Below are positions 1 to 53,523 of a DNA stretch of 53,523 nucleotides, in pieces; position 1 is the stretch's first letter; each line of letters begins with the position of its first letter. A program made the translations under genes and the position numbers. The DNA lies in NCBI GenBank assembly GCA_024226935.1, contig JAAELK010000012.1, positions 1-53,523 on the forward strand. Direction: 5' to 3'. This DNA is from Desulfobacteraceae bacterium. GTDB taxonomy: Bacteria > Desulfobacterota > Desulfobacteria > Desulfobacterales > Desulfobacteraceae. The notes under the pieces are model-generated. The model ran no database searches and was not told the origin of the DNA. It was given only the letters and a program-made list of their open reading frames with translations.

Positions 1-6
1 CATATA

Positions 7-1164
7 TTGATCCCGAAAAAACAAATTCAGTCTCTGATCTTTGACAACTTTCAAGTCCCTCTGTTAAAGTTATTGGCATTTACACCAGAACTTTTATCAC
101 GGGGAGACCGACCTTTAAAAATGAGTTTCAAAGACCAACTAAGTGCTTTGGTGTATTTTCACCTTCAGGAGCATAAATCAGCCCGGCACCTTATCCAAGA
201 TTTGAAAGAAAATGACTTTGCCAGACAAAATATTGCCCCAGAAGGCGGAATCAGTAGAAGCAGCTTTTCTGAAATTATCAATGGGCGGGGGATAGAACAA
301 TTACAATTTATTTTTGAAAATCTCTATAAACAAGCAGCCGGCGTACTACCCAAAGAGCATCCTAAACTGGGGGATCTGGTTTCAATTGATGGCAGTTTGA
401 TTGACAGTGTCCTTTCAATGTATTGGGCAGATTACAGGAAAGGTTCCAAAAAAGCAAAAGCTCATTGTGGGTTTGACATCAACCATGGTATTCCGAACAA
501 AATATTTCTGACTGATGGCAATGGTGCTGAACGCCCCTTTGTGACCCAGATTCTGTCAAAAGGGCAAACAGGCGTAATGGATCGGGGTTATCAATCACAT
601 AGTGTCTTTGACCTGCTTCAAGATGAAAACAAACATTTTGTCTGCCGGATTAAATCAAGGACAACAAGAACAGTCATCGAAAAACATGACATTAACTCCG
701 ATAGTTACATTTTCTATGATGCTCTTGTACTTCTTGGTACGCCCAAACAAAACCAGACTAAAGCTGCTGTACGAGTGGTTGGCTATGAAATTTCAGGAGT
801 GAAATATTATATTGCCACAGATCGACATGACCTGACTGCTGAACAGATAGCAAGCATCTATAAACTTAGGTGGACCATCGAGAACTTTTTCAAATGGTGG
901 AAAGAACACCTGAAGGTATACCATCTGATAGCCAGAAGCGAATATGGTTTAATGGTCCAGATACTCGGTGGTTTGATTACATATTTACTGATGGCCATAT
1001 ACTGTCGGAAGCAGTTCAATGAAAAGGTTTCGATCAAAAGGGTCCGAGAATTACGCACCTCTATTTTGAATGAATTGATCAACGGTTCAACGAAGAGTTC
1101 ACCTATATCAGGCAAGGGTAAGATTATTAAAAACCGCAAAAAGCGGAAGAAAGCAAAAACCTAA
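7..1164 (+). mobile_element. IS4-family transposase (DDE), possibly 5'-partial
   Basis: Cut-and-paste DDE transposase of the IS4 family. Visible catalytic landmarks are an Asp in SIDGSLI, an Asp in VMDRGYQS and the family-defining YREK signature Y-x2-R-x3-E-x6-K in YKLRWTIENFFKWWK. The C-terminus is very basic (KNRKKRKKAK). The frame opens at a TTG six bases into the window, so the real start may lie upstream. At about 385 residues it has the usual length for the family and has no internal stop, so it may be active. The right end of the element probably lies in the 37 bases after the stop, where CCGGACATCACTG resembles an IS4-type terminus. The left end is outside the window, so the terminal repeats cannot be matched. 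Confidence 0.9.
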
Positions 1165-1201
1165 CCGGACATCACTGAAAAAAAATATCAGTTTCCAGAT
1201 T

Positions 1202-2242
1202 ATGACCTTCCTGTTTTTAGCTGTCATGATGGGCAGTTGTGTTCCCAATGCCAATATGGATAAATCATTATTTCGATTTGTTGTTCTCGGTGACTCCAGG
1301 GGGAATTATCATGCAGATCCACCTGTTTATCTGGAGGTGGCAAGTTTGCAAAAAATAACCGGGCAGATTTTGGCATTGAATCCCCAACCCAGGTTGGTTA
1401 TCTTTAACGGTGATATGGTAGCTAAAACAACCTATGAAAAGGCTCCTGATGTCATTAAACAATGGCAGGATATATTTTTAAAGCCTCTCCAGGCAAGGGG
1501 TATATCTGTTTATATAGTTCCTGGAAATCATATTGTTGATACCAGAGGTCAAAACTCAAATACCGATGTAAGTTATATCTCTCAATTTCGTAAATATTAT
1601 ATGGCGGATAACCCTTCAAACGGTCCTTTAAGGTATGAAGGCGTAACCTATTCATTTAATGAGGAAAATGTTCATTTTTCCACAGCCACACCCTTTACCA
1701 CCCATGATGGATGGGATAATACTGAAATTGCTCCTAAAGATTATTTCCAGAAAAAGAAAAACTGGGAATACTTTATGAACAGGGAAAACAGGGCTTGGCT
1801 TAGGCAGGATCTTAAAAATAATACCGCAGAGTTTGATATCTTTTTTGTCCATCTTCCTTTATATCCCACAGGTCCCCACTACAAAGATAAAAAGGGTTTT
1901 AATTCCCATCCGGCCAACAGGGATGCCCTGGCCCGGATTTTGACCGATAATAAAGTTGATATTGTTTTTGCGGCCCATGAGCATCTCTATGCCAGAACTA
2001 ATCTGACCGATATTAATCCTGATAATTCATCATTAAAGGGGAATCTTGTTCAAGTAGTATCAGGTGCTGCCGGTGCTCCTTTCAGTCAAGTTGGACAAAG
2101 GGGGGATATGGGGTTTGAAAAATATCTTCCTGCGGTTCACTTTGTGGTGGGAGATGTCAATAAAGAAAATATTTTGTTTAATGTTTATGATATCAAGAAT
2201 CAGTTGATTGACAGCTTTGGTATTTCCCGGCAAGAAAAATAA
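1202..2242 (+). CDS. Calcineurin-like metallophosphoesterase, exported/lipoprotein-like
   Basis: Dinuclear-metal phosphoesterase. In order it shows GDSRG (metal-binding Asp), NGDMV, GNHIVD, a His in FVHLPLY and the AHEHLY ending, matching the five calcineurin-fold blocks. In the first block the usual Asp-x-His reads Asp-x-Arg. The N-terminus is a short hydrophobic stretch ending MMGSC, resembling a lipoprotein signal but lacking the basic start. The frame stays open upstream, with LKKNISFQI preceding this ATG and running into the presumed transposon end. The original start codon was therefore probably upstream and may have been displaced by the insertion. It stands alone, followed by a terminator-like hairpin. 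Substrate unknown. Confidence 0.8.
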   Translation: MTFLFLAVMMGSCVPNANMDKSLFRFVVLGDSRGNYHADPPVYLEVASLQKITGQILALNPQPRLVIFNGDMVAKTTYEKAPDVIKQWQDIFLKPLQARGISVYIVPGNHIVDTRGQNSNTDVSYISQFRKYYMADNPSNGPLRYEGVTYSFNEENVHFSTATPFTTHDGWDNTEIAPKDYFQKKKNWEYFMNRENRAWLRQDLKNNTAEFDIFFVHLPLYPTGPHYKDKKGFNSHPANRDALARILTDNKVDIVFAAHEHLYARTNLTDINPDNSSLKGNLVQVVSGAAGAPFSQVGQRGDMGFEKYLPAVHFVVGDVNKENILFNVYDIKNQLIDSFGISRQEK

Positions 2243-2257
2243 TCTTGGAAGCTTTAT

Positions 2258-2292
2258 ATGAAAGAACCAATCAACTTATCGGGTTCTTTCAT
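2258..2292. terminator. Hairpin terminator between convergent genes
   Basis: Perfect 11-bp inverted repeat, ATGAAAGAACC and GGTTCTTTCAT, around a 13-base loop, followed by GTTTTATT. It lies after the phosphoesterase gene and before the end of the convergent kinase gene, so it may serve both strands. Confidence 0.6.
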
Positions 2293-2368
2293 GTTTTATT
2301 GTGGGCAAGCCAATGGACCCCTTGGGTGGCCCATGGCCGTTATTAAGACAATTGCTGGTTGACGTCTT

Positions 2369-4930
2369 TCAGTCTAAAATTTTTCGTATGGTTTTCAGTA
2401 ATTTTGTTTTTATGATGGGTTTTATTAAAATCTCATTTATACCTATCTCGGCTGCTTTTTCCGGTGTTAGATTTTCGCTGAATCCGGTACAGATAATGAT
2501 TGGCAGATCAAAGGTGATTTTTCTGATCTCCCGGGCAAGAACATCCCCCGGCATGTTTGGCATTGCCATGTCGCTAATCACCAGATCATATTTGTCAGGA
2601 AAAAATTGGATTTTTTTTAAGGCCTCTTCACTGGAGTTAGTCGCATCAATTTTATAACCAAGGCGTTGGAGTATTTTTTGTTCAAGGCGAAGAACCGGCA
2701 GCTCATCATCAACGAGCAATATCTTTTCATTACCCCCTTGATCAGCTAAAATTTCAGGTTTTTTTTCAGCAACAACCTCACTTTCAAAAGCAGGTAAATA
2801 GATGATAAATTTTGAACCAAGTCCTTCCTGGCTTTTTACTTCTATATCTCCGCCGTAATTTCTGACTATACCGTAAACCACAGAAAGGCCCAGCCCTGTT
2901 CCTTTGTCCTTTGGCTTGGTAGTGAAGTAAGGATCAAATATTTTTTCCAGAATATCTTGATCCATTCCAATTCCGGTGTCTTCTATTGATAAAAAAATGT
3001 GGGGTCCGGTACCGATTTTTAAGTGTTTGAGAGAATCATCATAATTAATGTTTTTTAAAGTTATGGATAGTACACCACCTGAGTCCAACATGGAATGGTA
3101 GGCGTTGGTTATCAGATTCATGGCAATTTGATGAATCTGGGTTGGATCTGCCATTATTGTTTTAGATTGAGGATCAATATTTTGTTTGATTTGAATTGAA
3201 GTCGGGATGGTGGCCTTGATAAGTTTGATCACCTCTTTAATAATGAGGTGAGGTCTTAAAGGTTTTAATTCCTGTTCGGTCTGCCGGGTGAAGGTTAAAA
3301 TTTGTTTTACCAGATTTTTGGCTCTTTTAGCTCCTGTTAAAATTTCATGAATATTTTCCTGTAGTGGACTGTCTTTGGAAAGATCCTCTTTTAAAAGTTC
3401 TGCAAACCCTACAATTGGAAATAAAATATTGTTAAAATCGTGGGCAATACCACCTGCTAAAGCACCAATGGCTTCATTCTTCTGTAGTTGGCGAAGGTTT
3501 TTTTCTAAACTTTGTTTTTCAATTTTATATGCCTGCCTGTGCAGGGCCAGGGTAAATATTTCCGATATCTGCTGTATGGCCATAATATCTTTTCTGGTGT
3601 AGTTGCGGTCAGAATCTGCCAATTCAATGACCCCCAATAGAGATTCTCCCATCATAATCGGAACTGCCATATAATTTTTAAGGGGTATGTGTCCTTCGGG
3701 AATCTCCTTGAATTGGGGATGTTTTCCGGGGGAATTGGAAAAAAAAGCCTTTTTGGTATTTAATACATGCTCCCATAGAGCGCTATGGATTTCATCATTT
3801 CCGCCGGGAAAAGTTATCTTCTGATTTTTTATAGAGGATTGTTCTCTAAGTGTTTTTATTGATCTAAGTTTTATATTTTCAAGGGTGTTCATATCTATGG
3901 ATGAGATAAATCCATGGTTACTGGCTGTAAGATGTTTGGAAAATTTTAATGCCTGGGTTGATACCTTTTCTATGTCGTAATCCTGGGATATCAGTTCTTT
4001 GGAAATATCGATTCTGGCCTGGTTAAGTTCTATTTCCCAATTCATCTGATCTTTTGCACACTTGTCTCTGGTGACATCTTTTAAGGTAAAGAGAAAAAAT
4101 TTAATTTCATCTTCCTTATCCAGAATGGGAACCAATCCTAAATCCCAATAGCTTGTTCCCCATTCCGGATGATCAGGGAATAAAAAGGGGCGTGTTGATT
4201 TTTGATAGATCCGTTTTGCTTTTTTAGCTTCATCAAATTCATCTTTTAATATGGATGGATAAAATTCAAAATGGTTGTGGCCGGCAAATTCTGATAGATC
4301 TTTTTGACATGCCTTGGCGTAAGTCTTGCTGACTCGAATAAAGTTATAGTCTTTGTCAAGAATGACAATACGATCCAGTGAATGTTCAAAAATCAGATCT
4401 AAGAGATTGGCCTGTTCCTTGGTTAATTCCTCTGCCTGGCGGCGTTCCTCAATTTCCAATATCAGCTGCTGATGTTTTTTGACTATTTCGCTGGTACGCT
4501 CGGTTACCAGTTTTTCAAAAAAAATATTTTTGTTGCGCAGGCTGTCCTCGGCATATTTGATGCGCAGCATGGCCTTTATTTGAGCGGTCAGCTCAAACTG
4601 GTCAATGGGTTTGCTGAGAAATGCATCGGAACCTATTTCCAGTCCTTTTATCCGGCTTTCAGGATCGGTCTTTACGGCGGTGAGCATAATCACAGGGATG
4701 TGTTTTGTTCCATGGTCGGATTTAAGAATCCGACAGGTTTCAAAACCATTCATCTCCGGCATGTGAACATCCAAGAGGATAATATCGGGATTTTGCGTTT
4801 TTGCTTTTTTAATTCCCTGGCCGCCGGATAAGGCTGTGACAATCCGACATCCTGGAATTGTGCTTTTCAGCAAGGCAGACAGGCTTAAGAGATTATCCTG
4901 TTTATCGTCAATGGCCAATATGGTTGGCAT
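2369..4930 (-). CDS. Hybrid histidine kinase: REC-PAS-GAF-HisKA-HATPase-REC
   Basis: Cytosolic two-component protein with no membrane segment. An N-terminal receiver (phospho-acceptor Asp54 in LLDVHMPEM) leads through a short coiled coil into a PAS domain (about 165-290) and a GAF domain (about 300-470). A HisKA domain follows with the phospho-His at 497 (GGIAHDFNN, the subfamily typical of complex hybrid kinases). Next come an HATPase domain with DTGIGMD and GTGLGLS boxes and a C-terminal receiver (LVISDMAMPNMPG). It is the last gene of the CheR/sensor/kinase operon, 20 bases after the 1366-aa kinase. The N-terminal receiver could take phosphate from that kinase and pass it on. No DNA-binding output domain is present, so the downstream target is not visible. 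Confidence 0.9.
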   Translation of the reverse strand: MPTILAIDDKQDNLLSLSALLKSTIPGCRIVTALSGGQGIKKAKTQNPDIILLDVHMPEMNGFETCRILKSDHGTKHIPVIMLTAVKTDPESRIKGLEIGSDAFLSKPIDQFELTAQIKAMLRIKYAEDSLRNKNIFFEKLVTERTSEIVKKHQQLILEIEERRQAEELTKEQANLLDLIFEHSLDRIVILDKDYNFIRVSKTYAKACQKDLSEFAGHNHFEFYPSILKDEFDEAKKAKRIYQKSTRPFLFPDHPEWGTSYWDLGLVPILDKEDEIKFFLFTLKDVTRDKCAKDQMNWEIELNQARIDISKELISQDYDIEKVSTQALKFSKHLTASNHGFISSIDMNTLENIKLRSIKTLREQSSIKNQKITFPGGNDEIHSALWEHVLNTKKAFFSNSPGKHPQFKEIPEGHIPLKNYMAVPIMMGESLLGVIELADSDRNYTRKDIMAIQQISEIFTLALHRQAYKIEKQSLEKNLRQLQKNEAIGALAGGIAHDFNNILFPIVGFAELLKEDLSKDSPLQENIHEILTGAKRAKNLVKQILTFTRQTEQELKPLRPHLIIKEVIKLIKATIPTSIQIKQNIDPQSKTIMADPTQIHQIAMNLITNAYHSMLDSGGVLSITLKNINYDDSLKHLKIGTGPHIFLSIEDTGIGMDQDILEKIFDPYFTTKPKDKGTGLGLSVVYGIVRNYGGDIEVKSQEGLGSKFIIYLPAFESEVVAEKKPEILADQGGNEKILLVDDELPVLRLEQKILQRLGYKIDATNSSEEALKKIQFFPDKYDLVISDMAMPNMPGDVLAREIRKITFDLPIIICTGFSENLTPEKAAEIGINEILIKPIIKTKLLKTIRKILD

Positions 4931-4950
4931 GGTATTTTATCCTCGTTAAT

Positions 4951-7900
4951 TTATAATTTTTCTTCCAGCCATTTTTTAATCACTTCCAATACTGTTTTGG
5001 GATCAATTGGTTTGGAGATATAATCATTGCATCCGGCTGAAATAATTTTATCGCGATCACCTTTCATGGCGTGGGCGGTCAGTGCAATGACGGGTATCCT
5101 GCCTGCCCGTTCATCTGCCTTTATTTTTTTTGTGATGACATATCCATCCATGCCGGGCAGGGATATATCGAGAAGGATTAGATCCGGTAAAGATTGAAGT
5201 GCGGCTGCAAGACCTTTTTCCCCATCACTTGCTTCCATAATGGTATATTTGTTTTTCAGCACGGCTTTTATGGTCAGCAGGTTATCAGGATTATCCTCAA
5301 TAACCAGGATAGTTGGCAAAGCTTTATCCAATCTTGCTATTTCGGGTATTTTTTTCGGGTGTTTTATCCCGGCTTTTTTAGTCTTTTGAGTGTGTTCGAC
5401 AGGCAGAGAGCTGGTCTTTGGTTTTTCTCCAAGCATTATTTTGACTTTCAGTAAAAGATCTTCTCGTTCCACATTGCCTTTTTGAACAAGTTGCTGAATA
5501 TTGTTGGCGCTGAGTTTTTTTAAATCATCGGGTGTTAAATTCTTAGCCGTCAGGATAAGAACTGGAATATTTGCGGTTTTTTTTGTGTTACGAATATTGT
5601 CCAGCACATCAAAACCGTCAATGTCGGGCATCATTAAATCCAGAATAATACCGTCTGGAATTATATCTTGCACAAATTCTTCGGCTTTTTTCCCGCCCCG
5701 GGCAATATCCACGTGGTAGCCTTCCTGCTCAAGAATCATTTTTATCTGAATAATTGCAGCTTTATTGTCTTCAACCACCAGAACTCTTTTCTTTTTTTGT
5801 TTTTTTTGGGTGGTTTCCGGTATCAAAGGCTTTTCAAGTCCTCTAAGGTGGTCTTTAATTTTTTCCACCAGTTTTTTTGATGTTAAATTGTTCTTGTAAA
5901 GAACAGAAACCACATATTGATTGAGTCTCTTTTTTTCTTCCGGTGTCAGATCTTTTGCCGTTACCATGATTACCGGCAGGGACATGGTCAGGGTATCGCT
6001 TCGCAGTGTTTTAAGTACCCCGAACCCGTCCAGTTCTGGCATCATAAGATCAAGAACAAGGACGTCTGGCATTTTCTTTTTAATCATCTTGATACATTGT
6101 TTCCCATTTTCCACCGGGATGGCTTCCATCTTTTCCTGGGTGATGATCTGGATGATATGTTTCCGGTCAAACTCATTGTCGTCTGCCACCATTATTGAAA
6201 AAGCCTGCACACATGTTTTTTTTATCTCTTTTATCAGTACATCGCTGATCACAGGTTTTGTCACATGCCCCACAGCCCCCAGGGCAAGTCCTGTTTTATC
6301 GTCGGATACAGATACGATAATGACTGGAATATCTGAAGTTTCCGGGTGTTTTTTCAATCGCTGGAGGGTTTCTAATCCATCCATTTCAGGCATACTAAGG
6401 TCCAGGGTTACGGCAAAAGGCTGGTGGGTTTTTGCAAGTGCCAGGGCCTGGGTTCCCGATGTTGCTTTAAGTGTATTATAACCCTCCAGGCAAAGAAGGT
6501 CACAAATAATATCCACGCTTTCAGGTTCATCATCCACCACAAGAATGGTTTTGCGATTCTCGATCATTTCAGGAGGTTGTGTTGTGTCTGATGGTTTTAT
6601 CGGTTGTGGCTGGCCCTGCCAGGTGACGGGCAGGTGTAAGGTAAAGGTTGTGCCCCCTCCAATCTTACTTTCAACAGATAGTTCTCCGCCAAGATTGATC
6701 GTTGCCTTATATGCGATGGCAAGGCCAAGGCCCGTGCCTTCATAGGATCTGGATGTTGATCCGTCCACTTGTTTAAACTCTTCAAAAATCAAGGGAAGAT
6801 CTTTTCGGGCGATACCTATACCTGTATCAATTATCCTGAGACAAATTTTATCGTCATTGAAATCTGCCAGGACGGCAATTTCGCCTTTGTCAGTAAATTT
6901 AACCGCATTGCTGATGAGGTTTAAAAGGATCTGGTGTACCCGTTTTTCATCACTTTGAATTTTTGGCAGATCAGGTGCAAATTCCATACGTAAAGTTAAG
7001 TTTTTTTCTCTGGCAAGTAGCCTCAGGCTATCCATGAGATCTTCAATTGTTGTTTTAATGGAAAAAAAAGACAGAGTTATTTCCATATGCCCGGCTTCAA
7101 TTTTAGATAGATCAAGGATATCATTGATCAAGTCAAGCAGACGCTTGCCATTTCGTTTTATTACATCAAGATATTGTACCTCTTCCGTGGTAAGTTTTTG
7201 AGCAGAGTTCATTTTTAACACGCTGGAAAGGGCCATGATGGAGTTAAGGGGGGTACGTAATTCATGGCTCATATTGGATAAAAACTCACTTTTCAGTCTA
7301 TTAACTTCTTTAAGCTGTCTGCTTTGGGTATCTAATTTTGTATTCTGCTGCTTTAAATTTTTGGTCACGGCTTGTAATTGCCTGGCCTGGGCTTCAAGTT
7401 CCACGTTGTTACTTTGAAGTTTATGGGCCATGGTGGCTGTTTTTTCCGCCGATATCATGTTGGAAAGAGCCGTGCCTGCCCCGGATTGGATCTGCTCAAG
7501 TATCCCCACCGCCGTTTCTGAGTAGTTGGCCAGAGTTCCCATCGCAATGACGCCTATAACCTGTTCTTTGATGACAAGAGGAATGGTGACCATGCCCCGG
7601 GGCAGGGCAGTGCCTGCAATTGTATTGATAGTAAAAACCGTGTCTTTGGAAATTTCATGGATATAGGTAATTTTTTGTGTTGTAAATGCCTTGTTGAAGG
7701 CATCCTTTATAATATTTTCATTCAATGATTCTAAGCGTTTCATATCAAAACCCATGGAAAATATATGTTCAAATGCTTTTTTGTCTGGACTGAACAGGTA
7801 AAAAGATCCAAAGGCTGATCCGGTATATTCTATTATTTTTTCAACAAATTTTTTACCAAAGTCATTAATGGTTGTTGAGGTCACCAGAATTTTATCCAGA

Positions 7901-9051
7901 GTCCTCAGGGCCTTTTGTACCTTGGTATGGGCTTCAATGGATTCGGCCATACCATTGAATGTCCGGGAAAGAATACTGTATTCATTATCGTATGTGATAA
8001 TGGAACGGGCAGATAGATCTCCTGCCTGAATTTTTCTGGCAATTTTGGTAAATTCCATAATGGGTTTTGAAAAATTTATAGCCAGCATATGTGCCAGCAC
8101 ATAGGCAAACAATCCGGAAATCAGGAGAATAATAATTATGTTTACCAGCATCTTCTTGATAGGAGCATAAATTTCTGAAAGGTCCTGCTTGGCAACAAAT
8201 CCCCATCTTGTCTCCGGCAGATATGTATATGAGGCTAAAACATTTATTCCCCGGTAATCCAGAGCTTCTATAACACCAACATTGCCCTGGGAGGCAAGTC
8301 TGGCCGGTTTGGCATCTATTTTTAATTTTAATGGAGCATTTTTATACCATCTCAGGTCATTTAAAGCCATTAAATCTTTGTTGACAATGAGGGTTTCCCC
8401 GGTTTTTCCCATGCCGGTTCGTTGTAAAAGCAGATCGTATAATGAATTTTCAAGATCGATGCGTGCCACCATAATTGCAAATTGTTTTTTCCCATCTAAA
8501 TCCAGGCTGGTGATTGGTATTGCAAAACACATGGCCGGCCTTTTTAATTGTGTGGAATAATAGATATCTCTGATATAAAAGCTTCCTGTCTTTAAAGGTT
8601 CAATAAAATAAGGCTCCTGGGATGCATCCAACCCTTGGGAGGCTTTGTTGGTGGAAATTTGGACAATACCGGTGGCGATATCGATGATAAATACCTCGTG
8701 GTAGGCATGGTATTCTTTTTTAAATGAATCCAGGAAATTTTCTGCGGATAAAATTATTTTTTGATCTTTTTTGGTCTTTTTTTTATGGGTAAACACGGTT
8801 GAAAGATTTCGTATTTCAATATCCTTGGAAATATAATCGAAATCTCTTTTTCTTTCTGCAAGCCAGCTATTTAATTGGGATACCTTGAGATCCCGGATTG
8901 CCGTAAGTTTGCTATAAGCCTCGGTCTTAATGGCAGTGACCCGCTGATAATAAATGGTGGTGCATACGATAATTACAGGAAGTAAAACAGCCGTAAAAAT
9001 CCAGAGTATCATCTGGGATTTAATTTTTTTAAAGCTTAATATTCCTCCCAT
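4951..9051 (-). CDS. Membrane hybrid histidine kinase with dCache sensor and four receiver domains
   Basis: Large sensor kinase. Two membrane segments (about 14-35 and 300-322) flank a periplasmic double-Cache-like region. HAMP, GAF (about 380-540) and a long coiled coil follow. HisKA carries phospho-His 596 (SNMSHELRTPLN) and the HATPase carries DTGIGIA and GTGLGLA. The tail has four receivers with acceptor Asp at 884, 1001, 1138 and 1295. Receivers 2 and 3 resemble each other (both LDLMMPxxDG and TAKxLTPxxxKxL) and lack the Pro after the conserved Lys, suggesting tandem duplication. Such tails usually work as phosphate stores or relays. The neighbouring solute-binding protein is a likely periplasmic input partner. 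Family assignment is firm; the signal is unknown. Confidence 0.9.
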   Translation of the reverse strand: MGGILSFKKIKSQMILWIFTAVLLPVIIVCTTIYYQRVTAIKTEAYSKLTAIRDLKVSQLNSWLAERKRDFDYISKDIEIRNLSTVFTHKKKTKKDQKIILSAENFLDSFKKEYHAYHEVFIIDIATGIVQISTNKASQGLDASQEPYFIEPLKTGSFYIRDIYYSTQLKRPAMCFAIPITSLDLDGKKQFAIMVARIDLENSLYDLLLQRTGMGKTGETLIVNKDLMALNDLRWYKNAPLKLKIDAKPARLASQGNVGVIEALDYRGINVLASYTYLPETRWGFVAKQDLSEIYAPIKKMLVNIIIILLISGLFAYVLAHMLAINFSKPIMEFTKIARKIQAGDLSARSIITYDNEYSILSRTFNGMAESIEAHTKVQKALRTLDKILVTSTTINDFGKKFVEKIIEYTGSAFGSFYLFSPDKKAFEHIFSMGFDMKRLESLNENIIKDAFNKAFTTQKITYIHEISKDTVFTINTIAGTALPRGMVTIPLVIKEQVIGVIAMGTLANYSETAVGILEQIQSGAGTALSNMISAEKTATMAHKLQSNNVELEAQARQLQAVTKNLKQQNTKLDTQSRQLKEVNRLKSEFLSNMSHELRTPLNSIMALSSVLKMNSAQKLTTEEVQYLDVIKRNGKRLLDLINDILDLSKIEAGHMEITLSFFSIKTTIEDLMDSLRLLAREKNLTLRMEFAPDLPKIQSDEKRVHQILLNLISNAVKFTDKGEIAVLADFNDDKICLRIIDTGIGIARKDLPLIFEEFKQVDGSTSRSYEGTGLGLAIAYKATINLGGELSVESKIGGGTTFTLHLPVTWQGQPQPIKPSDTTQPPEMIENRKTILVVDDEPESVDIICDLLCLEGYNTLKATSGTQALALAKTHQPFAVTLDLSMPEMDGLETLQRLKKHPETSDIPVIIVSVSDDKTGLALGAVGHVTKPVISDVLIKEIKKTCVQAFSIMVADDNEFDRKHIIQIITQEKMEAIPVENGKQCIKMIKKKMPDVLVLDLMMPELDGFGVLKTLRSDTLTMSLPVIMVTAKDLTPEEKKRLNQYVVSVLYKNNLTSKKLVEKIKDHLRGLEKPLIPETTQKKQKKKRVLVVEDNKAAIIQIKMILEQEGYHVDIARGGKKAEEFVQDIIPDGIILDLMMPDIDGFDVLDNIRNTKKTANIPVLILTAKNLTPDDLKKLSANNIQQLVQKGNVEREDLLLKVKIMLGEKPKTSSLPVEHTQKTKKAGIKHPKKIPEIARLDKALPTILVIEDNPDNLLTIKAVLKNKYTIMEASDGEKGLAAALQSLPDLILLDISLPGMDGYVITKKIKADERAGRIPVIALTAHAMKGDRDKIISAGCNDYISKPIDPKTVLEVIKKWLEEKL

Positions 9052-9078
9052 TGGTGTCTGCTCCCTTTTAAAAAAAGT

Positions 9079-10224
9079 CTATTGTATATCCCCTGGGTTT
9101 TGGTAGTTGAATTCATCAAGCCTGAATTGCTCCTTATTTAACCATACATTGCCCAGGATTTCTGGCATGAATTTTTGGCGTATCTGGGTCCACAAAGTAG
9201 AAGGAGGTACCTTCTTAATATTGATTAAAAACATCAGCTCCCGGTGCAGAGGACCATCTTCTTTGAGGTCATCTTCGATAATAGCCGGATTTGAGAATTG
9301 CCCTAAAATATCTTTCATGGCAATGGCCGCCAGGTCATCCACCGAGAGATCTATCTTTGTTCCAAATGCCAGTTCGATCGCTGTAATATTCCACCTACAG
9401 GCACGAAGCAGGTTTTGTCTTGCTGCTTGCATCCATCGAATAGCTCTTATTTCGGCAGCCAAAATCTGGGAAACGGCTTTTGGCCGTCTCTGATAAAAGT
9501 CTGTTAGAAAATAGAGAAAACCAAAAGAAAGACGTTGGTGGATAATGGTGGTATCTGGATATTTTTTCAATGCTATTGTGGGGGTCGGCTCCCAGGCGGA
9601 AAAAGCCGTGATTTTGTTTGCATACAGGGCGTCGGGCATTTGTGTGACTTCCATGGGGATCAGTTTTACTTCATTTGTACTCAGTTTTGCCCCTGCAAGT
9701 GTCGTTAACAGGGCATAATGGGCGTTGGATCCGAATGCATAGCCGATACGACTTCCTTCCAGGTCTTCAATTAACATCTGGCGGTTGGCGACAATGGAAA
9801 TAAAGCCCCTTTGAATTATGGCAGGAATTATAATATCAAGATTTGAGGCTGCAGTAAGTGCCGGCATATCCCCTCCGATACCTGCATCAAGATCTCCCAG
9901 GGTAAGAAAAAAATTTACGTCATCTCCCTTGAGAAAATCATAAAAATAAATTTTCAAACCCATTTTCAAAAGTTCTTCTTTTAAAATAGAATCTCTTTTC
10001 AGAGCTTCAACGATAAGGCTGCTGGGCATATATAGAGGTTGAGTCCCGATACGGATAAATTTATCTGTTTTTTTGAATTTATATTTGGAATAAAGGGGTA
10101 GGGGGTCTAAGTTCGGGGTTGAAACAATTACTGTTTTTTTATCGGGCTTTGTGGGCAATATAAATACGATTACCAAAGTTGACAGGCAACAAATTATAAT
10201 AATTTTCCAGTGGATCGGTTTCAT
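9079..10224 (-). CDS. Membrane-anchored periplasmic solute-binding protein (NMT1/SsuA-like) without a transporter
   Basis: Predicted type-2 periplasmic binding protein. The chosen start gives MKPIHWKIIIICCLSTLV, a clean signal/anchor segment, with an AGGA ribosome site eight bases upstream; the frame also runs 34 codons further upstream. The body has the features of sulfonate/nitrate/thiamine-precursor binding proteins, including IRIGTQPLY after the anchor and GSRIGYAFGSNAHYALL in the ligand-cleft region. No permease or ATPase gene is nearby. It lies 7 bases after CheR and 27 bases before the dCache kinase, so it more likely presents a ligand to the kinase than feeds transport. The operon role is inferred; the ligand cannot be read from sequence. 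Confidence 0.75.
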   Translation of the reverse strand: MKPIHWKIIIICCLSTLVIVFILPTKPDKKTVIVSTPNLDPLPLYSKYKFKKTDKFIRIGTQPLYMPSSLIVEALKRDSILKEELLKMGLKIYFYDFLKGDDVNFFLTLGDLDAGIGGDMPALTAASNLDIIIPAIIQRGFISIVANRQMLIEDLEGSRIGYAFGSNAHYALLTTLAGAKLSTNEVKLIPMEVTQMPDALYANKITAFSAWEPTPTIALKKYPDTTIIHQRLSFGFLYFLTDFYQRRPKAVSQILAAEIRAIRWMQAARQNLLRACRWNITAIELAFGTKIDLSVDDLAAIAMKDILGQFSNPAIIEDDLKEDGPLHRELMFLINIKKVPPSTLWTQIRQKFMPEILGNVWLNKEQFRLDEFNYQNPGDIQ

Positions 10225-10231
10225 TATATTC

Positions 10232-11059
10232 CTAGTGAACTTTCTTAAATATATGGCAAAAATCGTTAATTTTTTTGAAATTATCATGAAATTGCCTTGT
10301 GGGCATTTCAGTTTCACCCAACACAAGATACCCGTTTTTATTGAGGGACCGATACAATTTGGTGAGTATTCTATTCTTGTATTGTTTATTATAGTAAATT
10401 AAAATATTCCGGCATAACACAATATCAAAACTGCCATATAAACTTTCCGGTGGGGAATAACCTCTTTTATCCAGAAGATCATAGGTGGAAAAATCCACAA
10501 GTTGTTTGATATTGCCGTTGAGGGAAAATGTATTTCTCCTTTGGATAAAATGCGGTAAATATTCGAACTGGACGTTATTGAGACTTTCTAAGGAGTAAAC
10601 TGCCGTTTTGGCTTTGCGGATGGAATCGGTATCGATATCCGTTGCAAAAATGTGGACAATGGGTTTGGTGGTCATAAACTTTATAAGTTTATCTATTTCC
10701 ATGGCCATTGAATAGGGTTCTTCTCCTGCTGCGCATCCCGCCGACCAGATCCGAAGCGAGGTGGGCTTGATGGTGCCTTGATTAGAAAGCAGTTCTGGAA
10801 GTATTTTGGAGGCGATATAATTAAAAACAAGGGGGTCGCGAAAAAAGCTGCTGACATTGATTATCAGGACTTTAACAAGTTTGTTGATTTCATCGGGATG
10901 GGATTGAAGAAAGTTATAATATTCTGCCAGTGTCCCCAGATTAACTTCGTGTAAACGTTGATCCAGTTGCTGCTCGATTATTGAATGATGGTAACCATAA
11001 AAGTCAATGTCCTGATGCTTAGACAGGTAATTAATAATTTTGTTCAGGTCGCTGAGCAT
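10232..11059 (-). CDS. cheR: CheR-type chemoreceptor glutamate methyltransferase
   Basis: S-adenosylmethionine-dependent methyltransferase that methylates glutamates on chemoreceptors or related signalling proteins. An N-terminal helical CheR domain (about 1-75) is followed by the catalytic fold: RDPLVFNYI, the SAM motif WSAGCAAGEEPYSMAM, the acidic strand IFATDID and the late motif FDIVLCRNILIYY. At 275 residues it is a normal stand-alone CheR. It is first in a four-gene minus-strand operon with a binding protein and two hybrid kinases and no cheA/cheW/cheB. It may therefore modify the receptor-like dCache kinase or a distant chemoreceptor, such as the one encoded at 40175. A AAAGG ribosome site precedes the ATG. 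Confidence 0.92.
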   Translation of the reverse strand: MLSDLNKIINYLSKHQDIDFYGYHHSIIEQQLDQRLHEVNLGTLAEYYNFLQSHPDEINKLVKVLIINVSSFFRDPLVFNYIASKILPELLSNQGTIKPTSLRIWSAGCAAGEEPYSMAMEIDKLIKFMTTKPIVHIFATDIDTDSIRKAKTAVYSLESLNNVQFEYLPHFIQRRNTFSLNGNIKQLVDFSTYDLLDKRGYSPPESLYGSFDIVLCRNILIYYNKQYKNRILTKLYRSLNKNGYLVLGETEMPTRQFHDNFKKINDFCHIFKKVH

Positions 11060-11092
11060 GGATGGAAGCCTTTGTTTCTTTACGATTTAGAG

Positions 11093-11121
11093 AAAATAAA
11101 AAATTAAATATACCTGGTCAA
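11093..11121 (-). promoter_or_regulatory. Sigma-70-like promoter for the cheR operon
   Basis: On the minus strand, TTGACC (11116-11121) and TATTTT (11093-11098) are separated by 17 bases, ending about 33 bases before the cheR start codon. Confidence 0.5.
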
Positions 11122-11381
11122 TCGATGCGGTTTGATTTTGTCCCATGAAAAAGACAGCAGTTCAAAATTGCTTCATAACATGTACCATATACATGATATC
11201 CCCGCAAGATCAGTATTAAAATTTTGAATATGTTCTGGGTTGATCTGTTTTCGTATCCGGGCGAATTGGTGTGATGATTTATGGGAAATTAATTTTTTGC
11301 CTACGATAATTGGTTGACAAATATAATTCATTGTAATAACTGTAAAATCTATAATACCATGAATACAAAAAAGGAGGCGTT
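11122..11381. other. Divergent intergenic region with regulatory-looking sites
   Basis: AT-rich spacer between the divergent cheR operon and the HTH-receiver gene; no gene seen. It contains an inverted repeat CATGTA-N5-TACATG (11179-11195) that could be an operator. A TTGACA at 11314-11319 has a weak -10 17 bases on (TAACTG), and a TATAAT at 11350-11355 is a second candidate -10. The strong ribosome site AAGGAGG precedes the ATG at 11382. Confidence 0.45.
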
Positions 11382-11954
11382 ATGGAAGATACGTTGACTG
11401 TATTTACGGCAAGCAAGTACTGCAATGTTTCGTCTAAAACCATTATCAACTGGGTAGAGGCCGGTCATATTAAAGCTTATAAGACTGTGGGAGGGCATCG
11501 CAGGATTAAAAAGTTAGACCTTGAATCCTTTATGAGAAATCAGGGAATTCCTATTCCCCAGGGAAAAGACGACAGCAGCAAAAAAAAGATACTGGTGGTT
11601 GACGATGACATGATTATTGTTGAATCCATCGTCCAGGCATTGGAGGAAGATGAATTTGATTATGAGGTTATCTCGGCTTCCGATGGTTTTGAGGCAGGAC
11701 TTCAGGTGAACCATTTTAACCCGGATCTTTTGATCCTCGATATCATGATGCCGGATATTAAAGGTTATGAAGTTTGTAAAAAGATCAAGACCAACAAAAA
11801 AACTAAAAATACGAAGATTATTGTATTATCGGCCTACCTGGATGATGAAAAATTTGCACAGATGAAAGAAAATGGTGCGGATGTCTGCCTTTCCAAACCC
11901 TTGCCGCTCCCCCAGCTCAAAGATGAAGTAGCTAAATTGCTTGGATTAAAATAA
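11382..11954 (+). CDS. Response regulator with N-terminal excisionase/MerR-type HTH and C-terminal receiver
   Basis: Residues 1-55 form a small winged-helix DNA-binding domain of the excisionase/MerR class (TASKYCNVSSKTIINWVEAG, then KTVGGHRRI). Residues 68-190 are a receiver with DDD at its start, acceptor Asp120 (LLILDIMMP) and the conserved Lys in LSKPLP. This order is the reverse of most response regulators, in which the receiver precedes the DNA-binding domain. No kinase sits next to it on this strand, but the two hybrid kinases read divergently 320 bases away. It lies 14 bases before the MetF-like gene with strong ribosome sites for both, so it probably belongs to, and may control, the Hdr/Met operon. 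That regulatory role is inferred from position. Confidence 0.85.
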   Translation: MEDTLTVFTASKYCNVSSKTIINWVEAGHIKAYKTVGGHRRIKKLDLESFMRNQGIPIPQGKDDSSKKKILVVDDDMIIVESIVQALEEDEFDYEVISASDGFEAGLQVNHFNPDLLILDIMMPDIKGYEVCKKIKTNKKTKNTKIIVLSAYLDDEKFAQMKENGADVCLSKPLPLPQLKDEVAKLLGLK

Positions 11955-11968
11955 GAAGGAGGCAGATT

Positions 11969-12847
11969 ATGAATTTGAAGGAATCTTTGGAAAAAAAGAG
12001 ATTTGTTGTGACCTCTGAAATTCAGGCTCCCCTTGGTAATGATGAACCCGAATCCTTGATCGAAAGTTTAAAAAGAATTAAGGGACGCGTAGATGGGGTA
12101 TCTGTTTCGGAAGTAGAACTTGAAGGGGTTGTGGGAGACAGTATTAAAACCTGTGATCTTTTAAAACAAAATAATTTTAATGCCATTTACCAGACCACCA
12201 CCCGGGATAAAAACAGGTATCAGCTTCAAAAAGACCTGACCCTTGCCCATGAAACCGGGGTAGAAAATCTTCTGGTCTTTACAGAAGATTACCGGATTTC
12301 AGGCGATACCCTTCAAGAATCCATGTTTTTCCATGTGGATTCGGGAAAATTAGGATCTGTTCTGGATCATCTTAAATTAGGGATGACCATTGAAGGCAAG
12401 GAGATGGATAGTAAAATAAATTTTATGCTGGGTTCTGGTATTGAAACTCCCTGGGGACGAAATATGCCCAAGCAGGGTATGGAAGAGATGGAAGATATGC
12501 TTAATGTGGGGGCAGGCTATTTTTTAACCACCCCCATATTTGATGTGGATCAGTTTGAAAAGTTCATGAAACAGGTGGCACCTTTCAGGATACCGGTTAT
12601 AGCAGAGGTGATGATTCTTCGTACCGCCGGCATGGGTAAATTTTTAAATCGTCATTTTAAATCAGGCCTTGTTCCTGAACGGGTAATCCAGAAAATGTTG
12701 AAAGCACCGGACAAAACAAAGGCAAGTATTGAGCTTTTTGCTGATACAGTCAACAGTCTTAAAGATATCTGCCAGGGTGTTCACATTATTACCATTGGCG
12801 GAGAGGATAAGCTGGGACTATATCTTAATGCGGCCAAATTAAGATAG
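11969..12847 (+). CDS. Divergent MetF-like (methylene-THF reductase fold) protein
   Basis: A 292-residue protein with the beta/alpha-barrel pattern of 5,10-methylene-tetrahydrofolate reductase. The early catalytic-type Glu is kept (TSEIQAP). Two other signatures present in the full MetF at 20015 are altered: the LSGDH flavin/folate segment reads VFTEDY, and the Gln-containing TQ segment reads TTPIFD. It may be a structural subunit, a reductase for another pterin-bound or C1 compound, or a scaffold linking folate chemistry to the Hdr module. It precedes the HdrC/D-like gene by 12 bases and has an AAGGAGG ribosome site. Two MetF homologues at the two ends of one cluster is unusual. Family membership is fairly sure; activity is not. 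Confidence 0.75.
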   Translation: MNLKESLEKKRFVVTSEIQAPLGNDEPESLIESLKRIKGRVDGVSVSEVELEGVVGDSIKTCDLLKQNNFNAIYQTTTRDKNRYQLQKDLTLAHETGVENLLVFTEDYRISGDTLQESMFFHVDSGKLGSVLDHLKLGMTIEGKEMDSKINFMLGSGIETPWGRNMPKQGMEEMEDMLNVGAGYFLTTPIFDVDQFEKFMKQVAPFRIPVIAEVMILRTAGMGKFLNRHFKSGLVPERVIQKMLKAPDKTKASIELFADTVNSLKDICQGVHIITIGGEDKLGLYLNAAKLR

Positions 12848-12859
12848 GGGAGAGCGTCA

Positions 12860-14146
12860 ATGGCAGAGGCAATTAGAATTGATATCCTGGATATTGAATT
12901 TAAGGAGGAGGTGCTTGATAAAGTACCGGATGCAAATTTTGATTTGTGCTTGACCTGTGGCACGTGTACCGGCGGGTGTCCTGCATCGGAACAATTTGAT
13001 ATGGACCCAAGAAAATTGATTAGAATGCTGAACCTGGGAATGGATGAACAAATTATTAAAAGCGAATGGAAATGGGTATGCAGTATGTGCGGGCGTTGTG
13101 TATTAGCCTGTCCCATGAAAGTCAATGTTCCCGCCTTGATTTTTAATTTGCGGGCAAGTGTTCCCAGGGAAAAAAGACCCAAGGGAATCCTAGGTTCTTG
13201 TGACCAGCATATCAGGACCGGGTCAGCCATGGGGGCCAAAAAAGAAGATTTTGAATTTACTGTCCTGGATGTGGCAGAAGAGATCCGGGAGGACCATCCT
13301 GGATTTGAAGATCTGTTTGTCACGGTGGACAGGGAAGGTGCCGGGATGGTCTTAAATCAAAATTCCCGGGAACCTGTCACTGAACCCGAGGAGATGGGTC
13401 CTTTGTGGAAAATTCTCCACACGGTCGGGGCTGACTGGACCTACCCGTCGGTGATGTGGGCCGGTGAAAATTATTGTATGTTCATGGCCGACAACGAGGG
13501 ATGGCGTTATATTATTGAGGAGTTTGTTCACCATGTGGACAATAATTTGAAAAGTCCCATGGTGGTTAATACCGAATGAGGCCACTCATATTTTGCAATC
13601 CTGGAAGGGTTGCGTAAGTTTAATATCCCCCATAAATTTGAATTAATTACCATTATAGAACTCTATGCCCAGTGGATCAGGCAGGGAAAATTAAAAGTCA
13701 ATTCGGATTGGAACAGGTCAATAGGAGCCAAATTCACGGTCCAGGATCCTTGTAATATAGGTCGTAAAAGCGGATCCAACAAGATTGTGGATGAGCTGCG
13801 GTTTGTGGTTAAAACCGTGGTGGGAGAAGAAAATTTTATAGATACTGTGCCAAACAGGGAGAATAATTTTTGTTGCGGCGGCGGCGGAGGAGCTCTTCAG
13901 GCCGGATTCCAGGACCAGCGACGGGCTTATGGCAGGACTAAGTTTAATCAAATTATAGCCACAGGGGCCACCTATATAATTGCTCCTTGTCATAATTGTC
14001 ACGGGCAGATTGAAGATATTGGTGAGTATTATGGCGGTAATTACCACGTGGTCCATTTGTGGACCATTATCTGTCTGGCCATGGGTATGTTGGCGGATAC
14101 TGAACGAACCTATCTTGGTCCGGATTTGGCCCAATTAGGGTTATAA
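12860..14146 (+). CDS. Selenocysteine-containing HdrC/HdrD-like iron-sulfur protein (TGA at 13577 read as Sec240)
   Basis: Read through the in-frame TGA at 13577-13579, this is one 428-residue protein. The N-terminal half has two 4Fe-4S ferredoxin motifs, C30-C33-C36-C40P and C74-C77-C80-C84P, as in HdrC/GlpC. The C-terminal half has one CCG domain fitting Cx39CCGx36CxxC exactly: C298, C338-C339-G340, C377-C380, the signature of HdrB/HdrD. The TGA sits in a TE-Sec-GHSYF context, where relatives are expected to have Cys-Gly-His. No new start or ribosome site is needed for the second half. A 7-bp hairpin starts 15 bases after the TGA. It probably passes electrons between the HdrA fusion downstream and a thiol or protein partner. 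Alternatives are a frame-preserving nonsense mutation or two genes, both less likely given the matching Sec protein downstream. Confidence 0.85.
13577..13613 (+). promoter_or_regulatory. Putative bacterial SECIS element for Sec240
   Basis: TGA at 13577-13579 followed by a stem GCAATCC/GGGTTGC (13595-13601 with 13607-13613, one G-U pair) and a TGGAA loop. The distance from UGA and the coding location suit a SelB-recognised bacterial SECIS. Confidence 0.65.
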
Positions 14147-14176
14147 AGAGTCGGGCTGTAAAAAAGGAGGGATGCA

Positions 14177-17100
14177 ATGGCTCAAAAAGGTAATGGGTCG
14201 GTAATGGTAGTCGGTGCCGGCATCGCTGGTATTCAAGCCTCTCTGGATCTGGCAGATTCAGGATATCTGGTTTATTTGATAGATAAAAATACAGCCATTG
14301 GCGGAACAATGGCACAATTAGACAAAACATTTCCCACCAATGATTGCTCCATGTGTATAATTTCACCCAAATTGGTTGAAGCAGGTCGTCATTTAAATAT
14401 TGAACTGCTCACCATGACCCAGATCGAATCAGTGACAGGGGAGGAAGGGGATTTTACTATTACCTTAAAAGAAGAGCCAAGGTTTATAGATCCTGAAAAA
14501 TGTACAGCTTGCGGGGAATGTTCCACAATCTGCCCCGTGGAATTGCCCAGCCAGTTTGATGAAAATTTAAGGGACAGGAAAGCTGCTTTTAAACTGTATC
14601 CACAGGCAATGCCTTCCGCTTTTGCCATAGAAAAAAAAGACAAGGCTCCCTGTCGCCTGACCTGTCCCGCTGGACTTAATGTCCAGGGTTATGTTCAGAT
14701 GGTTAAAGAGGGAAAATTTAAGGCATCATTGGAAATTATAATGGAACAGCTCCCTTTGCCAGGCGTGCTTGGCAGGATCTGTCCCCATGAATGTGAGGAT
14801 GCCTGCCGCCGATGTCAAGTGGATGAACCTGTGGCCATAAGGGATCTGAAACGAATGGCCGCCGATAATTTTGATCCCCGTGAAATTGAGATCACCTGTG
14901 CCGAAAAAATCGGCAAAAAAGTGGCCATCGTAGGATCGGGGCCGGCCGGGCTCTCTGCCGGATATCATCTGGCAAAAAAGGGGGTGGATGCCACCATATT
15001 TGAAGCTTTGTCCCAGGCCGGCGGTATGTTGAGGGTCGGTATTCCCGATCACAGGCTGCCCAGGGAGATCCTGGACAAGGATATTGAAGTGGTCACCAAT
15101 TTGGGTGTTGAGTTAAAACTTAATACCCGGCTGGGTAAAGATTTTACAGTGGACAGTCTGCTGGCAGATGGATACGATGCTGTGTTTTTAGCCCTTGGTG
15201 CCCATGGGGGTATAGAATTGGCAATTCCCGGTGAAGAATTTGACGGGGTCCGCCAGGGAGTTGATTTTTTGAGGGAGCTTAATCTCACCGGCACCACAAA
15301 AGTGGGCAAAAAAGTGGGTATCATCGGCGGCGGCAACGTGGCCATTGATGTGGCAAGATCGGCTCTTCGTCTGGGTGCCCAGGAAACCACCATCCTTTAC
15401 CGCAGGACCCGAAGGGAGATGCCGGCCTGGGAAGAAGAGATCTGTGCCGCACAAATCGAGGGGGTAAATATCATTTATCTGGCAGCCCCCCAGGAAATAC
15501 TGGAGGAAAATGGGAAGGTAGCAGGTGTCCGGGTCATTAAGATGGAATTGGGGGAACCCGATTCTTCCGGCAGGCGTCGTCCTATTCCTGTTCCCGGCAG
15601 TGAGTATATCATCGAAATTGACCAGCTCATCCCGGCAATCGGTCAGCGCCCGGATCTGTCGGCCTTAGGAGATCAATCAGATCTGGCAGGTCTGAAAATA
15701 AGTAAATGGAACACCACCGAGGTGAATCCTGTCACCCTGGCAACGGACAGAAAAGGGGTTTTTGCCGGAGGTGATGTCCAGACAGGACCCGGGGTTGCCA
15801 TATCCGCCATTGCAGCAGGTCTGGAAGCGGCCCAGTCCATTCTTCGGTATCTGACAGGTATGGACATGGAAGCCGATAGGCAATTGCCAATTGTACAAGA
15901 GCTTGAATATCGACCCGTGGAAGCCGATACCAGGATTGAGCACCGGTACAAAATGCCGGAACTTGCCGTGGCACAACGCTCTGGTAATTTTAATGAAGTT
16001 GAACTTGGGTATGGGATGGAAGAGGGGAAAAAGGAAGCGGCCCGGTGTCTGAACTGCGGATATTGTTCCGAGTGCATGCAATGCGTGGAAGCTTGTCTTG
16101 CCGATGCCGTGGACCATTTCATGCTTGGAAAACAACATATTATCGATGTGGGGGCTATAATATTGGCACCGGGATTTACCCCCTTTGAGCCCACCCAGAT
16201 GGTCACCTATTGTTATGGCCACAGCCCCAATATTATGACCAGTCTGGAATTTGAGCGGGTACTTTCTGCATCAGGGCCCTATGGAGGGCATCTGGTGAGG
16301 CCTTCGGACAAAAAAGAACCCAAAAAGATTGCCTGGCTCCAATGCGTTGGTTCCAGGGATATCAATAAGGGGGATCATTCCTATTGTTCCGGGGTCTGTT
16401 GTATGTATGCCAATAAACAGGCCGTGATTGCCAAGGAACACAGTGCCAAGGATCTGGACGCCGCCATATTTTTCATGGATATGAGAACCCACGGAAAAGA
16501 GTTTGATAAGTATAATATCCGGGCTGCCGATGACAACGGGGTCCGCTTTGTCCGGTCCAGGATCCATTCGGTATTTCCGGAACCAGGGGATAAATACAAG
16601 ATTATTTATTCCACGGAAGCCGGTAATTGTGTGGAGGAAATTTTTGATATGGTGGTGCTGTCCATAGGATTATCATCCAATAAAGATGCAAAGATTCTGG
16701 CTGATAAAATGGGTATTGAACTCAATGACCATGGGTTTGCGCAAACCTCAAATATTTCTCCTATTACCACCACTAAAAAGGGGATATACGTCTGCGGTAC
16801 CTTCCAGGAACCCAAGGATATCCCACTTTCGGTTATGGAGGCTTCTGCGGCAGCTGCTGCCGCCACCATGGCCATGACCGATGATAGATGGTCCCGGACA
16901 AGAGTTCGTGAACTTCCCCCGGAAATTGATTTTTCAGGGCAGGTTCCCAAAATCGGTGTCTTTGTCTGTAATTGCGGGATTAATATTGGGGGTGTGGCCG
17001 ATGTGCCGGCTGTCCGGGATTATGCCGCTACCCTCCCCCATGTGGTCCATGTGGAAGATAACCTTTTTACCTGTTCCCAGGATTCCCAGGATCATATGAA

Positions 17101-18634
17101 GCAGGTGATCATGGAACACGGGATTAATCGGGTGGTGGTGGCTTCCTGCTCACCCCGGACCCATGAACCTTTGTTCCAGGAAACCATCCGGGATGCTGGT
17201 TTGAACAAGTATCTTTTTGAAATGGCCAATATCCGGGACCAGAATACCTGGGTACATATGAATGAGCCGGAAAAAGCCACGGCCAAGGCCAAGGATCTTG
17301 TCCGCATGGCCGTTGCCAAGGCAGCCTTTGTGGAACCTTTGCATCGGGTCAGTCTTGATATTAAAAAGGCGGTTCTGGTGGTGGGGGGAGGCGTGGCCGG
17401 GATGGAAGCAGCTTTAGGGGCAGCAGCCCAGGGAGTTGATGTCCACCTGGTTGAAAAATCCGGTGTTCTGGGCGGAATTGCCCGGCAGTTGAATAGCACT
17501 TGGAAGGGAGAATCCATCCAGGCCTATCTGGCAAACCTGGTTGAACAGATAAAGGGTTGTGAAACCATAAATCTTTATACCGAGGCCCAGGTTGTCGCTA
17601 CCACGGGATCCATGGGTAATTTTACCACGACGATTGCAGTTGGGGGTAGGCACTTGCCCCCAAATGAGATTAAAATTGAACACGGGGCGGCTATTATAGC
17701 CACCGGCGGCATGGAATATAAACCCCGGGAGTATATGTATGGGGATCATCCCGATGTCCTCACCCATTTAGATATGGATGCTGCCCTAAGAGAAGAAGAT
17801 GTAAGTGTTACCACGGCCCGTGCCATTATTTTTGTTCAATGCGTGGGCTCCAGAAATGAACAAAATCCCTATTGTTCCAAGGTTTGCTGTACCCATAGCC
17901 TGAAATCGGCCATTGCCTTAAAAGAGATGGATAAAAGAAAACGGGTCTATGTGGTGTACCGGGATATCAGGTCCTATGGGTTCAGGGAAGACCTGTATCA
18001 AAAAGCCCGGGAACTGGGGGTTCTTTTTGTTCGGTATGACCTGGAAAAAATGCCTGTTCTCAGAAAGGACGGGGAAGGCCGGCTGGAGTTTATAGTCATT
18101 GACCATGTGCTCCAGATGCCGGTGAAAATAAACCCGGATCTTGTGGTCCTGGCTTCCGGTGTGGTGCCAGGGGATAACAAGGCTTTGTACGAAAAATTCA
18201 AGGTGCCGGTGAATAATGAAGGATTTCTGGTGGAGGCACATGCCAAGCTGCGTCCCGTGGATTTTGCTTCCGACGGACTGTTTGTGGCGGGTCTTGCCCA
18301 TTATCCCAAACCCATTGAAGAGAGTATTGCCCAGGCAATGGCGTCGGTGGCCCGTGCCATGACCATTTTGTCACGGGATTCACTTATGGTGGGTGGGGTT
18401 GTGGCAGATGTCACCAAGGAAAAATGTGCCGTCTGTCTGACCTGTGTTCGGACCTGTCCCTATAATATACCCCACATTCATGCAGACGGGTATGCCCAAA
18501 TTGCCCCTTCCGAATGTCATGGATGCGGGGCCTGTGTGGCGGAATGTCCGGGTAAGGCCATTAAACTGAACCATTTTACCGACCAGCAGATCATTGCTAA
18601 AACCGATGCCCTCTTCGAGGAGGCGGCATCATGA
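14177..18634 (+). CDS. hdrA: Giant HdrA-GltD-HdrA fusion flavoprotein (candidate electron-bifurcating subunit)
   Basis: 1485 residues holding three flavin units. (1) An HdrA-type FAD fold, G13xGxxG, with ferredoxin motif C109-C112-C115-C119, split by (2) a complete GltD/NfnB-like NAD(P)H oxidoreductase. That insert has Fer4_20-type cysteines C159, C163, C202, C206 and C210, an FAD site GSGPAG at 253-258 and an NAD(P)H site GGGNVAIDV at 384. HdrA then resumes with a Cys cluster at 624-640 and CVGSR...CSGVCC (723, 737-742). (3) A second HdrA half follows: C931/C933, FAD site from G1070, CVGSR...CSKVCC (1222, 1233-1238), and two C-terminal ferredoxin motifs starting at C1417 and C1447. It resembles the large HdrL-like proteins of sulfate reducers. 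It probably couples NAD(P)H, ferredoxin and the Met/Hdr partners. Both CVGSR repeats keep Cys, so this protein has no Sec. Confidence 0.9.
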   Translation: MAQKGNGSVMVVGAGIAGIQASLDLADSGYLVYLIDKNTAIGGTMAQLDKTFPTNDCSMCIISPKLVEAGRHLNIELLTMTQIESVTGEEGDFTITLKEEPRFIDPEKCTACGECSTICPVELPSQFDENLRDRKAAFKLYPQAMPSAFAIEKKDKAPCRLTCPAGLNVQGYVQMVKEGKFKASLEIIMEQLPLPGVLGRICPHECEDACRRCQVDEPVAIRDLKRMAADNFDPREIEITCAEKIGKKVAIVGSGPAGLSAGYHLAKKGVDATIFEALSQAGGMLRVGIPDHRLPREILDKDIEVVTNLGVELKLNTRLGKDFTVDSLLADGYDAVFLALGAHGGIELAIPGEEFDGVRQGVDFLRELNLTGTTKVGKKVGIIGGGNVAIDVARSALRLGAQETTILYRRTRREMPAWEEEICAAQIEGVNIIYLAAPQEILEENGKVAGVRVIKMELGEPDSSGRRRPIPVPGSEYIIEIDQLIPAIGQRPDLSALGDQSDLAGLKISKWNTTEVNPVTLATDRKGVFAGGDVQTGPGVAISAIAAGLEAAQSILRYLTGMDMEADRQLPIVQELEYRPVEADTRIEHRYKMPELAVAQRSGNFNEVELGYGMEEGKKEAARCLNCGYCSECMQCVEACLADAVDHFMLGKQHIIDVGAIILAPGFTPFEPTQMVTYCYGHSPNIMTSLEFERVLSASGPYGGHLVRPSDKKEPKKIAWLQCVGSRDINKGDHSYCSGVCCMYANKQAVIAKEHSAKDLDAAIFFMDMRTHGKEFDKYNIRAADDNGVRFVRSRIHSVFPEPGDKYKIIYSTEAGNCVEEIFDMVVLSIGLSSNKDAKILADKMGIELNDHGFAQTSNISPITTTKKGIYVCGTFQEPKDIPLSVMEASAAAAAATMAMTDDRWSRTRVRELPPEIDFSGQVPKIGVFVCNCGINIGGVADVPAVRDYAATLPHVVHVEDNLFTCSQDSQDHMKQVIMEHGINRVVVASCSPRTHEPLFQETIRDAGLNKYLFEMANIRDQNTWVHMNEPEKATAKAKDLVRMAVAKAAFVEPLHRVSLDIKKAVLVVGGGVAGMEAALGAAAQGVDVHLVEKSGVLGGIARQLNSTWKGESIQAYLANLVEQIKGCETINLYTEAQVVATTGSMGNFTTTIAVGGRHLPPNEIKIEHGAAIIATGGMEYKPREYMYGDHPDVLTHLDMDAALREEDVSVTTARAIIFVQCVGSRNEQNPYCSKVCCTHSLKSAIALKEMDKRKRVYVVYRDIRSYGFREDLYQKARELGVLFVRYDLEKMPVLRKDGEGRLEFIVIDHVLQMPVKINPDLVVLASGVVPGDNKALYEKFKVPVNNEGFLVEAHAKLRPVDFASDGLFVAGLAHYPKPIEESIAQAMASVARAMTILSRDSLMVGGVVADVTKEKCAVCLTCVRTCPYNIPHIHADGYAQIAPSECHGCGACVAECPGKAIKLNHFTDQQIIAKTDALFEEAAS

Positions 18635-18671
18635 CACAAATTTTTTTTATCAGGATAAATGGAGGGTTGAT

Positions 18672-19142
18672 ATGAACCAGGAAGTTAAACTTCAAGAAGT
18701 TAAACTCCAAGAATTTGAACCCAGAATAATTGCCTTTTGCTGCCAGTACTGAGCCTATGCAGCTGGGGACCTGGCAGGTTCCATGAGACTTTCCTATTCT
18801 GCTGATATAAAGATTATTCAGGTGCCGTGTACAGGAAGGGTGGATATTCTTCACCTGCTCAATGCCATCGAGGATGGTGCTGATGGGGTTTATGTGGCAG
18901 GATGTCTTGAAGGGGAATGTCATTATATAGAAGGCAATTTTAAGGCCCGACGGAAGGTGGATCATGTGAAAAAAATTCTCCTGGAACTTAAAATCGAACC
19001 CGAACGGGTGGAAATGTATAATCTTTCTTCAGCCCAGGGGGCAAGGTTTGCCCAGATTGCCAACGAAGTGGCCGAAAAGATAAGAGCCCTTGGCCCCACA
19101 CCGGTTAGAACTCCAACGGTTCAAAAGCCTACAGCCCCATGA
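18672..19142 (+). CDS. mvhD: MvhD/FrhD-type [2Fe-2S] electron-transfer subunit with selenocysteine (TGA at 18750, Sec27)
   Basis: Small iron-sulfur protein that links HdrA to its electron donor in Mvh-Hdr and MetVF-Hdr-Mvh complexes. Starting at the ATG after GGAGGGTTGAT, the frame runs 26 codons to a TGA at 18750-18752 and continues to a stop at 19140. Recoded, the N-terminus reads IIAFCCQY-Sec-AYAAGDLAG, the conserved start of the family, where Cys or Sec occupies this position. The conserved VPCTGRVD and GCLEGECHY segments follow. Total 156 residues, the family's usual length. Starting at the later ATG (18783) would remove the cluster-binding N-terminus. The first 16 residues contain a short repeat (EVKLQEVKLQEFE). 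It directly follows the HdrA fusion, its expected partner. Confidence 0.93.
18750..18782 (+). promoter_or_regulatory. Putative bacterial SECIS element for MvhD Sec27
   Basis: TGA at 18750-18752, then a 7-bp stem GGGACCT/AGGTTCC (18766-18772 with 18776-18782, one G-U pair) around a GGC loop. It starts 13 bases after the codon, close to the spacing of the element at 13577. Confidence 0.7.
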
Positions 19143-19300
19143 ATGGTATGATAATCAATACTCTTGTACTCGGCAGACAGCCGGGGACAGGATTAAATAA
19201 CCGCCATGGGCGGACCAGGGATTGTGCCCTTGGTTCCGCTCACAACAAAGATTGAAACTCTCTTTTGATATCGGGAGTTTCATATAAATAGAGGTGATAA
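19143..19300 (+). promoter_or_regulatory. Structured leader between mvhD and metV
   Basis: 158-base gap in an otherwise tight operon. Three foldable units are visible. CCGCC-ATG-GGCGG lies at 19201-19213. An overlapping, longer stem at 19210-19239 pairs GCGGA, CCA and GGG with CCC, TGG and TCCGC and has two single bulged T residues. A TGAAACTC/GAGTTTCA stem lies at 19253-19282, just before the ribosome site AGAGGTG. The first two are mutually exclusive, as in an RNA switch. I do not recognise a known riboswitch. Confidence 0.45.
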
Positions 19301-19978
19301 ATGATAGTTGCTGATAGAAAATCCCTTGAAGAGATATTGGCCATGGTGGCAGATAATAAAAAAATTCTCATCCTCGGATGTAAAGGATGTGTTACTGTCT
19401 GCAATGTGGGGGGACTCAAGGAGGTCGAAATTTTGACATCTTCCTTGAAAATTGCCAGAAAAAAGTTGGGAAAACCGCTGGATATTGATATCCAGGTGTT
19501 GGAAAGACAATGTGATAATGAATATGTGGCAGAACTTTCTGAGTCGGTGAATGATTATGATGGGGTGATTTCCATGGCCTGTGGGGTGGGACCCCAGTTT
19601 TTGTCTGAAATGTATAAAACTCAAGTTTTTTATCCGGCCGTGAATACCACCTTTTTTGGCGGGGCGACCCAACATGGGGTTTGGGAAGAAAGATGTGCCG
19701 GTTGTGGTACCTGTGGTATTCATATGTTTGGCGGGCTTTGCCCCATTGCAAGGTGTGCTAAAAGCCTGCTCCATGGTCCCTGTGGCGGATCATCCGAGGG
19801 TATTTGCGAGGTAAATGCAGATACCGAATGTATCTGGGATTCCATTGTGAAAAAGAAAATGGAAGCGGGGCAATTGGAAGATCTCATGGGCGTCAAAGGT
19901 TTGAAGGACTGGACAACTGCCAGGGATGGTGGCCCTCGAAGAAGTATCAGGGAAGAACTGGTTCAGGGTAAAATTTAA
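19301..19978 (+). CDS. metV: MetV, iron-sulfur/zinc partner of methylene-THF reductase
   Basis: MetV is the small partner of MetF in acetogens and other Wood-Ljungdahl organisms and connects MetF to other redox modules. The N-terminal half has GCKGCVTVCNVGG (two or three cluster-ligand Cys) and SMACGVGPQ. The C-terminal half has a dense Cys block (ERCAGCGTCGI, GGLCPIARCAKSLL, GPCGG) typical of the MTHFR C-terminal/MetV family, probably binding 4Fe-4S clusters and zinc. Length 225 residues is normal. It is followed 36 bases later by metF. In Moorella the order metF-metV-hdrCBA-mvhD defines a multi-subunit MTHFR complex; the same components occur here in another order. Confidence 0.9.
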   Translation: MIVADRKSLEEILAMVADNKKILILGCKGCVTVCNVGGLKEVEILTSSLKIARKKLGKPLDIDIQVLERQCDNEYVAELSESVNDYDGVISMACGVGPQFLSEMYKTQVFYPAVNTTFFGGATQHGVWEERCAGCGTCGIHMFGGLCPIARCAKSLLHGPCGGSSEGICEVNADTECIWDSIVKKKMEAGQLEDLMGVKGLKDWTTARDGGPRRSIREELVQGKI

Positions 19979-20014
19979 GAAATGTTTTAATCCATATCAA
20001 GGAGAGATCTTAAA

Positions 20015-20947
20015 ATGAGTGAACTTAAATCCGGCAGTAATCTTGAAAAAGTTCTCACGGCTGGTCACTTCGCATTTACGGGGGAATGTGGACCTCCCAA
20101 GGGTGCCAATACAAAACATCTTCTGGGAAAATTTAAATACTTAAAGGGTAATGTAGATTGTGTAAATTTAACCGATAACCAGACTGCCGTGGTGAGGATG
20201 TCTTCTCTGGCAGCTTCCTCTCTCATGGTGGGCCAGGGTTTGGAACCTAATTTTCAAATGGTCTGTAGGGATAGAAATCGCCTGGCCATGATGAGTGACA
20301 TTCTTGGCGCCCATGCTTTGGGGGTTCGGAATATGCTCTGTCTTTCCGGTGATCACCAGTCATTTGGTAACCATCCCCAGGCTAAAAATGTTCATGATAT
20401 CGATAGTATGCAGCTTATTGCCATGGTCAAAAAGATGCGCGATGAGGGAAAGTTTATGAATGGTGATGACATCGATGTCCCTCCGGAAATGTTTATTGGT
20501 GCCGCCTGCAATCCCTTTGCAGACCCATATGAATACAGGGTGTACAGGCTTGCCAACAAGATTGAAGCAGGTGCTGATTTTATCCAGACCCAATGTATTT
20601 TTAATATGGAAAAGTTTAGAGATTTTATGAAAAAAACGGTGGACATGGGACTCCATGAAAAATCTTATATCCTGGCCGGGGTTACACCCATGAAAAATGC
20701 AGGCATGGCTAATTTCATGAAAAAATTTGTACCGGGCATGGATATTCCCGATGAATTGATTAATCGGCTCAAAGGGGTAGAAAAAAAAGATCAGGCAGAA
20801 GAAGGAATTAAATTTGCCCTGGAACAGGTGGAAGAGTTTAAGGCAATGGAAGGGGTGGCAGGGGTCCACATGATGGCCATTGAATGGGAGCACAGGGTGC
20901 CTGAAATTGCCAAGCGGGCCGGGATGTTGCCAAGACCCGTGGTCTGA
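20015..20947 (+). CDS. metF: Methylene-tetrahydrofolate reductase catalytic subunit
   Basis: FAD enzyme interconverting 5,10-methylene-THF and 5-methyl-THF, a step of the methyl branch of the Wood-Ljungdahl pathway, run reductively for CO2 fixation or oxidatively for acetate oxidation. Recognisable parts are the catalytic Glu in FTGECGPPKG, LTDNQ, the flavin/folate segment LSGDH, AACNPFADP and the substrate Gln in FIQTQCIFN. It has no NADH-binding or SAM-regulatory domain, as expected for a MetVF-type enzyme that takes electrons through MetV. It is the last gene of the Hdr/Met operon, with ribosome site AAGGAGA. At 310 residues the length is normal. Confidence 0.93.
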   Translation: MSELKSGSNLEKVLTAGHFAFTGECGPPKGANTKHLLGKFKYLKGNVDCVNLTDNQTAVVRMSSLAASSLMVGQGLEPNFQMVCRDRNRLAMMSDILGAHALGVRNMLCLSGDHQSFGNHPQAKNVHDIDSMQLIAMVKKMRDEGKFMNGDDIDVPPEMFIGAACNPFADPYEYRVYRLANKIEAGADFIQTQCIFNMEKFRDFMKKTVDMGLHEKSYILAGVTPMKNAGMANFMKKFVPGMDIPDELINRLKGVEKKDQAEEGIKFALEQVEEFKAMEGVAGVHMMAIEWEHRVPEIAKRAGMLPRPVV

Positions 20948-20991
20948 ATATGTTGATTTGTAATTTGTTTATGAGGGGAAGATGAGGATAT

Positions 20992-21822
20992 ATGAATGAT
21001 CAGCTAGGCAAATTCCAGGAACTTGGCAGGCTGCTGCAAGAGCGTGGGCTTGAGATGATAATGGCCCTGATTATACTGATTGTGGGATTGTTTTTGACCA
21101 AGTGGGCAATTAAGGCCCTGAAAATATTATTGGCAAAATTTATTAAGAATGCTTCTGTGATTTCCATTATAGCCAATAGTGTAGGTGTTTTAATGCTGGG
21201 GATTGTCATTGTTGCATCGGCAATGGAAATCGGGGTAAGACCCCGGCCTCTCATTGCCCTGATCATGATTGTTGTTCTTACAGCCATCGGGGTGATTGTG
21301 ATTTTCAGACCCCTGATTCCGACCCTGCCTTTCAAGGTGGGTAATACTGTCAAAATCGGTGATTTGCTGGGAAAGATCGAGGCCACTACCTTATTGAATA
21401 CAAGACTGCGAACCTTTGATGGTAAAACTTTTTTTGTGCCTAACCGGCAAATTTTGAACGATATTGTCATTAATTATCATTTTACTAAGACCCGTCGGAT
21501 CAAGCTTGATGTCACCATCCGGTATGACCAGGATCTTATTAAGGCCAAGCAGGTGCTGGAAACAGTGATGACCGAAGATCCGAGAATTTTGACCAAACCT
21601 TCTCCCCAGGTTTATATTTTGGAATTGGGGAAAAGGGGGGTAAAATTGGGTGGGCGCTGCTGGGTTAACAATTTGAAGTATTGGGTAACAAAATGCGAAT
21701 TGCTGGAAAAAACAAAATTTCGATTTGATATCGAATCCATTGAATTTGCTTATCCCCAGCTGGATATTAACTCCAGAACTGATTTGGAAATCAGGAGTTT
21801 AAAAGAGATGGAGGACGAATAA
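20992..21822 (+). CDS. Small MscS-family mechanosensitive channel
   Basis: Predicted inner-membrane channel that opens under membrane tension to release solutes. Three hydrophobic segments occupy about 22-40, 55-78 and 83-106. The last runs into the pore/beta-domain junction, then comes the beta-domain signature (FKVGNTVKIGD, TRLRTFDGKTFFVPNRQIL) and an alpha/beta C-terminal domain. Its 276 residues match the minimal MscS core. It starts 45 bases after metF with a GAGGAT ribosome site and could be cotranscribed, but nothing ties it functionally to the Met/Hdr genes. Confidence 0.9.
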   Translation: MNDQLGKFQELGRLLQERGLEMIMALIILIVGLFLTKWAIKALKILLAKFIKNASVISIIANSVGVLMLGIVIVASAMEIGVRPRPLIALIMIVVLTAIGVIVIFRPLIPTLPFKVGNTVKIGDLLGKIEATTLLNTRLRTFDGKTFFVPNRQILNDIVINYHFTKTRRIKLDVTIRYDQDLIKAKQVLETVMTEDPRILTKPSPQVYILELGKRGVKLGGRCWVNNLKYWVTKCELLEKTKFRFDIESIEFAYPQLDINSRTDLEIRSLKEMEDE

Positions 21823-22166
21823 CACCTTTATCTGCCAATTTATCTAAATTTTTACCTGTTGATCCTTTTATTTTCATATAAAAAAAATGTGCTTTAAACT
21901 AGTTTGGTTGGGTGTCGTATGACAACTATTCAAAATAGTTGATAAATATACCAGACAAAATTTTTTAGTGAAGGATTAAAAAATAATTAAATGAAAGAAC
22001 TCCAGTTAAATTCTTTACAAAAAAAAAGGAATAGCCTAAACATTTCTTGTGATTTTAAAAAAAAATCTTATTCGGGGGCTGGTTGTAACTTCTAAGCGGA
22101 ACCTATGTTTTTTTATGGAAAGGCTAAATTTCAACTCAACTTATCTGATCTGGAGGTCTTTTAATT
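21823..22166. other. Intergenic region with a perfect 8-bp hairpin/operator
   Basis: 344 AT-rich bases before the sulfurylase/rhamnose operon; no gene seen. A perfect inverted repeat CAACTATT-CAA-AATAGTTG lies at 21923-21941, which could be an operator or the mscS terminator hairpin, though no T-run follows. A GGAGG ribosome site lies just before the ATG at 22167. No near-consensus promoter was found. Confidence 0.4.
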
Positions 22167-23855
22167 ATGGCTGAAATCCTTGTTGATTTATTGGTAAATT
22201 ATGAACAGCGTGGGGTTTTGAAAAGACTGGCAACCTCCATGCCGGATGTCACCCTCAATGCCCGGCAGATTTGTGATTTTGAATTGTTAGTCACAGGTGT
22301 GTTTTCCCCTCTCAGGGGTTTTATGACACAGATTGATTGCGAATCTGTCATGGACCGAACACGCCTGTCTTCTGGTGAAGTTTGGCCCCTTCCTATTTGT
22401 CTTGATGTTGGTGAGCTCTTTGCTATGACCCTGGAGGTCGGTCAGTCGGTAATTCTGCGCGATCCCGAGGGGTTCCCCCTGGGAATTATGGAAGTTGAAG
22501 ATATCTGGCCCGTTGACGTAAAAAAAGAAGCACTTGCTGTTTACGGCACCCTGGATCGGACCCACCCCGGGGTGGATTATCTGTTTAATAAATCTGGACA
22601 ATATTATATTGGCGGTACTATTCAGGCGCTCAATTTGCCCATTCATTCCGATTTTAAACAGATCCGCATGACCCCCAGGCAAGTGCAAGATACCTTTGCC
22701 AAACTTGGATGGAAAAGGATTGTGGGATTTCAGACCCGGCAGCCCATTCATCGTCCCCAGTTTGAAATGACCATCCAGGCCATGGGAAGAGCAAAAGCTA
22801 ATCTCTTGCTTTTGCCCATTACCGGAACACCACGGCACGGTGAGTTTGACCATTACACAAGGATGCGCTGCTACCAGAAAGTGGCTTCCCAGTATCCGCC
22901 TAACTCTTATATGTTGAATTTGTTGCCCCTGGCCACGCGTATGGCCGGTCCTAGAGATGCCGTTCTTCATTTGATCGTCGGGAAGAATTTTGGGTGTACT
23001 CATTTTGTTGTTGGCCATAACCATTCAAGTCCAGGCAAAGATAGTAACGGCACACTTTTTTATCATTTTGATCAGGTTGCAGCCTTAGTCAAAGAGGCAG
23101 GGGCAGAGCTTGGGATAGAGGCTGTTTCATTTGAGGAGATGGTGTATCTTCCCTTTGAAGATGAGTTTAAATTGGCTACCAATGTTAAAGAGAATCAGGA
23201 AACCATCTCCTTTTCAAATGAAGATATAAGAAACCGGATTCGTCTGGGTAAAAAAATTCCAAAATGGGCCAGTTTTCCAGCCGTCATAGAGGAGTTGGAC
23301 AGGTCTTACCCTTCTCCTTCAAAACAAGGATTTGTCATATTTCTTACCGGTCTTTCAGGAGCCGGTAAATCAACAATTGCCAAGGTACTCTATTCAAAAT
23401 TTATGGAAATAGGCACCCGCCCGGTGAGTCTTTTGGATGGTGATATTGTTCGTCGAAATCTTTCCTCGGAACTCAATTTTTCAAAGGAACACCGGGATAT
23501 CAATGTGAAGCGTATCGGATTTGTAGCTTCTGAAATAGCTAAAAATCGTGGAATTGCCATTTGTGCTCCCATTGCTCCCTATGAAAAAACAAGGGCGGAT
23601 ATTCGTAAAACCATTGAAGCCCACGGCGGTTTTTTTGAAATTCATGTGGCAACCCCCATCGGTGAATGCGAAAAAAGAGATAGGAAAGGCATGTATGCCA
23701 AGGCCAGGGCCGGACTGTTAAAAGGGTTTACCGGCGTGGATGATCCCTATGAGATCCCGGTAAATCCTGAACTTAGTATCGATACCACTAACATTACTCC
23801 AGATGAGGTTGCCCAGGAAATTTTGCTGTTATTGTGCGAAAAAAGATTTGTATAA
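22167..23855 (+). CDS. Bifunctional ATP sulfurylase / APS kinase (PAPS synthesis)
   Basis: N-terminal ATP sulfurylase (about 1-380) joined to C-terminal APS kinase (about 385-562), predicted to turn sulfate and ATP into APS and then PAPS. The kinase half is intact: P-loop GLSGAGKST at 395-403, LLDGDIVRRNL, and FVEIHV/DPYEIPVNPEL-type ends. In the sulfurylase half the QTRxPxHR motif is present (QTRQPIHRPQ), but the second His of HxxH is Gln198 and the usual GRDHAG segment reads GHNHSSPG. Activity of that half may be altered. It lies 97 bases before rmlA in the same direction. PAPS for sulfating a polysaccharide is the likely use, rather than dissimilatory sulfate reduction, which would use a single-domain Sat. 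Confidence 0.88.
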   Translation: MAEILVDLLVNYEQRGVLKRLATSMPDVTLNARQICDFELLVTGVFSPLRGFMTQIDCESVMDRTRLSSGEVWPLPICLDVGELFAMTLEVGQSVILRDPEGFPLGIMEVEDIWPVDVKKEALAVYGTLDRTHPGVDYLFNKSGQYYIGGTIQALNLPIHSDFKQIRMTPRQVQDTFAKLGWKRIVGFQTRQPIHRPQFEMTIQAMGRAKANLLLLPITGTPRHGEFDHYTRMRCYQKVASQYPPNSYMLNLLPLATRMAGPRDAVLHLIVGKNFGCTHFVVGHNHSSPGKDSNGTLFYHFDQVAALVKEAGAELGIEAVSFEEMVYLPFEDEFKLATNVKENQETISFSNEDIRNRIRLGKKIPKWASFPAVIEELDRSYPSPSKQGFVIFLTGLSGAGKSTIAKVLYSKFMEIGTRPVSLLDGDIVRRNLSSELNFSKEHRDINVKRIGFVASEIAKNRGIAICAPIAPYEKTRADIRKTIEAHGGFFEIHVATPIGECEKRDRKGMYAKARAGLLKGFTGVDDPYEIPVNPELSIDTTNITPDEVAQEILLLLCEKRFV

Positions 23856-23952
23856 AAGATTTGTAACTATTTGGCCCATTTGTTGAAGTAGACCTGTGTT
23901 TGTAAGCATCAAAAATATTTTATCTTTGCAGATAGTCAGAGAAGGGGAATAT

Positions 23953-24834
23953 ATGCGTAAAGGGATTGTTCTGGCGGGAGGATCTGGTACTCGGTTGTAT
24001 CCATTGACATATTCGGTGAGTAAGCAGTTGATGCCGGTTTATGATAAACCCATGATCTATTATCCCTTGTCCACTTTGATGCTGGCTGGGATTCGGGAAA
24101 TCTTGATTATTACTACTCCCCAGGATCAAGCGCTTTTTAAACATCTTCTGGGGGATGGGTCCCAATGGGGTCTTTTTCTGGAATACGCAGTCCAGTCTTC
24201 TCCCGATGGACTTGCACAGGCATTTTTGATCGGGGAAGATTTTATTGGTAAGGATCCGGTTACTCTGGTGCTGGGAGATAATATTTTTTACGGGGAAGGG
24301 CTTTCGGTTCGTCTCCAGGAAGTTGCAGGACAGGACAGGGGGGCCCTGGTTTTTGGGTATTATGTGAGAGATCCTGAACGATATGGGGTGGTGGGATTTG
24401 ACAAGCAAGGATCGGTTTCGAGTATAGAAGAAAAGCCGGATATACCTAAATCCAACTATGCAGTTACGGGTCTTTATTTTTATGATAATGATGTGGTAGA
24501 AATTTCAAAACAGATTAAGCCTTCCGCCCGGGGAGAGTTGGAGATAACCGATGTGAACAATCGGTATTTGTACCGGGGCGATCTCAGGGTGGAGCTTTTG
24601 AACAGGGGAATGGCATGGCTGGATACCGGTACCCATGAATCGCTTTTGGATGCGGCAACCTTTATTAAAGTTGTGGAAGATCGCCAGGGGCTTAAAATCG
24701 CCTGTCCTGAGGAGATTGCTTTCAGGATGGGCTGGATAAATGCAGATCAGCTTGCAAAAATGGCGCAACCTGTGAGTAAAAACGGATATGGTAAATATCT
24801 GTTGGAGCTTTTGGACCGGGATATGCGGCGATGA
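23953..24834 (+). CDS. rmlA: Glucose-1-phosphate thymidylyltransferase (RmlA)
   Basis: First enzyme of dTDP-L-rhamnose synthesis: glucose-1-phosphate plus dTTP gives dTDP-glucose. The nucleotide loop is [11 protein letters not shown], followed by [27 protein letters not shown] with the metal-binding Asp, EEKP, and [11 protein letters not shown]. The start was placed at the ATG with GAAGGGG six bases upstream; an in-frame TTG 19 codons earlier lacks a good site. Its 293 residues match the family. Its stop overlaps the start of rmlC (ATGA). Confidence 0.96.
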
Positions 24835-25379
24835 AATATACCCGATTTGACATACCGGGGGTGGTATTGATGGAGCCGGTTGTTTTTGGGGATGAGAGAG
24901 GTTTTTTTATGGAAACCTGGCGGGATGATGAATTTAGAAAAGAAGTGGCAGATATCTCTTTTATCCAGGACAATCACAGTCTTTCCGTTAAAGGAACCCT
25001 TCGGGGGCTTCACTACCAGATCCAAAATCCCCAGGGTAAACTTATCCGGGTGATTTCAGGAGAGGTGTTTGATGTGGTGGTAGATTTACGAAGATCTTCT
25101 ACTTCTTTTGGAAAATGGACGGGTGTGAAACTTTCCGGAAAAAACAAGCAGATTCTATGGGTGCCACCGGGATTTGCCCATGGGTTTTATGTGTTAAGCG
25201 ATGTGGCTGAATTTGGCTATCGGTGTACTGATTATTATACACCGGAATATGAAAGGGCTATCCTCTGGGATGATCATGATATCGGTATCGATTGGCCCCT
25301 GGTTTCAGGTGGTTTGCCGCTGTTGTCTTCCAAGGATAGACAAGGTGTTGCTTTTAAGGATGCCGAGGTGTTTAAATGA
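24831..25379 (+). CDS. rmlC: dTDP-4-dehydrorhamnose 3,5-epimerase (RmlC)
   Basis: Cupin-fold epimerase acting on dTDP-4-keto-6-deoxyglucose, third step to dTDP-rhamnose. The family blocks [16 protein letters not shown], the catalytic-His segment [27 protein letters not shown] and [13 protein letters not shown] are all present. Length 182 residues is normal. The gene is coupled to its neighbours by ATGA overlaps on both sides, indicating translational coupling. Confidence 0.96.
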
Positions 25380-26248
25380 AGATTTTGCTTTTGGGGACTA
25401 ATGGGCAGCTGGGATGGGAACTGCGGCAAAGTTGTCCCCGGGATGTTGTGATTGAGGTGTGCGATTACCCCGGAGTGGATTTTACAAGGGTTTCAAGTAT
25501 TGGGCAGTGTCTTAAAAATGCTATCCAAGATGTGCCTGTGGATTGTATTATCAATACTGCAGCTTATACTGCCGTTGACAGGGCGGAACAGGAAAAAGAG
25601 GCTGCATATAAAATAAATCATGAAGCGGTTGCAGTTCTTGCAGAATTTGCCCGGGAAAATGGGATTCATCTGGTCCACATATCCACAGATTTTGTGTTTA
25701 ATGGCCGGCAGTATAAACCCTATAATCCTGGTGATATACCCGATCCGGAATCCATTTACGGCAAGTCCAAACTTGCCGGCGAAAAAGCAGTAAAAAAGAT
25801 ACTTGGAAACCGGGCATTGATCATAAGGACAGCTTGGCTTTATTCGGCCCATGGCAATAATTTTGTTAAGACCATGCTCAGGTTGATGGCAGAAAAAAAC
25901 TGCTTGAATGTCATAGATGAACAGGTGGGAACCCCTACCTGGGCTTATGGGTTGGCCCAGGCTGTCTGGGTATGTGTTCAAAAAAAAAATTCTGGCACTT
26001 ACCATTGGACCGATGCAGGGGTGGCTTCCTGGTATGATTTTGCCGTGGCTATCCAGGAAGAAGCTCTGGCAGCGGGTTTGCTGTCCAAAAATATCCCTAT
26101 CCAGCCGATTCCGGCAAGTTTGTATCCTACTCCTGCCAAGCGGCCCTATTATGGGGTGCTTGATAAGAGAGAGCTTTGGGAGAAGACGGGTATTAAACCG
26201 ATCCATTGGCGGTCACAGCTCAGAACCATGTTAAAGGAGCTTATGTAA
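25376..26248 (+). CDS. rmlD: dTDP-4-dehydrorhamnose reductase (RmlD)
   Basis: NAD(P)H-dependent short-chain reductase making dTDP-L-rhamnose, last step of the pathway. The Rossmann start is LLGTNGQLGWEL; NTAAYTAVDRAE and STDFVFNG follow. The catalytic YxxxK is in YGKSKLAGE and RTAWLYS comes next. Its 290 residues match the family. Its start overlaps the rmlC stop by four bases, and its TAA shares one base with the rmlB ATG (TAATG). Confidence 0.95.
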   Translation: MKILLLGTNGQLGWELRQSCPRDVVIEVCDYPGVDFTRVSSIGQCLKNAIQDVPVDCIINTAAYTAVDRAEQEKEAAYKINHEAVAVLAEFARENGIHLVHISTDFVFNGRQYKPYNPGDIPDPESIYGKSKLAGEKAVKKILGNRALIIRTAWLYSAHGNNFVKTMLRLMAEKNCLNVIDEQVGTPTWAYGLAQAVWVCVQKKNSGTYHWTDAGVASWYDFAVAIQEEALAAGLLSKNIPIQPIPASLYPTPAKRPYYGVLDKRELWEKTGIKPIHWRSQLRTMLKELM

Positions 26249-27321
26249 TGAAAAAAATTTTAGTGACCGGGGGGGCCGGGTTTATTGGTACCAATTTTGT
26301 TTATTATTGGCAGGATAGATATCCAGATGATTATTTGGTGGTTTTGGATGCTTTGACCTATGCCGGAAATCTTCAAAATCTGGAAAAAGCCAAGGCTGAT
26401 CCTGGTTTTGTTTTTGTTCAGGGGGATATCCTGGACCAGGATCTGGTTGAAAAGTTGCTGGAAGAACATCATATTGATACCCTGGTTCATTTTGCGGCTG
26501 AATCCCATGTAGATCGGTCCATCCTTGGACCGGATGCCTTTATCCAGACTAATATTCTGGGAACCCATTCCCTGCTTAAGGCGGTAAAAAATTGCTGGCT
26601 TACCAGGGGAAGCGGCAAGCCCCATCGATTTCATCATGTGTCCACAGATGAGGTCTATGGTAGTTTAGGGCCCGATGATCGACCCTTTTCTGAAATTACT
26701 CCCTATGCGCCCAATTCTCCCTATGCCGCCAGTAAAGCATCTTCTGATCATCTGGTGCGGGCTTACCATGAAACCTATGGGTTGGAGGTGACCACCAGTA
26801 ATTGCTCCAATAATTACGGGCCCTTTCAGTTTCCTGAAAAATTGATTCCTTTGTGTATTGCCAATATTCTGGATGGTAAGGCTTTGCCCATTTACGGGGA
26901 TGGAAGGCAGATCCGGGATTGGCTTTTTGTGGATGATCATAACAGAGGCGTGGATAAGATTCTGGATAAAGGGGAGGTGGGGAGTACCTATAATATTGGC
27001 GGGAACAATGAATGGACCAATATGGATATTGTTACCCATATTTGTAGTCTCATGGACCGGAAGTTTGAGACAAATCAAAATCTTGTCAACCGCTTTTTAG
27101 ATTCTCCAGGGGCAAAGGGTAAGCTATCTACAAGCTTGATTACACACGTGATAGACCGTGCAGGCCACGACCGGCGGTATGCCATTGATGCCAAAAAAAT
27201 TACTTCCGACCTTGGATATGCACCAGGGGAATTTTTTAAAACAGGTATTGAAAAGACCCTTGATTGGTATATTGAAAATGAAGTTTGGTGGCGTCACATT
27301 ATGGATAAGGATCATACCTGA
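26248..27321 (+). CDS. rmlB: dTDP-glucose 4,6-dehydratase (RmlB)
   Basis: Second enzyme of dTDP-rhamnose synthesis, an extended short-chain dehydrogenase forming dTDP-4-keto-6-deoxyglucose. Signatures are TGGAGFIGTNFV, HFAAESHVDRSI, STDEVYGS and the catalytic YxxxK in YAASKASSDHL, then SNNYGPFQFPEKLIP. The ATG at 26248 has AAAGGAG upstream and gives the standard N-terminus; an in-frame GTG 14 codons earlier lies inside rmlD. Final gene of the overlapping A-C-D-B set, followed by a hairpin. Confidence 0.96.
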   Translation: MKKILVTGGAGFIGTNFVYYWQDRYPDDYLVVLDALTYAGNLQNLEKAKADPGFVFVQGDILDQDLVEKLLEEHHIDTLVHFAAESHVDRSILGPDAFIQTNILGTHSLLKAVKNCWLTRGSGKPHRFHHVSTDEVYGSLGPDDRPFSEITPYAPNSPYAASKASSDHLVRAYHETYGLEVTTSNCSNNYGPFQFPEKLIPLCIANILDGKALPIYGDGRQIRDWLFVDDHNRGVDKILDKGEVGSTYNIGGNNEWTNMDIVTHICSLMDRKFETNQNLVNRFLDSPGAKGKLSTSLITHVIDRAGHDRRYAIDAKKITSDLGYAPGEFFKTGIEKTLDWYIENEVWWRHIMDKDHT

Positions 27322-27341
27322 TGGTAAAATCTTGAATATGC

Positions 27342-27361
27342 CCTCCAGAATAATCTGGAGG
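27342..27361. terminator. Hairpin between convergent rmlB and protease genes
   Basis: Perfect 8-bp stem CCTCCAGA-ATAA-TCTGGAGG, 20 bases after the rmlB stop and 16 bases beyond the end of the convergent protease gene. There is no long T-run on either side, so termination efficiency is uncertain. Confidence 0.6.
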
Positions 27362-27377
27362 ACATATTAATATTGGG

Positions 27378-30035
27378 TTATCGGTATATCTTAAAACCCC
27401 TTTCAAGGGTATGGGATTTACCATCTGGATTGGTAACCGTGATATCGCGATAACCTGTGCTTGTCAGGAATCTGATACGGATTTTACCTGATATTTGATT
27501 GGATGAATCTATTGTATAGCGTTTTACAGAGATGCCTTTTCCAAAGTCCACCGTTGCACCGGGTTGAAAGCCTTTTCCGGAAATTACAAAGGCAATTTGT
27601 TTAAAACTTCTTTTCCCCTCATTTGGATCACATGAATCAATAACAGGTGTTCCAAGTTCATCGTCATTTATGATAATAGTCAAAGAGTTTGAATCGGTTG
27701 TACCGTCTGCATCAATTACTTGAACCTCAAAATTTGATGTTCCAGGCGTTGTCGGAATACCCGAAATTATTCCTGTATTTCCATCCAGGATAAGTCCGTC
27801 TGGCAGGGATCTGCTGATTAAGCTCCAGGCATATGGGGGGGTGCCACCTGTTACTTTCAATGTTTGGCTGTATGTTTGGCCATTGGTACCATTTTCCAGC
27901 GTCTTGGTAGTGATGGTTACAGGTGACGTTTGGATTGCGGCAAGAGTATTGGTGACATCAATTTTTCCATGGCCCCAGTCATTGTTAGCGCTGACTCCTG
28001 TAAAAGAATCTTTACGGCTGCCCTGGGACAAATATGCCTTTATTGCATCGGGGTCAGGTGATAAGCCCTGGGTTGCTGTTTTTTCTAATATTAAAGCAAC
28101 TGATCCTGCAGCCTGGGGACATGACATGCTGGTTCCCTGTAGGGTTGCGTAATAACCACCATATTCCACTCGATTATTTTTGCGAAAATAGTTCTCATAG
28201 GGATCGTTAAGCACTGTTTGTGATAATGATGCCACTATTCCTACGCCGGGAGCAGAAATAAATGGTTGTATACGCCCGTCACGGCTGGGTCCTCGACTGG
28301 AAAAAAAAGATAGGTCTTCCATGTAAAAATCGTTATAGTAATCGATTGGTGCCATACCATACTCTTGCCATATAAAATCAAATGGGGCGTTGGGGTCTGT
28401 CCAATCTTCATAGGATCTGGCAGGCCAGGTGTTTTTTGTCTGGTAGGCTCCGATGGAAATGGCTTGAAGTGCAGAGGCTGGCTTTCCGATTGTCATAGCA
28501 CTATCGGATAAATAGGGGTTGGAGGTGTCACCCCAGGTGCGGTCATAGTTTCCACTGTCATACCAGAAGTAGGTCTGGTTCATGCTGCTGCTGAAACCAT
28601 GCCATGATTGATAATCGCCAGATCCGGTAAGGGGAAGAATTTCGATCTTCCAAGTTCCTGCGTTTGGATTTTTTGAGTAATAATCGGAAATCTCTATATA
28701 GATGTTATTATCTTCGTTATTGGAATCGGAACTGTCGGATCCATTGGCAACGTAAATTGTGCCTTCCGGTGTGTCAAGACCTTTAGATTCTCCGTTGGTC
28801 ACCCAGAGATCGGTATTATCTGCTGTAAAATCGGCAGGATAAACATTTCCGTTGGGGGTTGTGACCTGGATTCTATTTGTATCGGACTTGGAATACCAGA
28901 TATCAAAGAACACATAATCGGAATTGGAACTTGGAGTATATTTTGAACTTGTGGTGAAGACGATATCATTTAAAGTATTGGAATTACCGCTTCCGTGTAT
29001 TGGTGCGCCGAATGCCTGGAAGGCATTGCCTTCATAGGAGGATCCGGCATTTCCTGCTGAAATAACAACTATTTTATTTTTACCTGTCAAGTCGTTAATT
29101 CCACGTTCTTCCGCCGTTGACCCATCATGGGGACCATAATCGCTTCCTAAACTCATATTGATTACGGCCGGTTTTCCTAACTCTTCGGCTTTGGTAAAAA
29201 TCCAATTGATGGCATCTAAAACATTTGTGTCTGAGTTCCTATTTTTTTCGTTATCAAAGTCAAATTTGACAATCAATAATTGTGCATCCGGGGCTAAGCC
29301 GGTGTAAGGACCACCATAACTATCGGCACTGCCGTTTCCGGCGGCGGTTCCAGCCACATGTGTGCCATGTCCGTCCTTGTCTCTATGGGCGCATCCGGAA
29401 TAACCTTCCTGGATCATGGTTTGGGGCCATTCTGTTCCATAACTGAAACCGGAAGGTTTAGAAACTTTTTGACTGACATCGCTTGAATCAAGGGTGTGAT
29501 CCCAAATGGCCAGGATTCGCGTATTCCCGTTTTTATCAATAAAATCAGGGTGTTGAATATCGATGCCGGTGTCTATAACGCCGACGATGACATTTTTTCC
29601 ACTATTGTGATTCCTTGGATATTCGGTATTGGGAAGATTCACACCGTCGATGCCGGAGCTTTTATTCATGAATTTTTTTACGGAATGGCCGGCTTTGATA
29701 CTCCTGACCCCGGTCAGGGCAACAATTTTTGTTAGATTACCCAGTGGTACTACCGCAGTCATAATTCCACTTTTGGTAATTGTATTTATTTCTACTCCAT
29801 ATTTTTTTAGGTCAGGAATTGAATTGATATCCGCTTCGATGAAGACATGGGCCATGACAGTTGATTTGCCATTTTTAACTTTCTTAAAAGTTCTGATAAA
29901 ATTTTTACCAACAAAGTCTGCTTTACCTTCTTTAACGATCCTTTCAAGATGATGCCCGAGTTTTCCTGCATTTGCCGGAACGGAAAATGCTATTAGAATG
30001 AGTAAAACTGTAAAACATCTAAATCCTTTTTTCAT
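27378..30035 (-). CDS. Secreted subtilisin-like (S8) serine protease with C-terminal Ig-like and IPT/TIG domains
   Basis: Exported protease of 885 residues. The ATG at 30035 has a GGAGGAG site and begins a signal peptide (MKKGFRCFTVLLILIAFSVPANA); the frame extends 22 codons upstream without reason to start there. After a propeptide (about 24-130) the catalytic triad is complete: Asp155 (GVIDTGID), His223 (HGTHVAG) and Ser636 (GTSMSCPQ). The spacing between His and Ser is large because of an inserted domain with Asp/Asn-rich segments. Two beta-sandwich domains follow: a putative Ig domain (GTPPYAWSL...GLPDGL-type, about 735-820) and an IPT/TIG-like domain (about 825-885). Likely cell-surface or extracellular. 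Substrates unknown. Confidence 0.93.
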   Translation of the reverse strand: MKKGFRCFTVLLILIAFSVPANAGKLGHHLERIVKEGKADFVGKNFIRTFKKVKNGKSTVMAHVFIEADINSIPDLKKYGVEINTITKSGIMTAVVPLGNLTKIVALTGVRSIKAGHSVKKFMNKSSGIDGVNLPNTEYPRNHNSGKNVIVGVIDTGIDIQHPDFIDKNGNTRILAIWDHTLDSSDVSQKVSKPSGFSYGTEWPQTMIQEGYSGCAHRDKDGHGTHVAGTAAGNGSADSYGGPYTGLAPDAQLLIVKFDFDNEKNRNSDTNVLDAINWIFTKAEELGKPAVINMSLGSDYGPHDGSTAEERGINDLTGKNKIVVISAGNAGSSYEGNAFQAFGAPIHGSGNSNTLNDIVFTTSSKYTPSSNSDYVFFDIWYSKSDTNRIQVTTPNGNVYPADFTADNTDLWVTNGESKGLDTPEGTIYVANGSDSSDSNNEDNNIYIEISDYYSKNPNAGTWKIEILPLTGSGDYQSWHGFSSSMNQTYFWYDSGNYDRTWGDTSNPYLSDSAMTIGKPASALQAISIGAYQTKNTWPARSYEDWTDPNAPFDFIWQEYGMAPIDYYNDFYMEDLSFFSSRGPSRDGRIQPFISAPGVGIVASLSQTVLNDPYENYFRKNNRVEYGGYYATLQGTSMSCPQAAGSVALILEKTATQGLSPDPDAIKAYLSQGSRKDSFTGVSANNDWGHGKIDVTNTLAAIQTSPVTITTKTLENGTNGQTYSQTLKVTGGTPPYAWSLISRSLPDGLILDGNTGIISGIPTTPGTSNFEVQVIDADGTTDSNSLTIIINDDELGTPVIDSCDPNEGKRSFKQIAFVISGKGFQPGATVDFGKGISVKRYTIDSSNQISGKIRIRFLTSTGYRDITVTNPDGKSHTLERGFKIYR

Positions 30036-30132
30036 AAACTCCTCCTGCTGAATTGATGGATACACCTGCTCTAAACGATTGCTGAAATAATCTTTTCTCA
30101 ATTTTTAATTGATTGAAAAAATAGATTGAGGG

Positions 30133-30162
30133 ATATTAGGATAGGAATTGACTATTTGTCAA
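30133..30162 (-). promoter_or_regulatory. Near-consensus sigma-70 promoter of the protease gene
   Basis: On the minus strand, TTGACA (30157-30162), an 18-base spacer and TAATAT (30133-30138), about 100 bases before the start codon. The whole element closely resembles the promoter at 53387-53416. Confidence 0.75.
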
Positions 30163-30464
30163 TAGGAGTAATAGATAATTACTCTTTTTATTTGATTAAG
30201 TATTAAGTTTTAGGGATAATGAAAGGGGATAGATCGTAAAAGAGAAGCATGAATTTATAGCAAATTGCTGTTCTCGATTTGCCGGGTCAAAAGCTTTTTT
30301 AATCGGTGGGCAATTGAATAGGGGTCAAATAAAAAAAATGTTGCAAATTGATAAATATAATACTTATATAGTACTTTCTAAGTATATTTCTCCTCTGGAA
30401 GTCGGGTAAGGGATCCTGGGATTGGATGATTTAAAAATTGTATAATTGGTTTTTGGAGTATGAA
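30163..30464. other. Divergent intergenic region
   Basis: AT-rich spacer between the protease promoter and the nucleotide-sugar dehydrogenase gene; no gene seen. It holds an inverted repeat ATACTTA-N12-TAAGTAT (30360-30385), possibly an operator, and a TTGGAG ribosome site for the dehydrogenase. Confidence 0.4.
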
Positions 30465-31754
30465 ATGAAAGATAATTACAAAATAGCAGTGGTGGGGCTT
30501 GGATATGTGGGGTTGTCCCTGGCCGTTCATTTTGGTGAAAAATATAAAACTTTTGGATTTGATCTAAAACCTGGCCTTGTTGAAAATTGCAGGAATCATG
30601 AAGACCCCACAGGGGAGGTGAATCAATGCAACTTCCAACGGGCGGTTCAGTTGATTCCCACCACAGATCCTGCAATGATGGGGGAAGCAGATTTTATTAT
30701 TGTAGCTGTGCCCACTCCCATTGACAAGGCAAGAAGGCCGGATCTTCATTCTGTGGAAAGTGCGACGCAAACCGTGGGGCGCGTCATGAAAAAGGGAGCC
30801 ATTGTCATTTTTGAGTCCACGGTTTATCCCGGGGTAACCGAAGATATCTGTGTGCCGATTTTGGAAAAAGAATCCGGGTTGACCTGGAAAAAAGATTTCC
30901 ATGTGGGATATTCCCCGGAGCGGATTAATCCGGGAGATAAGGAACACACCCTGACCAATATTGTCAAAGTGGTAGCAGGAGATGATGAAAAAACCCTGGA
31001 AAAGGTAGCAGCCTTGTATGAGTCAATTATATCGGCCGGGGTTCACCGGACAAAAAATATCAAGGAAGCGGAAGCTGCCAAGGTGATTGAAAATACCCAG
31101 AGGGATTTGAATATTGCTTTGATGAATGAGCTGGCCTTGATTTTTGATCGCCTGGGTATTGATACCAAAAATGTTTTAGAAGCTGCAGGATCCAAATGGA
31201 ATTTTTTAAAATTTTCTCCCGGCCTTGTGGGGGGGCACTGCATTGGGGTTGATCCCTATTATTTGACTTTTAAGGCGGAATCTGAAGGCTATCACCCCCA
31301 GATTATTCTGGCCGGTCGTCGTATCAATGACAATATGGGGCGGTTTGTGGTTGAAAAAACCGTTAAGATGATGATTGCCCAGGGGCAACCCATTAAAGGG
31401 ACCCGGGTGGGGATTTTGGGACTGACTTTTAAAGAGAACTGTCCGGACTTAAGAAACACTCGGGTGGTGGATATTATTTCAGAATTGGAGTCCTATGGAT
31501 GTGATGTCCTGGTGCATGATCCAATGGCAGATCCCGGGGAAGCAAAAAAATATTATGGAGTGGATCTTTGTTCCTGGGGGGATTTAGAAAATCTTGGGGC
31601 AATTATTCTGGCGGTTCCCCATGGGGTATATGGGGAGAAACCCATTAATGATCTGGTATCAACCCTGGGGCAGGGTGGTTGCCTGATCGATGTGAAAAGC
31701 GTTTTGGACGTTGATGCTGTCAATGCTACAGGTATACCTTTTTGGCGTTTATAA
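30465..31754 (+). CDS. UDP-N-acetyl-hexosamine 6-dehydrogenase (TviB/WbpA/WbpO-type)
   Basis: NAD-dependent nucleotide-sugar dehydrogenase that oxidises C6 to a uronic acid, for capsule, O-antigen or exopolysaccharide. The Rossmann motif is VVGLGYVGLSLAV near the N-terminus; VPTPID, SPERINPGD and the catalytic Cys259 in GGHCIGVDPYYL follow, then LGLTFKENCPDLRN. The match is nearer to the UDP-GlcNAc/GalNAc branch than to UDP-glucose dehydrogenase. The ATG at 30465 has GGAG seven bases upstream; an in-frame TTG nine codons earlier is weaker. It stands alone but probably serves the same surface polysaccharide as the rml genes. Exact sugar uncertain. Confidence 0.9.
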   Translation: MKDNYKIAVVGLGYVGLSLAVHFGEKYKTFGFDLKPGLVENCRNHEDPTGEVNQCNFQRAVQLIPTTDPAMMGEADFIIVAVPTPIDKARRPDLHSVESATQTVGRVMKKGAIVIFESTVYPGVTEDICVPILEKESGLTWKKDFHVGYSPERINPGDKEHTLTNIVKVVAGDDEKTLEKVAALYESIISAGVHRTKNIKEAEAAKVIENTQRDLNIALMNELALIFDRLGIDTKNVLEAAGSKWNFLKFSPGLVGGHCIGVDPYYLTFKAESEGYHPQIILAGRRINDNMGRFVVEKTVKMMIAQGQPIKGTRVGILGLTFKENCPDLRNTRVVDIISELESYGCDVLVHDPMADPGEAKKYYGVDLCSWGDLENLGAIILAVPHGVYGEKPINDLVSTLGQGGCLIDVKSVLDVDAVNATGIPFWRL

Positions 31755-31783
31755 TGGGGTAGGGCTTGTGTTATTACTCTTTT

Positions 31784-32749
31784 CTATGCCGTTCCCATAT
31801 GGATTTTCCAGCACCTGTGAATTTTTTTTCGTTTGGTGAGATAGTCTTCTGGTATGGTTGTGTCAGTTATTTCGGTGATATTTGTGGCTTTTAAGCGGCT
31901 GGTGTCCATATCAAAATTCTGGTGGTTGGTGGAAAAAAAGAGGGTTCCCCCGGGTCGCATGAGTTCAAAGACTCCATTGAGCAGGGTGGGGTAGTCCCTG
32001 GCAATGTCAAAATGTTTTTGTGTTATTTGTGTGGTGGAGTAGGAGGGTGGATCTACCACAGCCAGGTCAAAGGAGAGCTTTTTCCTTTTGGCTTTGGCCA
32101 GAAAATCAAGGGTGTCTTCCTGGATCAGGGTATGTCTGGGATCTGTCAGCTTGTTCAGGTCAAAATTTTCTTTTGCCCAGTTGATGGCGGTTTCAGATCG
32201 GTCCACCGACAGGGTGGACCGGGCACAACCCTTGGCTGCATAGCAGCTAAAGGCACCGGTGTAACAATAGAGGTTGAGAAAATCCTTATCTTTGACCATT
32301 TCTCTTACCATTTTTCTTGTATTGCGGTGGTCGGAAAAAAGTCCGGTATCCACATAGTCACTGGGGTTGATATAAAACTGTAAATCCCTTTCCCACATGG
32401 GGATCTTCTGGTTGGTATGGTCGAGACGTTTGTACCTGGCTCCTTCTTTGATCCCGGATTTGCGGATTTTAAGATGTAGTTTTTCCCGGGGGATATTTAA
32501 AGCATCTGCCACGGCCGAGCCCATGAGGGGTAGCCAGTCCGGGGTAGATTGTGCTCTGCTGTATTCACCAATGACAAGATGGCCACCATACCAGTCCACT
32601 ACTGCTCTGATATCAGGAATATCCCAGTCATAGAGCCTGAAAACCTCCAGGTTCTGTTTGGCATAGCGTTTGCGTAAATGTCTGTATCTCTTTTTGACTT
32701 TATTGGCCAGCATCCGGGCTTGACTTTGATATGTTTCATCTGTTTTCAT
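31784..32749 (-). CDS. RlmI/RlmK-like SAM-dependent (r)RNA methyltransferase
   Basis: Class I methyltransferase related to the C-terminal half of RlmL (RlmK) and to RlmI, which modify 23S rRNA. The N-terminal region (about 60-140) includes KIRKSGIKEGARYKRLD and VDTGLFSDHRNTR. The SAM site is LNLYCYTGAFSCYAA with acidic SVDRSE, and the catalytic motif is DPPSYS. At 321 residues it lacks the THUMP and first methyltransferase parts of full RlmL. It converges on the dehydrogenase gene. Target base not determined from sequence. Confidence 0.82.
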   Translation of the reverse strand: MKTDETYQSQARMLANKVKKRYRHLRKRYAKQNLEVFRLYDWDIPDIRAVVDWYGGHLVIGEYSRAQSTPDWLPLMGSAVADALNIPREKLHLKIRKSGIKEGARYKRLDHTNQKIPMWERDLQFYINPSDYVDTGLFSDHRNTRKMVREMVKDKDFLNLYCYTGAFSCYAAKGCARSTLSVDRSETAINWAKENFDLNKLTDPRHTLIQEDTLDFLAKAKRKKLSFDLAVVDPPSYSTTQITQKHFDIARDYPTLLNGVFELMRPGGTLFFSTNHQNFDMDTSRLKATNITEITDTTIPEDYLTKRKKIHRCWKIHMGTA

Positions 32750-32852
32750 TTGGCTTTTTATATACTATTGCGCTTGTTCTGGCAAGGATGGGGGGATATC
32801 AACTCTTCATTTGGGGTGGCAGTGAAAATTGATGGGGCGGTGAAAAATTGAT

Positions 32853-32895
32853 GGGGCCGGGATCATAATCATGATCCCGGCCCCTGTTTTTTTTT
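32853..32895 (+). terminator. Strong intrinsic terminator (14-bp stem plus T-run)
   Basis: GGGGCCGGGATCAT-AATC-ATGATCCCGGCCCC is a perfect 14-bp stem with a four-base loop, followed by TG and ten T residues on the plus strand. The flanking genes are both on the minus strand. On that strand the tail is ATCAATTTTT, so it may also end the GAF gene. Two near-identical GTGAAAA(A)TTGATGGGG copies lie just before it. Confidence 0.8.
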
Positions 32896-32969
32896 CATTG
32901 GGATATCCCCGGGGCAGATGGCCCGTTCAGGGGTTAATGATCCTGGGTGGGAGGCGGATGGATCTCCTT

Positions 32970-33539
32970 TCACAGGGGTGGGTGGGTTTTATATGTGCCT
33001 TCTCCCCTCATGTCTTTAAGGATCTTTATGCTGGTTTTATGCCCTTTGTACATTCGACACATATCCATAGCCATTCCGCAGATCAGGGCAACTGCCTGGA
33101 CTATGTTGACATCGTTAAAGGAGAACTCCCAGGGTAAGCTGGAGTAGATACGAAGGGCACCGATGATTTTGTTGTGGCTGATAATGGGAACTCCGAGCAG
33201 GGAGGAAATACCTTCGTTTCTGGCTTCTTCCGGGTATTCGATTCTAGGATCGTCCATGACATCATAAATGGCAATGGGTACCGCATCTTTGGCTTCTCGA
33301 ATGGTCTGCATGAAATGGATGGGGCCTTTTTGCAGATAGTTTTCGCTTAAGCCGAAAGAGGCCACAAGTCCCAATTGCCTTGTTTCCCGATCCAATAAAA
33401 AGACAGAGCATCCCTTGGCTTTAAACGCTGTTTTGACACTTTCCGCCGTGATCAGTGCAACTTCTTCCGGATCCTTGCATTGGGAAATTGCAGTGGTGAG
33501 TTTGATAATGGTGTCATAATACATGGTGTGTTCATCCAT
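32970..33539 (-). CDS. GAF-domain protein
   Basis: 189-residue soluble protein made almost wholly of one GAF domain (about 20-165): LFLLDRETRQLGLVASFG, DDPRIEYPEEARNEGISSLLGVPI and GALRIYSS are typical blocks. No kinase, cyclase or other output domain is fused, so it may be a small-molecule or redox sensor acting on a partner, or part of general stress physiology. The two Cys, in KGCSVFL and LICGMAMDMC, do not form an obvious cluster site. Expressed from its own promoter with a leader of about 170 bases. Function not assignable. Confidence 0.85.
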   Translation of the reverse strand: MDEHTMYYDTIIKLTTAISQCKDPEEVALITAESVKTAFKAKGCSVFLLDRETRQLGLVASFGLSENYLQKGPIHFMQTIREAKDAVPIAIYDVMDDPRIEYPEEARNEGISSLLGVPIISHNKIIGALRIYSSLPWEFSFNDVNIVQAVALICGMAMDMCRMYKGHKTSIKILKDMRGEGTYKTHPPL

Positions 33540-33913
33540 TTTGGCCTCCTTGATTTAAATTATGAGTTCGGCACCCTTGCCCTGGTAAAAATGCCGGATT
33601 AAAACCTTGGGATAATCAATCGTAAAATGGAAACAAGGAAAACTAATTGGAGCTGTTCAGATCAAGTTATTCTTTAATTTTATGGGACCATAATTTTACA
33701 AAAACTGCATGGGTTAAATATAGTATATGCCGCAGGTTTAGTCAAAGCTTTTTGAATGATCTTTGATAAACGGAGGTGATTTAGTTTCAGATGGTTCGGT
33801 ATCGTTATAAGCGGCAATTAGCGGTTTTTCCGTGGTAAAACTTCTCATGCCTTGTTGCTGTGTTCTTTTCTTTGTCATTACAGCACCGGGACTGATAGAG
33901 AAGTTTTGTTGGA
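33540..33913. other. Intergenic region upstream of the GAF gene
   Basis: 374 bases, no gene seen. It contains the GAF promoter, a 5' leader with a CGGCA...TGCCG stem at about 33571-33598, and a 10-bp inverted repeat AAAACTTCTC/GAGAAGTTTT (33837-33846 and 33898-33907) separated by 51 bases. Plus-strand frames in this area are antisense to the lipoprotein gene and are not convincing. Confidence 0.4.
33717..33745 (-). promoter_or_regulatory. Sigma-70 promoter of the GAF gene
   Basis: On the minus strand, TTGACT (33740-33745), exactly 17 bases, then TATATT (33717-33722), about 180 bases before the GAF start codon. Confidence 0.65.
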
Positions 33914-34384
33914 TTATTTGGTTATCCGGGTGGTACCATCGGCTGCAGAAATGATATTCACCCTGTCTCCCGGTGCAAACATCACATCCGCTTCTTGTAC
34001 CACGACAATGGTAGTGCCGTTGTCTTTTTTTACCACAATTTCAAGTCCCGCTTTCCGGGTCAGGCCTTCTTCTGCAACAGTACCAAGGGCAGCTCCTGCC
34101 AAGGCGCCAACCACTGTGGCAATGGTTTCTCCGGCTCCGCCTCCCACCGTGCTGCCCAGGACTCCGCCGGCTACTCCGCCCACCGCAGTACCCACAGGTG
34201 TTTTAGTGCCTTCAATGGTTATGTTCTTGACAGATTCAACGGTCCCGGTCATCAGGGTCTGAGCCCTGCGGGCCTGGTCTCTGGAATAAACTTCTCCGGA
34301 TCGGCTTGAAGCACATCCGGCAACGAGAAAGGCGACTACAGCCATCAGAGTGAATCCTTTTGTTATTATTGAAATAGATTTCAT
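33914..34384 (-). CDS. SlyB-like outer-membrane lipoprotein with glycine zipper
   Basis: 156-residue lipoprotein. The signal peptide ends in the lipobox LVAGC (Cys24). A glycine-zipper membrane segment (GTAVGGVAGGVLGSTVGGGAGE, then GALAGAALGTV) occupies about 65-105, followed by a small beta-rich C-terminal domain ending VNIISAADGTTRITK. This matches the SlyB/Pcp family of envelope-integrity lipoproteins. Monocistronic, with its own upstream region containing the palindrome CATAGCTATG near 34433. Confidence 0.88.
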   Translation of the reverse strand: MKSISIITKGFTLMAVVAFLVAGCASSRSGEVYSRDQARRAQTLMTGTVESVKNITIEGTKTPVGTAVGGVAGGVLGSTVGGGAGETIATVVGALAGAALGTVAEEGLTRKAGLEIVVKKDNGTTIVVVQEADVMFAPGDRVNIISAADGTTRITK

Positions 34385-34617
34385 GATGTTTCCCTTATTT
34401 TAAAATAAACGTAAAAAACTATGATCGGATAGCATAGCTATGGGTATATGAAAAAGCATAAATCATTTAAAGTCAAGTCAGATTGTTATTAATTTGTCTT
34501 GTTTTGCTGCTCTTTTTCAGCTGGTTTGGTGGTATAATCGGATTGTTATTTTATTGAAAATGTCGTAGAAAACAGATATTAAACTTAAATAGGCTCTTGG
34601 GCCGTAAGGGAAAAAAT

Positions 34618-35016
34618 GTGAATGCTTTGATTATTGTGGCCCATGGCAGTCGTAAAAAGGAATCTGTCCGCCAGGTGGCAGCACTTTGTCAAAAATTGTC
34701 TGAAAAAATCCAAAATCTGTCCGATAAAAATAGGTTTGATGTGGTGATGCCTGGATTTTTACAATTTTGTTCTCCTCTTTTGGAAGAGACTATTGAAGAC
34801 CTGGTTCAAAAGGGAGCCGCGCGAATAGTTATTTTCCCTTTTTTCATTGCCGCTGGCAGTCATCTTCTCAAGGATATTCCGGAGTCCATTGAAAAAGCCG
34901 GTAAAGCCTATCCATGGGTTGAATTTTCCATCACCAGGCACCTGGGGGGCATTGAGACCATTGAAGATCTTATCCTCAAGGAGGTAAAAGTTCATTTGAA
35001 CACCCGGCATAAATGA
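34618..35016 (+). CDS. cbiX: CbiX-type sirohydrochlorin cobalto/ferrochelatase
   Basis: Small chelatase (132 residues) inserting cobalt or iron into sirohydrochlorin for cobalamin, siroheme or heme synthesis by the alternative route. The catalytic N-terminal His is in IVAHGSR and the late ligand is in FFIAAGSHLLKDIP. It is the short (CbiXS-like) single-domain form, which works as a dimer. The GTG at 34618 was chosen because GTAAGGG lies upstream and it gives the conserved start; an in-frame TTG lies seven codons earlier. It is separate from the met8-hemX-hemA operon at 42689. Metal preference unknown. Confidence 0.85.
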   Translation: MNALIIVAHGSRKKESVRQVAALCQKLSEKIQNLSDKNRFDVVMPGFLQFCSPLLEETIEDLVQKGAARIVIFPFFIAAGSHLLKDIPESIEKAGKAYPWVEFSITRHLGGIETIEDLILKEVKVHLNTRHK

Positions 35017-35172
35017 AAAAAAAGTAAACGGCTAACTCCAAATCAAGTCAAGATATGAGCGGGATCCCATGGTGTTAAGTTAAATTGATGGTTTACAAGA
35101 AAAGATTAATTCTTTATACTTTTGAAAGCGATATATTTTCTTTCAAAATCATCAATATAAACAGGAGCTTCT

Positions 35173-35481
35173 ATGGATTTTAAACACCTTGCATCCAAGA
35201 TTGGCCTTGATGATGAAGATTTCATGGAGCTTGTTGAACTTTTCATTACCACCACTTTGTCGGACCTGGAGAAAATTAAGCAGGGGGTTGCCGCGAATCG
35301 CATCGAAGATGTGGTGGCTTCTTCCCATTCCATTAAAGGTGCTGCCGGGAATATGGGGTTTGACGATATATTTACCCTTACAAAAAAAATGGAGTCTGAG
35401 TCAAAAGCAGGTAGTCTTGAAAATTTTGATGCCTATATCCTTGACCTTGAAAATCAGGTTATGGAGATTACAACCAACTGA
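35173..35481 (+). CDS. Stand-alone HPt phosphotransfer protein
   Basis: 102-residue four-helix HPt protein relaying phosphate between receivers. The phospho-acceptor is His52 in SSHSIKGAAGNMG. It has an AGGAG ribosome site and is followed 25 bases later by the receiver-phosphatase gene, whose Asp57 is a probable partner. It may connect one of the window's hybrid kinases to the partner-switch module; that link is inferred. Confidence 0.92.
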   Translation: MDFKHLASKIGLDDEDFMELVELFITTTLSDLEKIKQGVAANRIEDVVASSHSIKGAAGNMGFDDIFTLTKKMESESKAGSLENFDAYILDLENQVMEITTN

Positions 35482-35506
35482 TATATAATTTATCGAGGCA
35501 TTTACC

Positions 35507-36628
35507 ATGGGGAATACACATCCTTACACGGTTCTGGCTGTGGATGATAATCTGTTAAATTTAAAACTTATTGAAAAATCTTTGTCCAAGGAAGGGTACC
35601 AGATATTTAGTGCGGACAATGGACCCGATGCCAGATCCATTGCCCTGGAAAAGCTTCCTGACCTGATATTGCTTGATATTGAAATGCCGGTGGAAAATGG
35701 GTTTGATGTGATTAAAAAACTCAAGGAAGATGCTGCTACCAATGCTATCCCTGTGATTTTTCTGACCGGTGTCAGTGAGGTTGATTCCAAATTAAAAGGG
35801 TTTGAACTGGGGGCGGTTGATTATATTACAAAGCCTTTTCACCCCCAGGAGGTGTTGGCCCGGGTCCGGATTCATCTGAAACTTTCCATTGCCACCAACT
35901 CTTTGATCCAGGACCAGGCGGCCAAACTTCGCCAGGTGACCAAGGCCCAGGTAGCCATGTTGCCTTTGCCGGAAGAATATCCCACAGCAAAGTTTGGGGT
36001 TTATTACAGGGCCTTGCAAGAAGCTGGGGGAGATTTTTACGATATTTTAAATATTTCAGAGCATATTACTGGTTATTTTGTGGCGGATTCTTCCGGGCAT
36101 GATATTGAAACCAGTTATATGACAGCTTCGGTCAAGGCTTTATTGGCTCAAAATTGTATTCCGGTGTATTCACCTGCAGAAAGTATGAAGATGATCAATG
36201 ATGTGCTGGTGGAAATTTTGCCCCAGGGTAAATATCTTACAGCCTGTTATATGCATATAAACCGGACCACCATGAAATTGACTATAATTAATGCCGGTCA
36301 TCCGCCGGTGGTTTGCCAGCCTGTTAAAGGAGAGCCTTTTCTTATCAAGTCCCAGGGTGATGTTTGCGGTATGTTTTCCGATGCTCATTTTGGCATAAAG
36401 CGTATTAATGTATCCCGGGGAGACCGGTTTTTTATTTATTCGGACGGGCTTGTGGAGTCGGCGGAAAATAAAATTACCTGGGCCAGTGGTGCAGATAGTC
36501 TTTTGCCCATCTATAAAACCCTGGTGGGTGTTCCCTATGGTAAAGCCCCGGAAGAGATGATCAGTCAATTGTTCGGCAATGACACTTATCCCGAGGATGA
36601 TATAGTTCTCTTGTGTATTGAGGTATAA
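35507..36628 (+). CDS. Receiver-controlled PP2C/SpoIIE-type serine phosphatase (RsbU/RssB-like)
   Basis: An N-terminal receiver (acceptor Asp57 in LILLDIEMP, Lys in ITKPFHP) is followed by a linker helix and a SpoIIE-type phosphatase domain (about 155-373). Metal-binding and family segments are EAGGDFYDI, DSSGHDIETSYM, NAGHPP, FIYSDGLVES and PEDDIVLLCIEV. It would dephosphorylate a partner-switch protein when its receiver is phosphorylated. Flanked by an HPt gene and, four bases after its stop, an RsbW-like kinase. No anti-sigma antagonist (STAS) gene is present here, so the third partner lies elsewhere. Confidence 0.93.
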   Translation: MGNTHPYTVLAVDDNLLNLKLIEKSLSKEGYQIFSADNGPDARSIALEKLPDLILLDIEMPVENGFDVIKKLKEDAATNAIPVIFLTGVSEVDSKLKGFELGAVDYITKPFHPQEVLARVRIHLKLSIATNSLIQDQAAKLRQVTKAQVAMLPLPEEYPTAKFGVYYRALQEAGGDFYDILNISEHITGYFVADSSGHDIETSYMTASVKALLAQNCIPVYSPAESMKMINDVLVEILPQGKYLTACYMHINRTTMKLTIINAGHPPVVCQPVKGEPFLIKSQGDVCGMFSDAHFGIKRINVSRGDRFFIYSDGLVESAENKITWASGADSLLPIYKTLVGVPYGKAPEEMISQLFGNDTYPEDDIVLLCIEV

Positions 36629-36631
36629 TCC

Positions 36632-37075
36632 ATGGAAAAAGAAACTGATACATTTGAGGTAATAAGTTCCAAAGACAAACTTCATATCCGGTTTTCTTCT
36701 CTGTTGGAATCTATTGATGAGGTGTGTAAAATTGTTACCAGGTTTTTGGAGTTAAACCAGGAGGGGGTCGCTTCCCATATGTTTGCCATTAATCTGGTTT
36801 TGAGGGAAGGGTTGACGAATGCGGTTCGTCACGGAAATAAAACCGACCCGGATAAGCTAGTGGATTTTCAATTGAAAATTGATGGAGAAAAATCCATCGT
36901 TTTTACAATAGCAGATCAAGGAGAGGGGTTTGACTGGAAAAAACAGCAGGGGGCAGCCTTTTTAGAAAATGCGGACCATGGCAGAGGAATGCCCATAATG
37001 GAAACTTATTTTACCCGGTATTCTTATAATGAAAAAGGTAACCTTTTATATTTGGAAAAGGTAATCCTCCCATAA
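36632..37075 (+). CDS. RsbW/SpoIIAB-like anti-sigma serine kinase
   Basis: GHKL-type ATPase of 147 residues. The N-box is LREGLTNAVRHGNKTDP and the G1 box IADQGEGFDW, followed by GRGMPIMETY. It would phosphorylate an anti-sigma-factor antagonist and bind a sigma factor or other target in a partner-switching system, opposed by the preceding PP2C phosphatase. It starts four bases after that gene's stop, which implies cotranslation. Confidence 0.9.
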   Translation: MEKETDTFEVISSKDKLHIRFSSLLESIDEVCKIVTRFLELNQEGVASHMFAINLVLREGLTNAVRHGNKTDPDKLVDFQLKIDGEKSIVFTIADQGEGFDWKKQQGAAFLENADHGRGMPIMETYFTRYSYNEKGNLLYLEKVILP

Positions 37076-37143
37076 ATTATGATTTTAATATAACTCAATA
37101 TGAATCCCGGTCCCGGGATACAGCCATATGAAATAGGAAAAAA

Positions 37144-37836
37144 ATGTCTGGGGAAACCATACTGATTGTAGATGATGAAGAAGATATTCTGGAATTGATT
37201 AAATATAATCTTAAAAATGAAGGATATGTTATTTTAACCGCCATAACAGGTGAACAGGCTATTAAAATAGTTCACGAGCGCCGTCCTGATCTTGTGGTAT
37301 TAGACCTCATGCTGCCTGGGATTGATGGACTTGAGGTGACCAGGTGTTTGAAAAAAAATGATGTCACAATGGATATTCCCATTGTTATGGTCACGGCCAG
37401 GGGGGAAGAATCAGATATTGTGGCAGGCCTTGAACTTGGGGCCAATGATTATATTTCCAAGCCCTTCAGCCCCAGGGAGCTTACCGCAAGAATTGGTGCT
37501 ATTTTAAGAAGACGGCGTAAAACGCTTCCCGGTGAATTTTCCCGGATCAGGCAGGAAGGAGATATGATGATTGACCGGGTCAAGCATGTGGTGGTCATCG
37601 AAGGACAGGTTATTGATCTGACTTTGCTGGAGTTTGATCTACTCTCTTTTCTGGCTGATAAAAAGGGATTGGTGTTTACCCGGGGGCAGATTGTGGATGC
37701 TATCCATGGTGAAAATTATGCGGTAACAAAAAGAAGTATCGATGTTATTATTGTGGGGCTGCGCAAAAAATTAAAAAGTTATTCTTCCCGGATTGAGACC
37801 GTCAGGGGTGTTGGATATCGGTTTAAGGAATCTTAA
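37144..37836 (+). CDS. OmpR/PhoB-family response regulator
   Basis: 230 residues: receiver with DDEED, acceptor Asp54 (VVLDLMLPG) and Lys in ISKPFSP, then a winged-helix DNA-binding domain ending TVRGVGYRFKES. The closest architecture is PhoB, and the kinase 18 bases downstream is PhoR-like, suggesting phosphate-starvation control. No pst/phoU genes are visible to confirm that, so another signal is possible. Confidence 0.93.
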   Translation: MSGETILIVDDEEDILELIKYNLKNEGYVILTAITGEQAIKIVHERRPDLVVLDLMLPGIDGLEVTRCLKKNDVTMDIPIVMVTARGEESDIVAGLELGANDYISKPFSPRELTARIGAILRRRRKTLPGEFSRIRQEGDMMIDRVKHVVVIEGQVIDLTLLEFDLLSFLADKKGLVFTRGQIVDAIHGENYAVTKRSIDVIIVGLRKKLKSYSSRIETVRGVGYRFKES

Positions 37837-37854
37837 TTTTAAAAGTACCAAAAT

Positions 37855-39669
37855 ATGCATAAAAAACGAAAACTCATCTGGCAGATATTTCCTTCCTTTC
37901 TGGTAATCATCCTCATCTCTCTTACCGTTGTGACCTGGTATTCCACTCGATATTTCAAGGCTTTTTTTCTTGGAAATTCGGAAAAAGAACTGACTGTCCA
38001 GACAAAATTGTTGCAAAATAAATTTGCTCCTGTCCTCAGGGAGGGCAGAGGATCTATTTACCGGATTGATGATTTGTGTAAAAAGATCGGAAAAAGCGTT
38101 CAGACACGGGTTACCATTGTTTTGCCTTCGGGGGTGGTGGCGGGAGATTCCTCTGGTCGGATTGAGAACATGGGAAATCATTTGACCCGTCCTGAAATAC
38201 AGGGGGCTCTGGAGGGCAAAAAGGGTATCTCCACCCGTTATAGTTCAACTCTGGGTCAGCATATGATGTATATTGCTTTGCCTGTGACCCGGTATGACCA
38301 GGGAAAACCAGGGATAAACCAGAAAAATCAGGTTATTGCCGTTGTCAGGGCGGCGGTATCCATATCCGATATAGATAAAAAAATTACAGTCGTGTGGAAT
38401 AATATCATGCTGGTCCTCTTTTTCACCCTTATTGCGGCTGTCATTGCCAGTTTTTATGTGGCAAGGCGGATTACAAGGCCTGTGGAGCGAATGAGAAAAG
38501 AGGTTATTGAGTTTGCCAAGGGAAATCTGGATAATAGATTGACGCCTCCAGATACAGAAGAGTTATCGCAACTGGCCCGGGCAATGAACAAAATGGCCGC
38601 AAAGCTGGATAAAAAAATTCTGGATTTTAAGAACAGGAGCCATGAACTTGAGGCGGTCCACGCAAGTATGCAAGAGGGGGTGATTGCCGTTGATAACCAT
38701 GAGCAGATCATCACTGTTAACGCGGCGGCGGCAAGAATATTTGATTTTTCAGCCTCGGTATTAAAGAAAAAAAATATTTTGGATCTATCCATAAATTACG
38801 AGCTTCGAATTTTTATCCTGAAAGCATTATCCACCCATGAACCGGTGGAAGATGACATTTTGATTAAAGGGGAGGGGGCCATAATTTTGAATATCCATTC
38901 AACCGCTCTCTATGATACCCTGGAAAAAAGGATGGGAACCCTGATTATCTTCCATGATATTACCCGTATCCGCCGCCTTGAAAGGATGCACAAGGAGTTT
39001 GCCGCCAATGTTTCCCATGAATTGAAAACTCCTTTAACCACCATCAAGGGTTTTATTGAAACCCTCCAGCAGATGCTGGCAGACAATCAAACCCAAAAAT
39101 CTGAAATTTTTTTAAAAATCATCGAAAAGAATGTTAACAGGATGGTTGAGTTGATCAATGACCTTCTGGCATTGTCTCGGTTGGAACGCCTTGAGGGAAC
39201 AGCGATCTCCTTTGAACCTTATCCTTTGGCAACGATTTTGGAGGAAGCTTTTTATTCCTGCCAATCCCAGGCAACAAAAAAAAATATCCAAATTGATTAT
39301 ACCTGTCCTGAAAATATCTACGCCATGGTTGATCCCATTCTCATGGAACAGGCCATATTCAATCTGGTTGATAATGCCGTTAAGTATAATCCTGAAACCA
39401 CAAAGATCAATATTCGTGCTGTTTGCCAGAAGGGGCTGGCGATTATTGAGGTCCGGGATTCCGGAGTCGGTATAGCCAAAAAACATCTGCCCAAGATATT
39501 TAACCGCTTTTACCGGGTGGACAAGGGCAGAAGCCGAAATGAAGGGGGCACTGGTTTAGGCCTTGCCATCGTCAAACATATTGTTCACTATCACAACGGC
39601 AAGATTGTGGTGGAAAGTAAGAAGGGTCAGGGTACATTGTTCAGGATTTATATTCCTCTGTCAACCTAG
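37855..39669 (+). CDS. PhoR-like membrane sensor histidine kinase
   Basis: 604 residues. Two membrane segments (about 14-34 and 180-202) enclose a periplasmic sensor domain of about 145 residues. HAMP (about 203-255), PAS (about 265-375), HisKA with phospho-His388 (NVSHELKTPLTTIKG) and HATPase with DSGVGIA and GGTGLGLAIVKHI follow. The domain order and the preceding PhoB-like gene make it the cognate kinase. The ribosome site is weak, so translation may be coupled to the regulator. Confidence 0.93.
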   Translation: MHKKRKLIWQIFPSFLVIILISLTVVTWYSTRYFKAFFLGNSEKELTVQTKLLQNKFAPVLREGRGSIYRIDDLCKKIGKSVQTRVTIVLPSGVVAGDSSGRIENMGNHLTRPEIQGALEGKKGISTRYSSTLGQHMMYIALPVTRYDQGKPGINQKNQVIAVVRAAVSISDIDKKITVVWNNIMLVLFFTLIAAVIASFYVARRITRPVERMRKEVIEFAKGNLDNRLTPPDTEELSQLARAMNKMAAKLDKKILDFKNRSHELEAVHASMQEGVIAVDNHEQIITVNAAAARIFDFSASVLKKKNILDLSINYELRIFILKALSTHEPVEDDILIKGEGAIILNIHSTALYDTLEKRMGTLIIFHDITRIRRLERMHKEFAANVSHELKTPLTTIKGFIETLQQMLADNQTQKSEIFLKIIEKNVNRMVELINDLLALSRLERLEGTAISFEPYPLATILEEAFYSCQSQATKKNIQIDYTCPENIYAMVDPILMEQAIFNLVDNAVKYNPETTKINIRAVCQKGLAIIEVRDSGVGIAKKHLPKIFNRFYRVDKGRSRNEGGTGLGLAIVKHIVHYHNGKIVVESKKGQGTLFRIYIPLST

Positions 39670-40174
39670 CTAGTCCTCAAGTTTTTTGTCCAGTGGAGGG
39701 CAGGTTGCCTTACAAAGCGGCGGATTTTGGATAGTTTGTACAAATTCTTAACGAAGCGGAACGTTAAGAACAGCAAACTGTTTGAGGACATACTTGCCCG
39801 GAGTTTTTGCTGTTTAGTGCAGCAAATTTAAAAAGTTGTAAAACTAATCCAAGTCCAGAGCGTGTAATGTAGCTTGACCAGAACGGGTCTTAGCTATTTT
39901 TGTCCTTCATTTTTAAATGATGCTTTTTTCGGATTAAGTGTGACCGAGAATTGTTGTCTCAGTTTAAATGAATTTGTTTTTTTAAACTATAGATCGTATA
40001 CTGATCTTTATTTGAATCAATTTCAATCCAATAATCTGCATTGGGAATATAATTTTTAATTAAATTTTGATATATGGGATATTTTCCAGCGGCTGCCTGT
40101 GCTTAAAGCCCATTATTCTGAGAGTCTTGATCCATTTCATGTGAAGGATGCTGAATAATAAAAGGAGATCGACC
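39670..40174. other. Intergenic region without a convincing gene
   Basis: 505 bases between the PhoR-like and chemoreceptor genes. The first part carries the inverted-repeat element described separately. The rest is AT-rich; a 61-codon frame at 39874 has no ribosome site or recognisable sequence. Good AAAGGAG site just before the ATG at 40175. Confidence 0.5.
39673..39789. repeat. MITE/REP-like element with nested inverted repeats
   Basis: A 117-base unit bounded by GTCCTCAA (39673-39680) and its exact complement TTGAGGAC (39782-39789). Inside is a perfect 9-bp stem TTCTTAACG/CGTTAAGAA around AAGCGGAA (39745-39770). It has no coding capacity. Terminal plus internal symmetry suggests a small non-autonomous mobile element or structured repeat. 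No second copy was noticed in this window. Confidence 0.5.
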
Positions 40175-41593
40175 ATGACCATGCAACAAAAAATTATGGG
40201 TCCGGTTATCATATGTTCTTTGCTGGTACTGGGCATGTTTCTTGTTACCTTGTATGCCACATCCAATCAAAAGGATGATGGGCTGCTCATCAACTTGGCC
40301 GGTCGCCAGCGGATGCTGTCCCAGAAAATTACCAAAGAATTTCTGATGTTCACTGAAAAATCCCGGCAAAGCAAGAGTCTTGATAAAGTATCCGCCGACC
40401 GGGTCAGGGCTAGCATTCAGGTTTTTGATATGACTTTAAAGGCTTTGATCCATGGTGGAGAGGCACCCCTTGATTTGGATCTTGCTAAAACCAGGTTCAG
40501 ACTATGTCCCAGGGCCCAAGAACCTGCATTGTCTCAACTTCAACTGGTGAATAAACAATGGCTGGTGTTTACCAGAAATATGGAGTTGATCCTTGAAGGA
40601 AAGGACAAAGACAAGACCCTGACCCAGTGGATATTGTCCAATAATGTGCCCCTTTTAAAAGAAATGAACAGGGCTGTGGTTATGATGCAAAGGCAGTCTG
40701 AAGCAAAAATTAGTACATTGTTGATCACACAACTGGCAGCCGTAGGCATCGGGTTTATCGTGATCATAGCATCAATATTTATAATTATGCGTATCGGTAG
40801 AACCCTCAATGAAATTACCTTAAGTCTGAATTCAGGTGCCAACCAGGTTAATGACGGGTCTGATGCTATTGCCTCGTCCAGCACTTTTCTGGCTGATGGT
40901 GCCTCTTCCCAGGCGGCTTCCATTGAAGAAACTTCATCTACATTAACCGAGCTTGCATCCATGACAGATAATAATGCCCAGAATGCAAAACAAACCAATG
41001 TCTTGATGCAGGATGTTGAAGCTGTTGTGACATCTACCAATACTTCCATGGAAAATTTTACCGCATCCATGGAAGATATTATAAATGCCAGCAAGGAAAC
41101 TTCTAATATTATTAAAACCATTGACGAGATTGCCTTCCAGACTAATCTTTTAGCCCTGAATGCTGCGGTTGAGGCAGCCCGGGCAGGAGAAGTCGGTGCG
41201 GGGTTTGCTGTGGTAGCAGATGAGGTGAGAAGCCTTGCCATGCGGGCGGCAAAAGCAGCAAAAAATACATCTGGCCTCATTGAACAGACCATTCAGAACG
41301 TAGATCATGGTGGAAAATTGCTGGCTTCGGTTAATGAGGAATTTGGCAAAGTTCTTGGTAAAACCAAGGAAGCAGTGTCCAGAATTGCCGAGATTGCTTC
41401 GGCTTCGGAACAGCAGTCAGAAGGGATTACACAGATTACCAATGCCGTATGTGAGCTGGATGATGTGGTTCAGAAAAATGCGGCTACAGCGGAAGAATCT
41501 GCCAGTGCTTCCGAAGAGATGAGTGCCCAGGCCATGCAGCTTAAAAAAATCGTAAACGATATTGTGGCTTTGACAGGCTCTAGAACCCAGTGA
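40175..41593 (+). CDS. Methyl-accepting chemotaxis protein with PilJ-type (NIT-like) sensor
   Basis: Chemoreceptor of 472 residues. Membrane segments lie at about 8-28 and 185-207 and enclose a helical PilJ/type-IV-pili-MCP sensor with the typical LINLAGRQRMLSQKI start. The cytoplasmic part lacks a clear HAMP and goes directly into the signalling coiled coil, with the conserved tip DEIAFQTNLLALNAAVEAARAGE (abbreviated here as its core EIAFQTNLLALNAAVE). The ATG at 40175 was chosen for its AAAGGAG site; the frame opens nine codons earlier. A possible substrate of the CheR at 10232. Ligand unknown. Confidence 0.93.
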   Translation: MTMQQKIMGPVIICSLLVLGMFLVTLYATSNQKDDGLLINLAGRQRMLSQKITKEFLMFTEKSRQSKSLDKVSADRVRASIQVFDMTLKALIHGGEAPLDLDLAKTRFRLCPRAQEPALSQLQLVNKQWLVFTRNMELILEGKDKDKTLTQWILSNNVPLLKEMNRAVVMMQRQSEAKISTLLITQLAAVGIGFIVIIASIFIIMRIGRTLNEITLSLNSGANQVNDGSDAIASSSTFLADGASSQAASIEETSSTLTELASMTDNNAQNAKQTNVLMQDVEAVVTSTNTSMENFTASMEDIINASKETSNIIKTIDEIAFQTNLLALNAAVEAARAGEVGAGFAVVADEVRSLAMRAAKAAKNTSGLIEQTIQNVDHGGKLLASVNEEFGKVLGKTKEAVSRIAEIASASEQQSEGITQITNAVCELDDVVQKNAATAEESASASEEMSAQAMQLKKIVNDIVALTGSRTQ

Positions 41594-41741
41594 ACCCCAT
41601 GAATGGATAGAATATAGTTATTTTTGAAGACAAGATTGTTCCATGGACATTCCCGGGGAATTGTCTAAAAAAACAAAGTTTAAAAAGGGTTGGCATTTTA
41701 TCTGTCAACAATTTGTTTCAGGCTTTGCAAGTTCCTCTTTT

Positions 41742-42581
41742 CTATCCATAAAGGGCCAGGGCATTTTTACCCAAAACCTGTGCTTTATGGGCAGCTGTCA
41801 TGCTTGACTTGTCCATGTCTTTATAATACCTGTCCGGTGTGAGCATGGGAAAATCCGTGCCGAAAAGAACCTTGTCGATGACACCGGCCTGTACGGCCAT
41901 GTCATAGATTTCAGGATCATAGAGAAATACTGATGCTGCTGTATCATACCAGATGTTTTTCAGGTTTTCTTTTACTTGTTTTTTCATGACATGGTAGAAA
42001 AAAATTCCCCCTCCCCAATGGGCCAGGATAATTTTGTTATGGGGAAAGGTGCGGGTTAAAGTATCGATCTGTTCCAGGGTCACCGGGGTTTTTCCAGGGT
42101 ATGGATATCCTAGGGGTTCATTGGTGTGGATCATACAAGGAAGATTTCCATGGGAGCGCAGGGCCTCCATGACAGGTTCTAAAAGCGTGAGGGCTGTTTG
42201 ATCGATACCGGAAAGATAAAAGGCCAGTTCTCCCACCCCACAAAGGCCTCCATCCATGCAGCGGATTGCCTCATCGGCAGCACCTTTCCAGGATAGATCA
42301 AAACAGGCAAGTCCTTTGATTCTATCTGGATATGCTTGGACGGCTTCAAGGATATAATCGTTATTTTTTCTGGCCAGGTCCGGGTTTTTCCAGGGAAATC
42401 CACTGGTAACACAAATATCCACCCTGTGGGTATCCATGGTTTCAATTAGTTCACAAATTGTTGCAATTTTTGCCCTGGGTGAGTTATAGAGCAGTTTGAA
42501 TTCAGGTTCGTTATCAAAAAACAGGGATCTGTCGTTTTTTATCTGTTCCGGAAAAAGATGGGTATGGGAATCAATTATCAT
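41742..42581 (-). CDS. Amidohydrolase-2 family metal-dependent hydrolase
   Basis: 279-residue TIM-barrel hydrolase or decarboxylase of the amidohydrolase-related family. Metal-binding and catalytic residues are in DSHTHLF (HxH near the N-terminus), CMIHTNEP, LAHWGGG and GTDFPML (late Asp). The substrate cannot be read; relatives act on cyclic amides, lactones or aromatic acids. It stands alone, divergent from the met8-like gene. Confidence 0.87.
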   Translation of the reverse strand: MIIDSHTHLFPEQIKNDRSLFFDNEPEFKLLYNSPRAKIATICELIETMDTHRVDICVTSGFPWKNPDLARKNNDYILEAVQAYPDRIKGLACFDLSWKGAADEAIRCMDGGLCGVGELAFYLSGIDQTALTLLEPVMEALRSHGNLPCMIHTNEPLGYPYPGKTPVTLEQIDTLTRTFPHNKIILAHWGGGIFFYHVMKKQVKENLKNIWYDTAASVFLYDPEIYDMAVQAGVIDKVLFGTDFPMLTPDRYYKDMDKSSMTAAHKAQVLGKNALALYG

Positions 42582-42688
42582 GGCGGTGCATCCTCAAAAG
42601 AATGGGGTGAATAGATATTGAAAAATTATAGACGGCAATATATACTAAACTCTTTATTTAAACAAGGTAAGCAGTTTAAGGATATGGT

Positions 42689-43351
42689 ATGAAATATTAC
42701 CCCGTTTTTCTGGATGTGAAGGATCGTGACTGCCTGGTTGTGGGTGGGGGAAAAGTTGGTACCCGGAAAGCCCTGGGACTGTCCCGGGCAGGGGCCAGGG
42801 TCCGGGTGATCAGTAAAACCTTTTCCCCTGGGCTTGAAGCTGTGGAAAAAACCGGTATTTTTCTGGATTGTAAACCCTATGAAACTTTGGATCTGGAAAA
42901 TATTTTTTTGGTTTTTGCTGCCACGGACAACAGGGAACTGAATTTACGGATTCAAGAAGATGCAAAAAAACAAAAGCTCTTGTGCAATATTGCCGATGTT
43001 CCCGTCGAGTCGGATTTTATCCTTCCTTCTGTTATAACGCGGGGGGATCTTGTGTGCGCTGTTTCCACATCCGGGACAAGTCCTGCTCTTGCCAAAAAAA
43101 TCCGCAAGGATCTTGAACATATGTTTGGCCCTGAATATGGGCAATTTCTTTTGCTCATGGGCAATATTCGGAAAAAGTTACTGGAGGAGGGCCATGACCC
43201 CGACTCCCATAAAAAAATCTTCACTGCCCTGGTTGAAAAAAATTTACCTGGTATGATCGCTGCCGGAGATGAAACCGGGATAAACTCGATTTTAGCTCAA
43301 TTGCTTGGCCGGGGGTACGTTTATCAAAGTCTTGTGTCACAGGAGCAATAA
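42689..43351 (+). CDS. Precorrin-2 dehydrogenase (Met8/CysG N-terminal type)
   Basis: NAD-dependent enzyme oxidising precorrin-2 to sirohydrochlorin, in siroheme, cobalamin and alternative heme synthesis. The Rossmann motif VVGGGKVGTRKA is followed by FAATDNRELN and the dimerisation/catalytic region CNIADVPVESDFILPSV with the conserved Asp. Length 220 residues; it lacks the CysG C-terminal methyltransferase. Its stop abuts the next start. With hemX and hemA it forms the conserved tetrapyrrole operon of deltaproteobacteria. Confidence 0.92.
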   Translation: MKYYPVFLDVKDRDCLVVGGGKVGTRKALGLSRAGARVRVISKTFSPGLEAVEKTGIFLDCKPYETLDLENIFLVFAATDNRELNLRIQEDAKKQKLLCNIADVPVESDFILPSVITRGDLVCAVSTSGTSPALAKKIRKDLEHMFGPEYGQFLLLMGNIRKKLLEEGHDPDSHKKIFTALVEKNLPGMIAAGDETGINSILAQLLGRGYVYQSLVSQEQ

Positions 43352-44194
43352 ATGCAATTACAATTGGTCAGTATCGGTAGTGTCATGTTGCAAATAGCTA
43401 CTTTATTGTATCTTTTCAGTATGGCAGGATATCTGTGTTTTTTGTTTGTTCAAAAGGACAGAATTCAGAAAATTTCTTTTTCCCTGGTGGCGATAGCCGT
43501 TGGAGTTCATTTTTTCAGCATAGTCGTTACGGGGTTTGCGGCAAAAGATCTGCCGGTGCAAAACATGGTGCAAAGTCTTTCTCTGGCGGCCCTTGCCTTT
43601 GGCTGCATGTTTTTATACTTTCAGTATAGATTTAATCTTAAAATTCTGGGTCTTTTTGCTTCCATCTTTTTGTCCATTCTTATGCTGGTGGTGATGTTGA
43701 TTCCTGACACTCCTGTTGCTTCCAATGAGATTTTAAGGGGATTTTGGTTTATTGCCCACATAGTCCTGATTTTTACCGGGGATGCTGCCCTGGGTCTTGC
43801 CTGTGGTGCTGGAATTCTTTATCTGCTCCAGGAACAGGGAATCAAGGCCAAAACTCCGGGTTTTTTCTTTAAGCGCCTGCCTTCCCTGGATTTTCTGGAT
43901 GATGTCAGTTATACCTGTATCACCACAGGCTTTACCCTGCTGACTTTTGGGTTGGTTACAGGATTTATCTACGCAAAAACTGTATGGGGGCGGTTTTGGA
44001 GTTGGGATTTTAAAGAGGTGTTTTCCATTGGCACTTGGCTGGTTTATGCGGCCCTGCTGCATTTTCGTTTCCATGCCGGGTGGCGGGGCCGCAAATCTGC
44101 CATCATGACAATTATAGGATTTGTGATTATTATTTTTACCTTTCTGGGAGTCAATATTTTTCTGGGCGGGCATCACCAGGAATTTACCAAATAG
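43352..44194 (+). CDS. HemX/CcsA-like membrane protein
   Basis: Polytopic inner-membrane protein with about eight hydrophobic segments in 280 residues. It has the cytochrome-c-assembly (CcsA/ResC) family WxWD-type block FWSWDFKEVFSIGTWLVY and conserved His on the membrane faces. Proteins of this type next to hemA are usually called HemX and are thought to affect HemA level or heme handling. It directly follows the Met8-like gene (ribosome site AGGAG) and lies 10 bases before hemA. Exact role not settled. Confidence 0.85.
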   Translation: MQLQLVSIGSVMLQIATLLYLFSMAGYLCFLFVQKDRIQKISFSLVAIAVGVHFFSIVVTGFAAKDLPVQNMVQSLSLAALAFGCMFLYFQYRFNLKILGLFASIFLSILMLVVMLIPDTPVASNEILRGFWFIAHIVLIFTGDAALGLACGAGILYLLQEQGIKAKTPGFFFKRLPSLDFLDDVSYTCITTGFTLLTFGLVTGFIYAKTVWGRFWSWDFKEVFSIGTWLVYAALLHFRFHAGWRGRKSAIMTIIGFVIIIFTFLGVNIFLGGHHQEFTK

Positions 44195-44204
44195 CGAAAG
44201 AACC

Positions 44205-45485
44205 ATGTCAAATATTTTTTTAATCGGTGCAAATCATAAAACAGCTCCTGTGGAACTCCGGGAAAAATTGTCCTTCACTGCCGAGGAAATCCTTGGGGCT
44301 TTGGAGTATTTAAAAACCGCCCCCCATATAAAAGAAGGTCTTGTTTTTTCAACCTGTAACCGGATGGAAATCTTGTATATACCGGAAGCAGGCGACCAGG
44401 TTGAAGCCATGATTCAATTTATTTCCCAGCATAAAAAGATCGCAGTTTCTGAGTTTCGGTCTGCCCTGTACATCCATGAGGGAGATGAGGCCATAAGGCA
44501 TTTGTTCCAGGTGTCTTCCAGTTTGGATTCCATGATGGTGGGTGAACCCCAGATTTTGGGTCAGATCAAGAAGGCCTATGTTGTTGCTTTGGAAGAGGGG
44601 GCTTCCGGTGTCCTGCTTAATCGGATGATGCATAAAGCCTTTTCCGTTGCCAAACGGGTCAGAAAAGAGACTGGTATCGGAGATAATGCGGTTTCTATTT
44701 CCTATGCAGCCATAGAACTTGCCAATAAGATTTTCGGTGATCTTTCCAGCAAAAGTGTGATGCTGCTAGGAGCTGGAGAAATGGCGGAACTGGCGGTTGA
44801 ACATTTGATGTCACATAATGTTAAACAGATTATTGTGGCCAACCGAACCTTTAAAAATGCCCTTGCTCTTGCCCAAAAATTCAAGGGTCAGGCTATCCAG
44901 TTTGAAGAAAGGGAGGAGGCTCTTAAAGATGTAGATATTATTATCAGTTCAACCGGAGCTAGGGAGTATGTTCTTACCCAGATTCAGGTAAAACGAGCCA
45001 TGAAAAAAAGACACCATAATACTATCTTTTTTATCGATATTGCCGTGCCGAGGGATATCGATCCTAAAATCAATAAGGTGTCCAATGCCTATGTCTATGA
45101 TATTGATGATTTAAAGAGCATCGTTGAAACCAATATTGCCCAACGGGAACAGGAGACCATCAAGGCTGCGCGATTTGTAGAGGAAGGCGTGTTGACCTTT
45201 AGAAAATGGATGGACAGCCTTTCCATCGTGCCCACCATTAAGTCCATTAATGATAAGATGACCACCATCGTGGAAATGGAATTTAATAAGACCATTTCTT
45301 CTTTGACTCATCTGTCCTGTGAGGATATAGAAGCCGTCAGACGTATGACCCAGGCAATTGCAACACGGACCATTCATGACCCCATTCGATTTTTACGAAA
45401 TACCGGGGATCACAGGGATGATTCTTTATATTTGAATGTAACCCGGCAATTGTTTGGTTTGGATATTCCCGAGAAGGACGGTTAG
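44205..45485 (+). CDS. hemA: Glutamyl-tRNA reductase (HemA)
   Basis: Reduces glutamyl-tRNA to glutamate-1-semialdehyde, first committed step of C5 tetrapyrrole synthesis. Signatures are NHKTAPVELREKL, catalytic Cys51 in STCNRMEIL, MVGEPQILGQIK and the NADPH motif LLGAGEMAELAV; the C-terminal dimerisation helix (from about 330) includes RMTQAIATRTIHDPIRFL. The 426 residues match the family. It is third in the met8-hemX-hemA operon. Confidence 0.97.
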   Translation: MSNIFLIGANHKTAPVELREKLSFTAEEILGALEYLKTAPHIKEGLVFSTCNRMEILYIPEAGDQVEAMIQFISQHKKIAVSEFRSALYIHEGDEAIRHLFQVSSSLDSMMVGEPQILGQIKKAYVVALEEGASGVLLNRMMHKAFSVAKRVRKETGIGDNAVSISYAAIELANKIFGDLSSKSVMLLGAGEMAELAVEHLMSHNVKQIIVANRTFKNALALAQKFKGQAIQFEEREEALKDVDIIISSTGAREYVLTQIQVKRAMKKRHHNTIFFIDIAVPRDIDPKINKVSNAYVYDIDDLKSIVETNIAQREQETIKAARFVEEGVLTFRKWMDSLSIVPTIKSINDKMTTIVEMEFNKTISSLTHLSCEDIEAVRRMTQAIATRTIHDPIRFLRNTGDHRDDSLYLNVTRQLFGLDIPEKDG

Positions 45486-45573
45486 AGTGTATTAAATTCT
45501 TTACTTTTTTAACAAAGATGGTATAATAAATGTTTCTGACGTTCTAAGGACCTTTAAATGAAGGACGGTGATC

Positions 45574-45936
45574 ATGAAAAAACGAGATTTGGACTTTTTT
45601 AAAAATTTTTTGACCGATAGGCTTGCTGAGCTTGTTTCCCATGCCGATGGTACTGTAACCGGGATGACAAAGCCCAAGGAAAATTTTGCTGATCCCACGG
45701 ACCGTGCATCCCATGAAGCAGAGAGAAGTTTTGAATTACGTATTCGGGACAGGGAACACAAATTGATTAAAAAGATTAAGAAGACATTGATTCGAATTGA
45801 AAATGGTACCTTTGGTCGATGTGATACCTGCGAGGAAGACATCTCCCTTGAAAGACTTAAGGCAAGGCCGGTTACTACTCAGTGTATTGATTGCAAAACC
45901 CGTGAAGAGGATTTGGAGAAAGCACTTGGAATATAG
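45574..45936 (+). CDS. dksA: DksA RNA-polymerase-binding transcription factor
   Basis: 120 residues: a coiled coil, then a four-Cys zinc finger (CDTCEEDI...TTQCIDCKT). The coiled-coil tip FADPTDRAS keeps the two Asp that act in the polymerase secondary channel, and the following ERSFELRIRDREHKLIKKI block is very close to classical DksA. It works with ppGpp to control rRNA and amino-acid promoters. The ATG at 45574 has AAGGA at the right distance; an in-frame GTG two codons upstream is less likely. Confidence 0.92.
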   Translation: MKKRDLDFFKNFLTDRLAELVSHADGTVTGMTKPKENFADPTDRASHEAERSFELRIRDREHKLIKKIKKTLIRIENGTFGRCDTCEEDISLERLKARPVTTQCIDCKTREEDLEKALGI

Positions 45937-45956
45937 TAGGTGGTTTTAAGTTCGTT

Positions 45957-47516
45957 GTGATTGACCTTCATATACATTCAACCGCTTCCGATGGGTCTTT
46001 TTCCCCTCTGGAAATATTGACTTTGGCACAGGATGTCGGAGTCAGGGCCATCTCTTTGACCGATCATGATTCCATTGCCGGAATCAAAGAAATCCTGGAT
46101 AATATTCCGTATTTTCCCATGGAGTTTATTACTGGAGTTGAAATTTCCTGTGAACCGCCATTAGCTTTTAAAGGTATAGGCAGTGTTCATTTGCTGGGGT
46201 ATGGCTTTTCCATTTATGATAAAGGTCTGAATCAGGCTTTAAAGCAGGCGGCCAGGGCCAGGGAAGAGAGAAACCCCAGGATTATTGAAAAATTAAATGC
46301 TTTGGGTTTTGATATCAGTCTGGCCCAGGTGGCACAACGATTTGGCGCGGCCCAGACCGGGCGACCTCATATAGCACAATTGATGAAAGAAAAGGGGTAT
46401 GTTAAAAGCTTCCGGGAGGCTTTTGATAAATATCTTGGTAAGGATAAGCCTGCCCATGTGGATAAATTTAATATATCCTGTGAAGAAGGGATTCAAATTA
46501 TCCTTGATGCCGGTGGGTTGCCGGTGTTGGCCCATCCAGGCCTTCTGGAATTTAAAAAATCCAGGGGGTTGGAAGCATTTGTTGATATTCTGACCGAATT
46601 TGGTCTCCAGGGCATTGAAGTTTTTCATACAGATCATGATCCCCAGAAAATAAAATATCTTAAAGATCTTGCCCTGGATAGAAAACTTCTGATAACCGGA
46701 GGATCGGATTTTCACGGTGGTTTTAATCAGGGTGTTAAGCTGGGTCATGGCAAGGACAATCTTAATGTTGAATATTGTGTTTTCAGGAATCTGACCCAAA
46801 GGCTTTCCATTGTAAGATCCCGATCCCGCCTGGATATTTTGGAAAACAATATTGATTACCAATTTACTGACAGCTCTCTGTTAGATAATGCATTGTGTCA
46901 CAGGTCCTATTTGAATGAGAATCCTGGGAGTTGCAGTTCCGACAATGAACGCCTTGAATTTCTTGGAGATGCTGTGCTGGGGCTTTGTATCGGGCACATT
47001 CTTATGGAACAGAGTCCTTCAAAAAAAGAGGGGGAGTTGTCAAAGCTTCGATCAAATCTTGTCAGTGAACCCGCCCTTGCTGATATGGCACGCAGTATAG
47101 ATCTGGGACGATTTATCAAGTTGGGTAAGGGAGAATTTTTTTCCGGTGGTCAAGATAAAAATTCTATTCTTTCCGATGCCTTTGAGGCTTTGATTGCTGC
47201 TGTTTATCTGGATGTAGGATTTGAAAAAACCCATGGTATAGTGAAGAGGGTTTTTGAAGATTCTATTCAAAGGGCATTATTTAATTTTAATACCATGGAT
47301 TATAAAAGTTCGCTCCAGGAGTACGCCCAGGAAACTTTTGCAACAACTCCCCAGTATACAGTTGTCAAAGAAATTGGCCCTGATCATGATAAGACGTTTG
47401 AGATCTGTCTGGAATTGGTTGATCTCAAGGCGACGGGGATTGGGAAGACCAAAAAGGCGGCTGAACAAAATTCTGCCAAAAATGCTCTTGAACTAGTGCA
47501 TCGTCAAAAGTTATAG
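45957..47516 (+). CDS. rnc: PHP-phosphoesterase / ribonuclease III fusion
   Basis: 519 residues joining two enzymes usually made separately. Residues 1 to about 285 form a PHP-domain hydrolase of the TrpH/RNase AM (YciV) type, with metal ligands in DLHIHSTASDG, LTDHDS, GVEIS, LAHPG and GSDFHGG. Residues about 297-440 form a ribonuclease III domain with the signature NERLEFLGDAVLG (330-342) and DAFEALIAAVYLD; a dsRNA-binding domain (about 448-515, ending GIGKTKKAAEQNSAKNAL) follows. Both active sites look complete and the frame has no break. It starts at GTG, 21 bases after dksA. RNase III cuts rRNA precursors and RNase AM trims rRNA 5' ends, so a combined rRNA-maturation enzyme is plausible. 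Confidence 0.92.
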   Translation: MIDLHIHSTASDGSFSPLEILTLAQDVGVRAISLTDHDSIAGIKEILDNIPYFPMEFITGVEISCEPPLAFKGIGSVHLLGYGFSIYDKGLNQALKQAARAREERNPRIIEKLNALGFDISLAQVAQRFGAAQTGRPHIAQLMKEKGYVKSFREAFDKYLGKDKPAHVDKFNISCEEGIQIILDAGGLPVLAHPGLLEFKKSRGLEAFVDILTEFGLQGIEVFHTDHDPQKIKYLKDLALDRKLLITGGSDFHGGFNQGVKLGHGKDNLNVEYCVFRNLTQRLSIVRSRSRLDILENNIDYQFTDSSLLDNALCHRSYLNENPGSCSSDNERLEFLGDAVLGLCIGHILMEQSPSKKEGELSKLRSNLVSEPALADMARSIDLGRFIKLGKGEFFSGGQDKNSILSDAFEALIAAVYLDVGFEKTHGIVKRVFEDSIQRALFNFNTMDYKSSLQEYAQETFATTPQYTVVKEIGPDHDKTFEICLELVDLKATGIGKTKKAAEQNSAKNALELVHRQKL

Positions 47517-47524
47517 GAAGGGGT

Positions 47525-48565
47525 ATGGATAATCCCCTGGTCATTCCTGTTTTTATTCCCCATTCAGGTTGTCCCCACCAGTGTGCTTTTTGCAATCAAT
47601 CCATTATTACAAGCCAGGCAAACCCTTTGCCTTCTTCAAGGGAAATTGATGAAATTATTGGTCAGTACTTGGGATATAAGGCCGATCGTTCCCGGGTGGA
47701 ATTGGCCTTTTTCGGTGGTAATTTCCTAGGTCTTCCTGATCGAGATATTGTTTGTCTCCTGGAAAAAATTAGGCCCTATATCGAGAACCAAACCATTCAC
47801 GGTATTCGTTGTTCCACTCGACCGGATACCATTACAGAACAAAAACTTGATTTGATTGCTCCCTATGGGGTCTCATTGGTTGAATTAGGAGTTCAGTCCA
47901 TGACCGATGTTGTGCTTAAACGAGCCAATCGAGGTCATAATAGCTTCCAGACAAGAGTGGCTGTTTCTTTGTTAAAGGCCCGGCAAATACAGGTGGGGGT
48001 TCAGGTCATGACTGGGCTTCCAGGAGATACAAAAGATCAATTGCTCCATAGTACAAGGCAGGTTGCATCTCTGGAGCCGGATATAGCCAGGATTTATCCT
48101 CTGATGGTTCTTAAGGGCAGTCTTTTGGCTCAATGGTATAAAGAGGGTAGTTATATCCCTTTGGGTCTGGACCAAAGTGTTCATTTGGTAAAAGAAATGT
48201 TTAAGATATTTGAACAGGCAAATGTGAGAGTTGTCCGCATGGGTCTCCAGGCATCTGAGATGATGGAGGATAAGACTTTGGTATTGGCAGGGCCCTGGCA
48301 TCCGGCATTTGGTCATCTGGTGTTGTCTGTCCTGGTCTATGATCAAGTGTGTGAAAAACTTGCTATATTTTTGAAGCTTTTCCGGGAGGATCGGGTGCAA
48401 CACCTTCTTCTTGGGGTTCATCCCCGGTTTGAATCCCGCCTTCGTGGAGATAAAAACAGCAATTTAGAGAAATTGGGTAATGCTTATCCAGAAATTATTT
48501 TTTCTGTTCAAACCAATGACCGGCTTATGCACGGAGAGGTGGATATAAAAAAGGGTGTTTTATAG
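47525..48565 (+). CDS. Radical SAM protein (Elp3/YhcC-related)
   Basis: 346 residues with the [4Fe-4S] motif C16-x3-C20-x2-C23 (SGCPHQCAFCNQ), then AFFGGNFLGLP, STRPDTI, ELGVQSMTDVVL and QVMTGLPGDTKDQLL, the pattern of Elp3-like/HemN-like radical SAM proteins. There is no acetyltransferase domain. It lies 8 bases after the PHP-RNase III gene; relatives next to rnc occur in other bacteria and are suspected of RNA modification. Substrate not known. Confidence 0.88.
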   Translation: MDNPLVIPVFIPHSGCPHQCAFCNQSIITSQANPLPSSREIDEIIGQYLGYKADRSRVELAFFGGNFLGLPDRDIVCLLEKIRPYIENQTIHGIRCSTRPDTITEQKLDLIAPYGVSLVELGVQSMTDVVLKRANRGHNSFQTRVAVSLLKARQIQVGVQVMTGLPGDTKDQLLHSTRQVASLEPDIARIYPLMVLKGSLLAQWYKEGSYIPLGLDQSVHLVKEMFKIFEQANVRVVRMGLQASEMMEDKTLVLAGPWHPAFGHLVLSVLVYDQVCEKLAIFLKLFREDRVQHLLLGVHPRFESRLRGDKNSNLEKLGNAYPEIIFSVQTNDRLMHGEVDIKKGVL

Positions 48566-48585
48566 GAACTGATTTTTGGTTCTTT

Positions 48586-50991
48586 TTACATGCCTTCTTT
48601 GAAAAGGTCCTCTGATCCTGATATTGCACCGGGTTTTGGGGTGTACTCTGTGGGGAGAGTGCCTTCCTTGAAACATTCAAAAATAGTCTTTTTAGACTCT
48701 TCTATGGGCAAAAGTCCGGTCTTTGCATCTATTTTGGCAAATACTATCCCTTCGGGTACATTAAAAGTGCGGGTAGGTTTGCCCTCCAAGGCGTTTTGCA
48801 TATAGGCCAGCCAGATGGGGCTCGCCGCCCTGGAACCAGTCTCTCCCTTGCCAAGGGGTGCTTCCTGGTCAAGGCCCACCCATACTCCCGTGGTGTACCT
48901 GGGGGTATATCCCAAAAACCAGGCATCAAACAAATTGTTGGTGGTGCCTGTTTTTCCGGCCACCGGGCGTTTCAATGCCTTCATCCGCCGTCCTGTTCCT
49001 GATTGGACAACGCTTTCCATGATATTGGTCATGATATAGGCGGTGCTCATATCAATTACTTTTTTTCGGATGAGTTTGGAGGACTCCAGCAGGTTTTTGT
49101 CCCGGTCATAGATCTCTGTGACAAAAACCGGCTCAATTAAATACCCAAGGTTTGAAAAAACAGAATAGGCATTTACAAGTTCAAGGAGGGATAATCCAGA
49201 CGAGCCCAGGGCAATGGATAGATCGTGGCTGATATCCGAGGTGATACCAAGTTTTCGGGAATAGTCAATGACGTAATCAATACCGATATCCTGGAGAATT
49301 TTAATGGTTACTACATTTCGTGATTTGACAAGGGCGTCCCTGAAAAGGGTGTCTCCAAAAAATTTTTCTTTGTAGTTGCGGGGTTTCCAGACAAAGTTTC
49401 TCTCCATATCCTCAAAAACAACCGGAGAATCAACAATCATGCTGGCAGTTGTGTATCCTTTGTCCAGGGCAGCAGCATAGATGATTGGCTTGAAAGCAGA
49501 GCCTGGTTGGCGCCGGGACTGATATGCCCGGTTGAACTGGCTGTTTTTGTATCCTCTTCCACCAATCATGGTTTTGACATGACCGGTTTCCGCTTCAATG
49601 CTTAATAACGCGGCCTGGGCAACGGGTTCTTGATACAGGGCAAATTCATATTCTTGGTCTTCCACCACTTCATTGATAACCTTAACAAGGATGACATCCC
49701 CTACTTTAAAGGCCTGGGACGGTTTTTTTACGGTTGTTTCGTAATAGGCTATTTTGGGGTTGGGTTTTCTTGCCCAGGTCATGGTGTTTAAATGGATGAG
49801 GCCGTAAAAGTCTCCGACTCTGACGTGGGTTACTTTGTTTTCATCATCTACAGAAAGGACAACTCCCTGGTAGATATTTTCTTTTTCAAGAAGATTGCTA
49901 TTGATTTGTTGTGCCAACTTCCGGGAAAAGTTTTCCACCTGAAGGGCGGAAATATTTTTGAGAGGTCCCCTGTAGCCGGTTCGCTGGTCAAGTTCTGTTA
50001 AGCCTTTTTCAACGGCATTTCGTGCAATTTTCTGCAATTCAATATTGACGGCCGTGTGGATTTCAAGGCCTTGGTTGTATAGGGCATCTTCGCCATATTT
50101 TTTTTCCACATATCGACGTACATGTTCGGTATAATAGGGCACTCTTTCGATAAACCAATTTTTTCGAGATTTGATATCCAGCTTGATATCAATGGCATCT
50201 GTCGCCGCAAGGTTAGTGATCATTCCTTCTTCTTTCATTCGATTCAGAGTGTAAATCTGCCGTTGTTTAGCCCGGTCTGGGAATCTGAAGGGAGAGTATC
50301 GGCTGGGTGCCTGGGGGAGTCCTGCCAGCATGGCGCATTCTGCAAGGTTTAGGTCTTTTGTATGTTTGCCAAAATAATTTTCAGCGGCTGCTTCTACTCC
50401 ATAGGCACCATGCCCAAGATAAATTTGATTCAAATAGAGATAGAGGATTTCGTCTTTGGTGAATTTTTTTTCAATCTGATAGGCCAGCATGGCTTCTTTG
50501 ATTTTTCGTTTATAGGTTCTTTCCGGGGTCAATAAAAAAGATTTGGTCACCTGTTGGGTGATGGTGCTGCCTCCCTGGACAATGGAGCCGGCCCTGAAAT
50601 TTTTAATGAATGCCCTGAGTATGGACTGGAAATCAATTCCGGGATGTGTCCGAAATCTTGAGTCTTCTGCAGCAATAAAAGCGTTTGTGAGATTTTTTGG
50701 CATTTCGGAAAGGGGAATGACGATTCGTCTTTCTTTGTAAAATTCTCCGATTTTCCGTCCGTCATCGGAAAAAACATTGGTAACCGTTGCAGGGCGGTAA
50801 TCCTTTAAGCTGTTAATCCTAGGTAAATCCTGTTTCAGATAGATAAACAGACCGATAACTAAGGTGCCTCCGAGGATCATCAATATGATGATGCCGGCAA
50901 GGCTCCATTTTAAAAAAGTTAGAATCAGGCTTTTTTCTTTCTTTCTTTCTCTTTGTTTCAGGACTTCGGATTTACTTTTTTTGTTTACCAT
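48586..50991 (-). CDS. Class A penicillin-binding protein 1A
   Basis: Bifunctional peptidoglycan synthase of 801 residues. A basic cytoplasmic tail and one membrane anchor (about 25-50) precede the glycosyltransferase domain (catalytic Glu109 in AAEDSRF, then GGSTITQQVTK), an OB-like linker domain (about 330-440) and the transpeptidase domain (nucleophile Ser498 in GSAFKP, then SRNVV and KTGTTNN). All catalytic motifs are intact. It converges on the radical SAM gene. Confidence 0.96.
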   Translation of the reverse strand: MVNKKSKSEVLKQRERKKEKSLILTFLKWSLAGIIILMILGGTLVIGLFIYLKQDLPRINSLKDYRPATVTNVFSDDGRKIGEFYKERRIVIPLSEMPKNLTNAFIAAEDSRFRTHPGIDFQSILRAFIKNFRAGSIVQGGSTITQQVTKSFLLTPERTYKRKIKEAMLAYQIEKKFTKDEILYLYLNQIYLGHGAYGVEAAAENYFGKHTKDLNLAECAMLAGLPQAPSRYSPFRFPDRAKQRQIYTLNRMKEEGMITNLAATDAIDIKLDIKSRKNWFIERVPYYTEHVRRYVEKKYGEDALYNQGLEIHTAVNIELQKIARNAVEKGLTELDQRTGYRGPLKNISALQVENFSRKLAQQINSNLLEKENIYQGVVLSVDDENKVTHVRVGDFYGLIHLNTMTWARKPNPKIAYYETTVKKPSQAFKVGDVILVKVINEVVEDQEYEFALYQEPVAQAALLSIEAETGHVKTMIGGRGYKNSQFNRAYQSRRQPGSAFKPIIYAAALDKGYTTASMIVDSPVVFEDMERNFVWKPRNYKEKFFGDTLFRDALVKSRNVVTIKILQDIGIDYVIDYSRKLGITSDISHDLSIALGSSGLSLLELVNAYSVFSNLGYLIEPVFVTEIYDRDKNLLESSKLIRKKVIDMSTAYIMTNIMESVVQSGTGRRMKALKRPVAGKTGTTNNLFDAWFLGYTPRYTTGVWVGLDQEAPLGKGETGSRAASPIWLAYMQNALEGKPTRTFNVPEGIVFAKIDAKTGLLPIEESKKTIFECFKEGTLPTEYTPKPGAISGSEDLFKEGM

Positions 50992-51207
50992 AATGCCTTG
51001 GGATTTTATTAGAATTGATTGTTTTTAATTGCTTATTATCAGAAAATTTCTCATATGGCAATAAGAATGCCTGCTTGATCCTATGGTGAAGTGCTATACT
51101 TTTAAAAACACCTTGTATTTTTAAATCAATTTTATTAAGTAAAAAGGTATCAACGATATTATGAGCAAATTTGCGATGAATTTTGTTTCTAAGAAAGGGA
51201 TCCTTTT
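50992..51207. other. Divergent spacer between PBP1A and PagL-like genes
   Basis: 216 AT-rich bases with no gene seen. A TATACT at about 51099 could be a -10 element for the plus-strand gene, with only a weak -35 (TGCTTG) 17 bases upstream. Confidence 0.3.
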
Positions 51208-51864
51208 ATGTACTCACAGCTCAGAATTATTGATCCATTCACAAGTGCTTCAGGAAATGATTTGCCCCCGGAGAATTTAGTCAAAAAAAATAACCATATG
51301 ATTTTGTTCCCCATGATACTGTGGTTGATATTGATGTTGGTGGCTTATGCTCCATGCAGTGCTAAAGGGTTGATTGATTACCAAGGTGTGACCGGATTTT
51401 ATGGGCATAGTGATTGGACAAATATCGGACCCGCCCCTGCGGATAAGTATGAATGGTCTAATATCAGTTATTTTGTCGGAAAAGATTTCAAGTCCTGGCT
51501 GTCAGTGGAAACCTTATTGGGGCCGGGATATATAAAAACTGATAATTTTGGCGATACCAGTACTCTGGAATGGAGAGTGTTGTTAGATATACATAGTAAA
51601 TATCTATATTTTAAGTTGGGTGCTGGTGTTGCCTATCTTTTTCAATCGGAGAATATGCCGGATCTATCCAGTGCTAATTTCTTTTCGATTGTTTCCTGTG
51701 GTCTGGGGTTTCGTTATCGTTTTGGTGAAGAGAAAAAAAAGGGTCCTGTAATAATGTTTGGTTATTCAGTGGAGCATCTTTCTGATGCTTTCAGTGATGG
51801 CGATGACGGTGATACAGGATTGAATCTTGGTGCAATTAACCTTGCTGTTTCATGGAAGTTTTAA
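51208..51864 (+). CDS. PagL-like lipid A 3-O-deacylase family outer-membrane protein
   Basis: Predicted eight-strand beta-barrel. Residues 31-53 form a hydrophobic export signal ending PCSAKG, preceded by an unusually long 30-residue polar leader. The first ATG has the better ribosome site (AAAGGGA), whereas the ATG at 51298 gives a more normal signal peptide but no site. The barrel part has alternating aromatic strands. Near its end, GYSVEHLSDAFSDGDD...NLG resembles the PagL active-site region HxSNxxxxxxN-G, with Asp in place of the first Asn. It ends in Phe, as outer-membrane proteins do. The lipid A role is inferred from family resemblance. Confidence 0.7.
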   Translation: MYSQLRIIDPFTSASGNDLPPENLVKKNNHMILFPMILWLILMLVAYAPCSAKGLIDYQGVTGFYGHSDWTNIGPAPADKYEWSNISYFVGKDFKSWLSVETLLGPGYIKTDNFGDTSTLEWRVLLDIHSKYLYFKLGAGVAYLFQSENMPDLSSANFFSIVSCGLGFRYRFGEEKKKGPVIMFGYSVEHLSDAFSDGDDGDTGLNLGAINLAVSWKF

Positions 51865-51937
51865 ACGTCTTTAACTCAATTTTCCAGATTGATATGGGTA
51901 TTTGAGATAAGTATAAAATGTATACTGCCTCGATAAA

Positions 51938-51956
51938 GCCTGGGTTACCCCCAGGC
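51938..51956 (-). terminator. Hairpin after mtnC
   Basis: 7-bp stem GCCTGGG/CCCAGGC around TTACC. On the minus strand it is followed by TTTATC, a weak T-tract, 14 bases after the mtnC stop. Confidence 0.5.
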
Positions 51957-51970
51957 AAAAGAGTATGCAA

Positions 51971-52672
51971 TCATTCAAAGATAATTTGATTAAAATTTTT
52001 TATTTGTCCGGCAAATTCTTCTAAATTAATATTTGCATCACGCACAACCAGGCATGTTTGCATGCAAGCTTGGTGTGCAGCATCCAATTCTTTTTGGCTG
52101 TCCGAGAGAAATAAGACTTCGAAAGCCCCATATTCAAGCTCTTTTAATATATATCTATAAGAGGATGTCTTTTCTTTCGCCCCTGTGGTTGTATCAAAAA
52201 AACCGGTGAATAAAGGGGTTATATCTCCATACTCTGTGTGGCTGAAAAACAGTTTTTGAGCAAAAACTGAGCCCGATGAAAAAATATACAGGGAGAGTCC
52301 TTTTTTATACCATGCCTGGATATTTTCCATGGCATCCTTATAAACATGTCCTTTATACTCCCCGTTGCGATACCCAAATTCCCAAATTAATCCTTGAATA
52401 GCTTTTAATGGAGTTATTTTTTTATCCTTATTTGTCCATTGAATGAGGTGTTTTATTTGTTCTTCGGTGGTTAATTTTTGTCCGACAACCTCATCGACAT
52501 CACATAACAACCGTTTTACCTCGATATCATTCTTGTGCTGATTTATATAAGATCTCAAGTGGTTGCGGGCATAGGGAAATAAAACATTCTTTACGAAAGA
52601 AATTGATGAGATGGTTCCTTCTATATCCAGAAGAATTGCTTTTATGGAGTTTATTTTCCTTTTATCTTGCAT
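51971..52672 (-). CDS. mtnC: Enolase-phosphatase E1 / acireductone synthase (MtnC)
   Basis: HAD-family enzyme of methionine salvage that enolises and dephosphorylates 2,3-diketo-5-methylthiopentyl-1-phosphate to acireductone. HAD motifs are LLDIEGTISSI (nucleophile Asp), FSSGS, and FLSDSQKELDAA near the end, all in the E1-specific form. Length 233 residues is normal. It overlaps mtnB by 22 bases, so the pair is cotranscribed and probably coupled. mtnA and mtnD are not in the window. Confidence 0.93.
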   Translation of the reverse strand: MQDKRKINSIKAILLDIEGTISSISFVKNVLFPYARNHLRSYINQHKNDIEVKRLLCDVDEVVGQKLTTEEQIKHLIQWTNKDKKITPLKAIQGLIWEFGYRNGEYKGHVYKDAMENIQAWYKKGLSLYIFSSGSVFAQKLFFSHTEYGDITPLFTGFFDTTTGAKEKTSSYRYILKELEYGAFEVLFLSDSQKELDAAHQACMQTCLVVRDANINLEEFAGQIKNFNQIIFE

Positions 52673-53301
52673 ATATTATGGGGTGTGGTTAGTAATTGTT
52701 GGTGTTTAAGTTCCAATAAAAATTCAAACACTTCCAGATGCCTTAACGCTTCGTTTAAAGAATTTCCCCACGTGTACAGCCCATGTCCCTTCAAAAGATA
52801 TCCATAGATTTTACTATTGGTTTGTAAATAGGATAAAATTTTCTTTGATAACGATGAAATATCTTGGGAATTATCAAAAATGGGAATAGTGACTTTTGAT
52901 TCATGGGTATGTATATCACGTAATCCTTTCAGAATTTCGAATCCCTGGATAACTAAATGGTCTTCTAAAAGCCAGGATAATAAAGACGCAGGCATTGAGT
53001 GTGTGTGAATAACGCAGTTAATTGTTGTGTCCATTTGATATAAGGTGGTGTGTAAAAAAGTTTCTGCTGAAGGAGTTTTGTTTCCAGTATGTTTTCCTTC
53101 CAGATCGACTATCATGATATCTTCTTGTGTTAATTGCCCTTTATGTTTACCCGATGCAGTAATCGCAATAAATTGTTCTGAAAGTCTTATGGAAAGATTG
53201 CCTGATGTCGCTGGAACCCAACCTTTTTGATTAATATATCTACCTTTTTTTATGAGTTCTAAACTTTGAATTTTGAGAGCATTCTTAAGAAATTGTTTCA
53301 T
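52651..53301 (-). CDS. mtnB: Methylthioribulose-1-phosphate dehydratase (MtnB)
   Basis: Zinc class-II-aldolase-fold dehydratase of methionine salvage. Key segments are ATSGNLSIRLSE, ITASGKHKG, CVIHTHSMPAS (metal-binding His pair) and YLLKGHGLYTWG (further His). Length 216 residues matches the family. The ATG at 53301 has AAGGA upstream, and a near-consensus promoter lies about 90 bases further. First gene of the mtnB-mtnC unit. Confidence 0.93.
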   Translation of the reverse strand: MKQFLKNALKIQSLELIKKGRYINQKGWVPATSGNLSIRLSEQFIAITASGKHKGQLTQEDIMIVDLEGKHTGNKTPSAETFLHTTLYQMDTTINCVIHTHSMPASLLSWLLEDHLVIQGFEILKGLRDIHTHESKVTIPIFDNSQDISSLSKKILSYLQTNSKIYGYLLKGHGLYTWGNSLNEALRHLEVFEFLLELKHQQLLTTPHNICKIKGK

Positions 53302-53386
53302 TTTTACATTCCTTAAAATTTTTCGCCGGGGAAAAATTTAACTTTTTAATAAAAAAAATAGGATATAAAATAATGAAGTATGCCAG

Positions 53387-53416
53387 AGTATAGAATAGGA
53401 ACTTGCTTTTTGTCAA
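53387..53416 (-). promoter_or_regulatory. Near-consensus sigma-70 promoter of mtnBC
   Basis: On the minus strand, TTGACA (53411-53416), 18 bases and TATACT (53387-53392). A GTTCCTATTC spacer closely matches that of the protease promoter at 30133-30162. Confidence 0.75.
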
Positions 53417-53523
53417 TGGAAGTACGAATACCCAAATTCACCACCTATTTTTTTGTACACCCGTCCAAAGGTAATTCGGGGGATTTTTTTTAGGGCGGGA
53501 GATTACTTTACCGCTTGAACAGC

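Follow-up and report, generated by a model that had tools for sequence, protein, structure and literature searches.

A conserved Desulfobacterales operon probably encoding a variant Hdr-type methylene-THF reductase with an accessory MetF paralogue

A locus of a Desulfobacteraceae bacterium (GCA_024226935.1, contig JAAELK010000012.1, positions 1 to 53,523, forward strand; this entire 53,523-nucleotide stretch is hereafter the window), in which two MetF homologues bracket Hdr- and MvhD-like genes, bears on how complete-oxidising sulfate reducers manage the uphill oxidation of methyl-THF and on what the second partner of the Hdr-type methylene-THF reductases might be. Does it encode an electron-coupled methylene-THF reductase, and what is the additional MetF for? 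The original prediction, a MetVF-Hdr-MvhD methylene-THF reductase, had named six genes in one order and direction, and the open reading frames and their Pfam/NCBIfam matches recovered all of them as stated, preceded by a regulator:

11382..11954, + strand: response regulator with an N-terminal HTH_17 (excisionase/MerR-like) domain and a receiver domain (Pfam)
11969..12847, + strand: MetF1, an MTHFR-fold paralogue in which the Gln183 equivalent is absent, TTP replacing TQ (Pfam, residues, AlphaFold2, PDB fold matches)
12860..14146, + strand: HdrCD, an HdrD-type iron-sulfur selenoprotein (Sec240) with 4Fe-4S dicluster (Fer4_8) and CCG domains (Pfam/NCBIfam)
13577..13579, + strand: UGA selenocysteine codon of HdrCD (TGC in loci L041, L047 and L048)
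13594..13614, + strand: SECIS-like hairpin of HdrCD with apical GGA (comparison of Sec and Cys homologues)
14177..18634, + strand: HdrL (1485 aa), comprising the N-terminal half of HdrA1, a GltD domain, the C-terminal half of HdrA1, and HdrA2 (Pfam/NCBIfam)
14642..15865, + strand: GltD-type NAD(P)H/FAD domain of HdrL, inserted in the first HdrA copy (Pfam/NCBIfam)
16940..18634, + strand: second HdrA copy of HdrL (HdrA2) with two C-terminal 4Fe-4S motifs (NCBIfam, alignment)
18672..19142, + strand: MvhD (FlpD family), a selenoprotein (Pfam)
18750..18752, + strand: UGA selenocysteine codon of MvhD (Cys codon in nine other rows)
18766..18782, + strand: SECIS-like hairpin of MvhD with apical GGC (comparison of Sec and Cys homologues)
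19301..19978, + strand: MetV, MTHFR C-terminal (Pfam PF12225)
20015..20947, + strand: MetF2, catalytic MetF of the MetVF type, keeping the Glu28, Asp120, Lys172 and Gln183 equivalents (Pfam/NCBIfam, residues)

The regulator ends 14 bp before MetF1, and the gaps from MetF1 to MetF2 are, in order, 12, 30, 37, 158 and 36 bp. A consensus scan found no + strand terminator-like site within these gaps, and no Rfam family scored above its gathering threshold in the window. Among 41 HdrL loci with full flanks, in which tblastn placements replaced those of a first gene caller that had produced wrong-strand ORFs in GC-rich loci, the complete seven-gene cluster from the regulator to MetF2 is present in 20, mostly from Desulfobacterales; the gene order is conserved in related genomes. 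Since both in-frame TGAs also recur beside Cys-bearing homologues, the gene set is not a chance assembly. The cultured species Desulfospira joergensenii (L026) and Desulfocicer vacuolatum (L034) carry the full set, making the operon testable.

The two predicted selenocysteine subunits, HdrCD and MvhD, are both upheld. Their in-frame TGAs recur across loci and are replaced by TGC or TGT in Cys homologues. In both genes a SECIS-like hairpin, searched for with the fold in the window as template, is retained in the Sec versions and absent from the Cys ones; the folding z-scores of these regions are unremarkable, the support coming from this comparison of homologues. The genome further encodes SelB and tRNA-Sec, the two components of the Sec machinery that were searched for. 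The Cys homologues, the Sec-restricted hairpin and this machinery lead us to read both UGAs as selenocysteine. A third such site at the C-terminus of HdrL was rejected: relatives terminate there with TAA, TAG or TGA and share no conserved extension, which marks the TGA as a true stop.

HdrCD had been labelled HdrC/D. While its selenocysteine stood, the name required correction, as its best-scoring models are the HdrD-type HmcF, TmcB and DsrK, all below their curated cut-offs. It falls well short of the subunit models HdrC (59.9 bits against a cut-off of 160) and HdrB (29.9 against 345). This resemblance to HmcF, TmcB and DsrK lends something to an alternative in which the operon houses two enzymes: MetF1-HdrCD-HdrL(-MvhD) as an independent NAD(P)H-linked oxidoreductase, whose thiol partner might be DsrC or a similar protein, and MetV-MetF2 as a separate reductase. 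The halves of the operon can indeed exist apart: the regulator-MetF1-HdrCD-HdrL segment has no MetV/MetF2 behind it in six of the 41 loci, and eight others have HdrL-MvhD-MetV-MetF2 without MetF1 or HdrCD, so that the second half can come with an HdrL of its own. Seven more have HdrL-MvhD without any Met genes. At L083 HdrL adjoins Flx-like genes, and judged by gene lengths only it does so at similar loci as well. Hence a tie of the Hdr genes to another pathway, which the original prediction had counted against itself, is seen in part, in the Flx-like neighbours and the six loci lacking MetVF. Against the two-enzyme alternative, the halves are contiguous in the 20 complete loci, and in other operons headed by MetF1 it is a NuoEFG-like module, in place of Hdr, that precedes MetV-MetF; we regard it as unlikely. 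That the split genomes had lost MetVF outright was rejected, with MetV-like matches in all 17 genomes searched. For four of the eight split genomes the surroundings of the best MetV were inspected: three have HdrL-MvhD-MetV-MetF2, and the fourth has MvhD-MetV-MetF2 where the contig ends. The best MetV of one split genome (G007) shows just 48% identity.

HdrL conforms to its class, with an HdrA interrupted by a GltD domain and followed by mvhD, and by sequence it offers the flavin- and NADH-binding HdrA that, with MvhD, characterizes type IV reductases. The Glu/Lys pair that flags a bifurcating flavin is present in HdrA1 as E693/K747, matching E356/K409 of 5odc, and both residues are retained in 14 of 14 aligned HdrA1 sequences. 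In HdrA2 the flagged Glu is absent, being Asp in 10 and Ala or Gly in four of the 14; the window has Asp1201 with the Lys, where Glu1204 is reported for Moorella, leaving the HdrABC-type pair complete in HdrA1 only. It is thus conceivable that HdrL merely connects NAD(P)H, HdrCD and MetVF without bifurcation, the more so as bifurcation by type IV enzymes is described as proposed and not demonstrated in the available accounts (PMC8760232, PMC9430772, PMC5861303); however, the intact HdrA1 pair speaks against this, and we give it a low probability.

Comparison with the type IV MetVF-HdrCBA-MvhD systems of Moorella thermoacetica and Sporomusa ovata, as far as the published descriptions extend, identifies MetF, MetV, MvhD and HdrA as common parts (PMC9430772, PMC5861303, PMC8760232). 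The doubled HdrA with its own NAD(P)H domain had been counted as a departure from Moorella; this does not hold, because the Moorella HdrA is reported to have the same HdrA-GltD-HdrA architecture, with E696/K750 for E693/K747 here (PMC9430772). The predicted HdrB/C difference is real: a single Sec-containing HdrD-type protein stands in for HdrC and HdrB. The present operon further differs in the selenocysteine of MvhD and in the addition of the Gln183-less MetF1 and the HTH-receiver regulator. Experimentally, Sporomusa pull-downs are reported to have tied MetF to HdrA, HdrB and MvhD, although a tight complex could not be purified and HdrB was not recovered with MetV as bait (PMC9430772), while the Moorella complex is described as showing no NADH oxidation with methylene-THF, its second acceptor being unknown (PMC8760232).

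Among sulfate reducers, Desulfobacterium autotrophicum HRM2 is reported to have an HdrL with the same HdrA/glutamate-synthase fusion followed by MvhD, as well as Sec-containing Hdr proteins and MvhD; its HdrL1 precedes dsrABC, formate dehydrogenase genes lie at several Hdr loci, and the accessible part of that account gives no link of HdrL to MetVF (PMC2702500). The metF-HdrABC of Seep-SRB1g likewise places Hdr genes beside metF and was proposed to be a bifurcating reductase; unlike the situation here, a GltD fusion, selenocysteine or a second MetF goes unmentioned in the portion available (PMC10553843).

The reductase core of MetF plus MetV is recognizable from Pfam matches and residues, and the Gln183, Glu28, Asp120 and Lys172 of MetF2-type MetFs are each kept in 91 of 91 rows. 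FolD, FTHFS, CODH, ACS and corrinoid-protein genes on contig C310 are also part of this genome; that contig yielded no match to MetF. ACS occurs in 74 of 79 good-quality genomes with MetF1 as against 95 of 122 of the rest, figures uncorrected for phylogeny; it was not seen in five of those 79, or in 25 of all 141 MetF1 genomes.

The MetF homologue predicted at the head of the cluster is indeed there, but we reinterpret it as a member of a separate clade, apart from the MetF2-type MetFs. MetF1 exceeds the PF02219 cut-off, and its AlphaFold2 model and PDB fold matches indicate an MTHFR fold; it retains the Glu28 and Asp120 equivalents. The pterin-binding Gln183, in contrast, is replaced by Thr in 61 of 62 rows, including the window, and by Asn in the other, and Lys172 by Met or Leu in all 62 (one locus is counted twice in this set). 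A pseudogene was rejected: dN/dS is 0.034-0.073 in five of six pairs yielding values, rough estimates given a dS near 2, and the rows listed have no internal stops. Alternatively, MetF1 could itself reduce a pterin, using a different substrate or C1 carrier, and the operon would then handle two C1 reactions. This would suit the modelled fold, the retained acidic residues and the purifying selection, but is improbable given the Gln183 and Lys172 replacements and the report that in E. coli the methylene-THF Km of the Gln183Ala variant is more than 250 times higher (PMC11094777).

Taken together, the likely product of the operon is, in our view, a variant type IV (Hdr-type) methylene-THF reductase with MetF1 as an accessory adaptor. 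The genes, their selenocysteine sites and conservation, and the domain and residue features are observed; the complex, its coupling and direction, and the role of MetF1 are what we infer. The original prediction is borne out in part, by the parts, their conserved order, the HdrA1 Glu/Lys pair and the genomic C1 genes, but the doubled HdrA is no distinction from Moorella. Judged from its sequences, with one HdrD-type protein where HdrB and HdrC would be expected, the operon is best filed as a variant that would work in the manner of type IV without being a strict member of that class. MetV-MetF2 would be the site of methylene-THF/methyl-THF interconversion, and the GltD domain of HdrL would exchange hydride with NAD(P)H. 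The flavin of the first HdrA would be where electrons are split or merged among NAD(P)H, the MetVF site and a ferredoxin-like carrier, and the Sec HdrD-type protein together with Sec-MvhD would connect HdrL with MetVF. For a sulfate reducer with the Wood-Ljungdahl pathway, the reaction could run towards methyl-THF in CO2 fixation, or as methyl-THF oxidation with merging electrons. MetF1 would have arisen from MetF and become a fixed accessory subunit rather than a second ordinary reductase; it would probably act as an adaptor, either flavin-carrying or structural, that joins the electron module to MetVF. The preference for this variant-reductase reading comes from the seven-gene order, the type IV-like parts, the Sporomusa pull-downs, the MetF2 residues and E693/K747, along with the selenocysteine evidence, the genomic C1 genes, the ACS association and the persistence of MetV-MetF behind a Nuo module. 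It is weakened by the split loci, HdrL-MvhD without Met genes, Asp1201 and ACS-less MetF1 genomes, and by the reported lack of NADH oxidation in Moorella and of a tight complex in Sporomusa.

The conserved operon provides a parts list for one group of sulfate reducers, and would probably couple the difficult step between methyl-folate and methylene-folate, in either direction, to NAD(P)H and ferredoxin. Its added element is the constant partner, MetF1 plus regulator. All 26 full-flank loci with MetF1 have the regulator 5' of it, as does every further MetF1 match placed, whereas the electron module behind MetF1 varies between HdrD-HdrL-MvhD, HdrL-MvhD, HdrCB-HdrA-MvhD and NuoG-NuoE-NuoF·GltD, the usual end being MetV-MetF. 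Persistence across swapped modules makes the pair a concrete handle. We found no description of it in the literature searched, with queries that did not name a Gln183-less MetF as such, and an earlier depiction of the gene order is possible. More tentatively, MetF1 may found a phylum-wide class of repurposed MetFs, a fixed adaptor or gate plugging different bifurcating modules (HdrD-HdrL-MvhD, HdrCB-HdrA-MvhD, Nuo-type) into MetVF; the loss of Gln183 would then mean that ordinary methylene-THF turnover was given up. Even the second electron acceptor of type IV reductases may have its site in MetF1.

At the NuoG-NuoE-NuoF·GltD loci, MetV-MetF is terminal in 15 of 16 fetched, and likewise in L125 and L126. 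The nearest PDB entries of the NuoG-like subunit are formate dehydrogenase alpha subunits, but an active formate dehydrogenase was rejected, as our reading of the alignment has the Cys-His pair, which we take to be the catalytic one of that enzyme, replaced. This module, found at loci other than the window, resembles the Sporomusa-type Nfn StnABC, whose NuoE, NuoF, NuoG and GltD modules are reported to adjoin metVF; GltD is fused to NuoG in Stn and to NuoF in the MetF1-linked module (PMC7483475).

The operon in the window is real and conserved. Open reading frame and domain calls recovered all the genes named in the original prediction at 11969-20947, in the order below, with gaps of 12-37 bp between them except for 158 bp ahead of MetV.

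RR: 190 aa; regulator that pairs a receiver domain with an excisionase/MerR-like HTH, ending 14 bp 5' of MetF1
MetF1: plus strand; 292 aa; MTHFR-fold paralogue
HdrCD: plus strand; 428 aa, with a single in-frame TGA
HdrL: plus strand; 1485 aa; HdrA with an inserted GltD domain, the remainder of HdrA, and a second HdrA
MvhD: plus strand; in-frame TGA
MetV: plus strand; between MvhD and MetF2
MetF2: plus strand; 310 aa; MetF of the MetVF type
22167-23855: fusion of ATP-sulfurylase with APS kinase, a short way 3' of the operon

A mechanosensitive channel accompanies this fusion downstream; from relatives of the host and the neighbouring ATP-sulfurylase, we infer that the host reduces sulfate. Adjoining RR is a divergent minus-strand block (2276-11059) that encodes a CheR protein and a pair of large hybrid sensor kinases; in two other loci (L046 and L125) the gene directly upstream of RR is for a PAS histidine kinase.

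The same gene order was looked for in related genomes, as had been proposed. From 297 HdrL relatives the best 80 loci, mainly from Desulfobacterales, were taken, and the 41 with full flanks were used for counting, with identity floors of 60% (RR, MetF1, HdrCD), 40% (MvhD, MetV) and 50% (MetF2). The complete RR-MetF1-HdrCD-HdrL-MvhD-MetV-MetF2 set occurs in 20 of the 41. RR-MetF1-HdrCD-HdrL without MetV/MetF2 is found in six (one with MvhD), HdrL-MvhD-MetV-MetF2 without MetF1 or HdrCD in eight (four headed by another MetF-like protein), and HdrL-MvhD without any Met genes in seven. HdrL is thus a reusable module, and each half of the operon can occur without the other. In the one Met-less locus annotated (L083, 12383-15704), downstream genes for a pair of Fe-S proteins and for a FAD/NAD reductase of the DHODB type can be read as Flx-like; L058, L059 and L066 have ORFs that match these in length alone. 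The Flx-like neighbours and the six loci without MetV/MetF2 count in part against the original prediction.

Both operon UGA codons are conserved among homologues, repeat fetches of one gene being excluded: the HdrCD site is TGA in 43 aligned rows and TGC in three (a fourth Cys match, in L086, was spurious), while the MvhD site is TGA in 36 and a Cys codon in nine. With the fold of the window's own sequence as template, the hairpin 3' of the UGA is paired in 96% of cells for HdrCD (42 of the 43 Sec rows tested) and 100% for MvhD (31 of 36); the same positions are 67% (3/3 loci tested) and 55% (7/9) paired in the respective Cys homologues, against 33-48% and 15-72% in slid controls. Apical loops read GGA or GGT in HdrCD and GGC in MvhD. 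Folding energies of the two regions were unremarkable against shuffles. The genome encodes SelB (357 bits against a cut-off of 242) and tRNA-Sec (76.9 bits against a gathering score of 47). The TGA terminating HdrL was rejected as a further Sec codon; it is a plain stop.

The operon is most likely a Desulfobacterota variant of the type IV (Hdr-type) methylene-THF reductase of Moorella thermoacetica and Sporomusa ovata; strictly, it is not filed as a member because one HdrD-type selenoprotein replaces HdrB/HdrC. This replacement and the additional MetF1 are what survive of the predicted contrast with Moorella, whose HdrA, in the portions of the literature consulted, already has the HdrA-GltD-HdrA plan. 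The parts seen of two further reports already describe HdrL as an HdrA/GltD fusion adjoining MvhD, as well as selenocysteine-containing HdrD and MvhD proteins, in Desulfobacterium autotrophicum (PMC2702500), and metF-HdrABC in Seep-SRB1g (PMC10553843).

In the most likely mechanism, methylene/methyl-THF would be turned over by MetV-MetF2, NAD(P)H would be handled by the GltD domain of HdrL, and bifurcation would take place at the flavin of HdrA1. HdrA1 keeps Glu693 and Lys747 (E356/K409 of 5odc); HdrA2 has Asp1201/Lys1243 where Moorella is reported with Glu1204/Lys1246. The Moorella reaction proposed in the available text is 2 NADH + methylene-THF + oxidised ferredoxin(?) -> methyl-THF + reduced ferredoxin(?), near -5 kJ/mol (PMC5861303), so near equilibrium that either direction could run; acetate oxidation would need the reverse. 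According to excerpts on Sporomusa, pull-downs linked MetF with HdrA, HdrB and MvhD, but a tight complex could not be purified and HdrB was not recovered with MetV as bait (PMC9430772). In the portions of the literature compared, coupling in type IV enzymes is a proposal, not a demonstrated property.

The most interesting part of the operon is MetF1, which is not a second ordinary MetF. Its predicted fold is that of MTHFR (AlphaFold2, pLDDT 85), as are 50/50 of the PDB matches listed, and it is under purifying selection (dN/dS 0.034-0.073 in five of six pairs, one being saturated). Aligned to E. coli MetF, the MetF2-type proteins keep Glu28, Asp120, Lys172 and Gln183 in 91/91 rows (some genes present more than once). 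The 62 MetF1 rows (one locus counted twice) keep Glu28 in 61, with one gapped, and Asp120 in 62, have Met or Leu instead of Lys172, and show Thr (61) or Asn (1) at position 183, always followed by Pro. Gln183 of E. coli MetF binds the pterin, and its replacement by Ala raises the Km for methylene-THF >250-fold, as stated in the sections seen (PMC11094777). In a FastTree phylogeny with E. coli MetF as the root, MetF1 and the catalytic MetFs are each monophyletic, both with support 1.0. Nine more MetF-like proteins without Gln183 (5 Asn, 3 Pro, 1 Thr) group with the MetF1 clade (0.949); of these, eight lie directly 5' of HdrL or HdrA, and L076, the ninth, is ~6.6 kb upstream of such a gene. Gln183 is kept in four other divergent MetFs (L007, L008, L034, L092), none of which heads Hdr genes.

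MetF1, present in 141/389 genomes of the window's order (E <= 1e-60), stays together with RR while the electron module behind it changes. Among 18 MetF1 loci without a listed adjacent HdrCD, hand-picked largely on the length of their contigs, 16 have RR-MetF1-NuoG-like-NuoE-NuoF·GltD, followed by MetV-MetF in all but L151; in the others, MetF1 precedes HdrC, HdrB, HdrA, MvhD and MetV (L154) or leads into HdrA before the contig ends (L148). The Nuo set is a Stn-like module replacing Hdr. L125 and L126, which first revealed it, have the full Nuo order, and G282 carries a window-type operon and then a Nuo-type one reaching the contig end (L159, L160). The loci are:

RR-MetF1-Nuo operon, usually then MetV-MetF: L125, L126, L141-L147, L149-L153, L155-L158, L166, L171, L173, L174
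The same, truncated: L165, L167

A phylum-wide MetF1 search listed 57/297 genomes at E <= 1e-45, the weaker rows being ordinary MetFs. Of 20 loci examined from it, all outside the window's order, ten encode MetF1 proteins (46-70% identity), every one with RR and without Gln183 (8 Thr, 2 Pro); in nine of them MetF1 is followed by an electron module, and none was detected in L168. The regularity thus held in loci not used for its discovery. Eight of the other ten are ordinary MetV-MetF pairs with Gln183; in L181 (Thr) and L184 (Gly, the alignment less sure; ~2 kb gap to HdrC) a Gln183-less MetF precedes HdrC-HdrB-HdrL-MvhD. A partial literature search, in the text available, found no earlier account of the MetF1 clade with lost Gln183, its RR or the module swap.

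FolD, FTHFS, CODH, ACS, corrinoid-protein subunits and a pterin-binding methyltransferase share one contig of the window's genome, on which a MetF search found no match. ACS occurs in 116/141 genomes with MetF1 versus 166/248 others (Fisher p = 0.0014) and, among good genomes, in 74/79 versus 95/122 (p = 0.0028), ancestry being ignored in both; no ACS was seen in 25 MetF1 genomes, five of them good. The window's genome has two further MetVF-Hdr clusters, one with HdrL-MvhD (L089, G000:C253) and another in which a MetF lacking Gln183 heads a GltD-less HdrA (L090, G000:C528). The L089 HdrL frame opens only within its N-terminal half, possibly owing to another Sec codon. Elsewhere in the window, a DDE transposase lies at the contig edge (7-1164), and an unusual-looking ORF (45957-47516; putative start codon) joins an N-terminal PHP-domain match to a C-terminal RNase III and dsRNA-binding domain.
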